Translations under genes and position numbers: made by a program
Origin: Bacillota bacterium
Lineage (GTDB): Bacteria > Bacillota > Clostridia > DSM-8532
Reading direction: 5' to 3'
NCBI GenBank assembly: GCA_022702935.2
Contig: JAKIML020000019.1
Location: 1 to 62,880 of the forward strand
Length of the DNA: 62,880 nucleotides
Notes under the pieces: model-generated
Told to the model about the DNA's origin: nothing
What the model saw: the letters and a program-made list of their open reading frames with translations, nothing else
Databases searched by the model: none
Shown here: in pieces, positions 1 through 62,880 of the stretch
Position numbering within the stretch: position 1 is the stretch's first letter
Layout of the letters: each line of letters starts with the position of its first letter

Positions 1-779
1 CCTACAGACTGCTTCGTAATGAATATAATATTGGAAGCAATAAGACCTTTGAAAGACTCACACAGGAAGCCGAGGGAGATCTCTTTGCCTATTGCGACCA
101 GGACGATATCTGGGAGGAAGACAAGATATCGATTTTAGTTGAGGCGATGCATGAGAATAATGCTTTACTGGCATACAGTGACATGGCAATCATTGATGGC
201 GATGGAAACACTGTGTCCGATAGTATTACAAAGGTCAGGAAAAGGTTCCATTACTATGAAGGGTATGATCTTTGGCAGAGGATATTGATCCGTAATTTTA
301 TCAGTGGCTGTTGCATGCTCATTCATGCAGAAGCCGCTAAGTCTGCAATTCCGTTTGAGTTGGGGATGCAACATGATCGCTGGCTTGCGGTTTGCGCTTC
401 AGTAAAGGGATACATAGCCTATGTCAACAAGCCCCTGGTGCAATACAGACAGCATGGTATGAATCAGACAGGGATTCTAAAGGATATTTCAGATAAGCAA
501 TCTTATCGTGAAAAAAGGCTTATTAAACATTTAGCCATGCTGGAATCTATAAGAGCGCGATTTTTGAGCCATCAGGCAATTACATCCTTTTTGGATGAAT
601 ATATTCAGCAAGTGACCATTCGCTATGATTATTCTACGGGAAAAAGATCCACTCTTATTAAGATGTTGAGGCTTATATCCAGTAACTGGTCCACGGTTAC
701 CTTTGAGTTAATTGGCTTCAAGCTATCTGATCGTTTATTCAAGAAGCTCATCGAACTTGTTATCAAAAGGAATCTATAG
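1..779 (+). CDS. Glycosyltransferase family 2, 5' end cut by window edge
   Basis: The reading frame is open from base 3, so the start codon lies upstream of the window. The visible part encodes the second half of a GT-A fold. A DQDD motif near base 100, in the context YCDQDDIW, is the usual nucleotide-sugar/metal site of family 2 enzymes. It is followed by the acceptor half, with the segment QHDRWLAVCASVKG and a YRQHG motif typical of rhamnosyl-type transferases. It resembles the complete enzyme at 8667-9686, which has the same DQDD, HHDWW and YRQHD landmarks. It most likely adds a sugar to the glycan made by this locus; the sugar cannot be read from sequence. A promoter follows its stop codon, so the rml genes need not depend on its transcript. 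Confidence 0.85.
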   Translation, partial: YRLLRNEYNIGSNKTFERLTQEAEGDLFAYCDQDDIWEEDKISILVEAMHENNALLAYSDMAIIDGDGNTVSDSITKVRKRFHYYEGYDLWQRILIRNFISGCCMLIHAEAAKSAIPFELGMQHDRWLAVCASVKGYIAYVNKPLVQYRQHGMNQTGILKDISDKQSYREKRLIKHLAMLESIRARFLSHQAITSFLDEYIQQVTIRYDYSTGKRSTLIKMLRLISSNWSTVTFELIGFKLSDRLFKKLIELVIKRNL

Positions 780-790
780 AATTTATACCA

Positions 791-819
791 TTGTTTACGC
801 AGATCTGTTTCCTTATAAT
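791..819 (+). promoter_or_regulatory. Sigma-A promoter of the rml operon
   Basis: TTGTTT at 791-796 and a perfect TATAAT at 814-819 are separated by 17 bp. Transcription would start near 826, about 30 nt ahead of the rmlA start codon, whose ribosome binding site is GAGG just after. This is the only good promoter seen before the dTDP-rhamnose genes. Confidence 0.6.
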
Positions 820-854
820 AATAAGTGTACTATTGACTGGCGAGGTAATCGAAT

Positions 855-1745
855 ATGGAGCAAACAATAAAAGGTATCATATTGGCGGGGGGGTCGGGAA
901 CAAGGCTGTATCCCTTGACCATGGTAACCAGCAAGCAACTCCTTCCGGTCTACAATAAGCCAATGATCTATTACCCCCTATCTGTACTTATGCTTGCAGG
1001 GATAAAAGATATACTCATTATTTCTACGCCCCAAGATCTTCCTAACTTTAAGAAGCTTTTGGGAAGTGGTTCCCAATTTGGTATTCGCTTGAGCTATGCG
1101 GAGCAGCCCTCCCCTGATGGACTGGCCCAGGCCTTTATTATTGGTGAGGACTTTATTGCAGGACATAGAAGCGCAATGATTCTTGGCGATAATATTTTCT
1201 ATGGCAATGGCTTAACGAATCAACTCGCAAAAGCTGCATCAAAAACACACGGAGCTACCATTTTTGGTTATTATGTGGAGGATCCCGAGCGGTTTGGCGT
1301 GGTGGAGTTTGATGAAAATGGAAAGGTTTTATCCCTTGAGGAAAAACCAAAGAAACCAAAATCAAATTATGCAGTGACGGGTCTCTATTTTTATGATGAA
1401 AGGGTGTGCGAGTTTGCCAAAAAACTAAAACCCAGTGTTAGAGGTGAACTGGAGATAACGGATCTCAATCGTCTTTATCTGGAGGACGGATCCTTGGATG
1501 TTATCACCCTGGGCAGGGGCTATGCATGGCTGGATACCGGAACGGTGGACTCGCTGACAGAAGCATCTGATTACATAAAGACTATTGAAACCAGACAGGG
1601 TTTAGTGATTGCGGCCCTAGAAGAAATAGCCTATACTCATGAGTGGATCGATAAAGAAACCTTGCTTGAGTCTGCAAAAAGATATGGAAAATCACCTTAC
1701 GGTATACATCTCAGAAATGTGGCTGAAGGTAAAATAAGGTTTTGA
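855..1745 (+). CDS. rmlA: Glucose-1-phosphate thymidylyltransferase
   Basis: First enzyme of dTDP-L-rhamnose synthesis: dTTP plus glucose-1-phosphate gives dTDP-glucose and pyrophosphate. At 296 aa it has the usual length. The nucleotide-binding signature [11 protein letters not shown] sits at residues 12-22, followed by the conserved [11 protein letters not shown] segment, and ILGDNIFYG carries the catalytic metal aspartate. It is the first of four consecutive genes (rmlA, C, B, D) making activated rhamnose, with an 11-bp gap to rmlC. RmlA is normally inhibited by dTDP-rhamnose. The short form lacks any extra domain. Identity is secure from motifs and context. Confidence 0.96.
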
Positions 1746-1756
1746 GGAATTAACAT

Positions 1757-2320
1757 ATGAGGATCATTGAAACGAATATAAAAGATTTGTTAATTATTGA
1801 GCCCCAGGTTTTTCGTGACAGCAGAGGATGGTTCATTGAAAGCTACTCAAAAGTAAAGCTTAAAGAGCAGGGATTGGATTGTGATTTTGTTCAGGATAAT
1901 CATTCCTACTCGGCTCAGAAAGGAACCTTACGTGGCCTTCATTTCCAATTGGCCCCTAAGGCACAAGCAAAGCTAGTGCGTTGCACAAGGGGTGCTATAT
2001 GGGATGTGGCCGTGGATCTGCGCAAAGGCTCTCCTACTTATAAAAGGTGGCTGGCAATAGAGCTTTCGGCGGAGAATAAAAGGCAGTTTTTTATCCCAAA
2101 GGGATTTGCCCATGGTTTTGTGACCATAACAGATGATGTGGAAGTTCAGTATAAGACTGATGAATACTATTCTCCTGAACATGACCGTAGTATTGCCTAT
2201 GACGACCCAGAGATAAATATATCCTGGAATATTGAAAATCCTATCCTATCTGCCAAGGATAAAGCAGCGCCTCTCTTATGTGACAGTGATGTAAATTTTG
2301 AGTATCAGGGAGATTTTTGA
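1757..2320 (+). CDS. rmlC: dTDP-4-dehydrorhamnose 3,5-epimerase
   Basis: Third step of dTDP-L-rhamnose synthesis, epimerising C3 and C5 of the 4-keto-6-deoxy sugar nucleotide. The 187-aa cupin has the diagnostic segment LRGLHFQ, with His62 as the probable catalytic base. The KGFAHGF and YKTDEYY segments hold the substrate-binding and acid residues. It lies between rmlA and rmlB, and rmlB begins two bases after its stop, so the genes are probably translationally coupled. Confidence 0.96.
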   Translation: MRIIETNIKDLLIIEPQVFRDSRGWFIESYSKVKLKEQGLDCDFVQDNHSYSAQKGTLRGLHFQLAPKAQAKLVRCTRGAIWDVAVDLRKGSPTYKRWLAIELSAENKRQFFIPKGFAHGFVTITDDVEVQYKTDEYYSPEHDRSIAYDDPEINISWNIENPILSAKDKAAPLLCDSDVNFEYQGDF

Positions 2321-2322
2321 AA

Positions 2323-3342
2323 ATGACTATACTTGTGACCGGGGGTGCCGGCTTTATCGGTGCCAACTTTGTAAAATACATAATAAAAAAGTATCCAAAC
2401 TATAAGGTTATATGCCTCGATGCCCTTACCTATGCAGGCAATTTGGAGACGTTATCCGATGTTATGGATAACCCTATGTTTAAGTTTATGAAAGGCAATA
2501 TTGCTTGTCAAGAAACTGTTTATCAGCTTTTTGAGAATGAGAAGCCCGATATTGTTGTCAATTTTGCGGCTGAATCTCACGTAGATAGATCTATAGAAAA
2601 TCCTAGGCTTTTCCTCGAAACTAATATCATTGGAACCCAGGTACTTATGGACGCCTGTAGAAAGTATGGAATAAAAAGATTCCATCAGGTTTCCACCGAC
2701 GAGGTCTATGGCGATCTTCCTTTGGACAGGCCGGACTTGTTTTTTACAGAAGATACACCCATACATGCCTCATCACCATATTCAGCATCTAAGGCATCAG
2801 CAGACTTACTTGTACTGGCATATCATCGTACGTACAATTTGCCGGTAACCATATCCCGATGTTCCAATAACTATGGACCCTACCATTTTCCAGAGAAGCT
2901 GATACCCTTGATGATCACCAGGGCTTTGGCTGATCAACCATTGCCAGTGTACGGAAAAGGAGAAAATGTGCGTGATTGGCTCTATGTGGAGGATCACTGC
3001 TCTGCTATTGATCTGATTATTCATAATGGTTGTGTAGGGGAAGTGTATAATATAGGTGGTCATAATGAGAGAACTAATTTGGATGTGGTTAAAACCATCT
3101 TAAAGACCCTTGATAAGCCAGAAAGTCTCATTACATTTGTTACCGACCGACCGGGCCATGATATGCGCTATGCTATTGACCCAACCAAGATACATAAGGA
3201 GCTCGGCTGGCTTCCAAAGACAAAGTTTGAGGAGGGTATAAAACTGACGGTGACCTGGTATCTGCAGAACAGATCATGGTGGGAACATATTGTTAATGGT
3301 GAATACCAAAGCTATTATGAAAAAATGTATGGTAATAGATAG
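2323..3342 (+). CDS. rmlB: dTDP-glucose 4,6-dehydratase
   Basis: Second step of the rhamnose pathway, an NAD-dependent short-chain dehydrogenase/reductase that converts dTDP-glucose to dTDP-4-keto-6-deoxyglucose. The Rossmann motif GGAGFIG is at residues 7-13, the catalytic triad region contains STDEVYG and the YSASK tyrosine-lysine pair, and 340 aa is normal. ATG at 2323 is chosen because AGGGAG at 2307-2312 is well spaced from it. An in-frame TTG at 2317 overlaps the rmlC stop and is too close to that site. Confidence 0.96.
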   Translation: MTILVTGGAGFIGANFVKYIIKKYPNYKVICLDALTYAGNLETLSDVMDNPMFKFMKGNIACQETVYQLFENEKPDIVVNFAAESHVDRSIENPRLFLETNIIGTQVLMDACRKYGIKRFHQVSTDEVYGDLPLDRPDLFFTEDTPIHASSPYSASKASADLLVLAYHRTYNLPVTISRCSNNYGPYHFPEKLIPLMITRALADQPLPVYGKGENVRDWLYVEDHCSAIDLIIHNGCVGEVYNIGGHNERTNLDVVKTILKTLDKPESLITFVTDRPGHDMRYAIDPTKIHKELGWLPKTKFEEGIKLTVTWYLQNRSWWEHIVNGEYQSYYEKMYGNR

Positions 3343-3370
3343 ATATGAAATTTGAATATGTGGTGGAAAT

Positions 3371-4216
3371 ATGAAAGTGCTTGTAACAGGTGTTAAGGGT
3401 CAACTCGGATATGATGTTGTCAAAGAACTGGAAAAAAGAAAAATTGAATGTCTCGGTGTGGACATTGATGACTTTGATATAACCGATGAGACTGCAGTAA
3501 CGGCCTTTATAAAAAATTATAACCCCGGTGCAGTTATACATTGTTCGGCTTACACGGCTGTGGATAAGGCTGAGGACAATCCGGAACTTTGTAGAAAAGT
3601 CAATGCAGAAGGATCTCGAAATATAGCACGAGTTTGCAGAGAAATCAATGCAAAAATGATTTACATTAGCACAGATTATGTTTTTTCCGGAACTGGTGAC
3701 CAACCTTATGAGGTTGACGATCCTACAGGTCCAACTTCGGTTTATGGCATGACTAAGCTTGAGGGAGAATGGGCAGTAAAAGAAGTTCTCCAGAAGTACT
3801 TTATTGTGCGTATTTCTTGGGTATTTGGAAAAAACGGCAATAACTTCGTGAAGACAATGCTGCGGATTGGGAAAGAGCGGGATGAGGTGAATGTGGTATG
3901 TGATCAAATTGGATCACCCACCTATACGTCAGACCTTGCTCCCTTGCTTTGTGATATGGTTGCTTCAGAAAAGTACGGTACTTATCATGCCACAAATGAA
4001 GGTTATTGCTCATGGGCCGAATTTGCGCAGGAGATATTTAAGCAGGCGGACTATTCAACAAATGTCAGGTATATATCCACATCAGAATATCCCACTAGAG
4101 CAAAGCGACCTTCTAATTCTAGGATGAGCAAGAAAAGCCTTGACAAAGCTGGTTTTAAAAGACTATCTTCATGGAAGGATGCGCTTAGTAGATATTTAAA
4201 TGAGATTGCTTTATGA
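3371..4216 (+). CDS. rmlD: dTDP-4-dehydrorhamnose reductase
   Basis: Last step of the pathway, NAD(P)H reduction to dTDP-L-rhamnose. The 281-aa protein has an N-terminal GVKGQLG dinucleotide fold (residues 7-13), an ISTDYVFSG segment and the catalytic YGMTK tyrosine-lysine pair. It completes the rml set. The next gene, the glycan exporter permease, starts 11 bp after its stop, so sugar activation and export are probably co-transcribed. Base composition drops sharply to AT-rich just after this gene. Confidence 0.95.
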   Translation: MKVLVTGVKGQLGYDVVKELEKRKIECLGVDIDDFDITDETAVTAFIKNYNPGAVIHCSAYTAVDKAEDNPELCRKVNAEGSRNIARVCREINAKMIYISTDYVFSGTGDQPYEVDDPTGPTSVYGMTKLEGEWAVKEVLQKYFIVRISWVFGKNGNNFVKTMLRIGKERDEVNVVCDQIGSPTYTSDLAPLLCDMVASEKYGTYHATNEGYCSWAEFAQEIFKQADYSTNVRYISTSEYPTRAKRPSNSRMSKKSLDKAGFKRLSSWKDALSRYLNEIAL

Positions 4217-4227
4217 GGTTTTAGGCT

Positions 4228-5004
4228 ATGAATATTTATATAAGAAAATTCTGGTCATATAAGGATCTGCTATTTGAATTAGTAAACCGCGATATAAAAT
4301 TAAAATATAGAAGATCTTTTTTGGGTTATTTATGGACTTTGTTGAATCCTCTATTTATTATGCTTATAACTACAGCTGTATTTTCCCAAATATTCCGGTT
4401 TTCTGTTGAAAATTATCCGATATATATTTTGTCTGGGCAAATCATTTTTACTTTTTTTTCAGAGTCAACAACAACCGCTATGAACTCTATTTTAGGGAAT
4501 GCTAGTTTTTTAAGGAAAATATACGTTCCAAAATATATTTTTCCTGTTTCTAGGGTAATATCATCATTCGTTAATTTACTATTTGCTTTAGTAGCAATGA
4601 TAATTATGATGGTAATTTTCAAAGTACCGATAACATGGCATATATTATTTATTCCGTTACCTTTAATTTGCATATTTTTATTCTGTACTGGCCTTGGATT
4701 AATATTGTCTGTTTTAGCAGTCTATTTTAGGGACGTAATACACATTTATAATGTTCTTTTAACAGGATTAATGTATTTTACTCCATTATTTTATCCTGTT
4801 GATATTTTACCCAATGTTATTTTTAAATTAATGCATATTAATCCTATGTACCACTTCGTTACCTATTTTCGTTCTTTGTTATATATGGGAGAATTCCCTT
4901 CACTGGAGCAAAATATTTTATGTATGGGTATATCGCTTTCTTTTTTACTTATTGGATTAGCATTTTTTAAAGAAAGGCAATCTAAATTCGTACTTTACAT
5001 TTGA
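4228..5004 (+). CDS. wzm: Polysaccharide ABC exporter, permease
   Basis: Membrane subunit of an ABC-2 type exporter that moves an undecaprenyl-linked glycan across the cytoplasmic membrane. The 258-aa protein has about six hydrophobic segments and the family start pattern ELVNRDIKLKYRRSFLGYLWTLLNP. It is followed 10 bp later by its ATPase. This pair family (Wzm/Wzt, TagG/TagH) exports finished chains, unlike the Wzx flippase found in the second locus. The gene is strongly AT-rich compared with rmlD. The exported glycan is inferred to be rhamnose-containing from the adjacent rml genes. Confidence 0.92.
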   Translation: MNIYIRKFWSYKDLLFELVNRDIKLKYRRSFLGYLWTLLNPLFIMLITTAVFSQIFRFSVENYPIYILSGQIIFTFFSESTTTAMNSILGNASFLRKIYVPKYIFPVSRVISSFVNLLFALVAMIIMMVIFKVPITWHILFIPLPLICIFLFCTGLGLILSVLAVYFRDVIHIYNVLLTGLMYFTPLFYPVDILPNVIFKLMHINPMYHFVTYFRSLLYMGEFPSLEQNILCMGISLSFLLIGLAFFKERQSKFVLYI

Positions 5005-5014
5005 GGTGTAGATA

Positions 5015-5749
5015 ATGAATGAGTATGCAATTGAAGTTAATAATGTTAGTATGTTATTTAATCTTTCAAGTGAAAGAATTGATAATATAAAAGAATATAT
5101 TATAAAAAAGATACACAGAAAATTAACCTTTGAAAATTTTTACGCATTAAAAAATGTTTCATTTAATGTAGAAAAGGGAGATGCAGTTGCAATTATTGGT
5201 GATAATGGTTCTGGAAAGAGTACATTACTAAAGGTTTTAGCAGGAATTTATAAACCCACTACCGGTACTGCAACTGTACGGGGATCGATATCTCCTTTAA
5301 TAGAACTTGGTGCAGGATTTGATATGGAACTTACTGGCAGAGAAAATGTGTATCTAAATGGATTAATGTTAGGCTATAGTAAAAGGTTTATACGAGACAA
5401 TTTTAATGATATCGTAGAGTTTGCCAGTTTATGGGATTTTATAGATATACCTTTAAAAAATTATTCTTCTGGTATGCTTGCTAGGCTAGGTTTTGCTATT
5501 TCTACTATTGTAAAACCGGATATACTAATTGTGGACGAGATTTTGGCAGTTGGTGATATAGTTTTTCAACGAAAATGTAATAAGAAAATGCAGGAGCTGA
5601 TGAGCGGTGGGACTACCTTATTATTAGTTTCTCATGATTTAAATGAAATACGTAGAATATGCAATAAAGCTGTATGGATACATCAAGGTGGAGTTGTCAA
5701 AATAGGTGAGGTTTCTGAAGTTTGTAATGCATACAGTGACCTTAGGTGA
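5015..5749 (+). CDS. wzt: Polysaccharide ABC exporter, ATPase
   Basis: ATP-binding subunit partner of the preceding permease. Walker A is GDNGSGKST, the signature is YSSGMLARL, and Walker B is ILIVDEIL followed by the switch segment SHDLNE. At 244 aa it stops at the end of the nucleotide-binding domain. It therefore lacks the C-terminal carbohydrate-binding domain that longer Wzt proteins use to recognise a terminal chain modification. The next gene, 9 bp downstream, is a methyltransferase with a coiled coil, the type of enzyme that sets chain length in such systems. Confidence 0.93.
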   Translation: MNEYAIEVNNVSMLFNLSSERIDNIKEYIIKKIHRKLTFENFYALKNVSFNVEKGDAVAIIGDNGSGKSTLLKVLAGIYKPTTGTATVRGSISPLIELGAGFDMELTGRENVYLNGLMLGYSKRFIRDNFNDIVEFASLWDFIDIPLKNYSSGMLARLGFAISTIVKPDILIVDEILAVGDIVFQRKCNKKMQELMSGGTTLLLVSHDLNEIRRICNKAVWIHQGGVVKIGEVSEVCNAYSDLR

Positions 5750-5758
5750 TGGTGGGTT

Positions 5759-7414
5759 ATGACAAAATATAATGTGGGATTGAATCCTAATGAAGAAAAT
5801 GAAGCAGGAGCTAAAATAGTACGGCTTATTTCTAAGGAAAGTGTGATCTTAGAATTTGGACCTGCTTACGGAAGAATGACAAGATATTTAAAAGAAAATT
5901 TACATTGTAGTGTATATATTGTTGAGCAAGACAAAGCAGCTTATGCAGAAGCTCTTAAATATGCAGTAGATGGTATATGTGGAGATATTTCAGATTTAAA
6001 GTGGGCGGAAACATTCAAAAATATACATTTCGATTTCATTATTTTTGCGGATGTCTTGGAACATCTCCATGATCCTTACGTAGTTGTCAGTAAGGCAGTT
6101 AAGCTATTAAAGGATAATGGGAGTATTCTTATTTCTGTACCTAATATATCACATAATGATATTTTAGTAAATCTATATCAGAATAAATTTGAATACACTC
6201 AAATAGGTCTTTTAGACAAAGATCATATTCATTTTTTTACATATCACACATTGCAAAAGTTGGCTTACGAAACGGGTTTAATAATTAAGCATATAGATGC
6301 TGTTACGGTTAATATTGGTAAGACTGAGCAAAAGGTTAATCTAAATGAAGTTCCTGAAGATTTCTATCAAAGTATTTTAAATCATGCTTACGGTAACGTT
6401 TACCAATTTGTGTGTTCTTTGCAAAAAGGAGAATGGGATAATTCTAAGACATTTAATAAATTGACAGGATACGGAAACTTAATCAGTGCAATTCATTATG
6501 ATATAGGCGAAGGTTTTATGGAGGAACCTTTACTAGCAAGTGCTAATTTTAATCACGAACGTAATAACTATTTTATTTCTTTTAATATCCCAGAGGGTTG
6601 TCTAGCGTTGCGTTTTGATCCTATAGAAAGTCCATGTAAAGTTAAAGTTATTTCAGCGGAAACAAATGACGGCAATATTATGTTAAAAGCAGGGAATGCT
6701 GATCTTACGGAGGATGGATTTGATTTTTTCAGTACTCCTGATCCAATTTACTATGTTGTGTCGCCGGATACCAGGAATATTAGAACTGTGAAAATTACTT
6801 GGGAGATGTATGATCTTCGAGATAATGACTATAAAAAATTAGTAGATATATTAAGTAAAAAAAATTATCAATTAAGAGAGGAAAGAGATATAAACATATC
6901 CGCGATAAATTCATTAAAAAATCAAGTACAAGCATATGATAAAGAATTTAAAGAAAAAGACAAAATAATAAATCAAATGTACCAAACTGTAGAAAAGATG
7001 CAGAATCAATTGCAAGAATATGATTCAATTTTTAAGCAAAAGGATAAAGATATCAAAGAACTAATAAAGAGTTATGACATTCATTTTAAAGAAAAGGATA
7101 AATTTATTAAAGATTTATATGAAGTAATAGATGAGTTGCAAAAGCAAGCAATAAATTACGATAATATGTTTATACAAAAAGACAAAGATATAGCATCGTT
7201 AAACAATAGGATTTCAGAGCTTGAGACAATTATTAAGGAAAAAGAAGACCATCTAGAGTGGCTAAAAAATGAGAAGGAAGTAATTTCATTAGAACTAACA
7301 CAATTAATTGATGATAAGAATAAAACGATAAAGTCACTGACAGAAAAATTACAAAAAATTTATGATTCGAAATTCTGGAACTTATTTAGAATAATAAACA
7401 AGATTAATGAATAA
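5759..7414 (+). CDS. SAM-dependent methyltransferase with repeat-built coiled coil
   Basis: Residues about 25-200 form a class I methyltransferase: motif I is LEFGPAYGRM, and the later FADVLEHLHD and ILISVPNISH are typical of the family. Residues about 215-350 form a beta-rich domain. From about 360 to 540 a charged coiled coil contains four copies of a unit starting YD-x3-F-x-x-KDK. It sits directly behind wzm/wzt. By analogy with chain-terminating methyltransferases such as WbdD and WsaE, it may cap and measure the exported glycan. The ruler role is inference; the methyltransferase fold and coiled coil are plain in the sequence. Confidence 0.82.
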   Translation: MTKYNVGLNPNEENEAGAKIVRLISKESVILEFGPAYGRMTRYLKENLHCSVYIVEQDKAAYAEALKYAVDGICGDISDLKWAETFKNIHFDFIIFADVLEHLHDPYVVVSKAVKLLKDNGSILISVPNISHNDILVNLYQNKFEYTQIGLLDKDHIHFFTYHTLQKLAYETGLIIKHIDAVTVNIGKTEQKVNLNEVPEDFYQSILNHAYGNVYQFVCSLQKGEWDNSKTFNKLTGYGNLISAIHYDIGEGFMEEPLLASANFNHERNNYFISFNIPEGCLALRFDPIESPCKVKVISAETNDGNIMLKAGNADLTEDGFDFFSTPDPIYYVVSPDTRNIRTVKITWEMYDLRDNDYKKLVDILSKKNYQLREERDINISAINSLKNQVQAYDKEFKEKDKIINQMYQTVEKMQNQLQEYDSIFKQKDKDIKELIKSYDIHFKEKDKFIKDLYEVIDELQKQAINYDNMFIQKDKDIASLNNRISELETIIKEKEDHLEWLKNEKEVISLELTQLIDDKNKTIKSLTEKLQKIYDSKFWNLFRIINKINE

Positions 7415-7429
7415 CTTTTGGAGGTAAAT

Positions 7430-8653
7430 ATGCATTTTTTCACAAGTGTTACAGCAAATTATATCCCAAAGGCCCGCATTTTAGCTAAAACGTTAAAGCA
7501 ATATAATCCCACGGCTTATTTTATACTTGCACTTTCTGACAATTTACCAGAACATTTTAATCTTGAAGACGAGCCATTTGATGATATATTGTTAACGGAT
7601 CAACTTCCTATAATTGAATCACCTAAATCGTTTTTTTTTCGTCATAATATTACAGAGGTCTGTACAGCAGTTAAACCCGGCTGTGCACTTTATATTATGG
7701 AGAAATTTGGTGCAGAAAAAGTCTGCTATTTAGATCCTGATATAGCTGTTTTTTCAGAGCTAATAGAGGTAGAAGAAGCGCTTAATACGTATAGTATGAT
7801 TTTTACACCACATACAACTATCCCTGAAGAACGCGAAAATTATATAGTAGGAAATGAAATTCTCTTCTTAAAACGCGGTACATACAATCTGGGATTTTTT
7901 GCTGTTAAGAATGATGAAGAGGGCAAAAAATTTTTGTCCTGGTGGAATAAGAGACTTATGAAATTTTGCTTGGATGATGATTACACTTTATTGGAACTTT
8001 TAGATGAGCAAGGTTTGTTGGGATTATTCACAGATCAGAAATGGATAGATTTGGTTCCCTCGCTTTTTGATAATTACCATATACTAAAACACCCTGGATA
8101 TAATGTTTCTACCTGGAATTTATCAAACAGGATAGTAACGAAGGATAAGAATGGGCTTTACTTAGTTAACGGAGAACCCCTTAGGTTCTTTCACTTTTCT
8201 GGAGTAGATTCAGGAGCACATTCAATAGTTCTTTCCCAACTAAATGATTTCTATCCGCATACAAAGACCGTCAATGAAATAAGCAAATGGTACTTGGAGC
8301 AAGAAAAATTAGCGGGTGAAGATGAGTGGAAAAAAGTTGAGTGGAAATATACACGTTATGAGAATGGCTTGATAATTCCCAAAGTTCATAGAAAAATTAT
8401 GCTCATACGTAGAGATACGCATCCATATTTTTCAAATCCCCTAGAGGTACATGAAGGATTTTGCTTTTATAACTGGATGATGAATGAATATGGAGAGTAT
8501 ATAGCTTCCAAAAAGGTTGAAGCAAGCCATATATATCAAAAGAAGGATAGTCTAGTAATTAAATGCTTAAAAAAATTTATTCGGAAATTCGTTCCGGAAA
8601 AGTCTAGACTGTATAATAAATTAAAGAGGATTTGGAAAGCTATAAAATCCTAA
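7430..8653 (+). CDS. Putative glycosyltransferase, GT-A fold with DPD motif
   Basis: The N-terminus MHFFTSVTANYIPKARILA and the motif YLDPDIAVF match nucleotide-diphospho-sugar transferases of the GT8-like type, in which DPD binds the metal. A second landmark, FFHFSGVD, probably holds the C-terminal metal-binding histidine. ATG at 7430 is used because GGAGG lies at 7420-7424; an in-frame TTG at 7418 precedes that site and cannot use it. It belongs to the AT-rich block between the exporter and the phosphonate genes. Donor and acceptor are unknown. Confidence 0.75.
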   Translation: MHFFTSVTANYIPKARILAKTLKQYNPTAYFILALSDNLPEHFNLEDEPFDDILLTDQLPIIESPKSFFFRHNITEVCTAVKPGCALYIMEKFGAEKVCYLDPDIAVFSELIEVEEALNTYSMIFTPHTTIPEERENYIVGNEILFLKRGTYNLGFFAVKNDEEGKKFLSWWNKRLMKFCLDDDYTLLELLDEQGLLGLFTDQKWIDLVPSLFDNYHILKHPGYNVSTWNLSNRIVTKDKNGLYLVNGEPLRFFHFSGVDSGAHSIVLSQLNDFYPHTKTVNEISKWYLEQEKLAGEDEWKKVEWKYTRYENGLIIPKVHRKIMLIRRDTHPYFSNPLEVHEGFCFYNWMMNEYGEYIASKKVEASHIYQKKDSLVIKCLKKFIRKFVPEKSRLYNKLKRIWKAIKS

Positions 8654-8666
8654 GAGGTAATTTAAA

Positions 8667-9686
8667 ATGGCTAAACTAAGTGTTGTTATTGCTACATATA
8701 ACGGTGAAAAGTATATTGTTGAGCAATTAAAATCTATCGTTTCGCAAACAAGGCGTCCAGATGAGATTGTTTTAGTTGATGATGCATCAAAGGATAACGT
8801 GTTTTCTTTGGCTAGAGACTTTTTAATAGAGGCAAATATTCCTTTCGTGGCTCATAAAAATTTAAATAATCTAGGCTATATGAAAACTTTTGAATCAGCT
8901 TTGAAAATGGCAACAGGTGACTATATAGCTTTTTCTGATCAAGATGATGTATGGCAAAAAAATAAGTTGGAAAAACTCTTCAGCAGTATGAAAAAATTAG
9001 AAAGTATGTATGGATTAAATGTTCCGTTTATTACGTTTTCGGATGTAGCGATTGTGGATAGCTGCTTGAATGTTATATCTAATTCTTTTGACAAAACCCA
9101 GAAGCTATATATAGAAAAAACAAGTCAGTCTTTTAGGAAACTCTGTGTCCAAAATGTTGTAACTGGAATGTCAATGATGATAAACAGGACTTTAAAAGAA
9201 CTCGTGTTGCCTTTTCCAGATAATGCAATTCATCATGATTGGTGGATTGCATTAGTTTGTGCTAAACAAGGTAAGATAGAGTATATAAAAGAGCCATTAG
9301 CGTATTATAGACAACATGATACAAACACCTTAGGAGCTAAGTTGTACGATGATGTTGTTTGGTTCTATAGAATCCGAACAAATATCAATAAGCCTAAAGA
9401 AGTTAAAAAATATATTAGAGATATGAAATATGAGCTATATGAGAACTATAGATGTCATGTAATAAAACATAGCAAGCAAAAATTGGAATTGATCAAATTA
9501 TTTCCTAATGATAAAGTGTTCTTAAGTAAAGTTGCGTATCATTTACAAAGAGGTGGTATAACCTCTGTCATTTGGTTAACTGTCCATAATGTTTTGCCAC
9601 CAAGTTGGCAAAGGAAAATATTCTTTTGCTTATCTATGTTAAAACGGCATAATGTTGAAAGGAAAAGAAGTCATGGGCAAAAGTAA
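8667..9686 (+). CDS. Glycosyltransferase family 2
   Basis: A complete 339-aa GT-A enzyme. The N-terminus SVVIATYNGEKYI and VDDASKD bind the nucleotide, SDQDDVW supplies the metal aspartates, and HHDWW plus YYRQHD are acceptor-side landmarks of rhamnosyltransferase-like members. It is similar in layout to the truncated enzyme at the left edge of the window. GAGGT just upstream supports the ATG. It overlaps the next gene by 14 bp. With rmlACBD upstream, a rhamnosyltransferase is plausible but not shown. Confidence 0.88.
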   Translation: MAKLSVVIATYNGEKYIVEQLKSIVSQTRRPDEIVLVDDASKDNVFSLARDFLIEANIPFVAHKNLNNLGYMKTFESALKMATGDYIAFSDQDDVWQKNKLEKLFSSMKKLESMYGLNVPFITFSDVAIVDSCLNVISNSFDKTQKLYIEKTSQSFRKLCVQNVVTGMSMMINRTLKELVLPFPDNAIHHDWWIALVCAKQGKIEYIKEPLAYYRQHDTNTLGAKLYDDVVWFYRIRTNINKPKEVKKYIRDMKYELYENYRCHVIKHSKQKLELIKLFPNDKVFLSKVAYHLQRGGITSVIWLTVHNVLPPSWQRKIFFCLSMLKRHNVERKRSHGQK

Positions 9687-11118
9687 CAGCATAATAAAAC
9701 AGATAGCAAAATCACTATTGTATATATTTGTTGTTTGTAGTTATCCCCCTATATTTATATTTGCACAAAACGCTGCGGAAGCACAAATTTTTAGTATATG
9801 TTTACCTATAGCGGTCAATTTAGTTTTTGGTATAATTGTTCTTTGTTTAAGCCTGGTTGTAACACGTTCTTTAATTCAAAGCACCTTTGTTTCAATGGTA
9901 TTAACATTTATTTTAATTAATTACAGATTAATAGAGACTCTTATACAAAAAGCGATTCCCTATTTAAAATACTGGCATATATTACCACTTGTTTTCTTTG
10001 TTGCTCTTCATATTTTTTATATTATAACCAAAACGATTTCCAAAGAAAGTATATATTTAACAAACAAAGTGATATTTTGTGTTGTTGGTGCACTAATACT
10101 ATTTAATTTAGCTTTAGCAACACCTGCAATTATTAATAAAGTCAACTTAAGTACTAATAGTTCTACTAAAAATAAAATAAACCCTAGTGAAGTAGGTACC
10201 GGAAAACCCAATGTTTATTATTTGATATTTGATGAATATTCAGGGTTTGAAGTAATTAAAAATTACTACGGCTATGATAATAGAGAATTCTATGACTACT
10301 TAACTAATAAAAAGTTTTCAGTATCTACGAACAGTTATAATGAAGCATCAGATACTACTGTTGTTATTACCAATTATATGAGTTTGGATTATGTTGTAGA
10401 CGAAAGTGTGGATGTGGCGACAAGAACAAGGTATAGAACCAACGCTAAGCTTTTCAAGCTTCTTGAAGAACATGGGTATGACGTTAGGGGTGTAGGTTTA
10501 TCAGAATTTATGGGTTTACCTTCTATTATAGGTAGTAATGATATTGAGGCGACGACTATTACAGGTGAAAACATATACGAGATACTTATGAAGAATACTT
10601 TTTTGTATCCATTCATAAAGAGTAACACTTCAAAAGATGCAGAATTAGTTCTGGACACTATTGAGTACATGAAAAATAAGAGTAATTTTAATCCGAATAG
10701 CTCTATGATGACAATGCTTTATTTATGCATACCTCACCAACCTTTTATTTTTGATAAAGACGGCAAAATGGTAAATGTTGAAAATCAGAACAATTGGCGT
10801 GATAAAAAGTATTATTTAGAACAGTATATTTACACTACTAAACTTATAGTGGAATGTGTTGATTCGATTACAACCAATGATCCAAATAGTATTATTATTT
10901 TACAATCTGATCATAGTGCCCGCGCATCCTCTGATATTGAATTGCATGGAAATTTTATTAGCCAAAAAGATATGACTAATATTTTAAATGCTGTTTATTT
11001 TCAAGGGGAATCAATTGATGAGATTTTAGGTCAATCCGGTTTAAATACACTTAGAATAACTCTCAGCAAATTGTTGAATACAGAGATGCCAGTTCTGGAG
11101 GTTCCTTTTAATGAATAA
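9673..11118 (+). CDS. Alkaline-phosphatase-superfamily (sulfatase/phosphotransferase-like) membrane protein
   Basis: About four to five hydrophobic segments in the first 160 residues are followed by an extracytoplasmic hydrolase/transferase domain. KPNVYYLIFDEYSG gives the first metal aspartate, SDTT the probable nucleophile threonine, and QSDHSARAS the second metal site. The family includes LTA synthase and phosphoethanolamine transferases as well as sulfatases. ATG at 9673 follows a purine-rich site; ATG at 9652 in the same frame is possible. It overlaps the preceding and following genes, so it is in the same operon. Next to a phosphonate/phosphodiester module, it could transfer or remove a phospho-group on the glycan; this is inference. 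Confidence 0.75.
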   Translation: MGKSNSIIKQIAKSLLYIFVVCSYPPIFIFAQNAAEAQIFSICLPIAVNLVFGIIVLCLSLVVTRSLIQSTFVSMVLTFILINYRLIETLIQKAIPYLKYWHILPLVFFVALHIFYIITKTISKESIYLTNKVIFCVVGALILFNLALATPAIINKVNLSTNSSTKNKINPSEVGTGKPNVYYLIFDEYSGFEVIKNYYGYDNREFYDYLTNKKFSVSTNSYNEASDTTVVITNYMSLDYVVDESVDVATRTRYRTNAKLFKLLEEHGYDVRGVGLSEFMGLPSIIGSNDIEATTITGENIYEILMKNTFLYPFIKSNTSKDAELVLDTIEYMKNKSNFNPNSSMMTMLYLCIPHQPFIFDKDGKMVNVENQNNWRDKKYYLEQYIYTTKLIVECVDSITTNDPNSIIILQSDHSARASSDIELHGNFISQKDMTNILNAVYFQGESIDEILGQSGLNTLRITLSKLLNTEMPVLEVPFNE

Positions 11119-12376
11119 GCTTTTTAAACCTAAATATGTAATTTATTTCATTGTATTAATATGGTTTGTTTTTTATTTAATATATGCCAATAAGTTCGTT
11201 GCTTTTATTGTTTCTGATGAGTACAGCTTTTATGAAGCAGATTTTCTATCATATGACTCAAACTCAGAAGTTATCTTTTCTCTTTCCAATGTTACAATTA
11301 ATAGGGATTTAAAGGAGACGTTAAGCATTAATGGAATTGCCTTCTGCGAAACTGATAAAGATAATAGTAATAAAAGAATTGAACTGATTTTAAAATCTGA
11401 TAATAAGGCGTACGCTGCTAAAATGCCGGTTCAATACAGAAAAGATATATACTTAAAATTTTCGGAATCTAGTCAGTTGGGCGGCGACTACTTATATATT
11501 GCATGCAACTTACCAACAATTGGATTGGATGAGGGGGTGTATGAGTTGTATGTTTATGTATGGGAAAATGATCAAAACTATGGGATCAAGAAAACAGGCT
11601 TGAGATTTTTAAAGGATAGAAATGGTATAAAAAGGTATATTTCTTCAGAGGCAAAGATGTTAAATATACCTATTAATGACATTAGATACAATATAGATAA
11701 TGTTGAAAAAGTAGATGATGGAATTCAAATTTTGGGATGGGCTTATATTCCAGGTAAAGATTCAAAATATCAAGATGTTTATATTGAAGTAAATGGTATT
11801 CAAAATAAGGTATACAAGGCCACAAGCTATTATAGAGAAGATGTAGGAACATTTTATGAAGATCCAAATTTAAATAGTAGTGGTTTTATCTGCATAGTAC
11901 CTCAGGATGCTGTTAAAGATAATGATTTTGATTTCAAAATAATAATTGATAATAAATGGGGGAATTCAATTCAGTTGGATAATACAGAAGTAAGTGAAGA
12001 AGTAGATGATAAGCGAATAGTAATTAATGAAAAAGAATTTTTAGGAAGTATTGATAGGATTTTTAAAATGAATAATAGACTTGTCGTACAAGGTTGGGCT
12101 GCTATAGAAAATTTCGATTCAAAAAATATATTTCCATTCGTCCAAGTTTTATTAGAAGATGATATTAGCCAGATGTTTCAGACGACGAAGATGGAACGAC
12201 CTGATGTTGTCGAGTATTTTAATAATTCGCTCTACTTAAGTAGTGGATATATAGCATATTTACCAGAGAATATAAATAACAGCAAGAAATGGTATATACG
12301 GAGCGTAATAAAAGTTGGGGATGAATATTTTGCAGGCCAGTATATAGATTCTTCCACACTTAATATCGAAAAGTGA
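11111..12376 (+). CDS. Membrane-anchored surface protein with three tandem repeats, function unknown
   Basis: One N-terminal membrane segment (about residues 8-32) is followed by an extracytoplasmic region with no catalytic motif that I recognise. That region appears to be three copies of a domain of about 100 residues, starting near residues 57, 195 and 315. The second and third copies share a GWA-x-I core, a later R-x-DV, and SSGFI or SSGYI followed by a proline. GGAGG 9 bp upstream supports the start, and it overlaps the preceding gene by 8 bp. It probably works with the preceding membrane enzyme. The gene is very AT-rich like its left neighbours. Confidence 0.6.
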   Translation: MNKLFKPKYVIYFIVLIWFVFYLIYANKFVAFIVSDEYSFYEADFLSYDSNSEVIFSLSNVTINRDLKETLSINGIAFCETDKDNSNKRIELILKSDNKAYAAKMPVQYRKDIYLKFSESSQLGGDYLYIACNLPTIGLDEGVYELYVYVWENDQNYGIKKTGLRFLKDRNGIKRYISSEAKMLNIPINDIRYNIDNVEKVDDGIQILGWAYIPGKDSKYQDVYIEVNGIQNKVYKATSYYREDVGTFYEDPNLNSSGFICIVPQDAVKDNDFDFKIIIDNKWGNSIQLDNTEVSEEVDDKRIVINEKEFLGSIDRIFKMNNRLVVQGWAAIENFDSKNIFPFVQVLLEDDISQMFQTTKMERPDVVEYFNNSLYLSSGYIAYLPENINNSKKWYIRSVIKVGDEYFAGQYIDSSTLNIEK

Positions 12377-12442
12377 TTTAAAAAGTTCTTGATGATATTA
12401 GTGGTGAAGGGTTTAATCTGATTAAGTGGTGGTTAATTAATA

Positions 12443-14341
12443 ATGAATTCTGTTATATCTATCTTTTCAAAACTTCTTGAATACATTATGACATTATGCT
12501 TCAATTTGTTACAAAACTATACTTTTGCAATTATCTTGTTTACTCTTCTGACAAAAGTTATTTTGCTGCCAATATCAATATGGGTTCATAAGAACAGCAT
12601 TAAGATGGTTGGCTTAATGCCGGAATTGAATCGAATTAAGATAAAGTATTATGGTGATGGGGATACTATTGCTGAGGAACAGCACACCTTATATAAACGG
12701 GAAAAGTACCATCCATTAGCCAGCATAATTCCAACACTCATTCAAATTATTCTGCTTATGGCACTTATACAGATAATAAATGGCAATCTGGGGGAATCTG
12801 CCCTTACCCTTATACCCATAGAAGCTAAAGGGCTATCTTTACTGATGCCGATTGCCGCAGGGCTGTCGGCGTTTATACTCTCTATCGTACAGGATAGAAT
12901 TAATCCATTACAGAAAGAACAGAGTCGTCTCAGCCAAATAATGACTATGTCAATTTCAGTGGGAATTTCGCTGTTTCTTGGTGCATTTGTTTCCATAGGT
13001 GTCGGTTTGTACTGGATATGCAGCAATCTGTTTACAATCTTCCAACAACTGTTTTTAAATGCTGTCATACCACCCTATAAGTATATCAATTATAAAGAAC
13101 TTGAAGAGAGTAAAAAGGCACTTGAGGAGATCAATGCACTCGGTGCAGGACAGAAGAAATGGTTTAAAAAGGATCCCTATCGGAGGCGGGAAAAGGAAGA
13201 TTATAAACGTTTCTTTTCAATAGCCAATAAGCATCTTGTGTTCTATTCAGAAAAGAGTGGATTTTATAAGTATTTCGAGAACATTATTATTGAACTGATA
13301 CGAAGATCGAATATAACTATACATTATGTGACCAGCGATCCAAACGATCAGATCTTTGATATTGCGAAGAAACAGCCCAGAATAAAACCCTATTACATAG
13401 GGGAAAAGCGCCTTATTACGCTCATGATGAAGATGGATGCGGATATGGTGGTGATGACCATGCCGGATCTTAATCAATTTCATTACAAACGTTCATATAT
13501 AAGAAAGGATATTGAATACGTATACATATTCCACTATCCATTGAGTACTCACATGGTCTTAAGAAAGGGTGCATTGGACTACTATGACACCATTTTTTGT
13601 GTAGGCGATTTTCAGTTTAATGAAATACGTGAGACTGAGAAATTGTATAACCTTCCGCAGAAAAATCTAGTTTCTGTGGGCTATGGCCAACTAGAGAAGC
13701 TTTATGACAGTTACAGTAAAATGCAAAGTGTAAAACGTGAACACAAAAAAGTATTGATAGCACCGTCATGGCAACCTGACAATATACTTGACAGTTGTAT
13801 CGATGAGTTGCTTACGGCTTTATTAGGCAAGGGTTATCAGGTTGTTGTTAGACCACATCCAGAGTATGTCAAGCGATATGGTTCTAAAATGGATGCAATT
13901 GTTAAGCGATATAGTGATTATCAAGGTGGAGATTTAAGTTTTGAGCTTGATTTTACTTCTAATACATCTATTTTTGATTCTGATGTGGTTATAACAGATT
14001 GGTCGGGAACAGCCTATGAGTTCTCTTTTGTTACTAAAAAACCATCTATCTTCATTAATACACCACCAAAAATCAACAATCCAGATTATATCAAGCTGTC
14101 TATGGAACCACTAGAGATCAGCCTGAGGGATAAGATTGGTATACAGGTGGAAACAAAGAATCTAAGCAACATGGCTGAAGTTATTGATAAGTTGATTCAG
14201 TCGAAAGACGTTTATTCTCGTGATATCACATCTATAGTGGAAAGGTATATTGCAAACTTTGGAAAAAGTGGTGAGGTAGGGAGTAAATACATTATAAGCA
14301 GATTGGTCGAGAAAGGATCGAAGAAGTCATATGTTGGTTAA
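12443..14341 (+). CDS. YidC-like membrane domain fused to TagF-like (CDP-glycerol) phosphotransferase
   Basis: Residues 1-210 look like a YidC/Oxa1 insertase core: a first helix with FTLLTKVILLPI, an amphipathic hairpin with ELNRIKIKYYGD, the HPLASIIPTLIQI segment, and a last helix with GLYWICSNLFTIFQQ. The conserved Arg of the first helix is replaced by Lys38. After a charged linker (about 215-260), residues 262-632 match CDP-glycerol glycerophosphotransferases, with RPHPEYVKRYG and TDWSGTAYEFSFVTKKPSIF. The gene overlaps phosphonopyruvate decarboxylase by 11 bp and heads the phosphonate operon. I infer that it transfers a CMP-activated hydroxyethylphosphonate (or similar) to a membrane-bound glycan, with the YidC part as anchor or lipid-substrate site. 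Confidence 0.85.
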   Translation: MNSVISIFSKLLEYIMTLCFNLLQNYTFAIILFTLLTKVILLPISIWVHKNSIKMVGLMPELNRIKIKYYGDGDTIAEEQHTLYKREKYHPLASIIPTLIQIILLMALIQIINGNLGESALTLIPIEAKGLSLLMPIAAGLSAFILSIVQDRINPLQKEQSRLSQIMTMSISVGISLFLGAFVSIGVGLYWICSNLFTIFQQLFLNAVIPPYKYINYKELEESKKALEEINALGAGQKKWFKKDPYRRREKEDYKRFFSIANKHLVFYSEKSGFYKYFENIIIELIRRSNITIHYVTSDPNDQIFDIAKKQPRIKPYYIGEKRLITLMMKMDADMVVMTMPDLNQFHYKRSYIRKDIEYVYIFHYPLSTHMVLRKGALDYYDTIFCVGDFQFNEIRETEKLYNLPQKNLVSVGYGQLEKLYDSYSKMQSVKREHKKVLIAPSWQPDNILDSCIDELLTALLGKGYQVVVRPHPEYVKRYGSKMDAIVKRYSDYQGGDLSFELDFTSNTSIFDSDVVITDWSGTAYEFSFVTKKPSIFINTPPKINNPDYIKLSMEPLEISLRDKIGIQVETKNLSNMAEVIDKLIQSKDVYSRDITSIVERYIANFGKSGEVGSKYIISRLVEKGSKKSYVG

Positions 14342-15470
14342 AGATTTTCTTGATATACTTTATGATGAGCTGCGGGTGAATTTTTTTACGGGAGTTCCTG
14401 ACTCACAACTAAAATCCCTGTGCGATGAACTATACGTCAGATATGGGATTGGTTCTAAACATATTGTTGCAGCTAATGAAGGAGCAGCAGTTGGTATTGC
14501 TGCAGGCCATTATATTGCATCCGGCCGGCCAGCTCTCGTATATCTGCAAAATAGCGGCATAGGTAATATTTTAAATCCAGTTGCCTCATTACTCAGTGAG
14601 AAGGTATATGCTATTCCATGTGTTTTTGTGGTAGGCTGGAGAGGAGAGCCGGGAGTAAAAGATGAGCCACAGCATGTTTTCCAGGGTGAGATAACTATAG
14701 ATCTGCTTGAGCTCTTGGGAATCAAATGCTTCATTCTTTCTAAGGAAACACAACTAGAGGATTACAGAAGGTTTATTGAAGAGAGCAAAAGTGTAATCAA
14801 AGAGGGAAAAAGCATTGCCCTAATAGTAAGAAAAGGAACGCTTAAGTCCGATGTCTCAGTAGATTTCAAAAATGAAAAAAAGTTACTGAGAGAGGATGCA
14901 ATCAAGACCATTGTTGCCCAGTCGGGGGAGAGAGATATTTTTGTCACCACTACTGGTAAAACTTCAAGGGAACTTTTTGAAATAAGAGAATCTTTGAACC
15001 AGGGTCATCAAAAAGATTTCTTGACCGTAGGCTCCATGGGACATAGTTCAATGATAGCTCTGGGAATTGCCCTTAATGTTCCAGACAGAAGAGTTTGGTG
15101 CATTGATGGCGATGGTGCAATGGTTATGCATCTTGGAAGTATGTTGGTCTTAGCAAAGACAGGATGTAAAAATCTTGTTCACGTTGTGATAAATAATGGT
15201 GCCCATGAAAGCGTGGGCGGTATGCCTGTTGCGTATGGAAGGACAAGCTTTTTGAGCTTAGCAAAGGAAGCCGGGTACGAGATGTGCTTATCTGTCGCGA
15301 CCCAAACAGAGCTGGATACTGCATTAGCAAAAGTAAAGAAAAGTAATTGTATCTGCTTTATTGAAATTCATACTGCATTGGGCTCAAGAGAGGATTTAGG
15401 AAGGCCAACAACTACTCCTCAGGAAAATAAAAAAGCTCTGATGGACTATATAAGAGAAAGCAGGCTTTGA
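14331..15470 (+). CDS. aepY: Phosphonopyruvate decarboxylase
   Basis: Thiamine-diphosphate enzyme that decarboxylates phosphonopyruvate to phosphonoacetaldehyde, pulling the unfavourable PEP mutase reaction forward. N-terminal FFTGVPDSQLKSLCDEL is diagnostic of the family. The cofactor motif runs from IDGDGAMVMHLGS to INNGAHESVGG, and VAANEGAAVGIAAGHY holds the activating glutamate. The length of 379 aa is normal for the single-chain form. It overlaps the genes on both sides or nearly so, which indicates tight operon structure. Confidence 0.94.
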   Translation: MLVKDFLDILYDELRVNFFTGVPDSQLKSLCDELYVRYGIGSKHIVAANEGAAVGIAAGHYIASGRPALVYLQNSGIGNILNPVASLLSEKVYAIPCVFVVGWRGEPGVKDEPQHVFQGEITIDLLELLGIKCFILSKETQLEDYRRFIEESKSVIKEGKSIALIVRKGTLKSDVSVDFKNEKKLLREDAIKTIVAQSGERDIFVTTTGKTSRELFEIRESLNQGHQKDFLTVGSMGHSSMIALGIALNVPDRRVWCIDGDGAMVMHLGSMLVLAKTGCKNLVHVVINNGAHESVGGMPVAYGRTSFLSLAKEAGYEMCLSVATQTELDTALAKVKKSNCICFIEIHTALGSREDLGRPTTTPQENKKALMDYIRESRL

Positions 15471-15472
15471 TT

Positions 15473-16204
15473 ATGAAAGCACTTTTACTAAACTCAGGAT
15501 TAGGGAGCAGGATGGGTGTACTAACCGAAAATCATCCCAAGTGCATGTGCCCCATTAACGATGTTTACACCATTATCAGCTGGCAGCTGGAGCTGTTAAG
15601 TAAGAATGGCATCAAAGAGGTTGTTGTTACAACAGGCCCATTTGCAAATATACTGGAAGAGCATATTTTGTCTCAAGAATACAATTTTAAATATGTGTTT
15701 GTTAACAATCCTATTTATAAAGAGACCAATTACATTTATTCAATGTATTTGGCTAGAAATTATCTCGATGATGATATACTCCTGTTCCATGGGGATCTCG
15801 TAATGGAGCCTTCTGTTGTTGCTGATCTAATTCAGCAGAAGTATAGTACAGTTACGGTTGATAGTTTGCTTCCTCTTCCGGAGAAAGATTTTAAGGCTAA
15901 GCTGAAGGGTGAAAGAATTAATGCAATTGGAATTGAGTTCTTTGGTGAGGATTGTGTTGCCTGCCAGCCTGCCTATAAGTTGCTATATAAGGATCTCAAA
16001 TTTTGGATGGAGAAAATAGTAGAATTTTGCGAACGCGGAGAAACAAAGGTTTATGCAGAAAGTGCCCTAAATTGTATTCTTGATAGAATTGCTCTTTATC
16101 CTTTAGAGCTTAATAAATGTCTCTGTAATGAGATTGATAATGTTAATGATTTAAATTTAATTAAGAATACTTTTCATGAGCGATCAGGTATGTGGAGGAA
16201 GTAA
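15473..16204 (+). CDS. LicC/PntC-like nucleotidyltransferase
   Basis: A 243-aa nucleotidyltransferase with LNSGLGSRMGVLTENHPKCM at the N-terminus (sugar-nucleotidyl pattern), LLFHGDLVM for the metal aspartate, and a C-terminal EIDNVNDL, as in choline-phosphate and aminoethylphosphonate cytidylyltransferases. ATG 15473 is preferred over TTG 15467, which overlaps the previous stop. It ends one base before the PEP mutase gene. It probably activates a phosphonate (2-hydroxyethylphosphonate or aminoethylphosphonate) with CTP. The neighbouring fusion protein carries a second, unrelated cytidylyltransferase domain, so the division of labour is open. Confidence 0.82.
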   Translation: MKALLLNSGLGSRMGVLTENHPKCMCPINDVYTIISWQLELLSKNGIKEVVVTTGPFANILEEHILSQEYNFKYVFVNNPIYKETNYIYSMYLARNYLDDDILLFHGDLVMEPSVVADLIQQKYSTVTVDSLLPLPEKDFKAKLKGERINAIGIEFFGEDCVACQPAYKLLYKDLKFWMEKIVEFCERGETKVYAESALNCILDRIALYPLELNKCLCNEIDNVNDLNLIKNTFHERSGMWRK

Positions 16205-17497
16205 ATGAAACAGGTTTATATGTGCTTCAGCACAGATATCATACACAATGGGCATATTAATATTATTCAAAGAGCAGCAGAGCTGGGGGAACTGACTGTT
16301 GGTGTTTTGACTGATGAGGCAGTAGCTAAATATAAAAGATATCCGCTTATTCCTTATGAGGAACGCATGGCAATGTTCAGAAACATAAAAGGTGTTTCAA
16401 AAGTCGTCGTACAGGACAGGCTTGAATATGATGATATTCTTCAAAAGCTGAAACCTGATATTGTGGTGCATGGAGATGACTGGCGAACTGGATATCAAGC
16501 GAAAATAAGGGAGAGAGTTATTGAGCTTCTTAAGGGTTGGAATGGCGAGTTGATAGAATTCCCCTACACCCATTCTTCAGCAGATGAAACCTTAAGTAAC
16601 CTCGATCAGAAGCTATATATGCCAGAAAACAGACGTTGCAGGTTAAAAAAGCTATTGCAATATAAACCTTGTATATCGGTAATAGAGGCTCATAATGGGT
16701 TAACTGGTTTAATTGCTGAACACACAAAGATTGAAAACGAAAAAGGTATAAAACAGTTTGATGCTATGTGGGTTTCGAGCCTTTGCGATTCAACCGTAAA
16801 GGGTAAGCCCGATATTGAATTAGTGGATATGACTTCACGCATTAATACCCTGGAAGAAATTATGGAAGTTACCACTAAACCCATTATTCTGGATGGAGAC
16901 ACAGGGGGACTCACTGAGCACTTTGTTTTCAATATTAAGACGTTGGAACGTATTGGCGTTTCTGCTGTAATTATTGAAGATAAAACAGGACTTAAAAAGA
17001 ATTCATTGTTTGGGACACAGGTCCATCAGACCCAAGATGCTATAGAGAGTTTCTGCGAAAAAATACAAGCGGGAAAAAGCGCACTTAAAACTAAGGATTT
17101 TATGATAATAGCCCGCTGTGAAAGCCTAATCCTTAATAAAGGTATGGATGATGCTCTTGAGAGATGCCAGGCCTATGTTGAAGCTGGTGCAGATGGGATT
17201 ATGATTCACTCATGTCAGAAGGAGCCTGATGAAATTCTTGAGTTCTGTAATAAATTCCGGGAAATAAATCAGTTTACACCTTTGGTTGCTGTTCCAACCA
17301 CATATAACACTATTACTGAGGATGAATTGGCAGCTGTAGGGGTAAACATTGTTATTCATGCAAATCACCTTTTGAGAAGTGCATTTCCTGCCATGCAGAA
17401 GGTTGCTAGGCTTATCCTTGAAAACTCTCGGTCTTACGAGGCTGACCAACACTGTATGCCAATTAAAAGTATCCTAACTTTGATTCCTAATGAATAG
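16205..17497 (+). CDS. aepX: Cytidylyltransferase-PEP mutase fusion
   Basis: Two enzymes in one 430-aa chain. Residues 1-135 are a TagD/GCT-type cytidylyltransferase: CFSTDIIHNGHINII gives the HxGH site, and a later HSSADETLS region stands where the ISTT-like motif lies. Residues about 155-430 are PEP mutase, which makes the C-P bond from phosphoenolpyruvate to give phosphonopyruvate. The diagnostic EDKxxxxxNS reads EDKTGLKKNS, with LDGDTGG binding Mg. GGAGG precedes the ATG. PEP mutase is the marker of phosphonate biosynthesis, so this gene fixes the meaning of the whole module. Confidence 0.95.
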   Translation: MKQVYMCFSTDIIHNGHINIIQRAAELGELTVGVLTDEAVAKYKRYPLIPYEERMAMFRNIKGVSKVVVQDRLEYDDILQKLKPDIVVHGDDWRTGYQAKIRERVIELLKGWNGELIEFPYTHSSADETLSNLDQKLYMPENRRCRLKKLLQYKPCISVIEAHNGLTGLIAEHTKIENEKGIKQFDAMWVSSLCDSTVKGKPDIELVDMTSRINTLEEIMEVTTKPIILDGDTGGLTEHFVFNIKTLERIGVSAVIIEDKTGLKKNSLFGTQVHQTQDAIESFCEKIQAGKSALKTKDFMIIARCESLILNKGMDDALERCQAYVEAGADGIMIHSCQKEPDEILEFCNKFREINQFTPLVAVPTTYNTITEDELAAVGVNIVIHANHLLRSAFPAMQKVARLILENSRSYEADQHCMPIKSILTLIPNE

Positions 17498-17512
17498 GGA
17501 GGAGGCTTAATA

Positions 17513-18646
17513 GTGCAATATATACCTTTTTCACCCGTTGAAATAGTATTTTCTTCAAGAATAGATGCTATTAAGTATCTTGATGGCGTGGTTTCTGCTA
17601 ATGAGACATGTTTGCTATTAGCCAGCGAAGGTCGTATCCTTGAGTTAGGGCTTGAAAGCTTGATTGATAATCTAAGAGAAAAGGATGTCGTACATCTTAG
17701 ACAGATCCCTAGAAATCCTGATATCACCGATGTGTACCATTATTTAAAAGTACTACAGGGAGTTAACCCATGCAAAATTATTGCCATCGGAGGTGGCAGT
17801 TGTATAGATTTGGCCAAGGCTATCAGTGCCCTATATTATCAGATTCCGTCGGAGCAATTGTCAGTGGAGCTTGTGCGTAAAGTTATTAAAGAAAAAAAGT
17901 ACCTTAGCCAGCATCCCTTTATAGATATTATTGCAGTTCCCACTACTGCAGGGACAGGTTCTGAGGTTACGAAATGGGCGACTATTTGGGATATGACAAG
18001 TAAAGAAAAGTTTTCTATTGAAAGTGTGGACATTTTTCCCAAGGTAGCTCTTATTGTGCCCGAATTTACCAGTTCTATGCCTGAACGCTTAACGCTTTCA
18101 TCGGGACTAGACGCTCTTTCACACGCAATGGAGGCATTTTGGGCGAATAGGCGAACCCCTTTGTCTCAATTATTAGCATTAAAGGCTATAGAGCATATTA
18201 AGAACTACCTGCCGCAGGTATTGCAAAAGCCTAGCGATGTATGCCTTAGAAGAGAAATGAGTCTTGCTTCACTACTTGCTGGCTTGGCTTTTTCAATTAC
18301 AAGAACAACCGCCTGTCACTCTATATCATATCCTCTGACTATGTACTGTGGTGTTGACCACGGTTTTGCTGCAGCAATGACACTTATTCAAGTGGCAGAG
18401 CTTAACGAAATGGTGTTGGATGATATGCATAGAATATATTCTATCTTTGGTAGTAAAGCATCACTAAAACAATGGCTTGGTGAAATATCACTCCCTATAC
18501 AGGAGCTACGGTTATCGGCTTTTGGGATTAATAAGAGTGAACTGGACATCATTGCAAGGAATGCATTTACTCAAGGACGGATGGATAATAACCCGGTGCC
18601 TTTCTCTCAAAAAGAAGTATACGATATTTTATTACAGGTGTTATAG
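17513..18646 (+). CDS. Iron-containing alcohol dehydrogenase, probable phosphonoacetaldehyde reductase
   Basis: A 377-aa group III (metal-dependent) alcohol dehydrogenase. GGGSCIDLAKA binds NAD(P), and VPTTAGTGSEVT is the family signature. All four metal ligands are visible: Asp200, His204, His269 and His283. GTG at 17513 follows GGGAGGAGG at good distance. Directly after PEP mutase and decarboxylase, the natural substrate is phosphonoacetaldehyde, giving 2-hydroxyethylphosphonate. No aminotransferase is present in the module, which argues against 2-aminoethylphosphonate as the product. Confidence 0.88.
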   Translation: MQYIPFSPVEIVFSSRIDAIKYLDGVVSANETCLLLASEGRILELGLESLIDNLREKDVVHLRQIPRNPDITDVYHYLKVLQGVNPCKIIAIGGGSCIDLAKAISALYYQIPSEQLSVELVRKVIKEKKYLSQHPFIDIIAVPTTAGTGSEVTKWATIWDMTSKEKFSIESVDIFPKVALIVPEFTSSMPERLTLSSGLDALSHAMEAFWANRRTPLSQLLALKAIEHIKNYLPQVLQKPSDVCLRREMSLASLLAGLAFSITRTTACHSISYPLTMYCGVDHGFAAAMTLIQVAELNEMVLDDMHRIYSIFGSKASLKQWLGEISLPIQELRLSAFGINKSELDIIARNAFTQGRMDNNPVPFSQKEVYDILLQVL

Positions 18647-18762
18647 TCTGTGGGAGTACTTGCCCTATTGGTACATCTTTTGACTTGACAAAATGCAAGG
18701 ATTTTGATGTAGTTAATATATATTGTTAAAAATGAATAGAACAAAGAAAAGGTGGAGTTCGT

Positions 18763-18984
18763 TTGAGTTATTTATTTCATACATCTTTAGCCTATATTGA
18801 TCCTTCAGTAACTACTTATGCTGTTCAGGCTATTGCGGGAATTGTCATTACGTTGGGAGCTGTAGTTGGTATAGTATGGCGGAAGGCTAGTAAAAAGGCT
18901 AAGCAGGTTTTAAACATCCAGGACAACAGTGTTAAGGAAGTAGAAGAGGATGTTAAAGAGATAGTTTCTGATGAAAATGCGTAA
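18763..18984 (+). CDS. Small membrane protein, function unknown
   Basis: A 73-aa protein beginning with TTG, supported by GGTGGAG 5 bp upstream. It has a short N-terminus with a YIDPS motif, one hydrophobic helix (about residues 21-42), then basic KASKKAK and an acidic coiled tail. Small YIDP-type membrane proteins of this layout often sit near surface polysaccharide and phosphotransferase genes. I know no defined function. A TTGACA at 18685-18690 lies in the 116-bp gap before it, but its -10 is poor. It ends 3 bp before the stop of the convergent gene. Confidence 0.6.
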   Translation: MSYLFHTSLAYIDPSVTTYAVQAIAGIVITLGAVVGIVWRKASKKAKQVLNIQDNSVKEVEEDVKEIVSDENA

Positions 18985-18987
18985 GGA

Positions 18988-19761
18988 TTAATGCTTTTTT
19001 CGCAATCCCCACTTCAAAAAATACCATGCGGCGGACTTTACATTTATCCACATAAGCTTCAACTTCTTGTGCTGCTCTCTCTGCCAATCATGCACGACGT
19101 AGTTGTACGGATAAAAGATAGTCTTGGATATTTGGTTGACTCTCCGGGTGATATCAGCATCCTCAAGGTATAGGAAAATGTGTTCATCGAATCCATTAAG
19201 ACGCTTGAATATATCGGTTCTAAAGAACATAAAACAGCCGGTTGCATATTCCACTAAAAAGGGTTTATCGTAACCGGTTTCTTTCATGGTGAAATAATCC
19301 TGACGCTTTTTGAAGTAATTTGGCAAAGCAAGCCGGATAAACAGGTCGGTAATGGTTGGGTTCCGCTTGCAAAGGTATTGGATCCTCCCGTCAGGATGCT
19401 TGACAAGGGGCGTTAGAAGGCCAATATCTGTATGTTCTTCCATATATGTATACATATCGGATATAGCATCATTAACGATGGTGATATCTGGATTTACGAC
19501 GAGATGATACTCAGAATCGAGCATCTCTATAACTGTATTATGCGCGGCTCCGAATCCAATGTTCTTTTTATTCTGTAATAACGTAATATTTCCCCTACAA
19601 CTCAGGACTTCTTTGACCGTATTATCGGTGGAGTTGTTATCAATAACATAAAGTGCATAGTTAAACAGGTTTTCAATATGGCTAACGATGCTTTCAACAG
19701 TACGCCTTATAATATTTTCATTGTTGTACGTAACGATTGCAATAGAAATCTTCTTCTTCAC
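18988..19761 (-). CDS. Glycosyltransferase family 2 (rhamnosyltransferase-like), opposite strand
   Basis: The only minus-strand gene in the glycan loci. GT-A signatures are SIAIVTYNNENI, IDNNSTDNT and VVNPDITI. The segments GCFMFFRTDIFKRLNGFDEHIFLYLEDADITRR and VVHDW are characteristic of rhamnosyltransferase-like family 2 members. GTG at 19761 is chosen because GAGGG is well spaced before it. The frame is open to an ATG at 19926 that would add a hydrophobic stretch but has no ribosome binding site. It is convergent with the small membrane protein and divergent from the next gene, leaving about 180 bp for promoters. Confidence 0.85.
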   Translation of the reverse strand: MKKKISIAIVTYNNENIIRRTVESIVSHIENLFNYALYVIDNNSTDNTVKEVLSCRGNITLLQNKKNIGFGAAHNTVIEMLDSEYHLVVNPDITIVNDAISDMYTYMEEHTDIGLLTPLVKHPDGRIQYLCKRNPTITDLFIRLALPNYFKKRQDYFTMKETGYDKPFLVEYATGCFMFFRTDIFKRLNGFDEHIFLYLEDADITRRVNQISKTIFYPYNYVVHDWQREQHKKLKLMWINVKSAAWYFLKWGLRKKH

Positions 19762-19944
19762 ACTAAATCCCTCAAAAGGTTTTTTTATCAGTTTATCATA
19801 TATATGAAATGATATTAAGAGTTTATAGGTACCATATATATACAATGTGCCACAAATTACACGGAGAATAATATTGCCTTTTGCTCCTCTATCGTTTATG
19901 CTTATAAATTGCAAAATAAATGACATCTGTTTGGCGGCATCGAT

Positions 19945-21342
19945 ATGAGAGTACTTTTAAAGATTTTTTCTATTTTGTTTACTGTGGAGTTGATATTGGG
20001 GTTCAATGGGAAACTGCTGATGGTGGGGAGTCTATCCATCCGTTATTTGCTATATACTGTAGTGTTAACAATTTTATTGGCAGTTATTGCCGATCTTACG
20101 ATTAAAGGGAGTATAAGCCTTAACCCCAAAAGTCATAATTCAATACTTAGCCTATACGATGGTCTGGATTTAGCTTTGGCAGCTTTTCTCTTACTAAACT
20201 TGGTTTGGGTGTTTATTGTACCATGTCTATCTGGTGTTGGAATAAAGCTAGCTATTAAAGAGGTTGCATCCTTAAGTATACTGGTGTTGTATTTTCCTAT
20301 AGTTATTTTAATTAAAACAGATTATATAAAATGGGAAAAGGCACTTACTCTTATAAAAATTTGTGCTGTACTAGTATCAATCCTTCATATTGTATTGTAT
20401 TTTGGGGAAAGAATTGTTGGGGATGCCTCGTTCCAGTTAGGCTTCTTTGGGCTTATCGAAAGGTTAACTCTTGGTCATTCACATCGGCCGCTTGTCATGA
20501 TGCCGAAAAACTATATCCGCATTATTTATCCTGCGGCTATATATTTTGTTATACTGTTTTATTTTACGCTGAAGAGTGAGTTATCTGTCAAAGACATGAT
20601 TTTTTATGTCATTGCGCTATTAGCTTCGTTTACTCCTTTGACCAAATCCCTATGGTTTGGCATAGGTGGAGCGATGCTCTTTTACGTGGTTATGTGCTTG
20701 GTAGAGCAAAGAAAACATGAACCTATGTATGGAAAACATAGGCTGGGAATTCTTATCGTAATTACACTGGTCAGCACACTTGCATTTAACTATCTATTTT
20801 TTGATAATTACATTTTTATTCGAGTAATCAACTCATTTGAAGTGGCATCCGAGTGTCCTGATTATGATGGCGATACTACTGTATTGGATGAAAGTGGAAG
20901 TTTGGATAGGTTTAATGATGAGCTGGAGGGCACTAAAAGATCCAACTACACCCGCATTGAGCAGATTGAAGTACTGATTGAGAAATGGAAAGAGAGACCT
21001 TTGTTTGGATTTGGTTATGGGAGTTATGTCGAAGAACGTCCGGGTGTTGAGGCAACCCCATACTCCTATGAAATGTTTTTACCAGCACTTCTGATGAAGA
21101 TTGGCATAGTTGGTTTATTGGTCTGGCTTTCTTTTGTTACTTACCTATTTTGCTATACCTATAAAAAGAACAGTAAACACAGAAAACACGGCTATGCAGT
21201 TATGTTCATTATTATTGCCCTAGGCCTGAGCACACAGTTCAATCCATACCTTATTAATGCGTGCGGTATGGGAACTTTATTGTTTGCATTGCTGGAATTG
21301 AAGGCCGGAACGTCTACGTTACCGGGATCTCAATGCCATTAA
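19945..21342 (+). CDS. O-antigen ligase/polymerase (Wzy)-like membrane protein
   Basis: A polytopic protein of 465 aa with about ten or more hydrophobic segments. The C-terminal third contains a large outward loop ending in KERPLFGFGYGSY, the landmark of the O-antigen ligase/Wzy family (a W-x3-P-x3-G-x-G pattern). It would polymerise or transfer lipid-linked glycan outside the membrane. The ribosome binding site is weak. It is divergent from the preceding glycosyltransferase and is followed by a priming sugar transferase. Confidence 0.78.
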   Translation: MRVLLKIFSILFTVELILGFNGKLLMVGSLSIRYLLYTVVLTILLAVIADLTIKGSISLNPKSHNSILSLYDGLDLALAAFLLLNLVWVFIVPCLSGVGIKLAIKEVASLSILVLYFPIVILIKTDYIKWEKALTLIKICAVLVSILHIVLYFGERIVGDASFQLGFFGLIERLTLGHSHRPLVMMPKNYIRIIYPAAIYFVILFYFTLKSELSVKDMIFYVIALLASFTPLTKSLWFGIGGAMLFYVVMCLVEQRKHEPMYGKHRLGILIVITLVSTLAFNYLFFDNYIFIRVINSFEVASECPDYDGDTTVLDESGSLDRFNDELEGTKRSNYTRIEQIEVLIEKWKERPLFGFGYGSYVEERPGVEATPYSYEMFLPALLMKIGIVGLLVWLSFVTYLFCYTYKKNSKHRKHGYAVMFIIIALGLSTQFNPYLINACGMGTLLFALLELKAGTSTLPGSQCH

Positions 21343-21421
21343 GTTCAGTTGACTTTAAGGTATTTAACTCCTACAATGAAAGTAACTGAGTAAACAAGAT
21401 CCGTCTGTAGGATGTGCTATA

Positions 21422-22825
21422 ATGTCTAAGGTTATAAGAAAGATGAAAAAATTATATAAGCTATACATATTAATCATAGATCTGGTTCTTATTTTCGCAT
21501 CCTATGTACTGGTATTCTATGTGCGATATAAGAGTTTACCAGCTTTTAACTTCACACCATTTTTGAACGCCTCACCGTTCATACTCATTGCATCAGTTAT
21601 TTATATTGACTTGTATAAGATACTGTCCTTCTTCCGAAAGACTATTTATGATGTCTTAAAGTCTATTGCATTAATGGTGTCCCTGCTTGGTATAACAACT
21701 GTCTCCGTCACATACATGCTGCAAGGCTTCTCCTTTCCAAGACTTATACTGATTATCACACCGGTTGTTCAGTTTATATTACTTGGAACCTTCCATATCA
21801 TACTGCTTATGGTGAAGCATCGGATTGCTGGTGAAAAGACAATCATGATCATATGCGCAGACAGAAATGAAAGTAGTGAACTTGAAAAGAAGATAGAAAG
21901 CTTTATGAAGAATGAAAGAGTCGCCAAAAAGCTACTACTAGACATGTCCCAGGAGAAGATTATTCTCAGGCGTCTGAAGGATATGGACGAAGTCTATTTA
22001 AGTGCGGATATCCCCCCCGAATTCAAGGCAAGAATTATTAGGGAATGCATGGGGGGAAAACAGGTTATCTATGTGGTTCCGCATTTGTTCGAGATCTCTC
22101 TGATTAATGCAAAGGTTGTACATTTGGAGGATACCCCTGCCTTTATGGTAGATACCCTTGGCCTTACATCTGAACAAGCCTTTGTAAAGCGCATGTTTGA
22201 TATTATTGTGTCATTTGTTGGACTGGTGCTATTAAGTCCGCTGATGCTTATAACCACAGTTTTGATAAAACTGACTTCCAGAGGACCGGCTTTTTATAAA
22301 CAGGAAAGAATAACAAAAGGGAATATACGTTTTTATGTTATTAAGTTCAGAACCATGAAGCAGAATGCCGAGGATATTACTGGACCCGTACTATCTCAAG
22401 TTAATGATCCCAGGGTTACCCCATTAGGACGGATTTTGAGAAGAACTCGTATTGATGAGCTTCCTCAACTTATTAATGTCTTAAAGGGAGATATGAGCCT
22501 GGTTGGACCAAGACCGGAACGACCATTCTTTGTAGAACAGTTCATTCATGATCTTCCGGAATATGAGCATCGTTTTGCAGTTAAGGCCGGTATAACAGGG
22601 TATGCCCAGATTGCTGGTAATTATGGTACATCAGCTGAGGACAAGCTCAGATATGACCTGATGTACATAAGGCATTACTCATTGCTGCTTGATATTAAGC
22701 TTATTTTTAGAACCATCGGCGTACTATTTACTCCAGGGAGCGCGTATATAAAAGATCCTGAGGATTCTCAAAAGGATAGGGTGGACCACCAAACGGCAAA
22801 GACTGCAAAGAATCAGGTGATTTAG
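21422..22825 (+). CDS. Polyprenyl-phosphate hexose-1-phosphate transferase (WsaP/WbaP type)
   Basis: Starts glycan assembly by moving a sugar-1-phosphate from a nucleotide sugar to undecaprenyl phosphate. At 467 aa it is the long form: about four N-terminal membrane helices, a soluble Rossmann-like middle, one more helix near 270, and the catalytic bacterial sugar transferase domain. The last contains KQERITKGNIRFYVIKFRTM, RIDELPQLINVLKGDMSLVGPRPERP and the YAQIAGNYG segment. The short form at 37018 primes the second locus, so the window has two independent primers. Confidence 0.9.
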   Translation: MSKVIRKMKKLYKLYILIIDLVLIFASYVLVFYVRYKSLPAFNFTPFLNASPFILIASVIYIDLYKILSFFRKTIYDVLKSIALMVSLLGITTVSVTYMLQGFSFPRLILIITPVVQFILLGTFHIILLMVKHRIAGEKTIMIICADRNESSELEKKIESFMKNERVAKKLLLDMSQEKIILRRLKDMDEVYLSADIPPEFKARIIRECMGGKQVIYVVPHLFEISLINAKVVHLEDTPAFMVDTLGLTSEQAFVKRMFDIIVSFVGLVLLSPLMLITTVLIKLTSRGPAFYKQERITKGNIRFYVIKFRTMKQNAEDITGPVLSQVNDPRVTPLGRILRRTRIDELPQLINVLKGDMSLVGPRPERPFFVEQFIHDLPEYEHRFAVKAGITGYAQIAGNYGTSAEDKLRYDLMYIRHYSLLLDIKLIFRTIGVLFTPGSAYIKDPEDSQKDRVDHQTAKTAKNQVI

Positions 22826-22887
22826 TACCATAACGTCTGAGCTTGATATACCTTTACATCCTGAGATAGTTATGTTAAGATAACAAA

Positions 22888-22909
22888 TGCCGTAAAAACT
22901 TATGCGGCA
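22888..22909 (+). promoter_or_regulatory. Hairpin in the rpsF leader
   Basis: TGCCGTAA and TTATGCGGCA can pair around AAAC, with a two-base bulge, about 60 nt before rpsF. Ribosomal S6 operons often carry a leader hairpin bound by the S6:S18 complex; whether this one is such a site cannot be decided by eye. A weak upstream promoter (TTGATA at 22843, GATAGT at 22865) is possible. Confidence 0.3.
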
Positions 22910-22966
22910 AATCCTTGCTCTGCACAATGTTGCAGGGCCATTAGTCCAAAAGGAGGTGACATGGTC

Positions 22967-23251
22967 ATGAACAAGTATGAAACCGTCTACATCATTTCTC
23001 CCACTCTTGATGAAGAGCAGGTTAAAGCCATTGTTGAGAAATTCAGCAATCTGGTTTCCGCCAACGGCGAACTTGAAAAGGTTGAGGAATGGGGTAAGAA
23101 GAAGCTTGCTTACGAAGTCCAAGACCAGAAGGAAGGGTACTACGTACTGTTGAACTTCTCGGCAAATCCGGATTTCCCCGCTGAGCTTGAGAGAAATTTC
23201 AAGATCACTGAGGGTATCCTCAAGTACATGGTTATTAGAAAGGATGCATAA
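22967..23251 (+). CDS. rpsF: Ribosomal protein S6
   Basis: Small-subunit ribosomal protein that binds 16S rRNA with S18. The sequence MNKYETVYIISPTLDEEQ, the WGKKKLAYEV segment and 94 aa are typical. ATG at 22967 is chosen because AAAGGAGGTGA lies 8 bp before it; ATG at 22961 in the same frame almost touches that site. It is followed 50 bp later by ssb, the usual bacterial order. Confidence 0.96.
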   Translation: MNKYETVYIISPTLDEEQVKAIVEKFSNLVSANGELEKVEEWGKKKLAYEVQDQKEGYYVLLNFSANPDFPAELERNFKITEGILKYMVIRKDA

Positions 23252-23301
23252 CTTTTCTAGCCAGTCTTACGGAAACCTATTAAGTATTAGGTGGTGTTTT
23301 G

Positions 23302-23751
23302 ATGAACAAGGTCATTTTGTTGGGGAGGCTTGTTGCTGACCCGGAAACGCGATATACCCAGAACAACATCCCCATGACCCGCTTTAAGCTAGCTGTCAAC
23401 CGCCCTGGTAAGCCGCAAGAAGGTCAGCCAACCGCCGACTTCTTTAATCTTACAGCCTGGAGAGCAACTGCAGAGTTTGTAGGCAAATACTTCAGAAAAG
23501 GGCAGCAGGTTTTGGTCGAAGGTTATCTTCGTAATAATTCCTGGACCGATCAGCAGGGAAACAAGCGTTATGCTGATGAAATCCATGTTGAGCAGGTTTA
23601 TTTTGCAGACAGTAAGCGGGAGGCCGGTTCACCTAATACATTAGGAGGGCCCATGCCCCAGGTTTCTGCGCCATCGTTCCCGGCTGAAAAGCCTGAGAAC
23701 GGAGATGGGTTCTACGCCCTCAATGAGGATGACGAGGACCTTCCATTCTGA
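23302..23751 (+). CDS. ssb: Single-stranded DNA-binding protein
   Basis: Binds single-stranded DNA in replication and repair. The OB fold opens with MNKVILLGRLVADPETRYT and includes FFNLTAWRATAEFVGKYF and VEGYLRNNSW. A flexible Pro/Gly linker leads to the acidic partner-binding tail ending DDEDLPF. It is 149 aa with ATG at 23302, behind a GGTGG site. In most Bacillota rpsR follows ssb; here a terminator follows instead. Confidence 0.96.
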   Translation: MNKVILLGRLVADPETRYTQNNIPMTRFKLAVNRPGKPQEGQPTADFFNLTAWRATAEFVGKYFRKGQQVLVEGYLRNNSWTDQQGNKRYADEIHVEQVYFADSKREAGSPNTLGGPMPQVSAPSFPAEKPENGDGFYALNEDDEDLPF

Positions 23752-23782
23752 TTCATTATCCGTCATACATTACACGCAATTT

Positions 23783-23819
23783 AAGCCTTCTTGCCTATGG
23801 GTTAGAAGGTTTCTTTTTT
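23783..23819 (+). terminator. Terminator of rpsF-ssb
   Basis: A 9-bp stem (AAGCCTTCT at 23783-23791 with AGAAGGTTT at 23804-23812, one G-T pair) and a 12-nt loop run into TTTCTTTTTT. It lies 32 bp after the ssb stop and closes the two-gene operon before dusB. Confidence 0.8.
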
Positions 23820-23875
23820 ACCTATAATGAAGATACGCAGTTAAAGGCAAGCGATGGCATTCAGGGGGTGATCTT

Positions 23876-24835
23876 TTGACAATCGGCAATCTTGAGCTTA
23901 AGGGCAATATTTTTCTGGCACCCATGGCCGGCGTTACAGATCTTCCTTTCAGGCTTCTATGCAAGGAGCAGGGGGCTTCGCTGGTCTATACCGAAATGGT
24001 AAGCGCAAAGGCGCTTCATTATAATGATAAAGAGACATGTGGATTGCTTGAAACACATCCTGATGAGAGACCTGTGGCTGTGCAGATTTTTGGCAGTGAG
24101 CCTGAAATCATGGCTGAGGCCGCCGAAAAACTATCGCATAGAGAAGAGTTTGCCTTAATAGATATTAATATGGGTTGTCCTGCCCCTAAGATCGTTAAGA
24201 ATTTTGAGGGCTCGGCTCTGATGCGGAATCCGGAGCTGGTAAGAAAAATTGTCCGGGAGGTGGTAAGGGCTTCCAAAAAACCCGTAACCGTGAAGATCCG
24301 AAAGGGGTGGACTGAATCAGAGGTGAATGCTGTTAAGATTGCCCTTATCTGCGAGGAGGAGGGAGCAATGGCGGTGACGGTGCATGGACGCACCCGGGAG
24401 CAGTTCTATTCGGGAAATACTGACTTAAATGTAATCAAGGAGGTCAAAGAAAGTTTGACCATACCGGTTATAGGCAATGGTGATATCAGAAGCCCTGAGG
24501 ATGCGGAGAGGATGGTGCAATTCACCGGCTGCGACGGGGTCATGGTAGGCAGGGGGGCCCAGGGAAATCCATGGATTTTTAAACGGATTAATGAATATTA
24601 TAGTCATGGCCGTTACGATAAAAGTATAGATAAAATTCAGCTATTAGAAACAATCCTCAGACACTATGCGTTGATGGAGGAATACAAGGGAGAGAGGATG
24701 GCGTTGCTGGAAATGAGAAAGCATGTGGGCTGGTATCTTCATGGCCTTCCGGGCAGTGCCCATATCAGGGCTCAGATTTTTAGAATTACTAATAAAGAAG
24801 AAGTGATTCAAACACTAAAAAATTATTTAAGCTAG
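23876..24835 (+). CDS. dusB: tRNA-dihydrouridine synthase
   Basis: Flavin enzyme reducing specific uridines of tRNA to dihydrouridine. The TIM-barrel sequence shows LAPMAGVTDLPFR at the FMN-binding start, VQIFGSEPE, INMGCPAPKI with the catalytic Cys, KIRKGW, VHGRTREQFYSG and GRGAQGNPW. The length of 319 aa suits DusB. TTG at 23876 is the start because AGGGGGTGAT sits just before it and the barrel begins at once. It stands alone between the ssb terminator and the S-layer gene. Confidence 0.94.
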   Translation: MTIGNLELKGNIFLAPMAGVTDLPFRLLCKEQGASLVYTEMVSAKALHYNDKETCGLLETHPDERPVAVQIFGSEPEIMAEAAEKLSHREEFALIDINMGCPAPKIVKNFEGSALMRNPELVRKIVREVVRASKKPVTVKIRKGWTESEVNAVKIALICEEEGAMAVTVHGRTREQFYSGNTDLNVIKEVKESLTIPVIGNGDIRSPEDAERMVQFTGCDGVMVGRGAQGNPWIFKRINEYYSHGRYDKSIDKIQLLETILRHYALMEEYKGERMALLEMRKHVGWYLHGLPGSAHIRAQIFRITNKEEVIQTLKNYLS

Positions 24836-24927
24836 ACGCTCAAAAACCCGATAATATTAAGGATTTGTAACAATGGCACCTATATTACTGGATAAGTTAC
24901 ATTTTGTTTACACCTATGTTGGTATTA

Positions 24928-24956
24928 TTGACCCTCTTATTTGGCGGTGATATAAT
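24928..24956 (+). promoter_or_regulatory. Strong promoter of the S-layer gene
   Basis: TTGACC at 24928-24933, 17 bp, then a perfect TATAAT at 24951-24956 preceded by TG (extended -10). This is among the strongest promoters in the window and leaves a leader of about 140 nt. It fits a very highly expressed surface protein. Confidence 0.82.
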
Positions 24957-25014
24957 CAAAAACGAATTCATGATGGGTCGGATCATCCCTATCCATCTGA
25001 ATCAATAAAGCAAA

Positions 25015-25079
25015 CAAAGCCGGATTACAATTAAGGAAGCAGGTGTAATCCGACTTTGAAATAGTAGTGACCTGCTTCC
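25015..25079 (+). promoter_or_regulatory. S-layer mRNA leader with H-type pseudoknot potential
   Basis: Stem 1 pairs CGGATTACA (25021-25029) with TGTAATCCG (25044-25052); with one mismatch it extends five more pairs through CAAAG and CTTTG. Stem 2 pairs GGAAGCAGG (25035-25043), inside the loop of stem 1, with CCTGCTTCC (25071-25079). Connecting loops are 5, 0 and about 12-18 nt, so the two stems could stack coaxially. The ribosome binding site GGGAGGA begins 11 nt after stem 2. Stabilisation of the mRNA or translational control is likely but unproven. Confidence 0.65.
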
Positions 25080-25104
25080 AAAAACAAAAGGGAGGATTTT
25101 CATC

Positions 25105-27990
25105 ATGAGAAACCTTAAGAAAATCGTAGCAGTTATCATGACCGTTGCACTCCTTGCATCGATGATGGTTCCTGCACTCGCCGCTGTCCAGAATGAAGAC
25201 AAGGCTCAGGCTCTCCAAGCTATTGGCCTCTTCAAGGGCAACGGTTCATCCTTTGATCTCGATCTGAAATTGATCAGAGAGCAAGGTATGGCTATTGTCG
25301 TTCGTGCATTAGGCGCTGAGAAAGATGCCCTTGCATTGAGCGAAGCAGAAATTGAAGCTCAGTTGGCTAAAGTTGCTGATGCTGACACGATCGCAACCTG
25401 GGCTAGACCCTATGCTGCCTACATGGTTAAGAACGACCTCACAAAGGGTATCGGCGGCGCACCTGCTGGTCAGATCAACTATGGTGCTCAGCTTGATCTC
25501 TATGCTGATGAGTTCGTTATCCTTCTTCTCCGTGCAATGGGTTATCCCAATGTAGAGAAGAACAATGTTTGGGACCTGGCTGTTGAAGCTAAGCTTCTCA
25601 CCGCTGGTCAGGCTGTTTCTCTGAAGTTCAACGGCACCATCATTCGTGATGACGTTGTTGGCGTTCTTTACAACGCTGTTAAGAGCGGTGTATGCGCTGA
25701 TGGCAATTCCTTGATTGGTAAGTTAATTGCTTCTGGTGCAGTTGATCAGGCTGTTGCCGCTGCTGTTGGCTTTGCAGAAGCTCCCAAGCCCGTTGCTCTT
25801 GCTATCGAGAGCGCAACTGCTCCTAACCTTCTCCAGGTTAAGGTTGTATTCAACAAGCCTGTAAACACTGATGACGCTAAGGATACTTCTAAGTATCAGG
25901 TATTTGATAAGGGCGACAGCAACAGTAGCAGAGCAATCAGTTCTGCTGCCATTGATGCGGATGGCAAGACTGTTACTCTTACTCTGGCTCCTACTACTCC
26001 TCTTACCAACAACACAACCGCTAAGGTTACTGTTGCTAAGGACTTCCGTGAAGCTGACGGCACAAAGATCCCCGAAGCAATTTCCTTCGATAAGATCGTT
26101 GTCGGCGACACCACCTTCCCTGTATTCGAAAGAGTTGAAGCTGTTGGTGCTAAGACCCTTCGTCTGTACTTCAGCGAACCTGTAACTTCTTCTGCTGTTG
26201 GTTCCGATGCATTCTCTATTAAGTCCGGCAGCTACACCTGGTTTGTTTCTTATGTGAAGTACAGCTACGACGGAAAGTATGCTGAAGTAACTGTTGGAAC
26301 AAATCTTCTTGATGGAAACATCGATGTAAAGGTTAACTCCGCTAAGGTATATGACTTCGCTGGTTTGATGGTATTTGAGAAGACAATCAACTTTGCTTAT
26401 GCTAAAGTTACTTCTGCTCCTCAGGTGACCATTGAACATGCTAAGTCCTATGAAGTAAAACTGAAGTTTGATCGTCCTGTATATGGTAACATTAAGGTAT
26501 CCTTCGGTGTTAAGGACTTCCCCAACTACACCGCTAACAAGCTGTTATTGGAAAGTGAAGCTACTGACACTGTAACCATTGACTTTACTGGTAAGAAACT
26601 TCCTGCTGGAACTGTTACCCTGTTTGTCTTCACTGATGACAACAATCCTATCAAGGATCTCTATGGTAATAAGTTTGAAGCTACATCCTTCACTGTAACC
26701 GTGAACGCTGATACCACACCTCCTGCAGTTGTTTCTACCGAAGTTAAGACTAACGTTTCCTTCAACATCAAGTTTGACGAGAAGCTGAACAGCGAAGTTG
26801 AAGCTGAGAAGATCTCCAACTACAGCCTCACAACTGCTGATGGCAAGCCTGTAGTATTTACACTGGATTACATTGATGCTGATAAGACACTCGTTGTTAA
26901 GCCTACCGGTGGATTCAAGGATAACACATCCTACATCTTCACCATTAAGTCCATTCAGGACGGCGAGGGTAACAAGAACACTTCTGAAATCGTTCTTACC
27001 TTCTCTGTAGGCGATGAAACAGCTCCTAGCATCAGCGAAGATGATTCCTTTGCAATCCTGGGCGACGGTAAGATTTATGTTTACTACTCAGAGGCAATGG
27101 TTGAGTCTGCAATGCTGAACAAGGTTAACTACATGGTTACCACCAATGGTTCCACCTACTTCAGCCTTGGTGACAAAGACACCATCTCTAAGATTAGCGA
27201 TAAGGCAATTCTCATCGATCTCGATAAGGATCTGACCGGTGCAAGCGATCTGAAGGTTAAGGTAAGTGTAGTTGTTACTGACCTTGCTGGTAAGAAGCTC
27301 AATGCATACGACTTAAGCTATGTATCTCCTAGAATTACAACTGAGCAGTTCTATATTAAGGAAGCTGAGTTGATTGCTAAGGATAAGGTCAAGATTATCT
27401 TCAACAAGGATGTTAATGTATTTGACTCCGCTGAAGTAGTTGTTAAGGCCGATAACACCACCACTATTGCTATCTCTGCTGTTGAGTCAATATCAGGCAA
27501 GGAAGTTGTTGTAAAACTCGCTTCCGAAATTGGATCTGATGCTAAGCTGAGTGGAAAGACCGTAACTGTTTCCGCAATCAGCGGTGCTAATAACACCAAG
27601 AGTCCTTATGGCACCAAGCTGCAGGTATCTGCTGCAACATTGACTGACAAGGTTGCTCCTTCTGTTGCTACCGTTAAGGTAGATGGTAATGACGTTGCTG
27701 ATGTAGTAATGAGTATCACCTCTACTGACGGTGTAGTGGCTAAGGGCGCTGAGGGTGACGTTGTGATTACCTTCAACGAGGATCTTGATGAATTTACAAT
27801 CTCCAAGATGACCTTCAGTGTTGGTGGTTATGACATACTCAGCATTGGTGAATCTAATGGTGTTGTAACAATTCATGTTAAGGCTAAGGATGATAACACT
27901 ATCGCTAAGCCTGTAGTTACACACGAAGTGGCTCTCAAGGACGCAGAAGGTAACGTTCTTACTGCTGGAACTTCTTGGGCCTGCCGCTAA
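25105..27990 (+). CDS. S-layer protein with SLH-like region and Ig-like repeats
   Basis: The secreted precursor has a signal peptide MRNLKKIVAVIMTVALLAS and probable cleavage after ALA near residue 27. Residues about 30-215 resemble degenerate SLH repeats (R-x-QG-x-x-IVVRALG, TWARPYAAYM, ADEFVILLLRAMGY, RDDVVGVLYNAV) that would bind the cell wall glycan. From about 225 on, roughly seven Ig-like domains follow, each marked by a strand such as VVFNKPV, LYFSEPV, KFDEKL, YYSEAM or IIFNKDV. Codon choice is strongly biased (GTT, GCT, AAG, AAC, CTT), unlike its neighbours, a sign of very high expression. It has its own promoter and terminator. It is probably the main carrier of glycans made nearby. 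Confidence 0.88.
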   Translation: MRNLKKIVAVIMTVALLASMMVPALAAVQNEDKAQALQAIGLFKGNGSSFDLDLKLIREQGMAIVVRALGAEKDALALSEAEIEAQLAKVADADTIATWARPYAAYMVKNDLTKGIGGAPAGQINYGAQLDLYADEFVILLLRAMGYPNVEKNNVWDLAVEAKLLTAGQAVSLKFNGTIIRDDVVGVLYNAVKSGVCADGNSLIGKLIASGAVDQAVAAAVGFAEAPKPVALAIESATAPNLLQVKVVFNKPVNTDDAKDTSKYQVFDKGDSNSSRAISSAAIDADGKTVTLTLAPTTPLTNNTTAKVTVAKDFREADGTKIPEAISFDKIVVGDTTFPVFERVEAVGAKTLRLYFSEPVTSSAVGSDAFSIKSGSYTWFVSYVKYSYDGKYAEVTVGTNLLDGNIDVKVNSAKVYDFAGLMVFEKTINFAYAKVTSAPQVTIEHAKSYEVKLKFDRPVYGNIKVSFGVKDFPNYTANKLLLESEATDTVTIDFTGKKLPAGTVTLFVFTDDNNPIKDLYGNKFEATSFTVTVNADTTPPAVVSTEVKTNVSFNIKFDEKLNSEVEAEKISNYSLTTADGKPVVFTLDYIDADKTLVVKPTGGFKDNTSYIFTIKSIQDGEGNKNTSEIVLTFSVGDETAPSISEDDSFAILGDGKIYVYYSEAMVESAMLNKVNYMVTTNGSTYFSLGDKDTISKISDKAILIDLDKDLTGASDLKVKVSVVVTDLAGKKLNAYDLSYVSPRITTEQFYIKEAELIAKDKVKIIFNKDVNVFDSAEVVVKADNTTTIAISAVESISGKEVVVKLASEIGSDAKLSGKTVTVSAISGANNTKSPYGTKLQVSAATLTDKVAPSVATVKVDGNDVADVVMSITSTDGVVAKGAEGDVVITFNEDLDEFTISKMTFSVGGYDILSIGESNGVVTIHVKAKDDNTIAKPVVTHEVALKDAEGNVLTAGTSWACR

Positions 27991-28010
27991 TAGCGACTAA
28001 ATTGCAAAGA

Positions 28011-28041
28011 AAAGGAGTAACGCAAGTTACTCCTTTTTCTT
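28011..28041 (+). terminator. Terminator of the S-layer gene
   Basis: A perfect 11-bp stem (AAAGGAGTAAC with GTTACTCCTTT) closes a GCAA tetraloop and runs into TTCTT. It lies 21 bp after the stop codon and is a very strong intrinsic terminator. Confidence 0.93.
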
Positions 28042-28068
28042 GCCTAAAAAAAAGAAATAAGTTATCAT
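28040..28068 (+). promoter_or_regulatory. Promoter of the second glycan locus
   Basis: TTGCCT at 28040-28045 and TATCAT at 28063-28068 are 17 bp apart, right after the S-layer terminator and about 30 bp before the next start codon. Confidence 0.5.
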
Positions 28069-28099
28069 TATACAAAAGAACATTAAAAGAGGTTTATGC

Positions 28100-29938
28100 A
28101 TGTCAAAGCGTTATTCAAGAGCCATAAGGCATAATGACAAGGAATCGGCCTGGGATAGGTTGGCTGTTTATGTTCTTTCGTTTGTTTTTGCTATAGTCCC
28201 ATTATATCTGAGACTCTATGAGATTGAATTGTCCGATACACTTAAGAAGTATTGGACGGGTGATGAGATTGTTTATGACGTGTTTAGCTATGTAAAGTCA
28301 CAACTGCTTATATGCGCTTTAGTTGTTTTAGGCTTATATTGGATTATACGGATAGTCTTAAAACAGTCTATACCTAAACATAAGATATTAATACCTTTAT
28401 TGTGCTATGTTCTGTTGGCAATAATCTCGACAGTAGTCTCAAAATATATCGATATTTCATTGATGGGATTCGTTGATAGATATGAAGGCCTCTTTGTCAT
28501 TTTGGCCTATGTATTGATAGTGTTGACATCCCTTACAGTACTCAAAGATGAAAAATATGTCATGATTGCTGTATTCTCGCTGCTTGCTTCAGCTGATCTT
28601 ATTAGCATTATAGGAATCAGCCAGTTCTTTGGATTCGACTTATTACAAACAGGCCTTGGTAAAACGCTTATGGTGCCCAGTGTTTATAGTGCTTTACGTG
28701 ACACCTTGCGGTTTAATTTTGCCGGACAAAAAATGATGTATACGACATTGTATAATCCTAATTATACGGGCTCGTATACTGTGCTGATTTTACCTATTTC
28801 CATAGCTTTATTCTACTACTATCTGGACAAGTCAAAGGGCAAGTCTGTATTTATGTTCATATCAACTATTCTTGCTTTTGTATTATGGCTTGGAGGTTTG
28901 TCAAAAGCAGGTCTTGTCGGTGGAATTGTATTGTTTATATTCCTCATATTCTTTGAAAGAAAACCCATTATAAAATATTGGAAACACTCCATAGCATTGA
29001 TATTAAGCTTTATATTAATTTTTGCCGGAATGGATAATTACTCAGATGGGCTAGTTTCTAAAGAATTTCTTGATACAGTACCAATGACGATTGGCTCGCG
29101 AAAGAATAGTGGAGATACCAATAATCATCCCAAAAAGAGCTCTGTTAAGTCTGCAACACTGAGTAATAACGTTTTTGAATTTGCTACAGATACAGAAGCC
29201 ATCACCATGAAATTAGAAGGTGATCAACTTGGCTTCTACGATGAACAAGGTAATTCAATTAAGCCTTATCAAGTTGAGAACATAATAAAATTTGAGAATG
29301 CAAGGTATGGTCTTTATTCAGTAGAAATAGATAAAGGTGTGGCATACCTAAAATATGATGATGCCGTAATGCCTTTTGTATTCTCAGAAGGAAAAATGCT
29401 TTATGCACCAACAAGTTATTTATATTACGATGAAGTAGGGCCAGTAGAAAGTGTGGGATTTGAGAATCATTTAGATTTTGGTTCAGGTCGTGGATATCTT
29501 TGGTCCAGGAGTATACCCCTCTTAAAGGATACAATATTCTTAGGGCACGGTCCTGATACCTATGCGGTTTATTTTCCTCAGCAGGATATCGCCGGAAAAA
29601 TAAATGGCTTAGGTCATGCCATACTCATTGTAGATAAACCACATAATTGGTATCTGCAAATAGGTATAAACACAGGTGTTTTATCATTGATTGCCATGCT
29701 AGTCTTCCTGGCCTGGTATATTATAAAAGCTATTATTCGATATAGGAAAACAGAAAATACATTTGATTACTATATAGGAAGCGCTTCATTATGTGCGGTA
29801 ATTGGCTATTGTATTGCCGCTTTGGCCAATGATAGTAATGTCGCTATTGCTCCGGTATTCTGGGGAATTCTTGGTATAGGATTGGTGTTTCTCTATAAAG
29901 ATAAGTCCGAAGTAGCCATTAGCAGAAGTAAAAGTTAG
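28100..29938 (+). CDS. O-antigen ligase-like membrane protein with one extracytoplasmic insert domain
   Basis: A 612-aa polytopic protein of the O-antigen ligase/polymerase family, with about ten helices. The Wzy_C-like core has SKAGLVGG around residue 270 and GHGPDTYAVYFPQ near 515. Between the helices, residues about 349-437 form one copy of a beta-rich domain. The same layout recurs in the 727-aa paralogue at 41364, where the domain is doubled. AAAGAGG precedes the ATG. It immediately follows the S-layer gene, so transfer of lipid-linked glycan to the S-layer protein is an attractive but unproven role. Confidence 0.8.
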   Translation: MSKRYSRAIRHNDKESAWDRLAVYVLSFVFAIVPLYLRLYEIELSDTLKKYWTGDEIVYDVFSYVKSQLLICALVVLGLYWIIRIVLKQSIPKHKILIPLLCYVLLAIISTVVSKYIDISLMGFVDRYEGLFVILAYVLIVLTSLTVLKDEKYVMIAVFSLLASADLISIIGISQFFGFDLLQTGLGKTLMVPSVYSALRDTLRFNFAGQKMMYTTLYNPNYTGSYTVLILPISIALFYYYLDKSKGKSVFMFISTILAFVLWLGGLSKAGLVGGIVLFIFLIFFERKPIIKYWKHSIALILSFILIFAGMDNYSDGLVSKEFLDTVPMTIGSRKNSGDTNNHPKKSSVKSATLSNNVFEFATDTEAITMKLEGDQLGFYDEQGNSIKPYQVENIIKFENARYGLYSVEIDKGVAYLKYDDAVMPFVFSEGKMLYAPTSYLYYDEVGPVESVGFENHLDFGSGRGYLWSRSIPLLKDTIFLGHGPDTYAVYFPQQDIAGKINGLGHAILIVDKPHNWYLQIGINTGVLSLIAMLVFLAWYIIKAIIRYRKTENTFDYYIGSASLCAVIGYCIAALANDSNVAIAPVFWGILGIGLVFLYKDKSEVAISRSKS

Positions 29939-30014
29939 TAGGTCCTTTGATTGATTATTGAAACTGATTAAGCTTATTGACAAATGGGGTCAAATAGAAG
30001 TTGTGGTTAGATTG

Positions 30015-30052
30015 CTGGCAGATGATCATATGTGGTTATCTGCCAGTTATTT
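30015..30052 (+). terminator. Terminator-like hairpin after the first ligase gene
   Basis: CTGGCAGAT (30015-30023) pairs perfectly with ATCTGCCAG (30038-30046), followed by TTATTT. The T-run is weak, so it may only attenuate transcription into the next genes. The rest of the 222-bp gap shows nothing firm. Confidence 0.55.
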
Positions 30053-30160
30053 AGATATAGAATATTGGCGCATATGTAGTATACTGTATCTGAAGTAATC
30101 ATGCATTAAATAATATTCTTGTATTGATTGTAGAGTACTAGCAGAAGGGATAGCGATTTA

Positions 30161-31282
30161 ATGAAAATATGTATATTATCTATGCAGCGAGTTCAAAACT
30201 TCGGTTCTCTTTTACAAGGATATGCATTGAAAAGAATAATAGAAAGTTTAGGCCATGAAGTCGCATTCATAGACATTAAGCCTATTCCTGAGGACAATGA
30301 ACTCGTAATAACAGATAGAATGATATTTATCGATGAGATGGAAAAGTATTCTAAAAATCGATGGCTCCGTTACCTTTCGAAAATCGATCGGTATATAATA
30401 AATCGCTTAAAAAGCCGCATTCTTTTAAAAAAGCAACATGACATATTTGAGGATTTTAGGATTAATTACTTATCAATTAAGGAAACAGACAATCTTAAAA
30501 CCTATGATATATGCGTTATAGGTAGTGATGAGGTCTTTAATTGCATGTCAGCGACTGCCTGGGGGTTCACCAGTCAGCTTTTTGGGAATGTTGAGCAGGC
30601 AAGCCGTGTGATTACCTATGCGGCCTCATGTGGCTCAACAACTTATGAATCATTGCCACCGAGGGTTGCAGATAGAATACGAGATGCTTTCAGCAATATA
30701 TCGTCATTTTCGGTAAGAGATAAGAACACTCAAATATTTGTAGAAAGTCTCATGAACAATGCAGTTAACATTCATCTTGACCCTGTTTGTATTGGTGACT
30801 TTACTCAGGAAATATCCAACGAAAGTTTGACAGATATGCCGGAGCACTTTTGTATTGTTTACTCCTATGAAAATAGGATTTATAAGAAGGAAGAAATCGA
30901 TTATATAAAAAGACTGTGCAAAAAAAATAACCTTGAAATCGTGGCTCTGGGCTCTCCACAAATGTGGATTAATAAGTATTATACGCTCACCCCTTTTCAG
31001 TTGCTTAAAGCTTTTACTATGGCGGATTTTGTTTACACAGACACTTTTCATGGCTGTATATTTGCTTCAAAGTTCGCAAAAAGGTTTGCCGTTATGACTA
31101 GACCGAGCAATAAGAATAAGCTGATGGATTTAATATTGAGACTGAATGTTGAGGAGCATCTTTTAAGCGACATACGAGAAATCGAGCAAAAGTATGGTAT
31201 AGAGAACAGACTTGCTGAAAGAAAAGAATTGATTGCCAGAGAACACGTAAACACAGTAGATTACTTAAGGGACAACCTTTGA
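30161..31282 (+). CDS. Polysaccharide pyruvyl transferase family protein
   Basis: The family transfers a pyruvate ketal from PEP to a sugar of a cell-surface glycan. N-terminal ILSMQRVQNFGSLLQGYALKR, ICVIGSDEVFNC and the C-terminal YTDTFHGCIFASKFAKRF are hallmarks of Pfam PF04230. At 373 aa the length is normal. It partly overlaps the spacing before the Wzx gene, so they are co-expressed. Pyruvylated wall glycans are known ligands for SLH domains in related bacteria (CsaB), but this protein could equally modify the repeat unit of this locus. Confidence 0.85.
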   Translation: MKICILSMQRVQNFGSLLQGYALKRIIESLGHEVAFIDIKPIPEDNELVITDRMIFIDEMEKYSKNRWLRYLSKIDRYIINRLKSRILLKKQHDIFEDFRINYLSIKETDNLKTYDICVIGSDEVFNCMSATAWGFTSQLFGNVEQASRVITYAASCGSTTYESLPPRVADRIRDAFSNISSFSVRDKNTQIFVESLMNNAVNIHLDPVCIGDFTQEISNESLTDMPEHFCIVYSYENRIYKKEEIDYIKRLCKKNNLEIVALGSPQMWINKYYTLTPFQLLKAFTMADFVYTDTFHGCIFASKFAKRFAVMTRPSNKNKLMDLILRLNVEEHLLSDIREIEQKYGIENRLAERKELIAREHVNTVDYLRDNL

Positions 31283-31311
31283 GCTATCTATTGATATGGA
31301 GATGGAGAGTT

Positions 31312-32733
31312 ATGAATAGAGGCACGTATCTGGCAAAGAACACGGCGTTGTTTGCTCTAAGCAATATTGGCTCCAAAATTATAGCGTTTATTCTTGTTCC
31401 TTTATATACGTATGTTTTATCACCGACTGAGTATGGTATTGTTGATTTGGTCGTTTCCATCTGCACTATTTTAGTACCCATACTTACGTTGAATATTGGT
31501 GAAGCAGTAATGCGATTCAGTTTGGATGAGAACTCCAATGGGGATCACATAATGAGCATAGGTCTTGTTTTCTCATTAATTTGCATTACTGTGGGACTTT
31601 TAATTATACCGGTCTCGAAGAGTTTTGAATCACTAAGTAACCTTGGAGTACATGTCTATTTATATTCTGTTACATTAGGGGTAAGTCAAATATGTCTTTA
31701 TAATTTAAGGGGCAGAGAAAAGCTTTTAGAGTATGCTATTGGCGTTATCATACAGACTCTGCTTATAGCTATTTTGAATATCATTTTCCTTTTAGTCCTG
31801 AAAGAAGATATCAGGGGATACTTTAGCGCATATATCCTTGGCAATATTGCGTTGATTGCATACTCGCTGATTGCAGGTAATATTGGCGGAACAATAAGAA
31901 ACTTTAAACTCGACAAAAACTTGATGAAGGAAATGTTATCTTACTCGGTGCTATTAATACCCACATCACTTATGTGGTGGGTGACAAACTCCTCCGATAG
32001 GCTGATGATTACCTCCATGATAGATTCTGCAGCCAATGGGATATATGCCGTATCGTACAAAATTCCAACACTGTTAACCATCCTGTCTTCAGTTTTTAAT
32101 CAGGCATGGACATATTCAGCAATCAAAGAATCAAAAAGCAGTGATGTAGATGAATACTATAATATAATGCATGACAATATGGTTAAAACCTTAGTATTGG
32201 TGACTGCTGCAATATTGCTGGTTATAAAGCCTTTTTATAGCATATATGTGGATCCGGAGTATTATATGGCCTGGCAGTATACACCGTACCTCTTGATTGG
32301 CTTCGTGTTTATGTCGCTTGCAACATTCATTTCAGCGCTTTACACTGTCAACAAAAACAGCGTGGGCTTTTTACTGTCCAGCATTATCGGGGCTGTAACG
32401 AATATAATACTTAATTTCATCCTTATTCCTGTCTTTGGGGTGTCAGGCGCCGCTGCTGCAACTTGTATAAGCTATATTTCAGTGTATGTATTTCGAGCGA
32501 TACACACAAAAAAGTATGTGAAGATAAAGATATTAACGCCGAAGTATTTGATTTGTTATGTCCTGCTGGCTATTATGGGAGTCACTTTATTCCTTGACAC
32601 AGGCTATGGAAACATACTCCTAATTGCTGAATTTTTGCTGATTGCTTTTATTCTATGGGATTATATACTTTCATTATTCAAACTAGGTCAGGCTATTATC
32701 GGTAAATTACTGCATAAGAAAGCCAGCAAATGA
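31312..32733 (+). CDS. wzx: Wzx-type oligosaccharide flippase
   Basis: MATE/MOP-superfamily protein that flips lipid-linked repeat units to the outer face of the membrane. It has about 14 hydrophobic segments, starting with NTALFALSNIGSKIIAFILVPLYTYVLSPTEYG, the classic polysaccharide biosynthesis protein pattern. ATG at 31312 follows GGAGATGGAGAG; an in-frame TTG at 31279 would overlap the upstream stop and lacks a site. It shows that the second locus uses the Wzx/Wzy route, in contrast to the ABC route of the first. Confidence 0.9.
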   Translation: MNRGTYLAKNTALFALSNIGSKIIAFILVPLYTYVLSPTEYGIVDLVVSICTILVPILTLNIGEAVMRFSLDENSNGDHIMSIGLVFSLICITVGLLIIPVSKSFESLSNLGVHVYLYSVTLGVSQICLYNLRGREKLLEYAIGVIIQTLLIAILNIIFLLVLKEDIRGYFSAYILGNIALIAYSLIAGNIGGTIRNFKLDKNLMKEMLSYSVLLIPTSLMWWVTNSSDRLMITSMIDSAANGIYAVSYKIPTLLTILSSVFNQAWTYSAIKESKSSDVDEYYNIMHDNMVKTLVLVTAAILLVIKPFYSIYVDPEYYMAWQYTPYLLIGFVFMSLATFISALYTVNKNSVGFLLSSIIGAVTNIILNFILIPVFGVSGAAAATCISYISVYVFRAIHTKKYVKIKILTPKYLICYVLLAIMGVTLFLDTGYGNILLIAEFLLIAFILWDYILSLFKLGQAIIGKLLHKKASK

Positions 32734-32758
32734 ATGTGTTTTTTGGAGGAGTTCTCTT

Positions 32759-33736
32759 ATGGAGAATATATTGGTTAGTATAATTATACCTGTGTACAAT
32801 ATGGAAAAGTATATAAGAAAATGTATTTTGTCTCTGCTTGAGCAGACACATCGAAATATAGAAATCATTCTTGTCGACGATGGATCATCAGACGAAAGCC
32901 CTCAAATCATTAATGAGTTATCCAGGAAGGATTCACGAATTATTGTTATCAATGGCGGTCATCAGGGGGTATCCGGCGCCAGAAACCAGGGATTATCCAT
33001 AGCAAAGGGCGAATATATTTTATTTGTTGACAGCGATGATTGGGTAGAACCCGACTATGTTTCTTATTTTCTCAACCTGGTGCTTAAAAACAACTGCTCG
33101 GTAGGAATGGGTAAGAGTTACTATTCAATAAACTCCAGTGCCTCACAGGATAATGAGTATGTTATAAGTGCAGAAAAAGCCATAGAGTGGATTTATTCAG
33201 GAGATATTTTTGTTGCAGTATGGAATAAAATTTATAAAAACAGTGTACTTAAGGAACATGGGATAAAATTCAACAAAGATATCTGGTACGGCGAAGGAAT
33301 GCTCTTTAATATCGAGTATCTTCAATATGTTGATAAAGTGGCCATTGGAGAAAAGTCCGTCTATCATCAGACCTATAACCCTGATAGTGCGATGAGAGCA
33401 TTCAATTTAGAAAGCAATCATTGCGGCATAAGATCCCTGGAATTACAGAAGCAGCTTTGGAAGAAAACGAATAAGGACATTGAAGCAGCATGGTTATACC
33501 ATAGATATTGCTTTAATGCCTCAATCATCAACGGTCTTGTTAGATCAGATCAAGTAAGGGAGAATATCGAAGAATACAAGAGGTGTATTCGCAATATCAG
33601 GAGTAATATTCATATTCCATTAAAGTATGCGAAGAGTCTCAAGACGAAAGTGTATTGGATATGTATGTTCATATATCCGTCTGTTATGGCAAAAAGGGCG
33701 GCTAAAAAGCATTATAAGAGTATAAAGCAGGATTAG
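32759..33736 (+). CDS. Glycosyltransferase family 2
   Basis: A 325-aa GT-A enzyme with SIIIPVYNMEKYIRKC, LVDDGSSDES, SGARNQGLSIAKGEYILF and FVDSDDWVEPDY, the standard order of family 2 motifs. A GGAGGAG site lies 8 bp before the ATG. It follows wzx within 26 bp and is the last gene before a 219-bp gap with a new promoter. Sugar specificity is unknown. Confidence 0.88.
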   Translation: MENILVSIIIPVYNMEKYIRKCILSLLEQTHRNIEIILVDDGSSDESPQIINELSRKDSRIIVINGGHQGVSGARNQGLSIAKGEYILFVDSDDWVEPDYVSYFLNLVLKNNCSVGMGKSYYSINSSASQDNEYVISAEKAIEWIYSGDIFVAVWNKIYKNSVLKEHGIKFNKDIWYGEGMLFNIEYLQYVDKVAIGEKSVYHQTYNPDSAMRAFNLESNHCGIRSLELQKQLWKKTNKDIEAAWLYHRYCFNASIINGLVRSDQVRENIEEYKRCIRNIRSNIHIPLKYAKSLKTKVYWICMFIYPSVMAKRAAKKHYKSIKQD

Positions 33737-33819
33737 TCGTTTATCAGCCTCGAAAAGCACTGATGAATGTTAGACCTATTTATCTGGTAAGAAGTTCATA
33801 TCTTAGCATCTTAATCAGA

Positions 33820-33848
33820 TTGTCTTAGTTTCTCAGGTCCTATATAAT
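33820..33848 (+). promoter_or_regulatory. Promoter of the glycosyltransferase-bacillosamine operon
   Basis: TTGTCT at 33820-33825 and a perfect TATAAT at 33843-33848 are 17 bp apart. Transcription would begin near 33855 with a leader of about 100 nt, in which I see no clear structure. It would drive the genes from 33956 to at least 39397. Confidence 0.65.
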
Positions 33849-33955
33849 AAAATTACGTGCATTCGGTAATGTCTTCTCCTGTATTGACCAGAGGTAATGG
33901 GTAATCACAAGAGAATACAACACAGCCTATATTAAAAAGAACGAGTGGATTAAGA

Positions 33956-34990
33956 TTGAGATACCATAATAAAAAAGAAAAAGATCTCATATCCGTCATT
34001 ATGCCTGTATATAATGGAGAGAAATATTTGCGGGATGCTCTGGAAAGTATTTTGAGACAAACCTATCCCTATTTTGAGCTGATTATCATTGACGATGGAT
34101 CTACCGACCATTCAGCAGATATTATAAAATCTTATCAGGATGAAAGAATTGTTTACTTAAAAAACGAATCGAATTGCGGTATTGCAGAATCGCTGAACAG
34201 AGGCATTCTAAAGGCAAAGGGAGAGTATATAGCCCGTATGGACTGCGACGATATTGCACATCCCAAAAGGCTGGAAGTTCAATTACGGATAATGAAAAGA
34301 AATCCCGAAATTGGAGTGTGCGGTAGCTGGGTAAGATTCTTTGGAGAAACCCGAGGCCTTATGACTTATCCCATAAAGAGTTCTCATATTAAAGCCTTTC
34401 TCATCTTTCGAAATGCTTTTGCTCATCCATCAGTAATGATGAGAAAATCAGTGTTGATGAATAATCAATTGGCCTATGATCGTCGTTCAATTCTTGAAGA
34501 CTATGATCTATGGATAAAACTATCTAAAAAAACGGATTTTTATAATACTCCCAGGGTTCTTACTTATTATCGAGTGATAAATACCAGCCTTATGCATGAT
34601 CCTATGAAGCTTTCCCGCTTGAAGGATGCTTTTTCTGCTTTAGTGAGAAAGACCTTTGAGGCGTTCTTTAATGTATCCTTAACACCCCGTCAGCAAATCT
34701 TACATATGGCAGATATCTCAACCCTTAAGAAAGAGGGGATTACTTTAGAAGAAGGCTATGAGTGGCTCTGCTATGTGGAAAGGCTTAATAAGATTAACTC
34801 ACAGTTTTCCCATGGGGCCTTGATGGGTATGCTTTCCTACCGTTGGTATGAAATCTGTGCAGCATCTGGCGCAGGACTTAAGGCTCTTTGCAGATACTTT
34901 TTTTCGCGGTATAACGGGTTATTCTATAGACCATGGCATCTGATAAAACTGGTGTTAATGTGTATGAGAAGGAAAGGGAGAACAGAATGA
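33956..34990 (+). CDS. Glycosyltransferase family 2
   Basis: A 344-aa enzyme with SVIMPVYNGEKYLRDALESILRQTY, IIDDGSTDHS, GIAESLNRGI and ARMDCDDIAHPKRLE, a family 2 set close to galactosyl/glucosyl transferases of capsule loci. The start is TTG at 33956, the first possible start before the fold; the ribosome binding site (GAGTGGA) is modest. Its last bases overlap the ATG of the next gene, so the two are translationally coupled. Confidence 0.86.
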   Translation: MRYHNKKEKDLISVIMPVYNGEKYLRDALESILRQTYPYFELIIIDDGSTDHSADIIKSYQDERIVYLKNESNCGIAESLNRGILKAKGEYIARMDCDDIAHPKRLEVQLRIMKRNPEIGVCGSWVRFFGETRGLMTYPIKSSHIKAFLIFRNAFAHPSVMMRKSVLMNNQLAYDRRSILEDYDLWIKLSKKTDFYNTPRVLTYYRVINTSLMHDPMKLSRLKDAFSALVRKTFEAFFNVSLTPRQQILHMADISTLKKEGITLEEGYEWLCYVERLNKINSQFSHGALMGMLSYRWYEICAASGAGLKALCRYFFSRYNGLFYRPWHLIKLVLMCMRRKGRTE

Positions 34991-35910
34991 GTATAGGACT
35001 ACGATGCTCAAGGGATGTATCCATTATCATAAAAACCTTTGAAAGAAAAGAATCCCTGCGTGATTTGCTGCTTTCTATAAGGCACCTTGGGATGACTTAT
35101 CCCATTATCATTGCCGACGACAGTCAAACCCCTTATAAAAACGACATTTTAGAAGAGTTTCATGATCTGGATATTGATTATCATACTCTGCCATATGATA
35201 GTGGTCTGTCCTTTGGTCGGAATTATTTGCTGGATCATGTAAGGACAGAATTCTTTGTGCTGTGTGATGACGATTTTTACTTCGATGAGAAGACCGATAT
35301 TGAAAAGGCGAGGGAAATCCTGATCTCTGAGAAGGTTGATATTCTGTCAGGATCCCTTTTTAATTATTTTAAGCGCAGCAAAGAGAAAGAAGGCTGGCTC
35401 CTTAAGCTTCAAAAGCGCCTGGGCCTGGGTTTTGTTCAAACATTTGTTGGTAAAATCCAGGAGGAAAATCGCAAGGTCATCATCAAAATAAGGACGAGAG
35501 TAAGAGAGCGATTCGTAAGGGCCCATACTGTCCATAATTTCTTTATTGCCAGGACCGAAACCATAAAAGCTATGGGGGGATGGGATCCTCGGCTTAAGCT
35601 TTCAGAGCATAGTGAATTCTTTTTCCGCGCAAAGAAGCATGGTGTGAAGGTTGCGCACTCCGGTCTTTGGTCTACAAGACATTATCCCTTGATATTACCC
35701 GGTTATCAGCAGTTTCGCAAACGTGATTATGATATACTGGTATTTGATAAACACCAAATTGATCTATGGATAGAAGAGGTCGATAATGGCTCGACTTTCA
35801 TACGGCAGCGTAGCAATGATGGTGTAACTATGATAAGAGTATTCCATAAAAACCTTCGTGGAATGGCTCGGTATATGTATACAATGATGAAGAGGGTTCT
35901 GAGCAGATAA
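34987..35910 (+). CDS. Glycosyltransferase family 2 (divergent)
   Basis: The GT-A fold is visible in VSIIIKTFERKESLRDLL, IIADDSQTP, SFGRNYLLD and FVLCDDDFYF, where DDD replaces the usual DxD context. A later GGWDPRLKLSEHSEFFFRAK segment is acceptor-side. ATG at 34987 overlaps the preceding stop (ATGA) and has AGGAAAGGGAG upstream; the in-frame ATG at 34933 lies inside the previous gene without a site. It ends in TAATG shared with the next gene. Confidence 0.85.
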   Translation: MSIGLRCSRDVSIIIKTFERKESLRDLLLSIRHLGMTYPIIIADDSQTPYKNDILEEFHDLDIDYHTLPYDSGLSFGRNYLLDHVRTEFFVLCDDDFYFDEKTDIEKAREILISEKVDILSGSLFNYFKRSKEKEGWLLKLQKRLGLGFVQTFVGKIQEENRKVIIKIRTRVRERFVRAHTVHNFFIARTETIKAMGGWDPRLKLSEHSEFFFRAKKHGVKVAHSGLWSTRHYPLILPGYQQFRKRDYDILVFDKHQIDLWIEEVDNGSTFIRQRSNDGVTMIRVFHKNLRGMARYMYTMMKRVLSR

Positions 35911-36998
35911 TGAAAGTTTTGATTTTAATCAATAATGATGTGGGTCTGTATAACTTTCGGAAGGAATTAATTCAGGCGCTGATAGAGCTGGGTCATGAGG
36001 TTCATATCTCATTACCCAATGGTGAAATGATCAGGCCCCTTGTTGAAATGGGATGTATATATCATGAAACGCCTATTGACCGACGCAGTATTAATCCCTT
36101 TAAGGATCTTGCCTTGTTCATCATATATAATAAACTTATAAAGAACGTAAAACCTGACAGGGTACTCTCTTATACGATTAAGCCCAATATCTACGGAGGC
36201 TTGGCCTGTCAATGGCATCGTATACCCTTCTTACCTACTATCACAGGCCTGGGTACAAGCCTTCAGCGCGAAGGGTTTCTTGCCCGGCTTATTAGAAGGC
36301 TTTACAAAATTAGTCTTAAGAAAAGCCGTTACGTTCTTTTTGAGAATACTGCCAACCGGCTTTACTTTGTTAAGCATCGGATCATTTCCGATGAGAAGAC
36401 TGTTTTATTAAACGGGGCGGGTGTAAATCTTTGCGAGTACATGTTTACTCCACTGTCATTCCATGAAGAGAAAATTAATATTTTATTCATGGGTCGAATC
36501 ATGAAAGAAAAAGGGGTAGATGAGCTCTTTTATGCTGCCAAACAGCTCAAAAAAAGGTATCCGGAGGTACACTTTCATCTGCTGGGCTTTTTTGAGGATA
36601 ATTATAAGGAAGAAATAAATAAGCTTATTTCAGAGAACATAATCACATACCATGGTTTTCAGAAAGATGTTAAGCCTTATATTGTCGAAAGCCATTGTGT
36701 GGTTTTGCCATCTTATCATGAGGGAATGTCCAATACGCTTTTAGAATCTGCTGCTATGGGAAGGCCCTTAATTGCCTCCGATATACCCGGTTGCAGGGAA
36801 GCCATAATAGATGGCTGTTCAGGCTTTCTTTGTGAGGTCAAAAATAAAGAGAGTCTGCTGAAAAAGCTTGAAGAATTTATTCTATTACCCCAGGAGCGAA
36901 AGAGAGAGATGGGAATCTGTTCGAGGGAGCATATGGAGAAACACTTTGATCGCCAAGAGACTGTAAGCAAAATTCTTAAATTAATCATTGAGTCTTGA
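35910..36998 (+). CDS. Glycosyltransferase family 4 (PglA-like)
   Basis: A GT-B enzyme of 362 aa. The N-terminal domain opens with VLILINNDVGLYNFRKELI and contains LSYTIKPNIYGG and TITGLG, as in PglA-type transferases that extend a bacillosamine primer. The C-terminal donor site reads PSYHEGMSNTLLESAAMGRPLIASDIPGC, with the two glutamates of the E-x7-E motif. It directly precedes pglC, so it probably adds the second sugar to undecaprenyl-diphospho-bacillosamine. The donor is not established. Confidence 0.85.
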   Translation: MKVLILINNDVGLYNFRKELIQALIELGHEVHISLPNGEMIRPLVEMGCIYHETPIDRRSINPFKDLALFIIYNKLIKNVKPDRVLSYTIKPNIYGGLACQWHRIPFLPTITGLGTSLQREGFLARLIRRLYKISLKKSRYVLFENTANRLYFVKHRIISDEKTVLLNGAGVNLCEYMFTPLSFHEEKINILFMGRIMKEKGVDELFYAAKQLKKRYPEVHFHLLGFFEDNYKEEINKLISENIITYHGFQKDVKPYIVESHCVVLPSYHEGMSNTLLESAAMGRPLIASDIPGCREAIIDGCSGFLCEVKNKESLLKKLEEFILLPQERKREMGICSREHMEKHFDRQETVSKILKLIIES

Positions 36999-37017
36999 TA
37001 ATGCATAGGAGTTATTT

Positions 37018-37629
37018 ATGCTGGTTGTAAAACGATTATTGGATATTATCATTGCGCTTGCTGCTATTATTATATTACTGCCGGTGTATGCTGTCCTGAT
37101 TATTCTTTCCTTTGTGATTCTTGGCAGGCCCGTGTTCTTCAAACAGGCACGCCCGGGGCTCCATGGAAAGATCTTTTATATGTACAAGTTCAGAACCATG
37201 ACCGATGCACGGGATGAAAAGGGGCAGCTTTTGCCTGACGGGGAACGGCTGACCCGTTACGGCAGATTTTTGAGGAGCACCAGCTTGGATGAGCTCCCCG
37301 AGCTTATCAATGTGCTGAAGGGGCAGATGAGTCTGGTGGGGCCCAGGCCGCTTTTGGTGGAGTACCTGGACTACTATACCCCCGAGCAAATGAGAAGGCA
37401 TGAGATGCGGCCGGGGATAACAGGTTGGGCTCAGGTGAATGGTCGAAATGCCATCTCCTGGGAGGAAAAGTTTAAGTTTGATGTGTGGTACATAGATCAC
37501 TGGAGTCTCGGCTTAGACCTGAAAATACTTTTACTGACAATTAAAAAGGTATTTATACGGGAAGGCATATCGGCCGAGGGTAGCGCCACCATGGAGAAAT
37601 TTACGGGGACAAAAAACAAGAAGGATTGA
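37018..37629 (+). CDS. pglC: Short-form undecaprenyl-phosphate sugar-1-phosphate transferase
   Basis: A 203-aa minimal primer enzyme with one N-terminal membrane segment and the catalytic core. Its motifs are MYKFRTMTD, RSTSLDELPELINVLKGQMSLVGPRPLL and PGITGWAQVNGRN. Small size and neighbours (pglD, pglE, pglF) identify the diacetylbacillosamine-1-phosphate transferase type. AGGAG lies before the ATG. Together with the long transferase at 21422, it shows two separately primed glycans. Confidence 0.9.
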   Translation: MLVVKRLLDIIIALAAIIILLPVYAVLIILSFVILGRPVFFKQARPGLHGKIFYMYKFRTMTDARDEKGQLLPDGERLTRYGRFLRSTSLDELPELINVLKGQMSLVGPRPLLVEYLDYYTPEQMRRHEMRPGITGWAQVNGRNAISWEEKFKFDVWYIDHWSLGLDLKILLLTIKKVFIREGISAEGSATMEKFTGTKNKKD

Positions 37630-37634
37630 TGATT

Positions 37635-38249
37635 ATGGAGAAGGTGTGTATTATCGGTGGAAGCGGCCATGCCAGGGTGGTGGCCGATATCATTGCATGT
37701 ATGATTAGCAATGGTTATGATGCGCAGGTCATCGGGTTTCTGGATGACAACCCTGAGAAAACCGAGCTTCTTGGCTACCCCCGATTGGGTGACTTAAGCT
37801 GTATTGAGGCATTATCAGCCTCAGGTGCATGCTTTGTCATTGGGATAGGGGATAACGGTACCAGGAAAAAAATCAGTGAAGGCCATAACGTGCGATGGTT
37901 CACTGCCATACATCCTTCAAGCCAAATCAGTTCGTATGCCAGTATCGGCGAGGGTACAGTGATAATGCCCGGCAGTATAATTAATGCGGGGGCTTATGTG
38001 GGGCGGCATGTGATAGTCAACTCCGGAGCGGTCATTGAACATGATTGTCGGTTGGATGATTTTGTTCATGTATCTCCCAATACCACCTTATGCGGCAATG
38101 TCAGCGTTGGGGAGTCCACCCATATTGGAGCAGGGGCTACGGTTATTCAGAATATTAAAATTGGTGCGTTCTCTGTCATTGGCGCAGGATCTGTTGTGGT
38201 CAGGGATATCTGCGACAATAAGACAGTAAAGGGCGTACCTGCAAGGTAA
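37635..38249 (+). CDS. pglD: UDP-amino-sugar N-acetyltransferase
   Basis: Acetylates the 4-amino group of UDP-4-amino-4,6-dideoxy-GlcNAc to give UDP-N,N'-diacetylbacillosamine. The N-terminal Rossmann-like part (VCIIGGSGHARVVADII) binds the substrate. From about residue 85 a left-handed beta helix carries hexapeptides, with the catalytic histidine region GAVIEHDCRLDDFVHVSPN. ATG at 37635 is best spaced from AGAAGGA; ATG at 37629 overlaps the pglC stop. It is followed by the aminotransferase. Confidence 0.9.
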   Translation: MEKVCIIGGSGHARVVADIIACMISNGYDAQVIGFLDDNPEKTELLGYPRLGDLSCIEALSASGACFVIGIGDNGTRKKISEGHNVRWFTAIHPSSQISSYASIGEGTVIMPGSIINAGAYVGRHVIVNSGAVIEHDCRLDDFVHVSPNTTLCGNVSVGESTHIGAGATVIQNIKIGAFSVIGAGSVVVRDICDNKTVKGVPAR

Positions 38250-38260
38250 GGAAGACGATT

Positions 38261-39397
38261 ATGGATAAGAGAATCTATCTGTCGGCTCCCGATATAACGG
38301 GAAATGAAATCAAATATGCCATGGATGCCTTTCAGTCCAACTGGATTGCACCTTTAGGGCCCAATGTGGATGCTTTTGAAAAAATGTTTATTGAAAGGGT
38401 TGGCGCAAAATCAGCGTTGGCCCTTTCGTCAGGAACTGCCGCCATACATTTGGCTGTTAAGTACCTCGGGGTAAATCCGGGCGATGAGGTGTTCTGCTCG
38501 GCATTAACCTTTGCTGGAAGCTGTTTTCCCATATGCTATGAGGGGGGACAGCCGGTTTTCATTGATTCGGAGCCTGATTCCTGGAATATGTCACCGTCAG
38601 CCCTTGAAAGAGCCCTGGATGACTCTAAAAAAAGAAACAAGCTCCCTAAGGCGGTTGTTGTGGTTAATGTGTATGGGCAGAGTGCGGATATGGACGCCAT
38701 CCTTCCGCTCTGTGAAGACTACGGTGTTCCGGTGCTTGAGGATGCGGCAGAATCCCTGGGGGCTTGTTACAAAGGAAGAAATAGCGGAACCTTTGGGTAC
38801 TTTGGAGCTTTTTCTTTTAACGGCAACAAGATTGTCACCACCAGCGGCGGTGGAATGCTGGTATCGGACGATGCAGAGGCCATTGAGAAGTGCCGCTTCT
38901 GGTCTACGCAGTCCCGCGAAAAAGTGTTGCACTACGAACATGTTGAGATAGGCTATAACTACAGATTGAGCAATATCCTGGCCGGTGTGGGCATGGGTCA
39001 GCTCGAGCAGCTTGATCAGAAGATCGAAAAGAGAAAAAGCATTTTTGCAAAGTATAAAGAGGCATTCAGCGCAATTGAGGAAATCGAAATGTTTCCCATA
39101 CCCTCATGGAGCCAACCTAATTACTGGTTGTCGGTTATCCTGATCAATGAGAAATCCAGAGTATCACCTCAAAAAGTGCTTGATGCGCTAGCCCAGAATA
39201 ATATTGAAGCCAGACCGGTATGGAAGCCCATGCATCTTCAACCCGTCTTCGCAAAGAATGCTTTCTTTCCCCATTTCCAGGACGGTGAAAGTGTGTCTGA
39301 ACACCTTTACCATTGGGGGATATGCCTGCCTTCCGGTACCGGGCTTACGGATGCGGAACTGGATAGGGTTATCGAGACGATTAAGAAACTTTTCTAG
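38261..39397 (+). CDS. pglE: PLP-dependent UDP-4-keto-sugar aminotransferase
   Basis: A DegT/DnrJ/EryC1-family aminotransferase of 378 aa. SSGTAAIHLAVKYLGV binds the phosphate, EDAAESLGACYKGRNSG holds the PLP aspartate, and FSFNGNKIVTTSGGG contains the PLP lysine. The start IYLSAPDITGNE is characteristic of PglE. It aminates the 4-keto product of the dehydratase encoded downstream. It ends the operon transcribed from 33820; a further promoter follows. Confidence 0.9.
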   Translation: MDKRIYLSAPDITGNEIKYAMDAFQSNWIAPLGPNVDAFEKMFIERVGAKSALALSSGTAAIHLAVKYLGVNPGDEVFCSALTFAGSCFPICYEGGQPVFIDSEPDSWNMSPSALERALDDSKKRNKLPKAVVVVNVYGQSADMDAILPLCEDYGVPVLEDAAESLGACYKGRNSGTFGYFGAFSFNGNKIVTTSGGGMLVSDDAEAIEKCRFWSTQSREKVLHYEHVEIGYNYRLSNILAGVGMGQLEQLDQKIEKRKSIFAKYKEAFSAIEEIEMFPIPSWSQPNYWLSVILINEKSRVSPQKVLDALAQNNIEARPVWKPMHLQPVFAKNAFFPHFQDGESVSEHLYHWGICLPSGTGLTDAELDRVIETIKKLF

Positions 39398-39420
39398 GCA
39401 GTCTTGGAAGCTCATTACAA

Positions 39421-39448
39421 TTGATTTCAGCAGGTGGTATGGTAAAAT
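39421..39448 (+). promoter_or_regulatory. Promoter of pglF
   Basis: TTGATT at 39421-39426 and TAAAAT at 39443-39448, spaced 16 bp, with TGG just before the -10 (extended -10). It lies 24 bp after the aminotransferase stop and would start transcription about 30 nt ahead of pglF. Confidence 0.5.
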
Positions 39449-39485
39449 AAAATGGTCACAAGTTAAGCGCTAATGGGGGAAAAAA

Positions 39486-41348
39486 GTGAAAAGAATTTAC
39501 CGCAGCGTAGTTTTCTACTGTGCTGATATCCTATCGCTCAATATTGGCCTTTTTTTGGCTTATTATATCAGATTTGATTTTAACCTGGGCTCCATTGCAC
39601 AAGACTTTGTGCCATATATGGGATGGATTGCCCTTGTTGCCACGCTTGTTAAAATTGCAATATTCTCCTTTTTTAGACTGTATCATAGTCTATGGCGTTA
39701 TGCAGGCATCTATGAGGTGATTCAGGTCGTTATAGCCTCTGCCTTGGCTAATGGCCTGCTGTCCCTGGTTCTGGTCGTTCAGTACTTCCTTCTGGGTTGG
39801 GTGTTTGCCCCCAGAAGTCTTTTTGCGCTGACTTTTATGATAGATGTCTTTGCCGTGGGAGGAGTGCGGCTGCTCTATCGCGTTTACCGCAGTCATGTGC
39901 TGGGAAGCCATGTAGACTATGACAAGATCAAGCGCGTGCTTATCATAGGTGCCGGTGATGCAGGTATCATTATTGCCCGTGAAATGAAACGCAATCCGGA
40001 GCTTCATCAGAAGCCGGTGGCTTTTATTGATAATGACAGTTTGAAAATTGGCAATAAAATTAATGGCATTCCCATTGTAGGCGATGATTCCATGATATCC
40101 CGGACGGTTCAAAAGGAAAAGATCAATGAAATCATCATAGCCTTGCCTAAGGCTAAACCTGCCATGCTTAACCGGATTTACAGCGAATGTGCTAAAACAG
40201 GATGTCGGATCAGAATTCTTCCATCAATGTCACAGATCATTGATGAGACGGTAGTCATGCAAAAGGTTAAGGATGTGGATATCGAAGACCTTCTCGGCCG
40301 AGAGATGGTTAAGCTGGATACCGAGGAGATTGAATCCTACCTTAAGGATCATGTGGTCTTAGTGACTGGAGCGGGAGGCTCCATCGGTTCGGAACTCTGC
40401 CGGCAGATTGCTGTTTATAAGCCGGCCAGGCTTGTCATGCTTGATAACTATGAAAATAATCTGCATGATGTCATATTGGAGCTTAAGGCGCTTTATCCCC
40501 ATCAAAGCTTCGAACCTTATATTGCCAATATCAGGGAGGAGAAGCGCATCCAAAGCATCTTCGATGAGGTTAAGCCCCACATTGTCTTTCATGCAGCAGC
40601 CCATAAACATGTCCCTTTGATGGAGTGGCATCCCGAGGAGGCCCTTAAAAACAATGTTATCGGGACATGGAATGTGGCTCAAGCGGCCCATAAGTCTGGG
40701 GTTAAACGATTTGTACTTATTTCAAGTGATAAGGCTGTTAATCCCACCAATGTTATGGGCGCAACCAAAAGAATCGCGGAGATGATCATTCAGTCCCTTG
40801 ATGCAATCAGTACAACCGAGTTTGTGGCTGTTCGCTTTGGCAATGTATTGGGGAGCAATGGGAGCGTTATTCCGCTGTTTAAGCGTCAAATTGAGGCCGG
40901 AGGACCCGTGACCGTCACTCATCCTGATATGACACGTTTCTTTATGGCCATACCCGAAGCGGCTCAGCTTGTGATTCAGGCAGGGGCATTTGCAAAAGGG
41001 GGAGAAATTTTTATCCTGGACATGGGTCAACCAGTTAAGATCCTGGATCTTGCTGAAAATATGATACGTTTATCCGGGTATGAACCCTATGAGGATATTG
41101 ACATTAAATTTATTGGTTTGCGGCCTGGTGAAAAGCTGTTTGAGGAGCTTCTTCTTAACGAAGAGGGCATTATGCGGACCAAGAATGAGAAAATATTCGT
41201 TGTTGAACCCCTAATCGATGATTACAATTATATCCGGGGGAAGATTGAGGATCTTATAAATATCTTAGAAAAGGGCACAAATGACCGAGAGATCAAAGAA
41301 TTCATAAAAACCATGGTGCCGACCTATAGTGCTAAATCTGAAATTTAG
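39486..41348 (+). CDS. pglF: UDP-GlcNAc 4,6-dehydratase, membrane-bound
   Basis: First step of UDP-diacetylbacillosamine synthesis. At 620 aa it is the long WbpM/PglF/CapD type: four N-terminal membrane helices (about 10-130), a first Rossmann domain (VLIIGAGDAGIIIA), and the catalytic NAD domain with VTGAGGSIGSELCRQI, SSDKAVNPTNVMGATKR and FGNVLGSNGSVIP. In this family a Met-x3-Lys replaces the usual Tyr-x3-Lys. GTG at 39486 follows GGGGGA. With pglE, D and C it completes the pathway. Confidence 0.93.
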   Translation: MKRIYRSVVFYCADILSLNIGLFLAYYIRFDFNLGSIAQDFVPYMGWIALVATLVKIAIFSFFRLYHSLWRYAGIYEVIQVVIASALANGLLSLVLVVQYFLLGWVFAPRSLFALTFMIDVFAVGGVRLLYRVYRSHVLGSHVDYDKIKRVLIIGAGDAGIIIAREMKRNPELHQKPVAFIDNDSLKIGNKINGIPIVGDDSMISRTVQKEKINEIIIALPKAKPAMLNRIYSECAKTGCRIRILPSMSQIIDETVVMQKVKDVDIEDLLGREMVKLDTEEIESYLKDHVVLVTGAGGSIGSELCRQIAVYKPARLVMLDNYENNLHDVILELKALYPHQSFEPYIANIREEKRIQSIFDEVKPHIVFHAAAHKHVPLMEWHPEEALKNNVIGTWNVAQAAHKSGVKRFVLISSDKAVNPTNVMGATKRIAEMIIQSLDAISTTEFVAVRFGNVLGSNGSVIPLFKRQIEAGGPVTVTHPDMTRFFMAIPEAAQLVIQAGAFAKGGEIFILDMGQPVKILDLAENMIRLSGYEPYEDIDIKFIGLRPGEKLFEELLLNEEGIMRTKNEKIFVVEPLIDDYNYIRGKIEDLINILEKGTNDREIKEFIKTMVPTYSAKSEI

Positions 41349-41363
41349 CAGGAGGACAATATT

Positions 41364-43547
41364 GTGAGCCAACACAATGATAATGAGAATGCTCCTGTTG
41401 TCTCACTTGAAAAGAAATCTGCGCTTGATTATCTGGCCCTTTTAAGTGTTATTGTGGCCTCTGCCATTGTCCCTTTAATCGTGCTGATGAAGGCTGTCAG
41501 GCTGGAGGGTATTCTGTTTGAAGCCTGGAATGGCAAAGAGGTTATTTCCGATTTTTTCAGCTATTATAAGTCCAGGGTTCTGCTTGCATGTCTTGTTGCA
41601 CTCCTGATCTATTTGCTTATCCGCATATTCATGGGAAGGGGCATTGAGCTTCCAAAGCTCTTTTTGCCCCTGGGGATCTATACTGTGATGGTTATGCTTT
41701 CGGCCCTTTTAGCCGAGCACAAAATTGTTGCGCTATACGGATTTGTGGAACGCTATGAGGGTTTATTCTCCATACTTTGCTATATTGCTTTGGCCATTGT
41801 GGCGTTTCTCACAATAAAGAATAAGCGGCGGCTGAAGGTTGTGCTGTTTGCTGTTTTCGCTTCTATGACGCTTCTTGCCATTCTTGGCTTGACACAATTC
41901 TATGATATGGACTTTTTTCAGACACCTCTTGGAAAGAAGCTTATTCTCCCTAAAATCCATGAGCATCTGGCCGACGGCTTATATTTTACCTTCGCGAAGC
42001 AAAAAATTATGTATACCACAGTCTATAATCCCAATTATTTGGGATCTTACTCGGCGCTGCTGTTTCCTGTGGCTCTGGGGCTTTGCTTCTCATGGATCGA
42101 GAAGGGTGGCTGGAGATTTATACTGGCTCTGATCTTTACGCTGGCATCCTTTGTGCTTTTCCTGGGAGGGATGTCCAGAGCGGGTATCCTGGGCGGTCTG
42201 GCTGCATTGGTTCTCTTTGTCCTCTTCTTCAGAAAAAGGATTAAAAAAAACGTGGTTCGCAGTGGAATCATTCTGATTCTGCTGGCAGGGGTATATATTA
42301 CCATGGATCTTACCTCCGGGGGAGCGGTGACCCGGGAGTTTATAAGCACCCTTCCCACAGCCCAGGAAATGGGCATGGCTGACGGTTCCCATGATGGGAA
42401 AGTGATGGTCAAAAATATAGAGCTTTGTGGTCATGATCTTTATTTTGAAACCGAAACGGAAGGCTTGCTTATTGGCTATGACAGTACCGTTCCGGATTTT
42501 TATGCCTATGATCAACAGGGAAGAGAACTTACCTTTGTGGTATCAGAAAGTACATATTCCTTTAAGGATGAAGCCTATAAAGACTTTAAGGTCATCGAGC
42601 TGAGTGATGGCGTCAATCTATTGGGGAAGGATTGGACCCTTCAATTTCGTATAGAGGACGGCGGCTTTAAATTCCTTACCGAGGAAGGTACTATGGAGGA
42701 CCCGATGAATGCTTCATCCTCGGGAATCAGGATTCTTGAAGCAAAAGGCAAAAGTCTTACCTTGGAAGCTGAAAGCATAAGGCTTAACCTTGTTCATAAT
42801 GAGAGTGGCTTTGCCTATTATAATGCGCAGGGTTTAAAGCTGGACAAAATTCTGACCGAAGCGAAGTTTACCTTTGCAGACGAGCAATATAAGGACTATG
42901 CCATTATTCCCAATAAGGGATGGTTCTATCTTATCTGGAACGATTACAAGCTGCCGTTTGTGGTTCATGAAGATAAACTGCTTTTTATGGTCAAGACAGG
43001 CGTATATATTGATAAGTTTGATAGACCTGAGACCTTTGGGTTTAAAGGACGGGAGCTCTTTGCTTCTGGCCGGGGATACATATGGTCAAGGAGCATTCCC
43101 ATGCTTAAGAACACCTTGCTTATAGGTAACGGGCCCGATACATATGCCATATACTTCCCCCAAAATGAGATCGACAGTAAGATGAACTTCTTAAACAGTT
43201 CCAGCCGTATCGTAGATAAGCCCCATAGCTGGTATCTGCAAATGGGCATCGATACCGGGGTCATTTCCCTTGCGGCCATGCTGGTGTTCCTGGCCTGGTA
43301 TTGGCTTAAGGGCTTCGCTGTATTTATCAAGGATGTGGATGGGGCTGAAAGGACTCTTGGCGCTGCTATTCTGTGCGGGGTTACCGGCTATTTGATAGCT
43401 GCATTGTTTAATGACAGCACGGTCTCTGTGGCTCCCGTATTCTGGACACTTTTGGGGTCGGGTATCGCCATCCTGTATCGATGCGTGCCAGGCTCGGTAT
43501 CCGGTCCGGTTCAAGCGCCCCATAGTGAGGATTGCAGCAATAGCTGA
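41364..43547 (+). CDS. O-antigen ligase-like membrane protein with duplicated extracytoplasmic domain
   Basis: Paralogue of the protein at 28100, with the same helix layout and the same landmarks SRAGILGG (about 271), GRGYIWSRSIPMLKN (about 569) and GNGPDTYAIYFPQ (about 588). It is 115 residues longer because the insert domain occurs twice, at about 348-443 and 454-547, sharing the patterns F-x-AY-x-x-QG and F-x-DE-x-YKD. GTG at 41364 follows AGGAGGA. It probably polymerises or ligates the bacillosamine-containing glycan. The two paralogues may act on different lengths or acceptors. Confidence 0.8.
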   Translation: MSQHNDNENAPVVSLEKKSALDYLALLSVIVASAIVPLIVLMKAVRLEGILFEAWNGKEVISDFFSYYKSRVLLACLVALLIYLLIRIFMGRGIELPKLFLPLGIYTVMVMLSALLAEHKIVALYGFVERYEGLFSILCYIALAIVAFLTIKNKRRLKVVLFAVFASMTLLAILGLTQFYDMDFFQTPLGKKLILPKIHEHLADGLYFTFAKQKIMYTTVYNPNYLGSYSALLFPVALGLCFSWIEKGGWRFILALIFTLASFVLFLGGMSRAGILGGLAALVLFVLFFRKRIKKNVVRSGIILILLAGVYITMDLTSGGAVTREFISTLPTAQEMGMADGSHDGKVMVKNIELCGHDLYFETETEGLLIGYDSTVPDFYAYDQQGRELTFVVSESTYSFKDEAYKDFKVIELSDGVNLLGKDWTLQFRIEDGGFKFLTEEGTMEDPMNASSSGIRILEAKGKSLTLEAESIRLNLVHNESGFAYYNAQGLKLDKILTEAKFTFADEQYKDYAIIPNKGWFYLIWNDYKLPFVVHEDKLLFMVKTGVYIDKFDRPETFGFKGRELFASGRGYIWSRSIPMLKNTLLIGNGPDTYAIYFPQNEIDSKMNFLNSSSRIVDKPHSWYLQMGIDTGVISLAAMLVFLAWYWLKGFAVFIKDVDGAERTLGAAILCGVTGYLIAALFNDSTVSVAPVFWTLLGSGIAILYRCVPGSVSGPVQAPHSEDCSNS

Positions 43548-43612
43548 ATGGCACCTTATGTGAACGCATTGCTTTAAGCCACATCTGGATGCATTCATTT
43601 TAAAGAACACAT

Positions 43613-43664
43613 AAGAGCCCTCAGGGATGTAACTGATTATCATCCTTGAGGGCTCCCTTTTATT
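43613..43664 (+). terminator. Terminator closing the second glycan locus
   Basis: GAGCCCTCAGGGATG pairs with CATCCTTGAGGGCTC over 15 positions (one G-T pair), followed by CCTTTTATT. It is strong and lies about 65 bp after the ligase stop. Confidence 0.9.
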
Positions 43665-43673
43665 AAAAAACCT

Positions 43674-43702
43674 TTGACAAAAATACCATGTTATGCTAGT
43701 AT
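43674..43702 (+). promoter_or_regulatory. Promoter of the DUF4418 gene
   Basis: A perfect TTGACA at 43674-43679 and TAGTAT at 43697-43702, spaced 17 bp. The short leader that follows is an AT-rich run containing CATATATATAAAATATGTAA, similar in character to the AT-rich stretches before rrf2 and cysK. Confidence 0.6.
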
Positions 43703-43759
43703 CTTTTATAACATATAATTCATATATATAAAATATGTAATATGAAAGAGGTAATGCAC

Positions 43760-44173
43760 ATGAAACGCAGAATTATTAGCTCCCTTCCATTAATTATCCT
43801 GGGCTTGATTATTGGCCTGGGTCCCCAGTTCATTTTTCCGGTATGTGAGGCCGGTGAAAAGGTCATGAAGTGCTTTTGGACGGCCCGGATCGAGTTGGGA
43901 ATAGGGGGGCTGATTGTCCTTCTGAGCTTAATCTACATAGCCTTTCGTGAAACAGGGGTCCGTCTGGGCCTGGTGATCGCCATCTTCTTTAGCAGTATTC
44001 TTTCCATTCTTGTGCCCACTGTGCTCATTGGCGTCTGCGGCATGGCAACCATGCAGTGCCGGGTGCAAACACTCCCTGCCCTGGTTGTATCGGGAGCCCT
44101 TACCGCTTTAATATCGGCTATCTACGGCCTCATTTTGGCAGGTGATCTTAAAAAGGCAGGGAACACCCTTTAA
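43760..44173 (+). CDS. DUF4418 family membrane protein
   Basis: A 138-aa protein with four hydrophobic helices: about residues 5-25, 43-60, 68-93 and 105-127. Paired cysteines occur in outward loops (PVCEAGEKVMKC and GVCGMATMQC). This pattern matches the DUF4418 family, whose function is unknown but which often occurs with ABC transporter genes. ATG at 43760 follows AGAGGT. The gene is monocistronic, with its own promoter, and its last bases form part of a terminator shared with the convergent rrf2 gene. Confidence 0.72.
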   Translation: MKRRIISSLPLIILGLIIGLGPQFIFPVCEAGEKVMKCFWTARIELGIGGLIVLLSLIYIAFRETGVRLGLVIAIFFSSILSILVPTVLIGVCGMATMQCRVQTLPALVVSGALTALISAIYGLILAGDLKKAGNTL

Positions 44174-44190
44174 AGGGTTTCCTGCCTCTC
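44154..44190. terminator. Bidirectional terminator between DUF4418 and rrf2
   Basis: GGCAGGGAACACCCTTT and AAAGGGTTTCCTGCC form a long hairpin. On the minus strand it is followed by TTTTT, a strong end for the rrf2 transcript. On the plus strand the T-run is poorer. The DUF4418 stop codon lies inside the hairpin. Confidence 0.75.
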
Positions 44191-44282
44191 ATAAGCTTTC
44201 ACGGGAAAGTAATCCGCTAGCATAGTACCTCAAGCCAATCAGGAACAAAACCATGATACTTTAACCGCATTCTCCAAACCCG

Positions 44283-44729
44283 TCAGATATAGAACATTAA
44301 GGCATGTCCATCCTTGTGCTTTTCAGCCTCAATGACCAGATCGCTGATGGTGATCTTCTCCAGGGTCTCTTTGACCGAGAGATCCAGTACATCAAAGGCA
44401 GCCAGTCTCATAGCGGCGTCGATGGCCGGAGCCTTTTCTTTGACAGTCTCCTCAACCTTCTCAAAAAGCGAGGTTTCAATGGCGGCCAGCACATCATATA
44501 CGGTGATTTGCTCGGGTGAACGTGTGAGCATATAACCGCCCTGGGCGCCCTTAATGGAGGTAACAATATCTCCGCGCTTGAGCAGTGAAAAGACCTGTTC
44601 CAAATAGATCTTGGAAATACCAAGCTTCTCTGAAATACTGATGACAGTAATGGTATCGCCTGTTGGGTACTGCTGTGCCATACTGATAACTGCGGCCAAT
44701 CCATAGCGGCCCTTTGCAGAAATCCTCAT
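44283..44729 (-). CDS. Rrf2-family regulator, CymR-like
   Basis: A winged-helix DNA-binding protein of 148 aa. MRISAKGRYGLAAVISMAQ opens the family domain, EKLGISKIYLEQVFSLLKRG is the recognition part, and IKGAQGGYMLTR the wing. It contains no cysteine at all, so it cannot carry the Fe-S cluster of IscR/NsrR-type members. That leaves the CymR type, which in Bacillota represses sulfur-uptake genes in complex with CysK. A cysK gene starts the neighbouring operon. It has its own promoter (44769-44797). A role as the repressor of the nitrogenase-like operon is inference. Confidence 0.85.
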   Translation of the reverse strand: MRISAKGRYGLAAVISMAQQYPTGDTITVISISEKLGISKIYLEQVFSLLKRGDIVTSIKGAQGGYMLTRSPEQITVYDVLAAIETSLFEKVEETVKEKAPAIDAAMRLAAFDVLDLSVKETLEKITISDLVIEAEKHKDGHALMFYI

Positions 44730-44768
44730 AGGGGACCCTCATTTCATATTATTTTAGTATGTATTAAA

Positions 44769-44797
44769 ATCATATGTAAAAATGCGCCTCTTGTCAA
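44769..44797 (-). promoter_or_regulatory. Promoter of rrf2
   Basis: Reading the minus strand, TTGACA (44792-44797) is followed after 17 bp by TATGAT (44769-44774). A 9-bp word, TATGTATTA, lies on the plus strand at 44758-44766, over the expected start site, and recurs in the cysK leader. It is a candidate operator for self-control. Confidence 0.65.
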
Positions 44798-44924
44798 TGG
44801 TATGTGCGTATTCTTGATGGAGAGTATACCCCATATTGGGCAAGGCATACTGTTGGGACCTCCTTTCAGCGGGGTACCCGCTGGAGGGAAGAGGCTTGAG
44901 ACGCCCAATGCCAGATCAAACAGC

Positions 44925-44962
44925 GAAAAAAAGAGGAGTTAAGGTTATTTACCTAAACTCCT
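44925..44962 (-). terminator. Terminator of the nitrogenase-like operon
   Basis: On the minus strand AGGAGTTTAGG pairs with CCTTAACTCCT around TAAATAA (one mismatch), followed by CTTTTTTTCG. It ends the operon about 100 bp after the nifH-like stop and separates it from rrf2. Confidence 0.88.
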
Positions 44963-45020
44963 TGATTTGCAGATGCGGGTATATATGCAGCCAGAAAAAA
45001 CCTGTTTAAGGGTAAGATTA

Positions 45021-45050
45021 AAGACACCCATGTAATAATGGGTGATCTTA
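45021..45050 (-). other. Hairpin just behind the nifH-like gene
   Basis: AAGA-T-CACCCAT pairs with ATGGGTG-TCTT (one bulged base), but only TCTTTAAT follows. It may protect the transcript's 3' end rather than terminate it, since a better terminator lies 60 bp on. Confidence 0.4.
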
Positions 45051-45062
45051 AGCCTACTTGCC

Positions 45063-45941
45063 TTACAGGTTGCCTGAAAGCTCGGGGCGGACAGTACCTG
45101 TTTCCAGGGCCAAAAGATAATCGCCCCATTTGGAGGCCCAGGCGCGAAGCTCCTGTATGTCCATAGGCGCCGGTGTTTTGGAATCAGTATGGTTAGCAAT
45201 CTTTTCAGCAAGACTCATATAGACCTTGGCCTGTGCCGAATCGGGAGCGGCCTCTATGGTGGTTTTTCCCTGGAGCTCGCATTGGGTGACCGTTACCGAG
45301 CGAGGTATGTACTCCACTACCTGGGTTTTGGTCTGGGCCACGAAATCGTCGATAATCTCCCGGGCATAGGGCGCATTGATGGAATTGGCGATAACCCCTC
45401 CCAGCAGGGCGCCTCCCGCATTGGAATACTTTTTAATGCCCTTGAAAAGATTATTGGCGGCATAAACGGCCATGAAGTCCGCTGAAGAAACCGTGAAAAC
45501 ATGCTCGGCAATTCCCTCTCGAATGGGTACGGCGAACCCGCCGCAGACCACGTCGCCCAGGACGTCATAGATGACAAAGTCCAGGTCCAGTTCCTCAAAG
45601 ACCCGCTGCTGTTTGAAAAGCTCTACAGCGGTAATGATACCGCGTCCGGCGCAGCCCACGCCCGGAGCGGGGCCTCCTGCTTCTACGCAATAAATGCCGT
45701 TGAAGCCTGTATAGATTACATCATGAGCGTTGACAGTGCTCTTTTCCCTTAAGGTATCCAAAACCGTGGGAATATAGGTGCCATTCCTCAGCGTATTGGT
45801 TGAATCACTCTTAGGGTCGCACCCAAACTGCATGACCTTGAAGCCCAGCTTGGAAAGTGCGGCGGTGAGATTGGATGTGGTGGTGGACTTTCCGATGCCA
45901 CCCTTGCCATAGATTGCGATCTGAGTTGCTCTTTTTGCCAT
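45063..45941 (-). CDS. NifH-like reductase (nitrogenase iron protein family)
   Basis: ATP-dependent electron donor to the NifDK-like catalytic protein. The 292-aa chain has the P-loop GKGGIGKST (12-20), the switch [10 protein letters not shown], Cys97 in GVGCAGRG and Cys133 in DVVCGGFA, which bridge the dimer's [4Fe-4S] cluster, and Arg100 at the usual ADP-ribosylation position. It is clearly NifH-family, but it lies last in an operon without nifEN or nifV and with sulfur genes. I read it as the partner of a nitrogenase-like reductase (MarH type) rather than true NifH. GGAGGG precedes the ATG. Confidence 0.9.
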
Positions 45942-45943
45942 GA

Positions 45944-46312
45944 TTATTTACCCTCCGGAACAGTATAGTTTGTTTGAATAAAGTAGCGCGTAAGCTTGTT
46001 CAAGGCATCCTCAATGGTATCAGGCTGTTCGAATACGCCAATGTGGTTGATTTCCAATGCCCGCCTGGCCACCATGCCAATGCAGGCCACCAGCACAGCC
46101 GTGCAATCCCTCAATGCATTAATGCTTTCCAGCAGCCCTTCATCGGTATGCTCACCTGAGCTGCAAAGGGGAGTTACCTTGCGCTCTTCATAGAAGCGCC
46201 AGGTGCCATCCCTGTTGATGTCAAGAATATAAAATACCTTGGCCCTGCCGAAATGCTCATTAATCACCTTTCCGTCAAGGGATGCCACGGCCACTCTCCA
46301 AGCCTTATCCAT
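45944..46312 (-). CDS. NifX/NifB C-terminal-like cofactor-binding protein
   Basis: A 122-aa single-domain protein of the dinitrogenase iron-molybdenum cofactor family: [25 protein letters not shown] is the family opening, and [11 protein letters not shown] the helix that follows. Such domains carry or hold cofactor precursors (NifX, NafY, the NifB tail). The NifB-like protein of this operon lacks that tail, so this gene may supply it in trans. It ends 2 bp before the nifH-like gene begins and has a GAAGGAGG site. Confidence 0.85.
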
Positions 46313-46360
46313 GGGTATGCCTCCTTCTTAAAAGTCTGGGTAATATATAGGAAACCTGAA

Positions 46361-46386
46361 GCGCCGCGTTAACCAACCCGCGGCGC
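46361..46386 (-). other. Intercistronic GC-rich hairpin between the binding-protein gene and nifX-like
   Basis: GCGCCGCG (46361-46368) pairs perfectly with CGCGGCGC (46379-46386). On the minus strand no T-run follows, so it is probably an attenuator or an RNA-stabilising stem that sets different levels of the transporter and nifX/nifH messages. Confidence 0.5.
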
Positions 46387-46416
46387 ATCGAGGTTATGGG
46401 TACAGAAAATGGGGGG

Positions 46417-47508
46417 TTATTTGAATTCCTCAGGAAGTCCCTCGAGGAATACAAAGCTGTTCTTCCGCAGAGCTTCCACATCTACGTCGGCATCAAGCAT
46501 GCCTACGGCCTGAAGCTGGGGAGCAACTATCCCAAAGATATCGTAGGCCCCTTGGACCGATGGAATGTAGTTGAAGGTTTTGAGCACCCTGGCATTGGTT
46601 TCGGCATCACCGGCCACCCACTTCTTCTCTACCTGAATCCGGGTCACCTCATCCTGATTCTTTGCCACATAGGCACTGGCCTTCTGCATAGCACGGGTAT
46701 ACTTAGCCGCTATTTCAGGATAATCCTCTGCAATGTTTTCGCGAACAAAGGCAGAGCAGCAGTATTGTTCATTGTAAGGCTCGTCAATGGCCGAGTCATA
46801 GAGAATCGTGAAGCCATACTCGTTGGCGGCAATAGTGGCGGTGGGGTCGTTCATGGCAATGGCATCCACTGCGCCTTTTTCAAGCGCCAAGGGAAGATCT
46901 GTGGTGCTGTAGACAATGAACTCTACCTGGGGATTCTGAACAGTGACATTTACACCATTGTCAGCCAACACACGCTTGGCATAGATGATGGGGCTGCTGG
47001 TAAAGCTGGGGACACCCACCTTCTTGCCGATGAAATCCTTGGGCTCCTTAATGCCCGAATCGCTCTTGACAAGAACCTTATCACATCCGGTATGGAGGCC
47101 TGTGGTAATTTTGATGGGAAGTCCGTTGGAAAGGGGCTGAATCATACTGGCCAGCAAGGAGAAACCAGCGTCAATCTGATTGGCGGTAATGGAATCAAAA
47201 ATGGTTCCGGGCGCCAGCTTGATTAATTCTACCTTTAAGCCTTCCTCCTCAAAGAAGCCCTTTTCTACGGCCATATGTAAGGGGGCTTCACAGAGGCTTC
47301 CGCCATAGCCAATACGAAGGACAAAATCCCCATTAGCCTTGTCAGAAGAAGAGGGAGTTGCATTGGAGCTTGATGGCGTTGTTGTATCGGCTCCGGACGA
47401 AGGCGTAGATGCGGGTGTGGATGAAGAGCAAGCAGACAACAGCGCAACGGCCAGGGTGAAAATGAGAAGAAGGGCTAAGAAACGTCCTTTTTTCTTTACA
47501 TTCAACAT
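46417..47508 (-). CDS. Substrate-binding lipoprotein, sulfonate/nitrate type
   Basis: Extracellular solute-binding protein of the SsuA/TauA/NMT1 family. A signal peptide ends at the lipobox LLSAC (Cys27), followed by a long Ser/Thr/Pro linker and then the binding domain from about residue 63: LRIGYGGSLCEAPLHMAVEKGFFEEEGLKVELI, ANQIDAGF, VLVKSDSGI, and GAVDAIAMNDP. The pattern is that of ABC systems for sulfonates and other organosulfur or organic nitrogen compounds. Its place inside the nitrogenase-like operon suggests it delivers the reductase substrate or a precursor. Confidence 0.88.
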   Translation of the reverse strand: MLNVKKKGRFLALLLIFTLAVALLSACSSSTPASTPSSGADTTTPSSSNATPSSSDKANGDFVLRIGYGGSLCEAPLHMAVEKGFFEEEGLKVELIKLAPGTIFDSITANQIDAGFSLLASMIQPLSNGLPIKITTGLHTGCDKVLVKSDSGIKEPKDFIGKKVGVPSFTSSPIIYAKRVLADNGVNVTVQNPQVEFIVYSTTDLPLALEKGAVDAIAMNDPTATIAANEYGFTILYDSAIDEPYNEQYCCSAFVRENIAEDYPEIAAKYTRAMQKASAYVAKNQDEVTRIQVEKKWVAGDAETNARVLKTFNYIPSVQGAYDIFGIVAPQLQAVGMLDADVDVEALRKNSFVFLEGLPEEFK

Positions 47509-47536
47509 AAAACATTCTCCTTTATCATGAATTTGA

Positions 47537-48328
47537 TTACAGATAGTATTGGATATCCTCGCGTTTGCCTGCGAAATTGAGAATCTGGAGGATCTTGGCC
47601 CGGAGCTTCAAAAAGTCAGGCAGATCCCTTTCCCGGGGTCGTCCAATCTCCACTTTAATGATGCTTTCTATCTTGGCGGGGCGTGGGGTCATGACAAAGA
47701 TTTTGTCGCTTAAGTAAATGGCCTCATCCACGTCATGGGTTACCATGATGGTGGTGGTTCCCCGTTCCTGCCAGATCTTAATCAATTCGTCCTGCATGTT
47801 CATTCGGGTAAAGGCGTCCAGGGCGCCAAAGGGCTCATCCAAAAGCAGTACCTTGGGATGATTGACCAATGCCCGGGCCAGTGCGGCTCTCTGGGCCATA
47901 CCGCCCGAAAGCTGATGGGGATAGGCCTTCTCAAATCCCTCAAGCCCCACAAGCTTGATGAACTCCTTGACATCGTCCTTCTTTTCCTTGTAAAGCCCCC
48001 GTATCTTCAGACCAAAGGCCACATTCTCGTAAATGGTCAGCCAGGGGAAAAGGGTGGGGTCCTGGAAGACCAGGCCGCGCTCATATCCGGCCCCAGAGAT
48101 GGGTACGCCATCCAGGGTGAAACTGCCCTCGTCGGGCTTGATGAGCCCGGCCACCAACCTTAAAAAGGTGGATTTTCCGCACCCCGAGGGGCCGATTAAT
48201 GAGATGAACTCTCCGGGCTGTATCTCGGTCTGAACATCCTGCAGGGCTACTACTGTCTGCCCGTCGGGCTGCACAAAGGATTTTCTGACCCCTTGGGCCT
48301 GAATGAATCCGGTTTTCTGCGTTACCAT
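47537..48328 (-). CDS. ABC transporter ATPase, SsuB/TauB type
   Basis: A 263-aa nucleotide-binding protein with Walker A GPSGCGKST, Q-loop VFQDPTLFPW, signature LSGGMAQRAALARAL, Walker B VLLLDEPFGALD and switch TTIMVTHDVDEA. The PFGALD and DVDEA wording is standard for the sulfonate/taurine/nitrate importers. It overlaps the permease gene by 7 bp, so the two are coupled. It works with the permease at 48322 and the lipoprotein at 46417. Confidence 0.93.
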   Translation of the reverse strand: MVTQKTGFIQAQGVRKSFVQPDGQTVVALQDVQTEIQPGEFISLIGPSGCGKSTFLRLVAGLIKPDEGSFTLDGVPISGAGYERGLVFQDPTLFPWLTIYENVAFGLKIRGLYKEKKDDVKEFIKLVGLEGFEKAYPHQLSGGMAQRAALARALVNHPKVLLLDEPFGALDAFTRMNMQDELIKIWQERGTTTIMVTHDVDEAIYLSDKIFVMTPRPAKIESIIKVEIGRPRERDLPDFLKLRAKILQILNFAGKREDIQYYL

Positions 48329-49278
48329 TTAATAACCCCCTTCTGCCAGCCCAATACCCTGTCACGGATCCTGAACATCAGGGTGATGATCAGAGAGAAG
48401 GTGAGGGCTATGACGATGAGTCCTGCATAGACATTGGCGTAGGAGAGCATCTCCCTCTGCCAGTTGATATACCAGCCTATTCCGAATTTGACCCCCAGCA
48501 TTTCAGCCGTCATGAGAGTGATGAAGGAGGCGCTGGTACCGTTGAAGATACCGATGAATATGCTGGGCATGGCTGCGGGCAGGGCCACCTTGAATATCTT
48601 CTGAATGGTGCGGGCGCCCAGGGTGCTGGATACCTCGAAATAGGCATTTTGCACATTGGAGATGCCTGAGCTTGTAAGCACCGTGGTGGGGAACCATACT
48701 GCCAGAGCAATAAGAAAGACGCTGGCCTGGAAGGAGGTGGGGAAGGTGACCAGGGCAATGGGCACCCAGGCCGTGGAGGGAATGGGGCCCACCAGCTTAA
48801 TCAGTGGGTTGACCCAGTAACTCCATTTTTTGCTCCAGCCCACCATAATACCGGTGGATATCCCGAGCACGGCACCAATGAGATAGCCCGTGGCAAGGAG
48901 CCTCAGGGAATATCCCAAGCATTTTAAAAGAAACGGCCACTCCTCCACATAGACCTTAAGGATTCTATCGGGAGAGGGAAAATAAATGCTCTGAAGAATC
49001 ATGAGCTTAAGAGTGGCCAGATTAAGGAGGTTGAGGAAAAGTATAAAGGTGGCAATAAACCATGATTTAAAGGCATACTTCTTGCGCAGCCTTTCATTAA
49101 ATAAGGAGGCAAAGGCAATAACCAGGGTGACGGCTATGATGATGATCAGAGCTATGGTAAAATAGGGTACCTGCTTTTGGGTGTACTTAGGGCTGTTGGG
49201 CACCAGAAGATGGACCAATAGTGCCGCAACAGCGCTGAGCGTGGGAATGAGCGTTCGGTAATCGAAAGATTTTTGCAC
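48322..49278 (-). CDS. ABC transporter permease, SsuC/TauC type
   Basis: A 318-aa membrane subunit. Two N-terminal extra helices (about 10-60) precede the binding-protein-dependent transport domain, which includes SLRLLATGYLIGAVLGISTGIMVGW and the coupling loop EVSSTLGARTIQKIFKVALPAAMPSI. The extended N-terminus makes it longer than ordinary SsuC (about 250-260 aa). GTG at 49278 follows GGAGG. It sits 19 bp after the nifD-like gene, which shows that transporter and reductase share one transcript. Confidence 0.92.
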   Translation of the reverse strand: MQKSFDYRTLIPTLSAVAALLVHLLVPNSPKYTQKQVPYFTIALIIIIAVTLVIAFASLFNERLRKKYAFKSWFIATFILFLNLLNLATLKLMILQSIYFPSPDRILKVYVEEWPFLLKCLGYSLRLLATGYLIGAVLGISTGIMVGWSKKWSYWVNPLIKLVGPIPSTAWVPIALVTFPTSFQASVFLIALAVWFPTTVLTSSGISNVQNAYFEVSSTLGARTIQKIFKVALPAAMPSIFIGIFNGTSASFITLMTAEMLGVKFGIGWYINWQREMLSYANVYAGLIVIALTFSLIITLMFRIRDRVLGWQKGVIKW

Positions 49279-49296
49279 AATGATTCCTCCATTCCC

Positions 49297-50823
49297 TTAT
49301 ACCGCATCCTGTTGTTTGATGTAGGTAAAAGGATCTTTTTCATACCATTCTTGCTTGAAGGGCAGGGGCACATTCTCAGCCAGCTTCTTGTTGAATTGTC
49401 CGTTACGGGCAACACGGTTTAGGCGTCTTGCCACTTCAAAAACCCCAGAATAGCCCAGATAATTATAGGAGGGTCCAAACAGGGGCAGAATGGGAACGCC
49501 CTGTTTGGCGGCAATGTTGTTTCCGCCCACGTGGGTAACCAGAAGATCGGGCTTGAGCCGCTTCAGAATATTGGCCTGCTCAAAGGGCTGGTTGGTGGCC
49601 ACATCCACAATGGCATCATCCAGATCTTCAAGGGAATCGAAGATGGGCTCCACAAACTGATCAAAATGGTGAGCCTTAAAGCCGAGGACCTTGATGCCCA
49701 AATCCTGCAAAATTTCTGCGGTGGCAAGGATGCGCACCTCGCCGCCGGCTATGAAGGCAGTTTTCCCGGCCAGCTTCTGTCTGAAGGGCTCCAGGCTCTT
49801 GTCCAGTTCCCGGTTTTCCTCCTGGATAAGCCGCTGGGCTTCCTTTTCAAGGCCGAAATGTTCGGCAATCTTTAAAATCCAGCGATCGGTATTCTTCCGG
49901 CCAATGGGGATGGTGTCAATTAAAAAGGGGATACCATACTTTGCTTTAATATGCTCTACAAAGTAATCGTCGTGGGTACCGCAGATACTCACGTTCAGAG
50001 AGGATTCCAGGGAATATTCGAAATCCTCGGGCTCAGCATAGCACGGAATAAAGGTGACAGTGAGCCCCAGGGCATTGAGGAGTCTCTGAAGCTCCAGCTC
50101 GTCAGCACGGCTCATGGAGCCCACATTGAGCACATTGACATGACGGCTGATGCGATATTTTTCCTTGATCTTTTCAAGGTCAGGCTCGGCGATATATTCC
50201 CTTCTTTCGGGCTTCTTCACATAATTCTTCAGAATACCGTGATAAACCGCATCATAGGCGGTGGCCATAACCTTGGTTTTGAAGCCCTCGCAATGGATGG
50301 GCACCAGGCTTGCGGCGGTCTGGGTTTGCAGATCAGCAAGAATACTGTCAATATCGTCCCCAATCAGGGAGGGTACGCAGCCGTTGGCAATAATAATGGT
50401 TTCGGGCCTGAATTCCTTGTCAGCATACAGCACGGCCTCACGCAGCTTTTTTTCGCCTCCCGAGATGACATCGGCCTCATCCAGGTTGGTGCTCAGCCAG
50501 ATAATCCCTTCGGACTGGGGATCTCTAAGCTGCTTAAAGGTTTTGTTAACACCCACATTGCTTATACTGCAGATTCCGCAGCCAATAGGAGCATGCATGA
50601 TAATGACGGCATTTCTTAAGGTGTTGAGTATGGCCAGGCTTAAGGTAAACTGACAGCCCTGGGTCTGGGAGAAACGGCGTCCGGCAAGATTCAAACAGCC
50701 TTCACTGCCAAAACAGCCTTTTTTCAAACAACCCTTGATATCCCGCAATGTACCGCCGAAGGCAATATTGGCCTTTAATCGATCTTCTCTGGCGGGAGCG
50801 GATTTTGCTTCAAGATAATTCAT
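49297..50823 (-). CDS. NifD-like subunit of a nitrogenase-like reductase
   Basis: A 508-aa member of the NifD/NifE/BchN superfamily. P-cluster-type cysteines are Cys57 (TQGCQF), Cys82 (HAPIGCGICS) and Cys149 (ANGCVPSLIGDDI). The cofactor cysteine of NifD is matched by Cys281 (SICGTHDDYF, followed by KYGIPF). The cofactor histidine (NifD His442, in YHGYDGF) is replaced: the aligned segment reads YLGYSGV, with Leu456. Three further cysteines (32, 37, 43) precede the core. So it probably holds a NifB-derived cluster in a different setting from FeMo-co. Best guess is the MarD type of methylthio-alkane reductase; true N2 fixation is unlikely. Confidence 0.85.
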   Translation of the reverse strand: MNYLEAKSAPAREDRLKANIAFGGTLRDIKGCLKKGCFGSEGCLNLAGRRFSQTQGCQFTLSLAILNTLRNAVIIMHAPIGCGICSISNVGVNKTFKQLRDPQSEGIIWLSTNLDEADVISGGEKKLREAVLYADKEFRPETIIIANGCVPSLIGDDIDSILADLQTQTAASLVPIHCEGFKTKVMATAYDAVYHGILKNYVKKPERREYIAEPDLEKIKEKYRISRHVNVLNVGSMSRADELELQRLLNALGLTVTFIPCYAEPEDFEYSLESSLNVSICGTHDDYFVEHIKAKYGIPFLIDTIPIGRKNTDRWILKIAEHFGLEKEAQRLIQEENRELDKSLEPFRQKLAGKTAFIAGGEVRILATAEILQDLGIKVLGFKAHHFDQFVEPIFDSLEDLDDAIVDVATNQPFEQANILKRLKPDLLVTHVGGNNIAAKQGVPILPLFGPSYNYLGYSGVFEVARRLNRVARNGQFNKKLAENVPLPFKQEWYEKDPFTYIKQQDAV

Positions 50824-50835
50824 GACTCACTCCTC

Positions 50836-52176
50836 CTATCGTGCAGCCACAAGCAGGCCGAAGAGATCCTCGGTCAAGCTCAGGGCGCCATTAAAACCTG
50901 CGTAAGCATGGTTTAGAACAATCCTGTTGGTAACGGGGAAAGAGACTGTAAGGAGCGGGAACCCGTACTGCTGTGCCAGGTCACGCTCATAGACACTTCC
51001 GATAAGCACGGTGGGTCCGAAGGAATCAAAGTATTTGTCATTGTGATTGGCGGGCCAGATCTCGGTGAGGTATTTTTTAACCGATGAAGCATCGGTGTCA
51101 AACTTGACTACGGGATGGAGCCCCGATTCAAAGTTCTCGAAGCGCTTAAGTAAGACCGGTTTATCGTTGTCATCCACCAAATCGGTGATGACGGCCAGCT
51201 CGGGCACCCAGCCCAGCTCATCGGATATGAATCGTGTGACGGCGGGTACATAATTGGCATCGCCAACCACCACCGCATACCTTTGCAGATCAATATCGTT
51301 ATAAAGGTCGGCCAACCGTTCCAGATAGTTATAGTAAACAGCCTTTTCTTCAGCGATAACCCTTTCGGTGACGGCTGGATCAATGGACAGGGCCTGGGCC
51401 ACCTGGCGCAGGAAGGCCTCTGTGCCTACTGCTCCAATGGGAAGACCAGTGGTGATATAGGGGATGTCATGGATCTCTTCATACTTTCTGGCGGCCTGAA
51501 TACCGTGGATATCGGAGACCACAATATTGAGTGAGGCAGCGCCTGAGTTTCTGATGCTTTCCAGATCCTCGCCCTCGCCAAAGAGGGTGTTGACCTTAAG
51601 ACCAAGCTTCTCCAAAAGCCGTTTGATTTCTTTGAGATTGCCCTGCCAGAAAACGTCCTGAGCGGGAACAATGCCCAGTATATTGACAGACAGGGGCGTC
51701 TTTTGACGCTGCTTTCTCACAAATTTATGAATCAGTGCACTTAAAACCAGCTCATAGCCGGTATAGGAACTCCCTCTGAAGCTGGGAGTATGTACGGGAA
51801 GCACGGGCTTGTCATAGTCCAGGAATTCTGAGACAACGGCATCAAGGTCGTCGCCTATCATCTCCACCATACAGCCGGTGAGCACCAGATAGATGTCTCC
51901 GTCCACAATCTCAAGGGTTGAGGCGATTTGTTCCCGCAGACGGGCCTCACCGCCGAAGACAATATCTCTTTCCACCACATTGCTGCTGGGAAGGCTTAAG
52001 CCCCCGCAATATCCGCCGCCCAGATACCCGGCACCGGCGTTGATGGCATTATGAAGATTATGGCCGCAGCCGGCTGAGGCGTGGATGATGGGAATAGCGC
52101 GGGGAATGGCGCGAAGTGTGGCAAGCGCTCCGCCAAGAGCACAGGTATAACGCGGGCGATCAATAAATTTACTCAT
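50836..52176 (-). CDS. NifK-like subunit of a nitrogenase-like reductase
   Basis: A 446-aa partner subunit. The three P-cluster cysteines are visible as Cys12 (RYTCALGG), Cys37 (HASAGCGHNL) and Cys102 (LTGCMVEMIGDDL). It lacks the N-terminal extension of true NifK and is shorter than NifK (about 500-520 aa). The end of one gene and the start of the other are 12 bp apart. Order K before D is inverted relative to nifHDK operons. It should form the heterotetramer with the NifD-like protein and receive electrons from the NifH-like protein. Confidence 0.85.
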   Translation of the reverse strand: MSKFIDRPRYTCALGGALATLRAIPRAIPIIHASAGCGHNLHNAINAGAGYLGGGYCGGLSLPSSNVVERDIVFGGEARLREQIASTLEIVDGDIYLVLTGCMVEMIGDDLDAVVSEFLDYDKPVLPVHTPSFRGSSYTGYELVLSALIHKFVRKQRQKTPLSVNILGIVPAQDVFWQGNLKEIKRLLEKLGLKVNTLFGEGEDLESIRNSGAASLNIVVSDIHGIQAARKYEEIHDIPYITTGLPIGAVGTEAFLRQVAQALSIDPAVTERVIAEEKAVYYNYLERLADLYNDIDLQRYAVVVGDANYVPAVTRFISDELGWVPELAVITDLVDDNDKPVLLKRFENFESGLHPVVKFDTDASSVKKYLTEIWPANHNDKYFDSFGPTVLIGSVYERDLAQQYGFPLLTVSFPVTNRIVLNHAYAGFNGALSLTEDLFGLLVAAR

Positions 52177-52231
52177 GGGACTTCCTCCATTTTGATAAGG
52201 ATGTTATATATCCGCCATGGCCCTAGCCTGA

Positions 52232-53125
52232 CTAGCCATGGGAAAAGGTCTCCGGAATATTGCGTGTGGCATACAGCAGATCAGCGAGATCCTGCTTGCC
52301 GGGAATACCGCAGGCATCGGCACGACAGTGCTGGCAATGCCTGAATACGGGTAAGTACAGTTCTGCTGCTGACCGTGCTTCCATGAGCTCGTGACAGTTG
52401 GGTGCGGGCAGATGAGAAAGCTCATGCTGCGGGATGAGGGGGATGATATTGATGAGTGAGGCCCCGTGCGCTTTGACGGTCTCAGCTATCTCGCCAATAT
52501 GGTGCTGGTTGATGCCCGGTATTAAAACAATGTTGATTTTAATCACTGCCCCTAAATCCGACATCTTTTTGATACCGCGCAACTGAGCGGCTATCAGAAT
52601 CCGGGCGGCTTCCTCACCCTCATATTTCTGTCCGTCAAGCACAATTCCGCTGCATATATCCTTGAGGACTGTGGGGTCTACAGCATTGACGGTGACAGTG
52701 ACGGTTCTGACCCCTGCCTCATAAAGTGCGTCAGCATAGCGCTCCAGAAGAAGACCGTTTGTGCTTAAGCACAGGATGAGCTCGGGATGACGCTCATGAA
52801 CGTACTGGAAGGTCTTCAGGGCATGGGGCGTGGCCAGGGTGTCTCCCGGGCCCGCAATCCCGGCCACGGTGATTTCGGGGCACAGCTCCAGGGCCTTGTC
52901 GACAAGCTCAGCCGCAGCCTGGGGCGAGAGCAGTTCGCCAGTCACTCCCGGGCGCTGTTCTGACTTGTTAAAGGTTCTTTTGCAGAACCTGCACTGAATA
53001 TTGCAGGCAGGACTAACAGGAAGGTGAACCCGGCCCCGGGTCATATTAGCTTTGCCACCAAAGCAGGGGTGGAGGGTGGATATCTTTTCAAATCGGGTAT
53101 CAAGCTTTACATCGAAGCAGGCCAT
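52232..53125 (-). CDS. NifB-like radical SAM protein without NifX domain
   Basis: Builds the carbide-containing Fe-S core used by nitrogenase cofactors. The 298-aa chain shows HPCFGGKA, then ACNIQCRFCKR with the radical SAM Cys-x3-Cys-x2-Cys, and RPGVTGELLSPQAA, all NifB landmarks. The C-terminal HCQHCRADACGIPG holds further cysteines found in NifB. No cofactor-binding tail follows, unlike many NifB proteins. ATG at 53125 follows AAAGGAGGG; the longer open frame to 53266 overlaps cysK and lacks a site. Presence of NifB in the operon implies an advanced Fe-S cofactor in the NifDK-like enzyme. Confidence 0.92.
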   Translation of the reverse strand: MACFDVKLDTRFEKISTLHPCFGGKANMTRGRVHLPVSPACNIQCRFCKRTFNKSEQRPGVTGELLSPQAAAELVDKALELCPEITVAGIAGPGDTLATPHALKTFQYVHERHPELILCLSTNGLLLERYADALYEAGVRTVTVTVNAVDPTVLKDICSGIVLDGQKYEGEEAARILIAAQLRGIKKMSDLGAVIKINIVLIPGINQHHIGEIAETVKAHGASLINIIPLIPQHELSHLPAPNCHELMEARSAAELYLPVFRHCQHCRADACGIPGKQDLADLLYATRNIPETFSHG

Positions 53126-53147
53126 AAGGGTTCCCTCCTTTGATAGA

Positions 53148-54089
53148 TTATCTTTCCAGACTGTCGAACAGAGGGGTGGAAAGGTAGCGCTCACCGGTGT
53201 CGGGGAGGAGCACGACCACAATCTTTCCTTCGTATTCAGGGCGCTTGGCAATCTGGGTGGCCGCAAAGGCAGCGGCTCCCGATGAGATACCTACCAGCAG
53301 GCCCTCAATGCGAGCCAGCGCCTGGGAGGTTTCATAGGCCTCCTCGGTTCTGACCTTATAGATCTCGTCGATAACATTACGGTTGAGTACTGCGGGAACA
53401 AAGCCTGCACCGATACCCTGAATCTTGTGAGGACCCGGCGCGTTGCCTGACAGCACTGCCGAGTCGTAGGGCTCTACTGCAGCAATGTGAACATTGGGAT
53501 TCTTGGACTTCAAGACCTCACCTACACCTGTGATGGTTCCGCCCGTGCCCACGCCGCCTACAAAGGCAGCAACCTCACCTTCGGTATCCCTCCAGATCTC
53601 TTCGGCTGTGGTTTCTCTATGTACCTTGGGGTTGGCCGGATTGTTGAACTGCTGGGGGATAAAGGAATTGGGGATTTGGGCGGCCAGCTCTTCGGCCTTT
53701 CTGACGGCGCCCTTCATGCCATCCTTTCCGGGGGTCAAGACCAGCTCGGCGTTGAGGGCTTTTAAAAGGCTCCTTCTCTCCAGGCTCATGGTCTCGGGCA
53801 TGGTAAGAATCAAGCGATACCCTTTGGAGGCAGCAACAAAGGCCAGTCCAATACCGGTATTCCCACTGGTGGGCTCAATAATGACGGTATCCTTGGTGAT
53901 CCTTCCGCTTTTCTCAGCCTCCTCGATCATGGCCAGAGCAATTCTGTCCTTAACGCTTCCCAGGGGGTTAAAGTATTCGAGCTTAGCCACCAGACGAGCT
54001 CTTAAGCCCTGTTCCTTGTTGTAGTCGGTGAGTTCCAGAAGCGGGGTGTTTCCAATCAACTGGGTCAGTTTTGAATAGATTTTCGCCAC
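53148..54089 (-). CDS. cysK: Cysteine synthase (O-acetylserine sulfhydrylase)
   Basis: Fold type II PLP enzyme making cysteine from O-acetylserine and sulfide. [10 protein letters not shown] at the N-terminus, [11 protein letters not shown] with the PLP lysine, [16 protein letters not shown] and [10 protein letters not shown] are all present; 314 aa is standard. GTG at 54089 follows TGGAGG and matches the family start; the upstream ATG at 54218 would add 43 AT-rich-encoded residues and is rejected. As first gene of the operon it ties the nitrogenase-like system to sulfur assimilation. In Bacillota, CysK is also the partner of the repressor CymR, a homologue of which is encoded just beyond the operon. 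Confidence 0.93.
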
Positions 54090-54110
54090 AGTAAAGCCTC
54101 CATTCTTATA

Positions 54111-54176
54111 TAATACATATATGATTACTATGTTTAGGTTGATACCATTATAAGCCAGGACAAGCTTAATTGTCAA
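54111..54176 (-). promoter_or_regulatory. Promoter and candidate operator of the cysK-nif-like operon
   Basis: On the minus strand a perfect TTGACA (54171-54176) and a perfect TATAAT (54147-54152) are 18 bp apart. About 20-30 bp downstream of the start site lies TATGTATTA (54111-54119), also found over the rrf2 start site, within an AT-rich near-palindrome centred on CATATATG. A strong promoter with a downstream site fits repression by the Rrf2 protein. Confidence 0.7.
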
Positions 54177-54277
54177 ACAATAACATATAAAACATATATA
54201 AATTATATTTTTATACAAAATGAAGGTCTGGTTTGGGGGATGTTATAGGATAAATTATCCAAAACCCATAAGAGGAT

Positions 54278-54315
54278 AATAAAAAAGTGTCCGGGCGTTC
54301 ACCGCAGACACTTTA
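54278..54315 (-). terminator. Terminator of the DUF3592 gene
   Basis: AAAGTGTC and GACACTTT pair perfectly (8 bp, 15-nt loop), followed on the minus strand by TTTATTA. It lies 24 bp after the stop codon and insulates the cysK promoter. Confidence 0.88.
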
Positions 54316-54338
54316 CAAGACATATTGATGATGACGGA

Positions 54339-55043
54339 TCAGTTGCCAAGATAGGCCTTTAAGGGATTTATGTCCACATAATACTTGGCAGGGTCATGAT
54401 GGTCCATATAAACGGGAAGGGACTTGATGCCCGTGCTCTTTAGGATGGCGTCCACACTGAACCAGAGGTTTTCACTGGTAAAGGTATAAACCTTTCGGGT
54501 GACAGGATCCATATAGGTGCACCTTATGACAAAGGGATGCCGGCCGTTTACATGAACGTTTTTATTAAGATAGACCACATCAATGTTGGCCTCCACTCTT
54601 TGCCCCGTCTCCAGGAGAAGCTGCCGGCTTTTTTTCCTGCCAAGGCTGATAAGGCCGGCTGAAGCACAGGCTATCAATGAGACCGCACCAATGGCCATGA
54701 GTATGTATCCTGCATAGCCCACGCCGCTGCCACGGAAATCGGCCGGGTTATCAGGATCGTAGTAGATGGTGACGGTGTCTCCCACCTTCATGCCGCTATG
54801 ATACTCACCAAGCCTTCCATCATAGGTTTCGCCATCCACGCTGAACTCCACATAAACCCGGTGACGACGGCTTCCCTTGGTGGTTTTATAGGTTTCGATG
54901 TCGGTGATGATGGCCGTGGTTTCCAAAGCATCCTCAAGAAAGCGGAGATTGACGGACGTTAGGATGATCCCTAAGCCTATAAACATAAGGCCTATAAGGG
55001 TAAATATCAACCCTATAATCTTTCCCGGGCTCTGAACCTTCAT
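54339..55043 (-). CDS. DUF3592 domain membrane protein
   Basis: A 234-aa protein with two membrane helices (about 9-31 and 107-130). The soluble part between them (TAIITDIETYKTTKGSRRHRVYVEFSVDGETYDGRL, then GDTVTIYYDPDNPADFR) is the DUF3592 pattern. A similar beta-strand module appears to recur after the second helix (VEANIDVVYLNKNVHVNGRHPF). Function is unknown. GGAGATG precedes the ATG. It is monocistronic, between two terminators. Confidence 0.75.
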   Translation of the reverse strand: MKVQSPGKIIGLIFTLIGLMFIGLGIILTSVNLRFLEDALETTAIITDIETYKTTKGSRRHRVYVEFSVDGETYDGRLGEYHSGMKVGDTVTIYYDPDNPADFRGSGVGYAGYILMAIGAVSLIACASAGLISLGRKKSRQLLLETGQRVEANIDVVYLNKNVHVNGRHPFVIRCTYMDPVTRKVYTFTSENLWFSVDAILKSTGIKSLPVYMDHHDPAKYYVDINPLKAYLGN

Positions 55044-55106
55044 AGATTCATCTCCATAGACAAAATTTACTCAGATAAGTATATCATAACAGTAACAGAA
55101 TGCTTC

Positions 55107-55146
55107 AAAAAAAACCAGCGGAAGAGGTGGGCTCTATGCCGCTGGC
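55107..55146 (-). terminator. Terminator of the stalk-domain protein gene
   Basis: CCAGCGG and CCGCTGG pair perfectly around a 17-nt loop and are followed on the minus strand by eight T residues. It is a clear intrinsic terminator 20 bp after the stop. Confidence 0.88.
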
Positions 55147-55165
55147 AAAAAGGCTTAAGATGACT

Positions 55166-56206
55166 TTATTGGGCTGAGCCGTTGATGATGATCTGACCGT
55201 CCTTCACAAAGGCCTCATCCATACGTGCTACCTCGGTAAAGAAGGACATGGGCACATAGGTGCTTCCGCCGCGGGTGTCGGGAGCGGTTCCCAAGGTGAT
55301 GGGAGCGGTTCGCATGTAAATATAGTAGTCTTTAAAAAGCGTGAATGTAATTCCTTTATTTAAGGTGACGCTTTTCTCCTCATTGTTCCATTTAACCTCA
55401 AAGCCCAGGGCCTCAGCAACGGCGCGGACAGGGACCATGACCGTCCCGTCCTCCTTAGCAAAGGGCGCAGGGGCCTGGATGGTCTTGCCGTTCACCACAA
55501 GGCTCATGGAAGGAACCTTGGAGGCCCAGTCCTGTAAATCCAACTCGGACAACAATTCAGCCGTATCATCTTGCTCTTGCAATACCACTATTTTGGACGG
55601 GGTGGTCTGGGCAGGAATACTCTTGGTGGTTACGTCGTAGTAGACCACTAAATTGCGGTTTTTTAGCTCACCGGTAAAGGGTCTTCCATTCTCTAAAAGA
55701 ATCTGGGTTTCATCGGATAAGTTGAGCTTCAGCCATTGATCACTGCTTAACAGGTTTTCATCAAAGCGATCGGTCTTGACATTCTGGCCCTCGGGCAGGT
55801 CCACAACCATAACCTCGGCCACGTACTGGGGAGGATAAATCATAATAACGGGTCTTGTGGCATCATAATAGCCGGTAACTACAGAGCCCGCCTTCAAGGA
55901 GGCATCAGTTGCCCAGAAGGTGTCCTTATTAATGATAAATTGGGTAAGGCTTCCGTCCACGCTTTCAGTCAGAACAAAGGTTTTTTCAGCGGAAACCGAG
56001 CCGTCGGGATTGAGGGCAGGATTTATTTCCTTAACAACACCGGTAAAGGCGTTAAAATAGACAATCTTTTCATCTTCCACAGAAATAATTTTTACGTCCG
56101 GGCTAAGCGCCTCGGCACTGTCAGCCACGGCCAATACGCTCGTGGTTGAAGACAATACCATGAATGCCGACAAAGCGCCGGCCAATATTTTTCTCGCGTT
56201 GTTCAT
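55166..56206 (-). CDS. Secreted protein with copper-amine-oxidase-N-type stalk domain
   Basis: A signal peptide (MNNARKILAGALSAFMVLSS, cleavage probably near residue 30) is followed by a beta-rich central region of unknown family. A C-terminal stalk domain of PF07833 type starts near residue 235: MSLVVNGKTIQ, GTVMVPVRAVAEALGFEVKW, STYVPMSFFTEV. Despite the domain name, no amine oxidase activity is implied; such domains are common in clostridial surface proteins. ATG at 56206 follows AAGGAGT. A 14-bp perfect palindrome lies 33 bp upstream of the start and may be an operator. Confidence 0.78.
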   Translation of the reverse strand: MNNARKILAGALSAFMVLSSTTSVLAVADSAEALSPDVKIISVEDEKIVYFNAFTGVVKEINPALNPDGSVSAEKTFVLTESVDGSLTQFIINKDTFWATDASLKAGSVVTGYYDATRPVIMIYPPQYVAEVMVVDLPEGQNVKTDRFDENLLSSDQWLKLNLSDETQILLENGRPFTGELKNRNLVVYYDVTTKSIPAQTTPSKIVVLQEQDDTAELLSELDLQDWASKVPSMSLVVNGKTIQAPAPFAKEDGTVMVPVRAVAEALGFEVKWNNEEKSVTLNKGITFTLFKDYYIYMRTAPITLGTAPDTRGGSTYVPMSFFTEVARMDEAFVKDGQIIINGSAQ

Positions 56207-56238
56207 AACACTTCTACTCCTTGCTAAACTCATGTTGC

Positions 56239-56252
56239 TGTAAGGCCTTACA
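56239..56252. promoter_or_regulatory. Perfect 14-bp palindrome upstream of the stalk-protein gene
   Basis: TGTAAGGCCTTACA is fully self-complementary with no loop, which fits a dimeric repressor or activator site better than a terminator. It lies between the expected promoter and the ribosome binding site. The rest of the gap up to 56453 shows nothing firm. Confidence 0.4.
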
Positions 56253-56453
56253 CCTTAATAGACGAGTCATTCCCTTTTTGGTTCGCTTTGTGGAAGAATT
56301 TATTGCTTGACAGGGTATGCGTAAAGTGAGTGAGTACCAATGTGGGCAAGGTGCTGGAGAAATGAAAGTCAAAAGCAAGACTTAAGGAACTTCTTTAACA
56401 GTCTTTAAAGTTTATTGAGGCTTTGATTCAGACGGCCGCTTAAAAGCACAGAT

Positions 56454-57722
56454 TTATGCCGTGGCCTGGAAGATGAACCAGCCATCCTTCACCGTGAACT
56501 GGAATACCCCGCCATGCTTCTCCACAATATGGGCCATGCTCTTGGTGCCATACCCATGACCTTGCTCATGGGATACTGGCATGCCCTCATACATGATGGG
56601 ATCCGTTAAGTATCTGTTGCGAATATCAATGCACAGCTTGTCATTTTTTGAATACAGACGCAGCTTGATCTGGCGGTCGTTGTGTTCCGGAATCTTTTCG
56701 GTGGCATGTATGGCATTCTCCAGGGCATTGGACAGGAGCGAACAAAGCTCGGTATCACTGATGGGAAGGTTAGGGGGCAGCTTCGCATCCATGGTCAAAA
56801 GAACCTGTGCCTGCTTTGCTTTAGTGGCAAAGGCTGACAAAATCAGATTGACAGTCTCATTTTCGCAGATTCGCGTGGGGGTAATGGCATCCATGTCGGA
56901 CTGAGCGGCCTGCAAATATTCCTTGATCCCTTCGATTTGGTCATTGGCGGCCAGTCTTTGCAGGTGTGCAAGATGATGGCGCATATCGTGCCGGTAGGCT
57001 TCAGAAGTCTGCTGGAGCTGAAGTAATGCGGCCAATTCTGTCTGTGCCTGCTTAAACTGTGTGTCCAGCAAATCCCGTTCTCTTTGAATATCGGACTGTT
57101 TTTGGGTCTCGTTGTAGTAAAGGAGGGCAAACACGAAATAAAAGGCCGATGTAGCAAAGGGCATAAACTGTATGGCCGCCCGTGATCCACTGTAAAGAAA
57201 ATTGGTATAGACGGTGGTGATCTGATCGAACAGATAGTAGAAGGCCGGCATAACACCAAAATGAAGGCAGGACTTGACCGAACGATCCATGAGATGCCGC
57301 ACCGATTCCAGCGCATAATTTTGAAGTAAAGAGAATGTCAAAAGAGATATAAGGATAGTACCAAGGTGATCCATGGTTGCACTCTTAAAAACAAATCCTG
57401 CGACTGACCCGAGCCATCGTGCAGGCTGGCAGCACAGGAATGAAATAAACATGCTTGTCAGGGCTATCAGCCATGAGCGCTTTAAGTAAAGGACGATAAA
57501 GAATACTACCGGAATATGGGAGAGCAGCGGGTAGAGCTTTAAGGTCACATCCATGCCCCATGTACGCAGGCAAAGGACCTGTACCATGAAAAAGGCTATG
57601 GTGAAAAAGCCGACAACCAGGCAGTTTTTACGTGTGGGCTTCATCCCGGCAAAGCTAACGGCTACGGCTGTTCCAAATAAAAGGGAGGCATAATAACGCA
57701 AAAACTCAATGATGACCGGCAT
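56454..57722 (-). CDS. Sensor histidine kinase, AgrC/HPK10 type
   Basis: Six or so N-terminal helices (about residues 1-190) form the sensor. A coiled linker leads to the H-box with YRHDMRHHLAHLQRL, where the phosphorylated His lies, then the ATPase domain with the N-box NALENAIHATEK and G-box GHGYGTKSMAHIVEKHGG. The DMRHH context is typical of quorum-type kinases that pair with LytTR regulators. ATG at 57722 lies 11 bp after TGGAGGG; ATG at 57731, overlapping the upstream stop, is the alternative. Its regulator gene is broken (next entry), so the system may be inactive. Confidence 0.88.
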   Translation of the reverse strand: MPVIIEFLRYYASLLFGTAVAVSFAGMKPTRKNCLVVGFFTIAFFMVQVLCLRTWGMDVTLKLYPLLSHIPVVFFIVLYLKRSWLIALTSMFISFLCCQPARWLGSVAGFVFKSATMDHLGTILISLLTFSLLQNYALESVRHLMDRSVKSCLHFGVMPAFYYLFDQITTVYTNFLYSGSRAAIQFMPFATSAFYFVFALLYYNETQKQSDIQRERDLLDTQFKQAQTELAALLQLQQTSEAYRHDMRHHLAHLQRLAANDQIEGIKEYLQAAQSDMDAITPTRICENETVNLILSAFATKAKQAQVLLTMDAKLPPNLPISDTELCSLLSNALENAIHATEKIPEHNDRQIKLRLYSKNDKLCIDIRNRYLTDPIMYEGMPVSHEQGHGYGTKSMAHIVEKHGGVFQFTVKDGWFIFQATA

Positions 57723-57723
57723 C

Positions 57724-58451
57724 TTAATCATTTCCCTCCATTTGATAGGCCAGATACTGTGCTTTAATATCCTTGGTCTTACCCTGCACAATAGGAATGG
57801 TCGAAAGCGTCCGTAAGGTGATTTGATTATGATGAATAGCCTCAATGTACTGCATATTGACAAGATAGGATCGATGAGGCTTAATGAAGCAGTTAAATTT
57901 CAAAAGGCTGTCACAGGCCGATGAAAAGGACTCGATACACTCAATAACTCTGCCCGACAGCAAATGGTAGAGTACATTTCGTCCAATCACTTCAACAAAA
58001 ACCAGGCTCGAAATCAGAATTTTTTGAATGCCTTCAGTGCTTTTTACAATAATGGCATCCTCATTTTTTTCAGCTTCAATCTGCTCCACAAGCTCGTCAA
58101 GAATAGAAAAAAGCTTGTCACTGGATATGGGCTTGAGCACATAATTTACGGCGCGCACTGCATAACTCTCCAGTGCAAATTCAGGGGATGCGCTTAAGAA
58201 CAGGAATGGGTGCCGTTTTATCATAGGCGCGAATCTCTTTGGCAGCATCGATGCCTGTAATTCCCGGCATCATAATGTCCAGACAGTATATATCAACGTT
58301 TTCCTTTTTCCAGGGCGGATACAAGCTCAATACCGCTGGGGAAGGCAGTATATTCACAGCGTAAATGCCGTTTTTCTCCATATTGAGTTATGAGCTGTGA
58401 CATACTCGCCAGTTCCTGTCGATTATCATCACAGATTGCAAACCGGAGCAT
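57724..58451 (-). pseudogene. LytTR-family response regulator disrupted by two frameshifts
   Basis: From ATG at 58451 the receiver begins MLRFAICDDNRQELASMSQLI, but this frame stops near 58295, just after LEKGKR. The second frame carries on with VDIYCLDIMMPGITGIDAAKEIRAYDKTAPI, including the phospho-acceptor Asp, and stops near 58181. The third frame supplies FLSASPEFALESYAVRAVNYVLKP and a complete LytTR DNA-binding domain. Each change equals one extra base (or two lost), near AAAAAGGAAAA and within CACCCATTCC. It is either a true pseudogene or two sequencing insertions in short homopolymers. The last part could still be expressed from an internal start as a LytTR-only protein. Confidence 0.82.
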
Positions 58452-58678
58452 CAACCTTCCCCTTTCATTGGGTTATACATGCTTAGTTTACCATAAACGT
58501 ATCCCTTTCGGCATCTGGAAGATCTTAAATTTCTATGATTCATGTCGAAGAATTTCCGTTTCATGCAACCGACGGTTTTTTGGGGGAAGCTTCTGGTAAC
58601 TTAATAAAAGCAAGTGATGAATTTACTTAAGAAAGAAGCGCATATTGCGTTTTAGAAGTCTGACAGGAGGAGTATATC

Positions 58679-59233
58679 ATGCCGCTAACTTATATAGCCG
58701 TTCTTGTAGTTGTTGCGGCAACTATACTGTGGATAAGCCTTACACAGCGGAATCTGATGAAAATGGAAGAGCATACCCGTGATGCTCTAAGCCAGATTGG
58801 GTCGCAGCTTGCTCTGGGCTTTGACACCCTGACGACACTTAAGGATTTGGCCGGAAATTATACCCAAAATGGCAGTATTGCACTCATTGAAGCCATCCTG
58901 TCCGGACAGGCTGTGATAACCCCAAAGTCCACGCCCAATGAAGTCCTGTTCCAGGAATGGATTATTGTCGAGTCCCTGGCCAGAATCGCCATGGTGGCCG
59001 ATCAATATCCGGAGCTCAAGGCCAATCAAACCTTTATCACGGCTATGGAAAGAGGGCAGGATATTCAACAGAAAATGCGAATCAGTCACCTTCATTATAA
59101 TGACTGTGTGAGAATACTGAACCGGGAAATCCGGACCTTCCCCAAGTCCATCATCTCGGGGATACTGGGCTTCCGCCAAAGAGAGTATCTTGTGGAATGG
59201 GCCGGGATGCGGCTTGCGCTCAGCGTGATATAA
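58679..59233 (+). CDS. LemA family protein
   Basis: A 184-aa protein with one N-terminal membrane helix (about 5-22) and a helical cytoplasmic or outer domain. ALSQIGSQLALGFDTLTTLKDLAGNY, YPELKANQTF and HYNDCVRILNREIRTFPKSII are LemA signatures. Function of the family is unclear. GACAGGAGGAG precedes the ATG. It stands alone, between the damaged two-component system and the tRNA-Ser junction. It is the last chromosomal gene before the integrated element. Confidence 0.88.
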   Translation: MPLTYIAVLVVVAATILWISLTQRNLMKMEEHTRDALSQIGSQLALGFDTLTTLKDLAGNYTQNGSIALIEAILSGQAVITPKSTPNEVLFQEWIIVESLARIAMVADQYPELKANQTFITAMERGQDIQQKMRISHLHYNDCVRILNREIRTFPKSIISGILGFRQREYLVEWAGMRLALSVI

Positions 59234-59477
59234 CACACCGGCCTGAACTTGGAAAAGCTCGTCTGAGCCACACGCCTTGCGTATTTGCGGTCCCGGATTA
59301 ACAGAAAAAGACCTAAGGCAAGGGATATGCCGATATGTAAAGTGTTGATGTTTGTATCCATGGCTCCGGCCATGTCCTAGGCGGTATATCAGCACTTACA
59401 GCCTGCTCATTGATGTACTCAAGCAACTCATCGGTATCAAACAGGATCTCTGCGGCACAAAATGAGAAAAAGAAAGA
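59234..59477. other. Gene-free stretch before the tRNA-Ser junction
   Basis: I see no intact gene, promoter or RNA here. On the minus strand, fragments in different frames (for example EILFDTDELLEYINEQA near 59440-59390, and a hydrophobic piece, LGLFLLIRDRKYARR, near 59300) look protein-like and may be the remains of a decayed gene. Confidence 0.3.
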
Positions 59478-59510
59478 CCAGTAAACCCGCTGAGTTTACT
59501 GGCTTTTCTG
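59478..59510. terminator. Terminator downstream of the tRNA-Ser 3' end
   Basis: CCAGTAAAC and GTTTACTGG pair perfectly (9 bp). On the minus strand, the direction of the tRNA gene, TCTTTCTTTTTCTC follows; on the plus strand CTTTTCT follows. It lies just past the CCA end and is the natural terminator of the tRNA gene. Confidence 0.8.
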
Positions 59511-59511
59511 A

Positions 59512-59572
59512 TGGCGGAAGAGGTGGGATTCGAACCCACGGACGCATTCCTGCGCCTCCGCATTTCGAGTGC
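59512..59572 (-). pseudogene. 3' fragment of tRNA-Ser(CGA), attachment site of an integrated element
   Basis: On the minus strand the fragment contains the anticodon loop CTCGAAA (anticodon CGA), the 3' anticodon stem TGCGG, a long class II variable arm, the T arm GTGGG-TTCGAAT-CCCAC, the acceptor strand CTCTTCC, G and CCA. The 5' half (acceptor, D arm) is missing: pairing breaks after GCA in the anticodon stem. This is the displaced half left when an element integrates at the anticodon stem-loop of a tRNA gene. The intact gene should lie at the far end of the element, beyond the window. Confidence 0.82.
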
Positions 59573-59734
59573 TCCGATAAACTTAGAACTTAGTGGAGGT
59601 TGGCAGTAAATGCATGTAGATAAAAACATCGGAAAACCTTGGTGGATGAGGACTTCAGAGAATTTTCTTTGTGCTTGCAATGAAAATCAAGCATGATGAA
59701 AAATCACAAAAATTTGTTATCCGAAACCTGTTTT

Positions 59735-59770
59735 GGATAGAACTCGGATAGAACTCAAAAGTTCTATAAT
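59735..59770 (+). repeat. Tandem 11-bp direct repeat next to a TATAAT
   Basis: GGATAGAACTC occurs twice back to back (59735-59745, 59746-59756), followed by an inverted partial copy GTTCTAT (59761-59767). TATAAT at 59765-59770 overlaps the end of that copy and has no good -35; the repeats occupy its place. They may be integrase arm sites or activator sites for the helix-turn-helix proteins encoded next. Confidence 0.65.
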
Positions 59771-59834
59771 CTTTAAGGACTAAAACATACTTCACCACTT
59801 GCCGTTGATAAATTTTAGAAAGTGAGTGAAGTAA

Positions 59835-60413
59835 ATGAATTATAATGAATATTGTCGTTCGGTAATTGACCATTATCCTGAATATGTCACGCAAAAAGAG
59901 ATGTGCAAAATCTTGGGTATTTGCACATCAACTGCCTACTCAATTCAAAAAAAAGGCCTTATTCCCTTTGAATATGTAAATACACCAGAAGGAAGAAGAC
60001 AACGGATAAAGATTACAGACATCCTTCTATATCAATATAAAAAGATGTGTTTTTGTGAATTGGAAAATGAGTTTGTTAAAAACTTACGCAATTATTATCA
60101 AAAGCAACTACGTGACTTTCCTCAATTGCTTTTGGTTTCTGATATAGTGCGTTTTACCGGGTATGGAAAGACAACAGTGAACAATTGGATATTACGTAAT
60201 GAACTGAAGCCTCTTACTTATAAAAATAAGCGGATACAATCACTTAACCGAGGTAAAGGGTCTCTTATAACGAAAGATGCATTTCTTGATTTTTTAACCA
60301 GCACATACTATCGAAGTATAACAAGGAAATCAAGCATACATAAAGAGCAAGCCAAACAGTACGAGCAGCTCTTTGACATGCTTATTGTGAAGCGAGGTGC
60401 TCGGAATGCCTGA
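59835..60413 (+). CDS. Double helix-turn-helix (excisionase-like) protein 1
   Basis: A 192-aa protein built of two MerR/excisionase-like helix-turn-helix units. Unit 1 (about 5-70) reads HYPEYVTQKEMCKILGICTSTAYSIQKKGLIPF, with a wing RRQRIKITDILLY. Unit 2 (about 80-155) reads DFPQLLLVSDIVRFTGYGKTTVNNWI, with LITKDAFLDFL. Such proteins act as recombination directionality factors or regulators in integrated elements. It overlaps the next, paralogous gene by 8 bp. The element context (tRNA junction, tandem repeats) supports a role in excision or control. No DNA cleavage motif is present. Confidence 0.65.
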   Translation: MNYNEYCRSVIDHYPEYVTQKEMCKILGICTSTAYSIQKKGLIPFEYVNTPEGRRQRIKITDILLYQYKKMCFCELENEFVKNLRNYYQKQLRDFPQLLLVSDIVRFTGYGKTTVNNWILRNELKPLTYKNKRIQSLNRGKGSLITKDAFLDFLTSTYYRSITRKSSIHKEQAKQYEQLFDMLIVKRGARNA

Positions 60414-60954
60414 TTATAGTTTCCTATTAAGTAAGTATCCTGAATTTGTAACGAAAGATCAGTTTTATAGGATATGTCATATAAGTAAAAACACAGCACT
60501 ATATTATATAAAAAATGGTTTCATTCCTTGCATTGATTCTGGAAGAAAGACACGCAGATACAAAATTGCAATAAAAGATATTATTTTCTTTTTAGAAGAC
60601 AGAGACAAAAATCCTGAAAAATATTATTTGCCGAATCATTATAATAACCCATTTTTGCCAGGCTCAATTAGAAGATTTAAGTTTAAATCGCGACCTGACC
60701 AATATAAAAACCATTACAAACTAAAAGGCATAAATGAGGTTAAAGATTATAAGCAATATCTTGAAATGCAATTTGCAGATTATCCAGATATGCTGACAAG
60801 TAAATATATACAACAAGTTACCGGTCACTCACCAAGCACAATAATTTCATGGTGCAAGTCCGGCAACTTAAAGTATATAAAACACCATAGCAAATACCTT
60901 TTCCCCAAAAAGAGTGTTATTGATTATTTGTACAATCGTGAATTGCAACTATGA
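60406..60954 (+). CDS. Double helix-turn-helix (excisionase-like) protein 2
   Basis: A paralogue of the preceding gene. Unit 1 reads KYPEFVTKDQFYRICHISKNTALYYIKNGFIPC, with RRYKIAIKDIIFFL. Unit 2 reads DYPDMLTSKYIQQVTGHSPSTIISWCKSGNLKY, with LFPKKSVIDYL. ATG at 60406 is used because GAGGTG lies 6 bp upstream; a GTG at 60397 in the same frame overlaps that site. Translation is coupled to the first protein, so the pair may form a heteromer. A terminator follows directly, and a group II intron sits behind it. Confidence 0.65.
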   Translation: MPDYSFLLSKYPEFVTKDQFYRICHISKNTALYYIKNGFIPCIDSGRKTRRYKIAIKDIIFFLEDRDKNPEKYYLPNHYNNPFLPGSIRRFKFKSRPDQYKNHYKLKGINEVKDYKQYLEMQFADYPDMLTSKYIQQVTGHSPSTIISWCKSGNLKYIKHHSKYLFPKKSVIDYLYNRELQL

Positions 60955-60961
60955 AGATAGT

Positions 60962-60998
60962 GCCGTTTGTTCTCTTATAGAGCAAATGGCTTTTTTAT
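60962..60998 (+). terminator. Terminator that serves as the intron insertion site
   Basis: GCCGTTTG with CAAATGGC (one G-T pair), extended by CTCT with AGAG, forms a long stem followed by TTTTTTAT. The group II intron begins at the very next base. Group IIC introns are known to insert just after such terminator stems. Confidence 0.88.
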
Positions 60999-62880
60999 GT
61001 GCGCCCAGCATGGGCGCAATCTAACGGGTGCAAGTCCCGAACACGCCCTAGTAGTGGGAGTGTATAGCTTAAGACAAGGGTGTCCACCATGAGGTGGAAT
61101 CTGAAGGAAGTCGGCGGCAAATCTCTGGTCTGACGAACAGAAATCATATCAGGCTACAAGCAAGGATGAGACTGCATATCAAGTCAAAGTCCAATAACTA
61201 CTCGGAATTGCTTGTAGTAAATGTGGCAGATAGATGGAGAGAAAGATTGCGCTCTTACCTGGGGAGGTCTCACGGACGTGGGAAGATAAAATATTCGAAC
61301 CGCGGTTGAAACAAGATTTATCGTGAGAAGTCAGCAGAAGTCATAGTACCAATACGGTTGCAAACGCATTGGGAAGGACTGAACTTTAGGAGATGGCAGT
61401 AAATGAATGATACTAAAGATGGATCAAAGTACAGACAACTTCATATTGAAGACTATCTGCAAATGGTATCTGCGGAACAGAAAGAGTATGCAGAAGTGTA
61501 CGCCCATCAGAGGATATCTGAAAACAACGCCATCAACACGGACTTTCAGACGACTGGATTGTTGGAGAAAATATTGGACAGAGGCAACCTCAATGAAGCG
61601 TACAAGAGAGTGAAATCCAATAAAGGAGCTGGCGGTGTCGATGGGATGAGTGTAGATGAACTTCTAGCATTCCTCAGAGATAACCGAGAGCAACTAATTC
61701 AACAGATAGAGAATGGGAAATACAAACCTAATCCAGTTCGTAGGGTAGAGATACCCAAAGAAGAGAAAGGCAAGGTCAGGAAACTAGGTATACCAACGGT
61801 GGTAGACAGAGTTATTCAGCAGGCAATTACACAGGTGCTAGCGCCGATATTTGAGAAACAGTTTTCAGACTACAGTTTTGGCTTTCGTCCAAGAAGAGGT
61901 GCACATGACGCACTAAAACAATGCCAACAAAATGTAAACGATGGATATGTATATGTAGTGGATATGGATTTAGAGAAATTCTTTGATACAGTATGTCAGA
62001 GTAAACTAATTGAATTACTATCACGTACCATCAAGGATGGCAGAGTAATCTCCCTAATTCACAAATACTTGAATGCAGGAGTCGTAGAAAATGGAATGTT
62101 CGCAAGGACAGAAATTGGAATGCCCCAAGGCGGACCATTAAGCCCACTTCTTAGTAACATAATGCTAAATGAGTTGGATAAGGAAATAGCGAACAGGGGT
62201 CATAGATTTGTACGTTACGCGGATGACTGTATGATTTTCTGTAAAAGTAGAAAGAGTGCTTTAAGAACCTTAGAAAACATCACGCCATTTATCGAGGGAA
62301 AACTATTTTTAAGAGTTAATCGAGATAAAACAAAAGTGGCGCATATCAGTAGAGTGAAGTATCTTGGATATGCATTTTATAGATGGAAAGGAAAATGTAG
62401 ATTACGAATACACCCGAAATCCATAACTAAGATGAAGAACCGAATAAGAGAACTAACATCAAGAAGCAATGGCTGGGGAAATGAGTACCGAGCCTTAAAG
62501 CTGACACAATTCATTCGGGGCTGGATAAACTATTTTGCACTTGCAGATATGAAGGCATTACTAAAGAGAATAGACGAATGGTACCGCCATAGGATAAGAA
62601 CAGTCTATTGGAAACAATGGAAAAAGGTTAAAACAAAATTCATGAACCTTAAAAAGTTAGGTGTTGATGAAGAAAAGGCATGGATTTGCGCCAATATGCG
62701 AAATGGTCACTGGTACTGTGGTGGTTACTGTATAGTGAACTTCGCACTGAGCAATGAAAAACTCCGCGAATGGGGTTATATGACATTCACGGAGCAATAT
62801 CTGAAAGTACGTGTAAACTAGAGAAGTATAATGATACCAGAAATTAAGACAGACAAAACGGCCAAAATAAGTTAGTATGG
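60999..62880 (+). mobile_element. Group IIC intron, 3' end beyond window
   Basis: The RNA starts GTGCGCCCAGCATGGGCGCA and continues with GGGTGCAAGTCCCGAAC, CAAGGGTGTCC, GTGGAATCTGAAGGAAG, CGGCAAATCTCTGGTCTGA and, before the protein gene, AGTCAGCAGAAGTCATAGTACC. These match in order the domain I to IV core of the Oceanobacillus-type group IIC ribozyme as I know it. The reverse transcriptase gene lies in domain IV. Domains V and VI should follow the stop codon at 62821, and only 59 bases of that side are visible, so an intact 3' end cannot be confirmed. Insertion behind a terminator agrees with the IIC class. Confidence 0.9.
61403..62821 (+). CDS. ltrA: Group II intron reverse transcriptase/maturase
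   Basis: A 472-aa intron-encoded protein that splices its host RNA and copies it into DNA at new sites. RT blocks include SNKGAGGVDGMSVDE, KPNPVRRVEIPKE, FEKQFSDYSFGFRPRRGAHDAL, VVDMDLEKFFDTV, GMPQGGPLSPLLSNIMLNELDKE and the catalytic RYADD. Domain X and a short DNA-binding tail (RNGHWYCGGYCIVNFALSNEKLREWGY) follow. There is no HNH endonuclease, as expected for group IIC introns. AGGAG lies about 10 bp before the ATG. The frame is intact, so the intron could be mobile. Confidence 0.95.
   Translation: MNDTKDGSKYRQLHIEDYLQMVSAEQKEYAEVYAHQRISENNAINTDFQTTGLLEKILDRGNLNEAYKRVKSNKGAGGVDGMSVDELLAFLRDNREQLIQQIENGKYKPNPVRRVEIPKEEKGKVRKLGIPTVVDRVIQQAITQVLAPIFEKQFSDYSFGFRPRRGAHDALKQCQQNVNDGYVYVVDMDLEKFFDTVCQSKLIELLSRTIKDGRVISLIHKYLNAGVVENGMFARTEIGMPQGGPLSPLLSNIMLNELDKEIANRGHRFVRYADDCMIFCKSRKSALRTLENITPFIEGKLFLRVNRDKTKVAHISRVKYLGYAFYRWKGKCRLRIHPKSITKMKNRIRELTSRSNGWGNEYRALKLTQFIRGWINYFALADMKALLKRIDEWYRHRIRTVYWKQWKKVKTKFMNLKKLGVDEEKAWICANMRNGHWYCGGYCIVNFALSNEKLREWGYMTFTEQYLKVRVN

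Follow-up and report, generated by a model that had tools for sequence, protein, structure and literature searches.

How do activated phosphonates reach the cell surface? In the accessible part of a 2019 study by Rice et al. (PMC6697681), the tailoring steps that follow PEP mutase are called enigmatic, the activation step is then supplied, and LicD-like phosphotransferases are named in PntC-type clusters. The route of the activated group to the surface is an open question. It is raised again by the DNA stretch analyzed here (62,880 nucleotides, hereafter the window), where one gene of a phosphonate cluster joins a YidC/Oxa1-like membrane module to a TagF/TarL-like phosphotransferase. We find that this transferase travels with an extracytoplasmic protein of the alkaline phosphatase (AP) fold, within a wider modular system. 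The machine probably decorates the cell surface with phosphonates and related phosphorus groups, and the insertase fold has perhaps been reused for carrying lipid-borne groups through the membrane. The family supplies candidate enzymes for transfer on both membrane sides and a direct, testable case of an insertase fold moving lipids in a biosynthetic pathway.

A membrane module and a phosphotransferase in one reading frame

The YidC/Oxa1 core and the TagF/TarL-type domain share one conserved open reading frame and constitute a real domain combination (Table 1). The N-terminal part scores 117.8 bits against PF02096 (60KD_IMP; Pfam cut-off, 35) and 102.3 bits against the NCBIfam model TIGR03592 (cut-off, 84.3), and the protein falls below the cut-off of each of the 19 other NCBIfam YidC models listed (e.g., 60.9 versus 377 for NF002803). 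The second domain is matched by PF04464 (Glyphos_transf) at residues 399-537 (E = 3.3e-9; 36.6 bits, cut-off 22.1). An AlphaFold2 model computed from a 61-row alignment reached a mean pLDDT of 89.2 and a pTM of 0.67, the latter meaning that the mutual placement and orientation of the two domains are not to be trusted. Its N-terminal part, with five long core helices and a helical hairpin (approximately residues 49-86), superimposes on Bacillus halodurans YidC (3wo7) with a Z score of 19.0 and an rmsd of 2.5 Å over 198 residues. The C-terminal part resembles TagF (3l7i; Z 21.0, rmsd 5.9 Å, 342 residues) and TarL (8va1; Z 20.7) at 14-18% identity in the fold alignments. Because UDP-GlcNAc 2-epimerases, likewise GT-B proteins, come close to these scores (Z ~20), the fold alone is insufficient to single out TagF; the TagF assignment is instead based on sequence profiles (PF04464; TarL, E = 0.0022).

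Column counts over the query and 60 relatives revealed H364, R470-P471-H472-P473, and D519-W520-S521 to be invariant in 61/61 rows. H364 and H472 (in the RPHP motif) are putative equivalents of the TagF catalytic His. Cys19 is nearly invariant across the fusion alignment, and inspection by eye for the lipoprotein signal of Gram-positive YidC proteins (SpoIIIJ type) showed no usual lipobox at the N terminus.

These matches bear out much of an earlier note on this DNA. The single frame with a YidC-like core and a TagF-type domain is confirmed by Pfam and by fold (PF02096, PF04464, 3wo7, 3l7i), the motifs quoted there (LTKVILLPI, HPLASIIPTLIQ, GLYWICSNLF, and TDWSGT) all occur in the translation, and the proposed structure prediction returned a YidC fold in the N-terminal part. 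The note was also right that the frame overlaps the phosphonopyruvate decarboxylase gene by 11 bp, and its picture of a membrane-embedded TagF-type transferase inside a phosphonate cluster is supported by the Pfam and fold matches.

Table 1. Features of the window around the fusion gene. Gene positions are approximate, the ORF caller being crude; the Rml names are those that we presume for genes typed by Pfam.
Feature	Position	Strand	Basis
dTDP-rhamnose genes (presumed RmlA, RmlC, RmlB, and RmlD types)	855..4216	+	Pfam families
ABC-2 permease and ATPase, polysaccharide export type	4228..5749	+	Pfam
Methyltransferase with C-terminal coiled coil (551 aa), 411-aa protein without assignment, GT2 glycosyltransferase	5759..9686	+	
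P0002, 488 aa; N-terminal helices and AP-superfamily domain (residues ~180-488), LtaS/EptA-like	9652..11118	+	Profile, model
421-aa protein with N-terminal hydrophobic stretch (by eye)	11111..12376	+	No Pfam or NCBIfam match
YidC-TagF fusion (focal gene), 632 aa	12443..14341	+	ATG-initiated, open throughout
YidC/Oxa1-like membrane module, residues 26-206	12518..13060	+	PF02096, E 6e-34; 3wo7, Z 19.0
TagF/TarL-like GT-B phosphotransferase module, residues ~260-625	13220..14317	+	PF04464; 3l7i, Z 21.0; invariant columns
Phosphonopyruvate decarboxylase	14331..15470	+	TIGR03297, E 1.2e-133, 445.5 bits (cut-off 312.5)
PntC-like nucleotidyltransferase	15467..16204	+	PF12804/PF00483
CTP_transf-like domain fused to PEP mutase	16205..17497	+	TIGR02320, E 2.3e-124, 414 bits (cut-off 319.55)
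Iron-containing alcohol dehydrogenase, probably phosphonoacetaldehyde reductase	17513..18646	+	PF00465; TIGR03405, 248.6 bits (below cut-off 423.7)

The gene neighborhood points to the chemistry. The PEP mutase contains the EDKXXXXXNS motif as EDKTGLKKNS at residue 258, following the motif definition in the accessible part of PMC6697681. With the adjacent nucleotidyltransferase, both marks of a PEP mutase cluster with nucleotidyl activation are present. As this gene run lacks an aminotransferase, the product is probably 2-hydroxyethylphosphonate, judging from the gene families. The rhamnose genes and the ABC-2 exporter suggest that a glycan is probably assembled inside the cell. Homologs of the 421-aa protein directly precede the fusion in five loci. 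PEP mutase, nucleotidyltransferase activation, and a surface glycan setting are shared with the PntC-type clusters as described in the available portion of PMC6697681; the words YidC, TagF, and Oxa1 are absent from the main text of that article. A literature search, mostly outside subscription journals, yielded no paper that connects YidC domains with enzymes of the TagF-like or sulfatase-fold kind.

Distribution of the fusion and its activation genes

Scanning one genome per species retrieved 66 loci, and 64 were retained after L069 and L070 proved to be ordinary YidC proteins. Alignment covered 60 of the 64 loci, with 41-63% identity to the query; L013, a near copy of L012, and three sequences cut off at contig ends (L063, L064, and L068) were left out. 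By record title, and with many metagenome-assembled genomes (MAGs) among them, the hosts are mostly Clostridia or their families, with further examples in Treponema, Coriobacteriales, an actinobacterium, Victivallales, and Verrucomicrobia. In the class sample, the gene was absent from the 10 other listed genomes of the window's genus and from the 8 others of its family, a rarity that suggests recent acquisition. A PF02096 scan of 26 genomes found a further YidC gene, distinct from the fusions, in 25, and the housekeeping role of an insertase therefore need not fall to the fusion; the window's genome likewise carries another, housekeeping YidC. In the remaining genome (G407, a MAG), one YidC-TagF frame and one frame joining YidC to an AP domain were the only YidC genes found.

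For the gene neighborhoods, Pfam was applied to cluster representatives, and the remaining neighbors were assigned through BLAST clusters or purpose-built profiles. Clustering kept the focal gene in 63 of the 65 loci (the window plus 64); the two that it missed, L021 and L036, were counted by profile. An activation gene for a phosphorus group lies within the examined stretch in 42 of the 65 loci: PEP mutase in 20, a phosphoramidate-like trio in 3, a nucleotidyltransferase-CobD-like fusion in 9, and another nucleotidyltransferase in 10. The 23 loci without such a gene are in part on short contigs. The trio (L018, L022, and L065) comprises a kinase, a gamma-glutamyl-CDP-amidate-hydrolase-like protein, and a nucleotidyltransferase. 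Pfam and NF045546 (E = 1e-38; 133.4 bits, short of the cut-off of 250) identified it on cluster representatives. It resembles part of the Campylobacter jejuni phosphoramidate set, given as cj1415-cj1418 in the accessible portion of PMC3907429; the enzyme names and the pairing of individual genes are presumed.

PEP mutase was detected anywhere in the genome in 25 of 49 fusion genomes, many of them MAGs that may be incomplete; these 49 were drawn from 50 of the 64 loci, with L056 left out. A role confined to phosphonates, the only cargo that the earlier note proposed, is rejected by these counts. The survey of homologs that it suggested gives a phosphorus-group activation gene in 42/65 loci and PEP mutase itself in 20/65. 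The transferase seems to stay constant while the phosphorus group, as predicted from neighboring genes, varies, and phosphonate is probably one of several cargoes.

An extracytoplasmic partner and rearrangement of the modules

A sulfatase-fold membrane protein is the commonest neighbor of the fusion, present in 34 loci by clustering and directly on its upstream side in 19. Partner-type profiles identified this AP partner in 52 of the 65 loci, in 24 of the 28 where the stretch spans at least 21 kb, and in 14 of the 20 PEP-mutase loci. The other 13 loci have no AP gene in the stretch; 6 of these stretches exceed 20 kb (L013, L017, L032, L034, L040, and L059). For comparison, PF00884 gave 81 matches in 26 genomes, or ~3 per genome, from which a 22-kb stretch of a 2.8-Mb genome is estimated to hold such a gene by chance in roughly 2-3% of cases, a yardstick only, since neither the profile nor the cut-off was the same in both searches.

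Main-type partners match PF00884, and their nearest solved relative is LtaS (E = 4.7e-13). The window's own partner, P0002, matches no Pfam family at E 0.01, and PDB searches with P0002 alone and with its small profile returned nothing credible. Profile comparison connects it to the main partner type with a probability of 98.6%. Its model (pLDDT 83.1) superimposes on EptC (6a82; Z 19.1, rmsd 4.2, 260 residues aligned) and also fits YejM, MCR-1, and LtaS among general sulfatases, with true sulfatases scoring about equally. The column chosen by eye as the putative nucleophile holds Thr in 8 of 9 rows of the P0002 type and Ser in 1, and D420 and H421 are invariant in all nine; among 38 main-type rows, 33 have Thr there and 5 have Ser. 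The nucleophile and metal-ligand roles of these positions are presumed from LtaS/EptA motifs. Taken together, P0002 appears to be an LtaS/EptA-like partner of the AP superfamily, with an activity predicted from its fold and conserved Thr/Ser. Like LtaS, EptA, MCR, and YejM, the partners combine N-terminal helices with an AP-fold domain bearing a conserved Thr or Ser and a D-H pair at putatively equivalent positions; they differ in being accompanied by genes for nucleotidyltransferase-activated phosphorus groups and in often being fused to a YidC domain.

That last arrangement emerged from a survey of 391 genomes of the class, in which the YidC-TagF fusion, free of any AP domain, was the sole query (E up to 1e-30). 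The survey recovered 18 TagF-like genes in 12 genomes (19 rows, two being pieces of one gene), of which 4 are YidC-TagF fusions (architecture A) and 14 are standalone TagF proteins of ~405-450 residues. All 14 standalone genes share their locus with a YidC-AP fusion (architecture B), a protein of 840-940 residues with the YidC domain at its start and the sulfatase-fold domain at its end, as established by Pfam on representatives and by profiles on the rest. The two genes adjoin in 13 of the 14 cases; in L074, one of two standalone genes is three genes away in the same run. Conversely, each of the four YidC-TagF fusions has a separate AP gene nearby (the window, L076, L077, and L078); L078, a candidate YidC-AP row, was rejected as such upon proving to be a YidC-TagF fusion. 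With YidC-AP as the query, a like sample of equal size yielded 11 genomes, including all 9 with standalone TagF. TagF was missing from the stretch in 7 of 23 YidC-AP loci examined.

A phylum-wide survey (398 genomes, with three class-survey genomes recurring among the matches) added two TagF-like genes. The locus of the first (L152) includes YidC-AP; that of the second (L151, genome G802) has PEP mutase and two AP genes but no YidC module. Fusion to YidC is thus not obligatory. Across both surveys (E up to 1e-30), an AP partner accompanies 20 of 20 TagF-like genes, and a YidC domain is fused in 19 of 20, to the transferase in 4 and to the AP partner in 15. PEP mutase also occurs in loci of the rearranged form (L073, L074, L150, and L152). 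In L036, a MAG, one frame of 1466 residues contains AP (residues 10-828; profile E = 2.8e-150), YidC (845-1070), and TagF (1093-1458) in succession, with an internal ATG preceded by a GGGAG stretch at the AP/YidC junction; the frame may be translated in separate parts, or a stop may have been lost in that single MAG. At the level of sequence, these genomes document that the three modules exist, that they regularly occur together and change places between proteins, and that the activation pathway varies beside a constant transferase.

Recruitment of the YidC fold and a model for surface decoration

A tree of 78 YidC domains (31 of the 61 rows of architecture A, 20 of architecture B, and 27 others, the ordinary YidC proteins L069 and L070 included) placed each fusion type in one clade with 100/100 support. 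A single clade for both was rejected (AU test, p = 0.0012), although the long stem of architecture B makes its exact place unsure, a weakness that the AU test shares. Two clades, with a single one rejected, imply repeated recruitment of the YidC fold.

The earlier note pointed to Lys38 in place of the first-helix Arg, which could be taken to mean a changed function. The position, which we take to correspond to R366 of Escherichia coli YidC, is basic (K/R) in all 61 rows of architecture A, and it is K in 8, R in 10, N in 6, and Y in 3 of the 27 YidC rows outside both fusion families. Lys38 was discarded as a marker of lost insertase function, given that the housekeeping YidC of the same genome has Lys as well. 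Architecture B has N in 14, S in 3, Q in 2, and T in 1 (basic, 0/20); the loss was likewise rejected as grounds for excluding an insertase, as N or Y occurs in 9 of the 27 other rows.

We propose, giving this reading an even chance, that the fusion supplies the inner-face and membrane functions of a machine that loads, crosses, and transfers by means of three modules. PEP mutase, phosphonopyruvate decarboxylase, and the iron-containing alcohol dehydrogenase would make the phosphonate, probably 2-hydroxyethylphosphonate, and the nucleotidyltransferase would convert it to a CMP ester, as the gene families suggest. The cytoplasmic TagF-like domain may then move the phosphonate from CMP onto a membrane lipid acceptor, although the acceptor could be a glycan instead. 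In the weakest step, the YidC-like domain, with a hydrophilic groove open to lipid, would pass the lipid-borne head group to the outer face. Finally, the LtaS/EptA-type partner would take the group off the lipid and attach it to the exported glycan, as its fold and conserved Thr/Ser suggest; the glycan as final acceptor is likewise a prediction, as is a phosphonolipid intermediate. A loader inside, a YidC fold in the membrane, an outer transferase, and the attachment of YidC to either neighbor are best explained by this sequence of load, cross, and transfer. LtaS and EptA use lipid donors, and the tight link to a partner of this type points to a putative lipid-borne donor used outside. That the fold could handle lipids is consistent with reports that E. 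coli YidC scrambles lipids in vitro and that other Oxa1-family members scramble phospholipids in simulation (accessible part of PMC10491306); the YidC result concerns the E. coli protein with glycerophospholipids, and all of these are proteins other than the present fusions.

The principal competitor is in essence the reading of the earlier note: a lipid-linked glycan would receive its decoration straight from the TagF domain, in the cytoplasm and before ABC export. YidC would then be a platform on which the lipid end docks, and the AP partner would serve a separate outer step. TagF and TarL do act on the inner face and on lipid-linked acceptors, and the rhamnose genes and ABC-2 exporter of the window make glycan assembly inside the cell probable. 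This reading leaves unexplained, however, why the YidC module belongs to the AP partner in 15 of the 20 surveyed loci and why L036 carries all three modules in one frame, and the lipid-borne donor suggested by the LtaS/EptA-type partner, which the note did not mention, tells against it. We regard direct decoration as unlikely. Alternatively, the YidC domain may act as an insertase or chaperone devoted to the pathway's membrane proteins, such as the AP partner or the 421-aa protein, and be fused for co-localization; this would fit the PF02096 and TIGR03592 scores and the basic residue kept throughout architecture A. Yet all but one of 26 genomes carry a YidC gene besides the fusions, and an insertase joined to its own client, or to an enzyme of the cytosol, would be odd; the absence of the basic residue from architecture B adds little, considering the 9 of 27 other rows that lack it. 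This explanation strikes us as improbable.

Still harder to credit, at a very low probability, is a chance takeover of the YidC domain as a mere membrane anchor with no groove function. Six standalone TagF proteins that we inspected have a YIDPGTG-type hydrophobic stretch at the N terminus instead, so an anchor may be needed, and L151 manages with AP genes beside it and no YidC module. The two halves, however, are conserved to the same degree (mean majority share, 0.604 for YidC versus 0.612 for the enzyme), and 14 of 181 YidC positions are invariant; this conservation and the repeated recruitment, in one case by a partner that itself seems to possess membrane helices, speak against an anchor. 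An assembly or gene-calling artefact might be suspected given the many MAGs among the relatives, but a family of 61 aligned rows from many assemblies, including four whose titles name strains instead of MAGs (L016, L017, L031, and L056, plus the unaligned L013), already refutes it, and its probability is negligible.

Returning to the load-cross-transfer machine, we extend it tentatively, at somewhat short of an even chance, to a general statement: the YidC/Oxa1 fold may have been recruited at least twice as a dedicated membrane-crossing part for phosphorus-bearing lipids, alongside a loader of the TagF type and, on the outer face, a transferase of the LtaS/EptA type, to serve phosphonates, phosphoramidates, and other CMP-activated groups. 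Relative to the wall teichoic acid polymerases TagF and TarL (PF04464), the fusion shares the GT-B fold, a Pfam score above cut-off, invariant and putatively equivalent His and Asp motifs, and an expected CMP-activated donor, and it differs by its YidC membrane module. TagF and TarL use CDP-glycerol or CDP-ribitol, whereas the neighbors of the fusion suggest other CMP-activated groups (phosphonate, phosphoramidate-like, and others). Its five-helix core and hairpin are those of the YidC/Oxa1 insertases (PF02096, TIGR03592; 3wo7, Z 19.0), which end in a short C-terminal tail where the fusion has an enzyme. In its predicted working, the system may be likened to GtrA/GtrB/Gtr and ArnC/ArnEF/ArnT, three-component lipid-carrier systems that decorate by inner-face loading, flipping, and outer-face transfer; homology of the parts is not expected, and the cargo there is a sugar, while here it would be a phosphorus-bearing group.

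Fusion architecture, copy number and the YidC groove

The gene uniting alkaline-phosphatase-fold (AP), YidC and TagF domains in one frame (L036) has a possible internal start at 10001. Another locus (L017) carries two YidC-TagF genes in opposite orientations. Proteins fusing YidC to an AP domain (YidC-AP) are multiplied in genomes G058 (loci L071, L072, L146, L147), with five paralogues, and G085 (loci L143-L145), with four, which suggests several cargoes or acceptors for them. Outside both fusion families, 9 of 27 YidC rows have Asn or Tyr at the basic groove position, R366 in E. coli YidC; this basic residue is thus not universal among these genomes.

Genes neighboring the YidC-TagF fusion

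The window methyltransferase is reminiscent of WbdD-type O-antigen chain-length terminators. The 421-aa window protein had no family match in Pfam or NCBIfam, and in several loci its relatives lie between the AP-fold partner (P0002 type) and the fusion. Directly 3′ of the YidC-TagF gene, three loci carry a Campylobacter jejuni-like phosphoramidate trio. Nine loci (L027, L028, L030, L034, L037, L040, L041, L066, L068) encode nearby a protein of ~607 aa that joins a nucleotidyltransferase with a CobD-like PLP domain (domains from Pfam on the L030 copy) and is perhaps a maker of CDP-ethanolamine or CDP-aminopropanol. The three-part nucleotidyltransferase fusion of L047 has a relative, by clustering, in L055. 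Close to the fusion in L029, a DUF2284 metal-binding protein adjoins a nucleotidyltransferase; its counterpart in L063 was assigned by cluster.

Locations of the features discussed
Feature	Location	Detail
Methyltransferase	window 5759-7414	long C-terminal coiled coil
421-aa protein	window 11111-12376	N-terminal hydrophobic stretch
AP-fold, YidC and TagF domains	L036:7475-11875	single frame, 1466 aa
Nucleotidyltransferase, RmlD-type reductase and phosphoribosyltransferase	L047:12785-14974	one fusion, near YidC-TagF gene
Phosphoramidate-like trio	L018, L022, L065; just downstream of fusion	PPDK_N/PEP-utilizer kinase, gamma-glutamyl-CDP-amidate hydrolase relative, nucleotidyltransferase
YidC rows with Asn or Tyr at R366 position	L113, L115-L118, L120, L122, L124, L125
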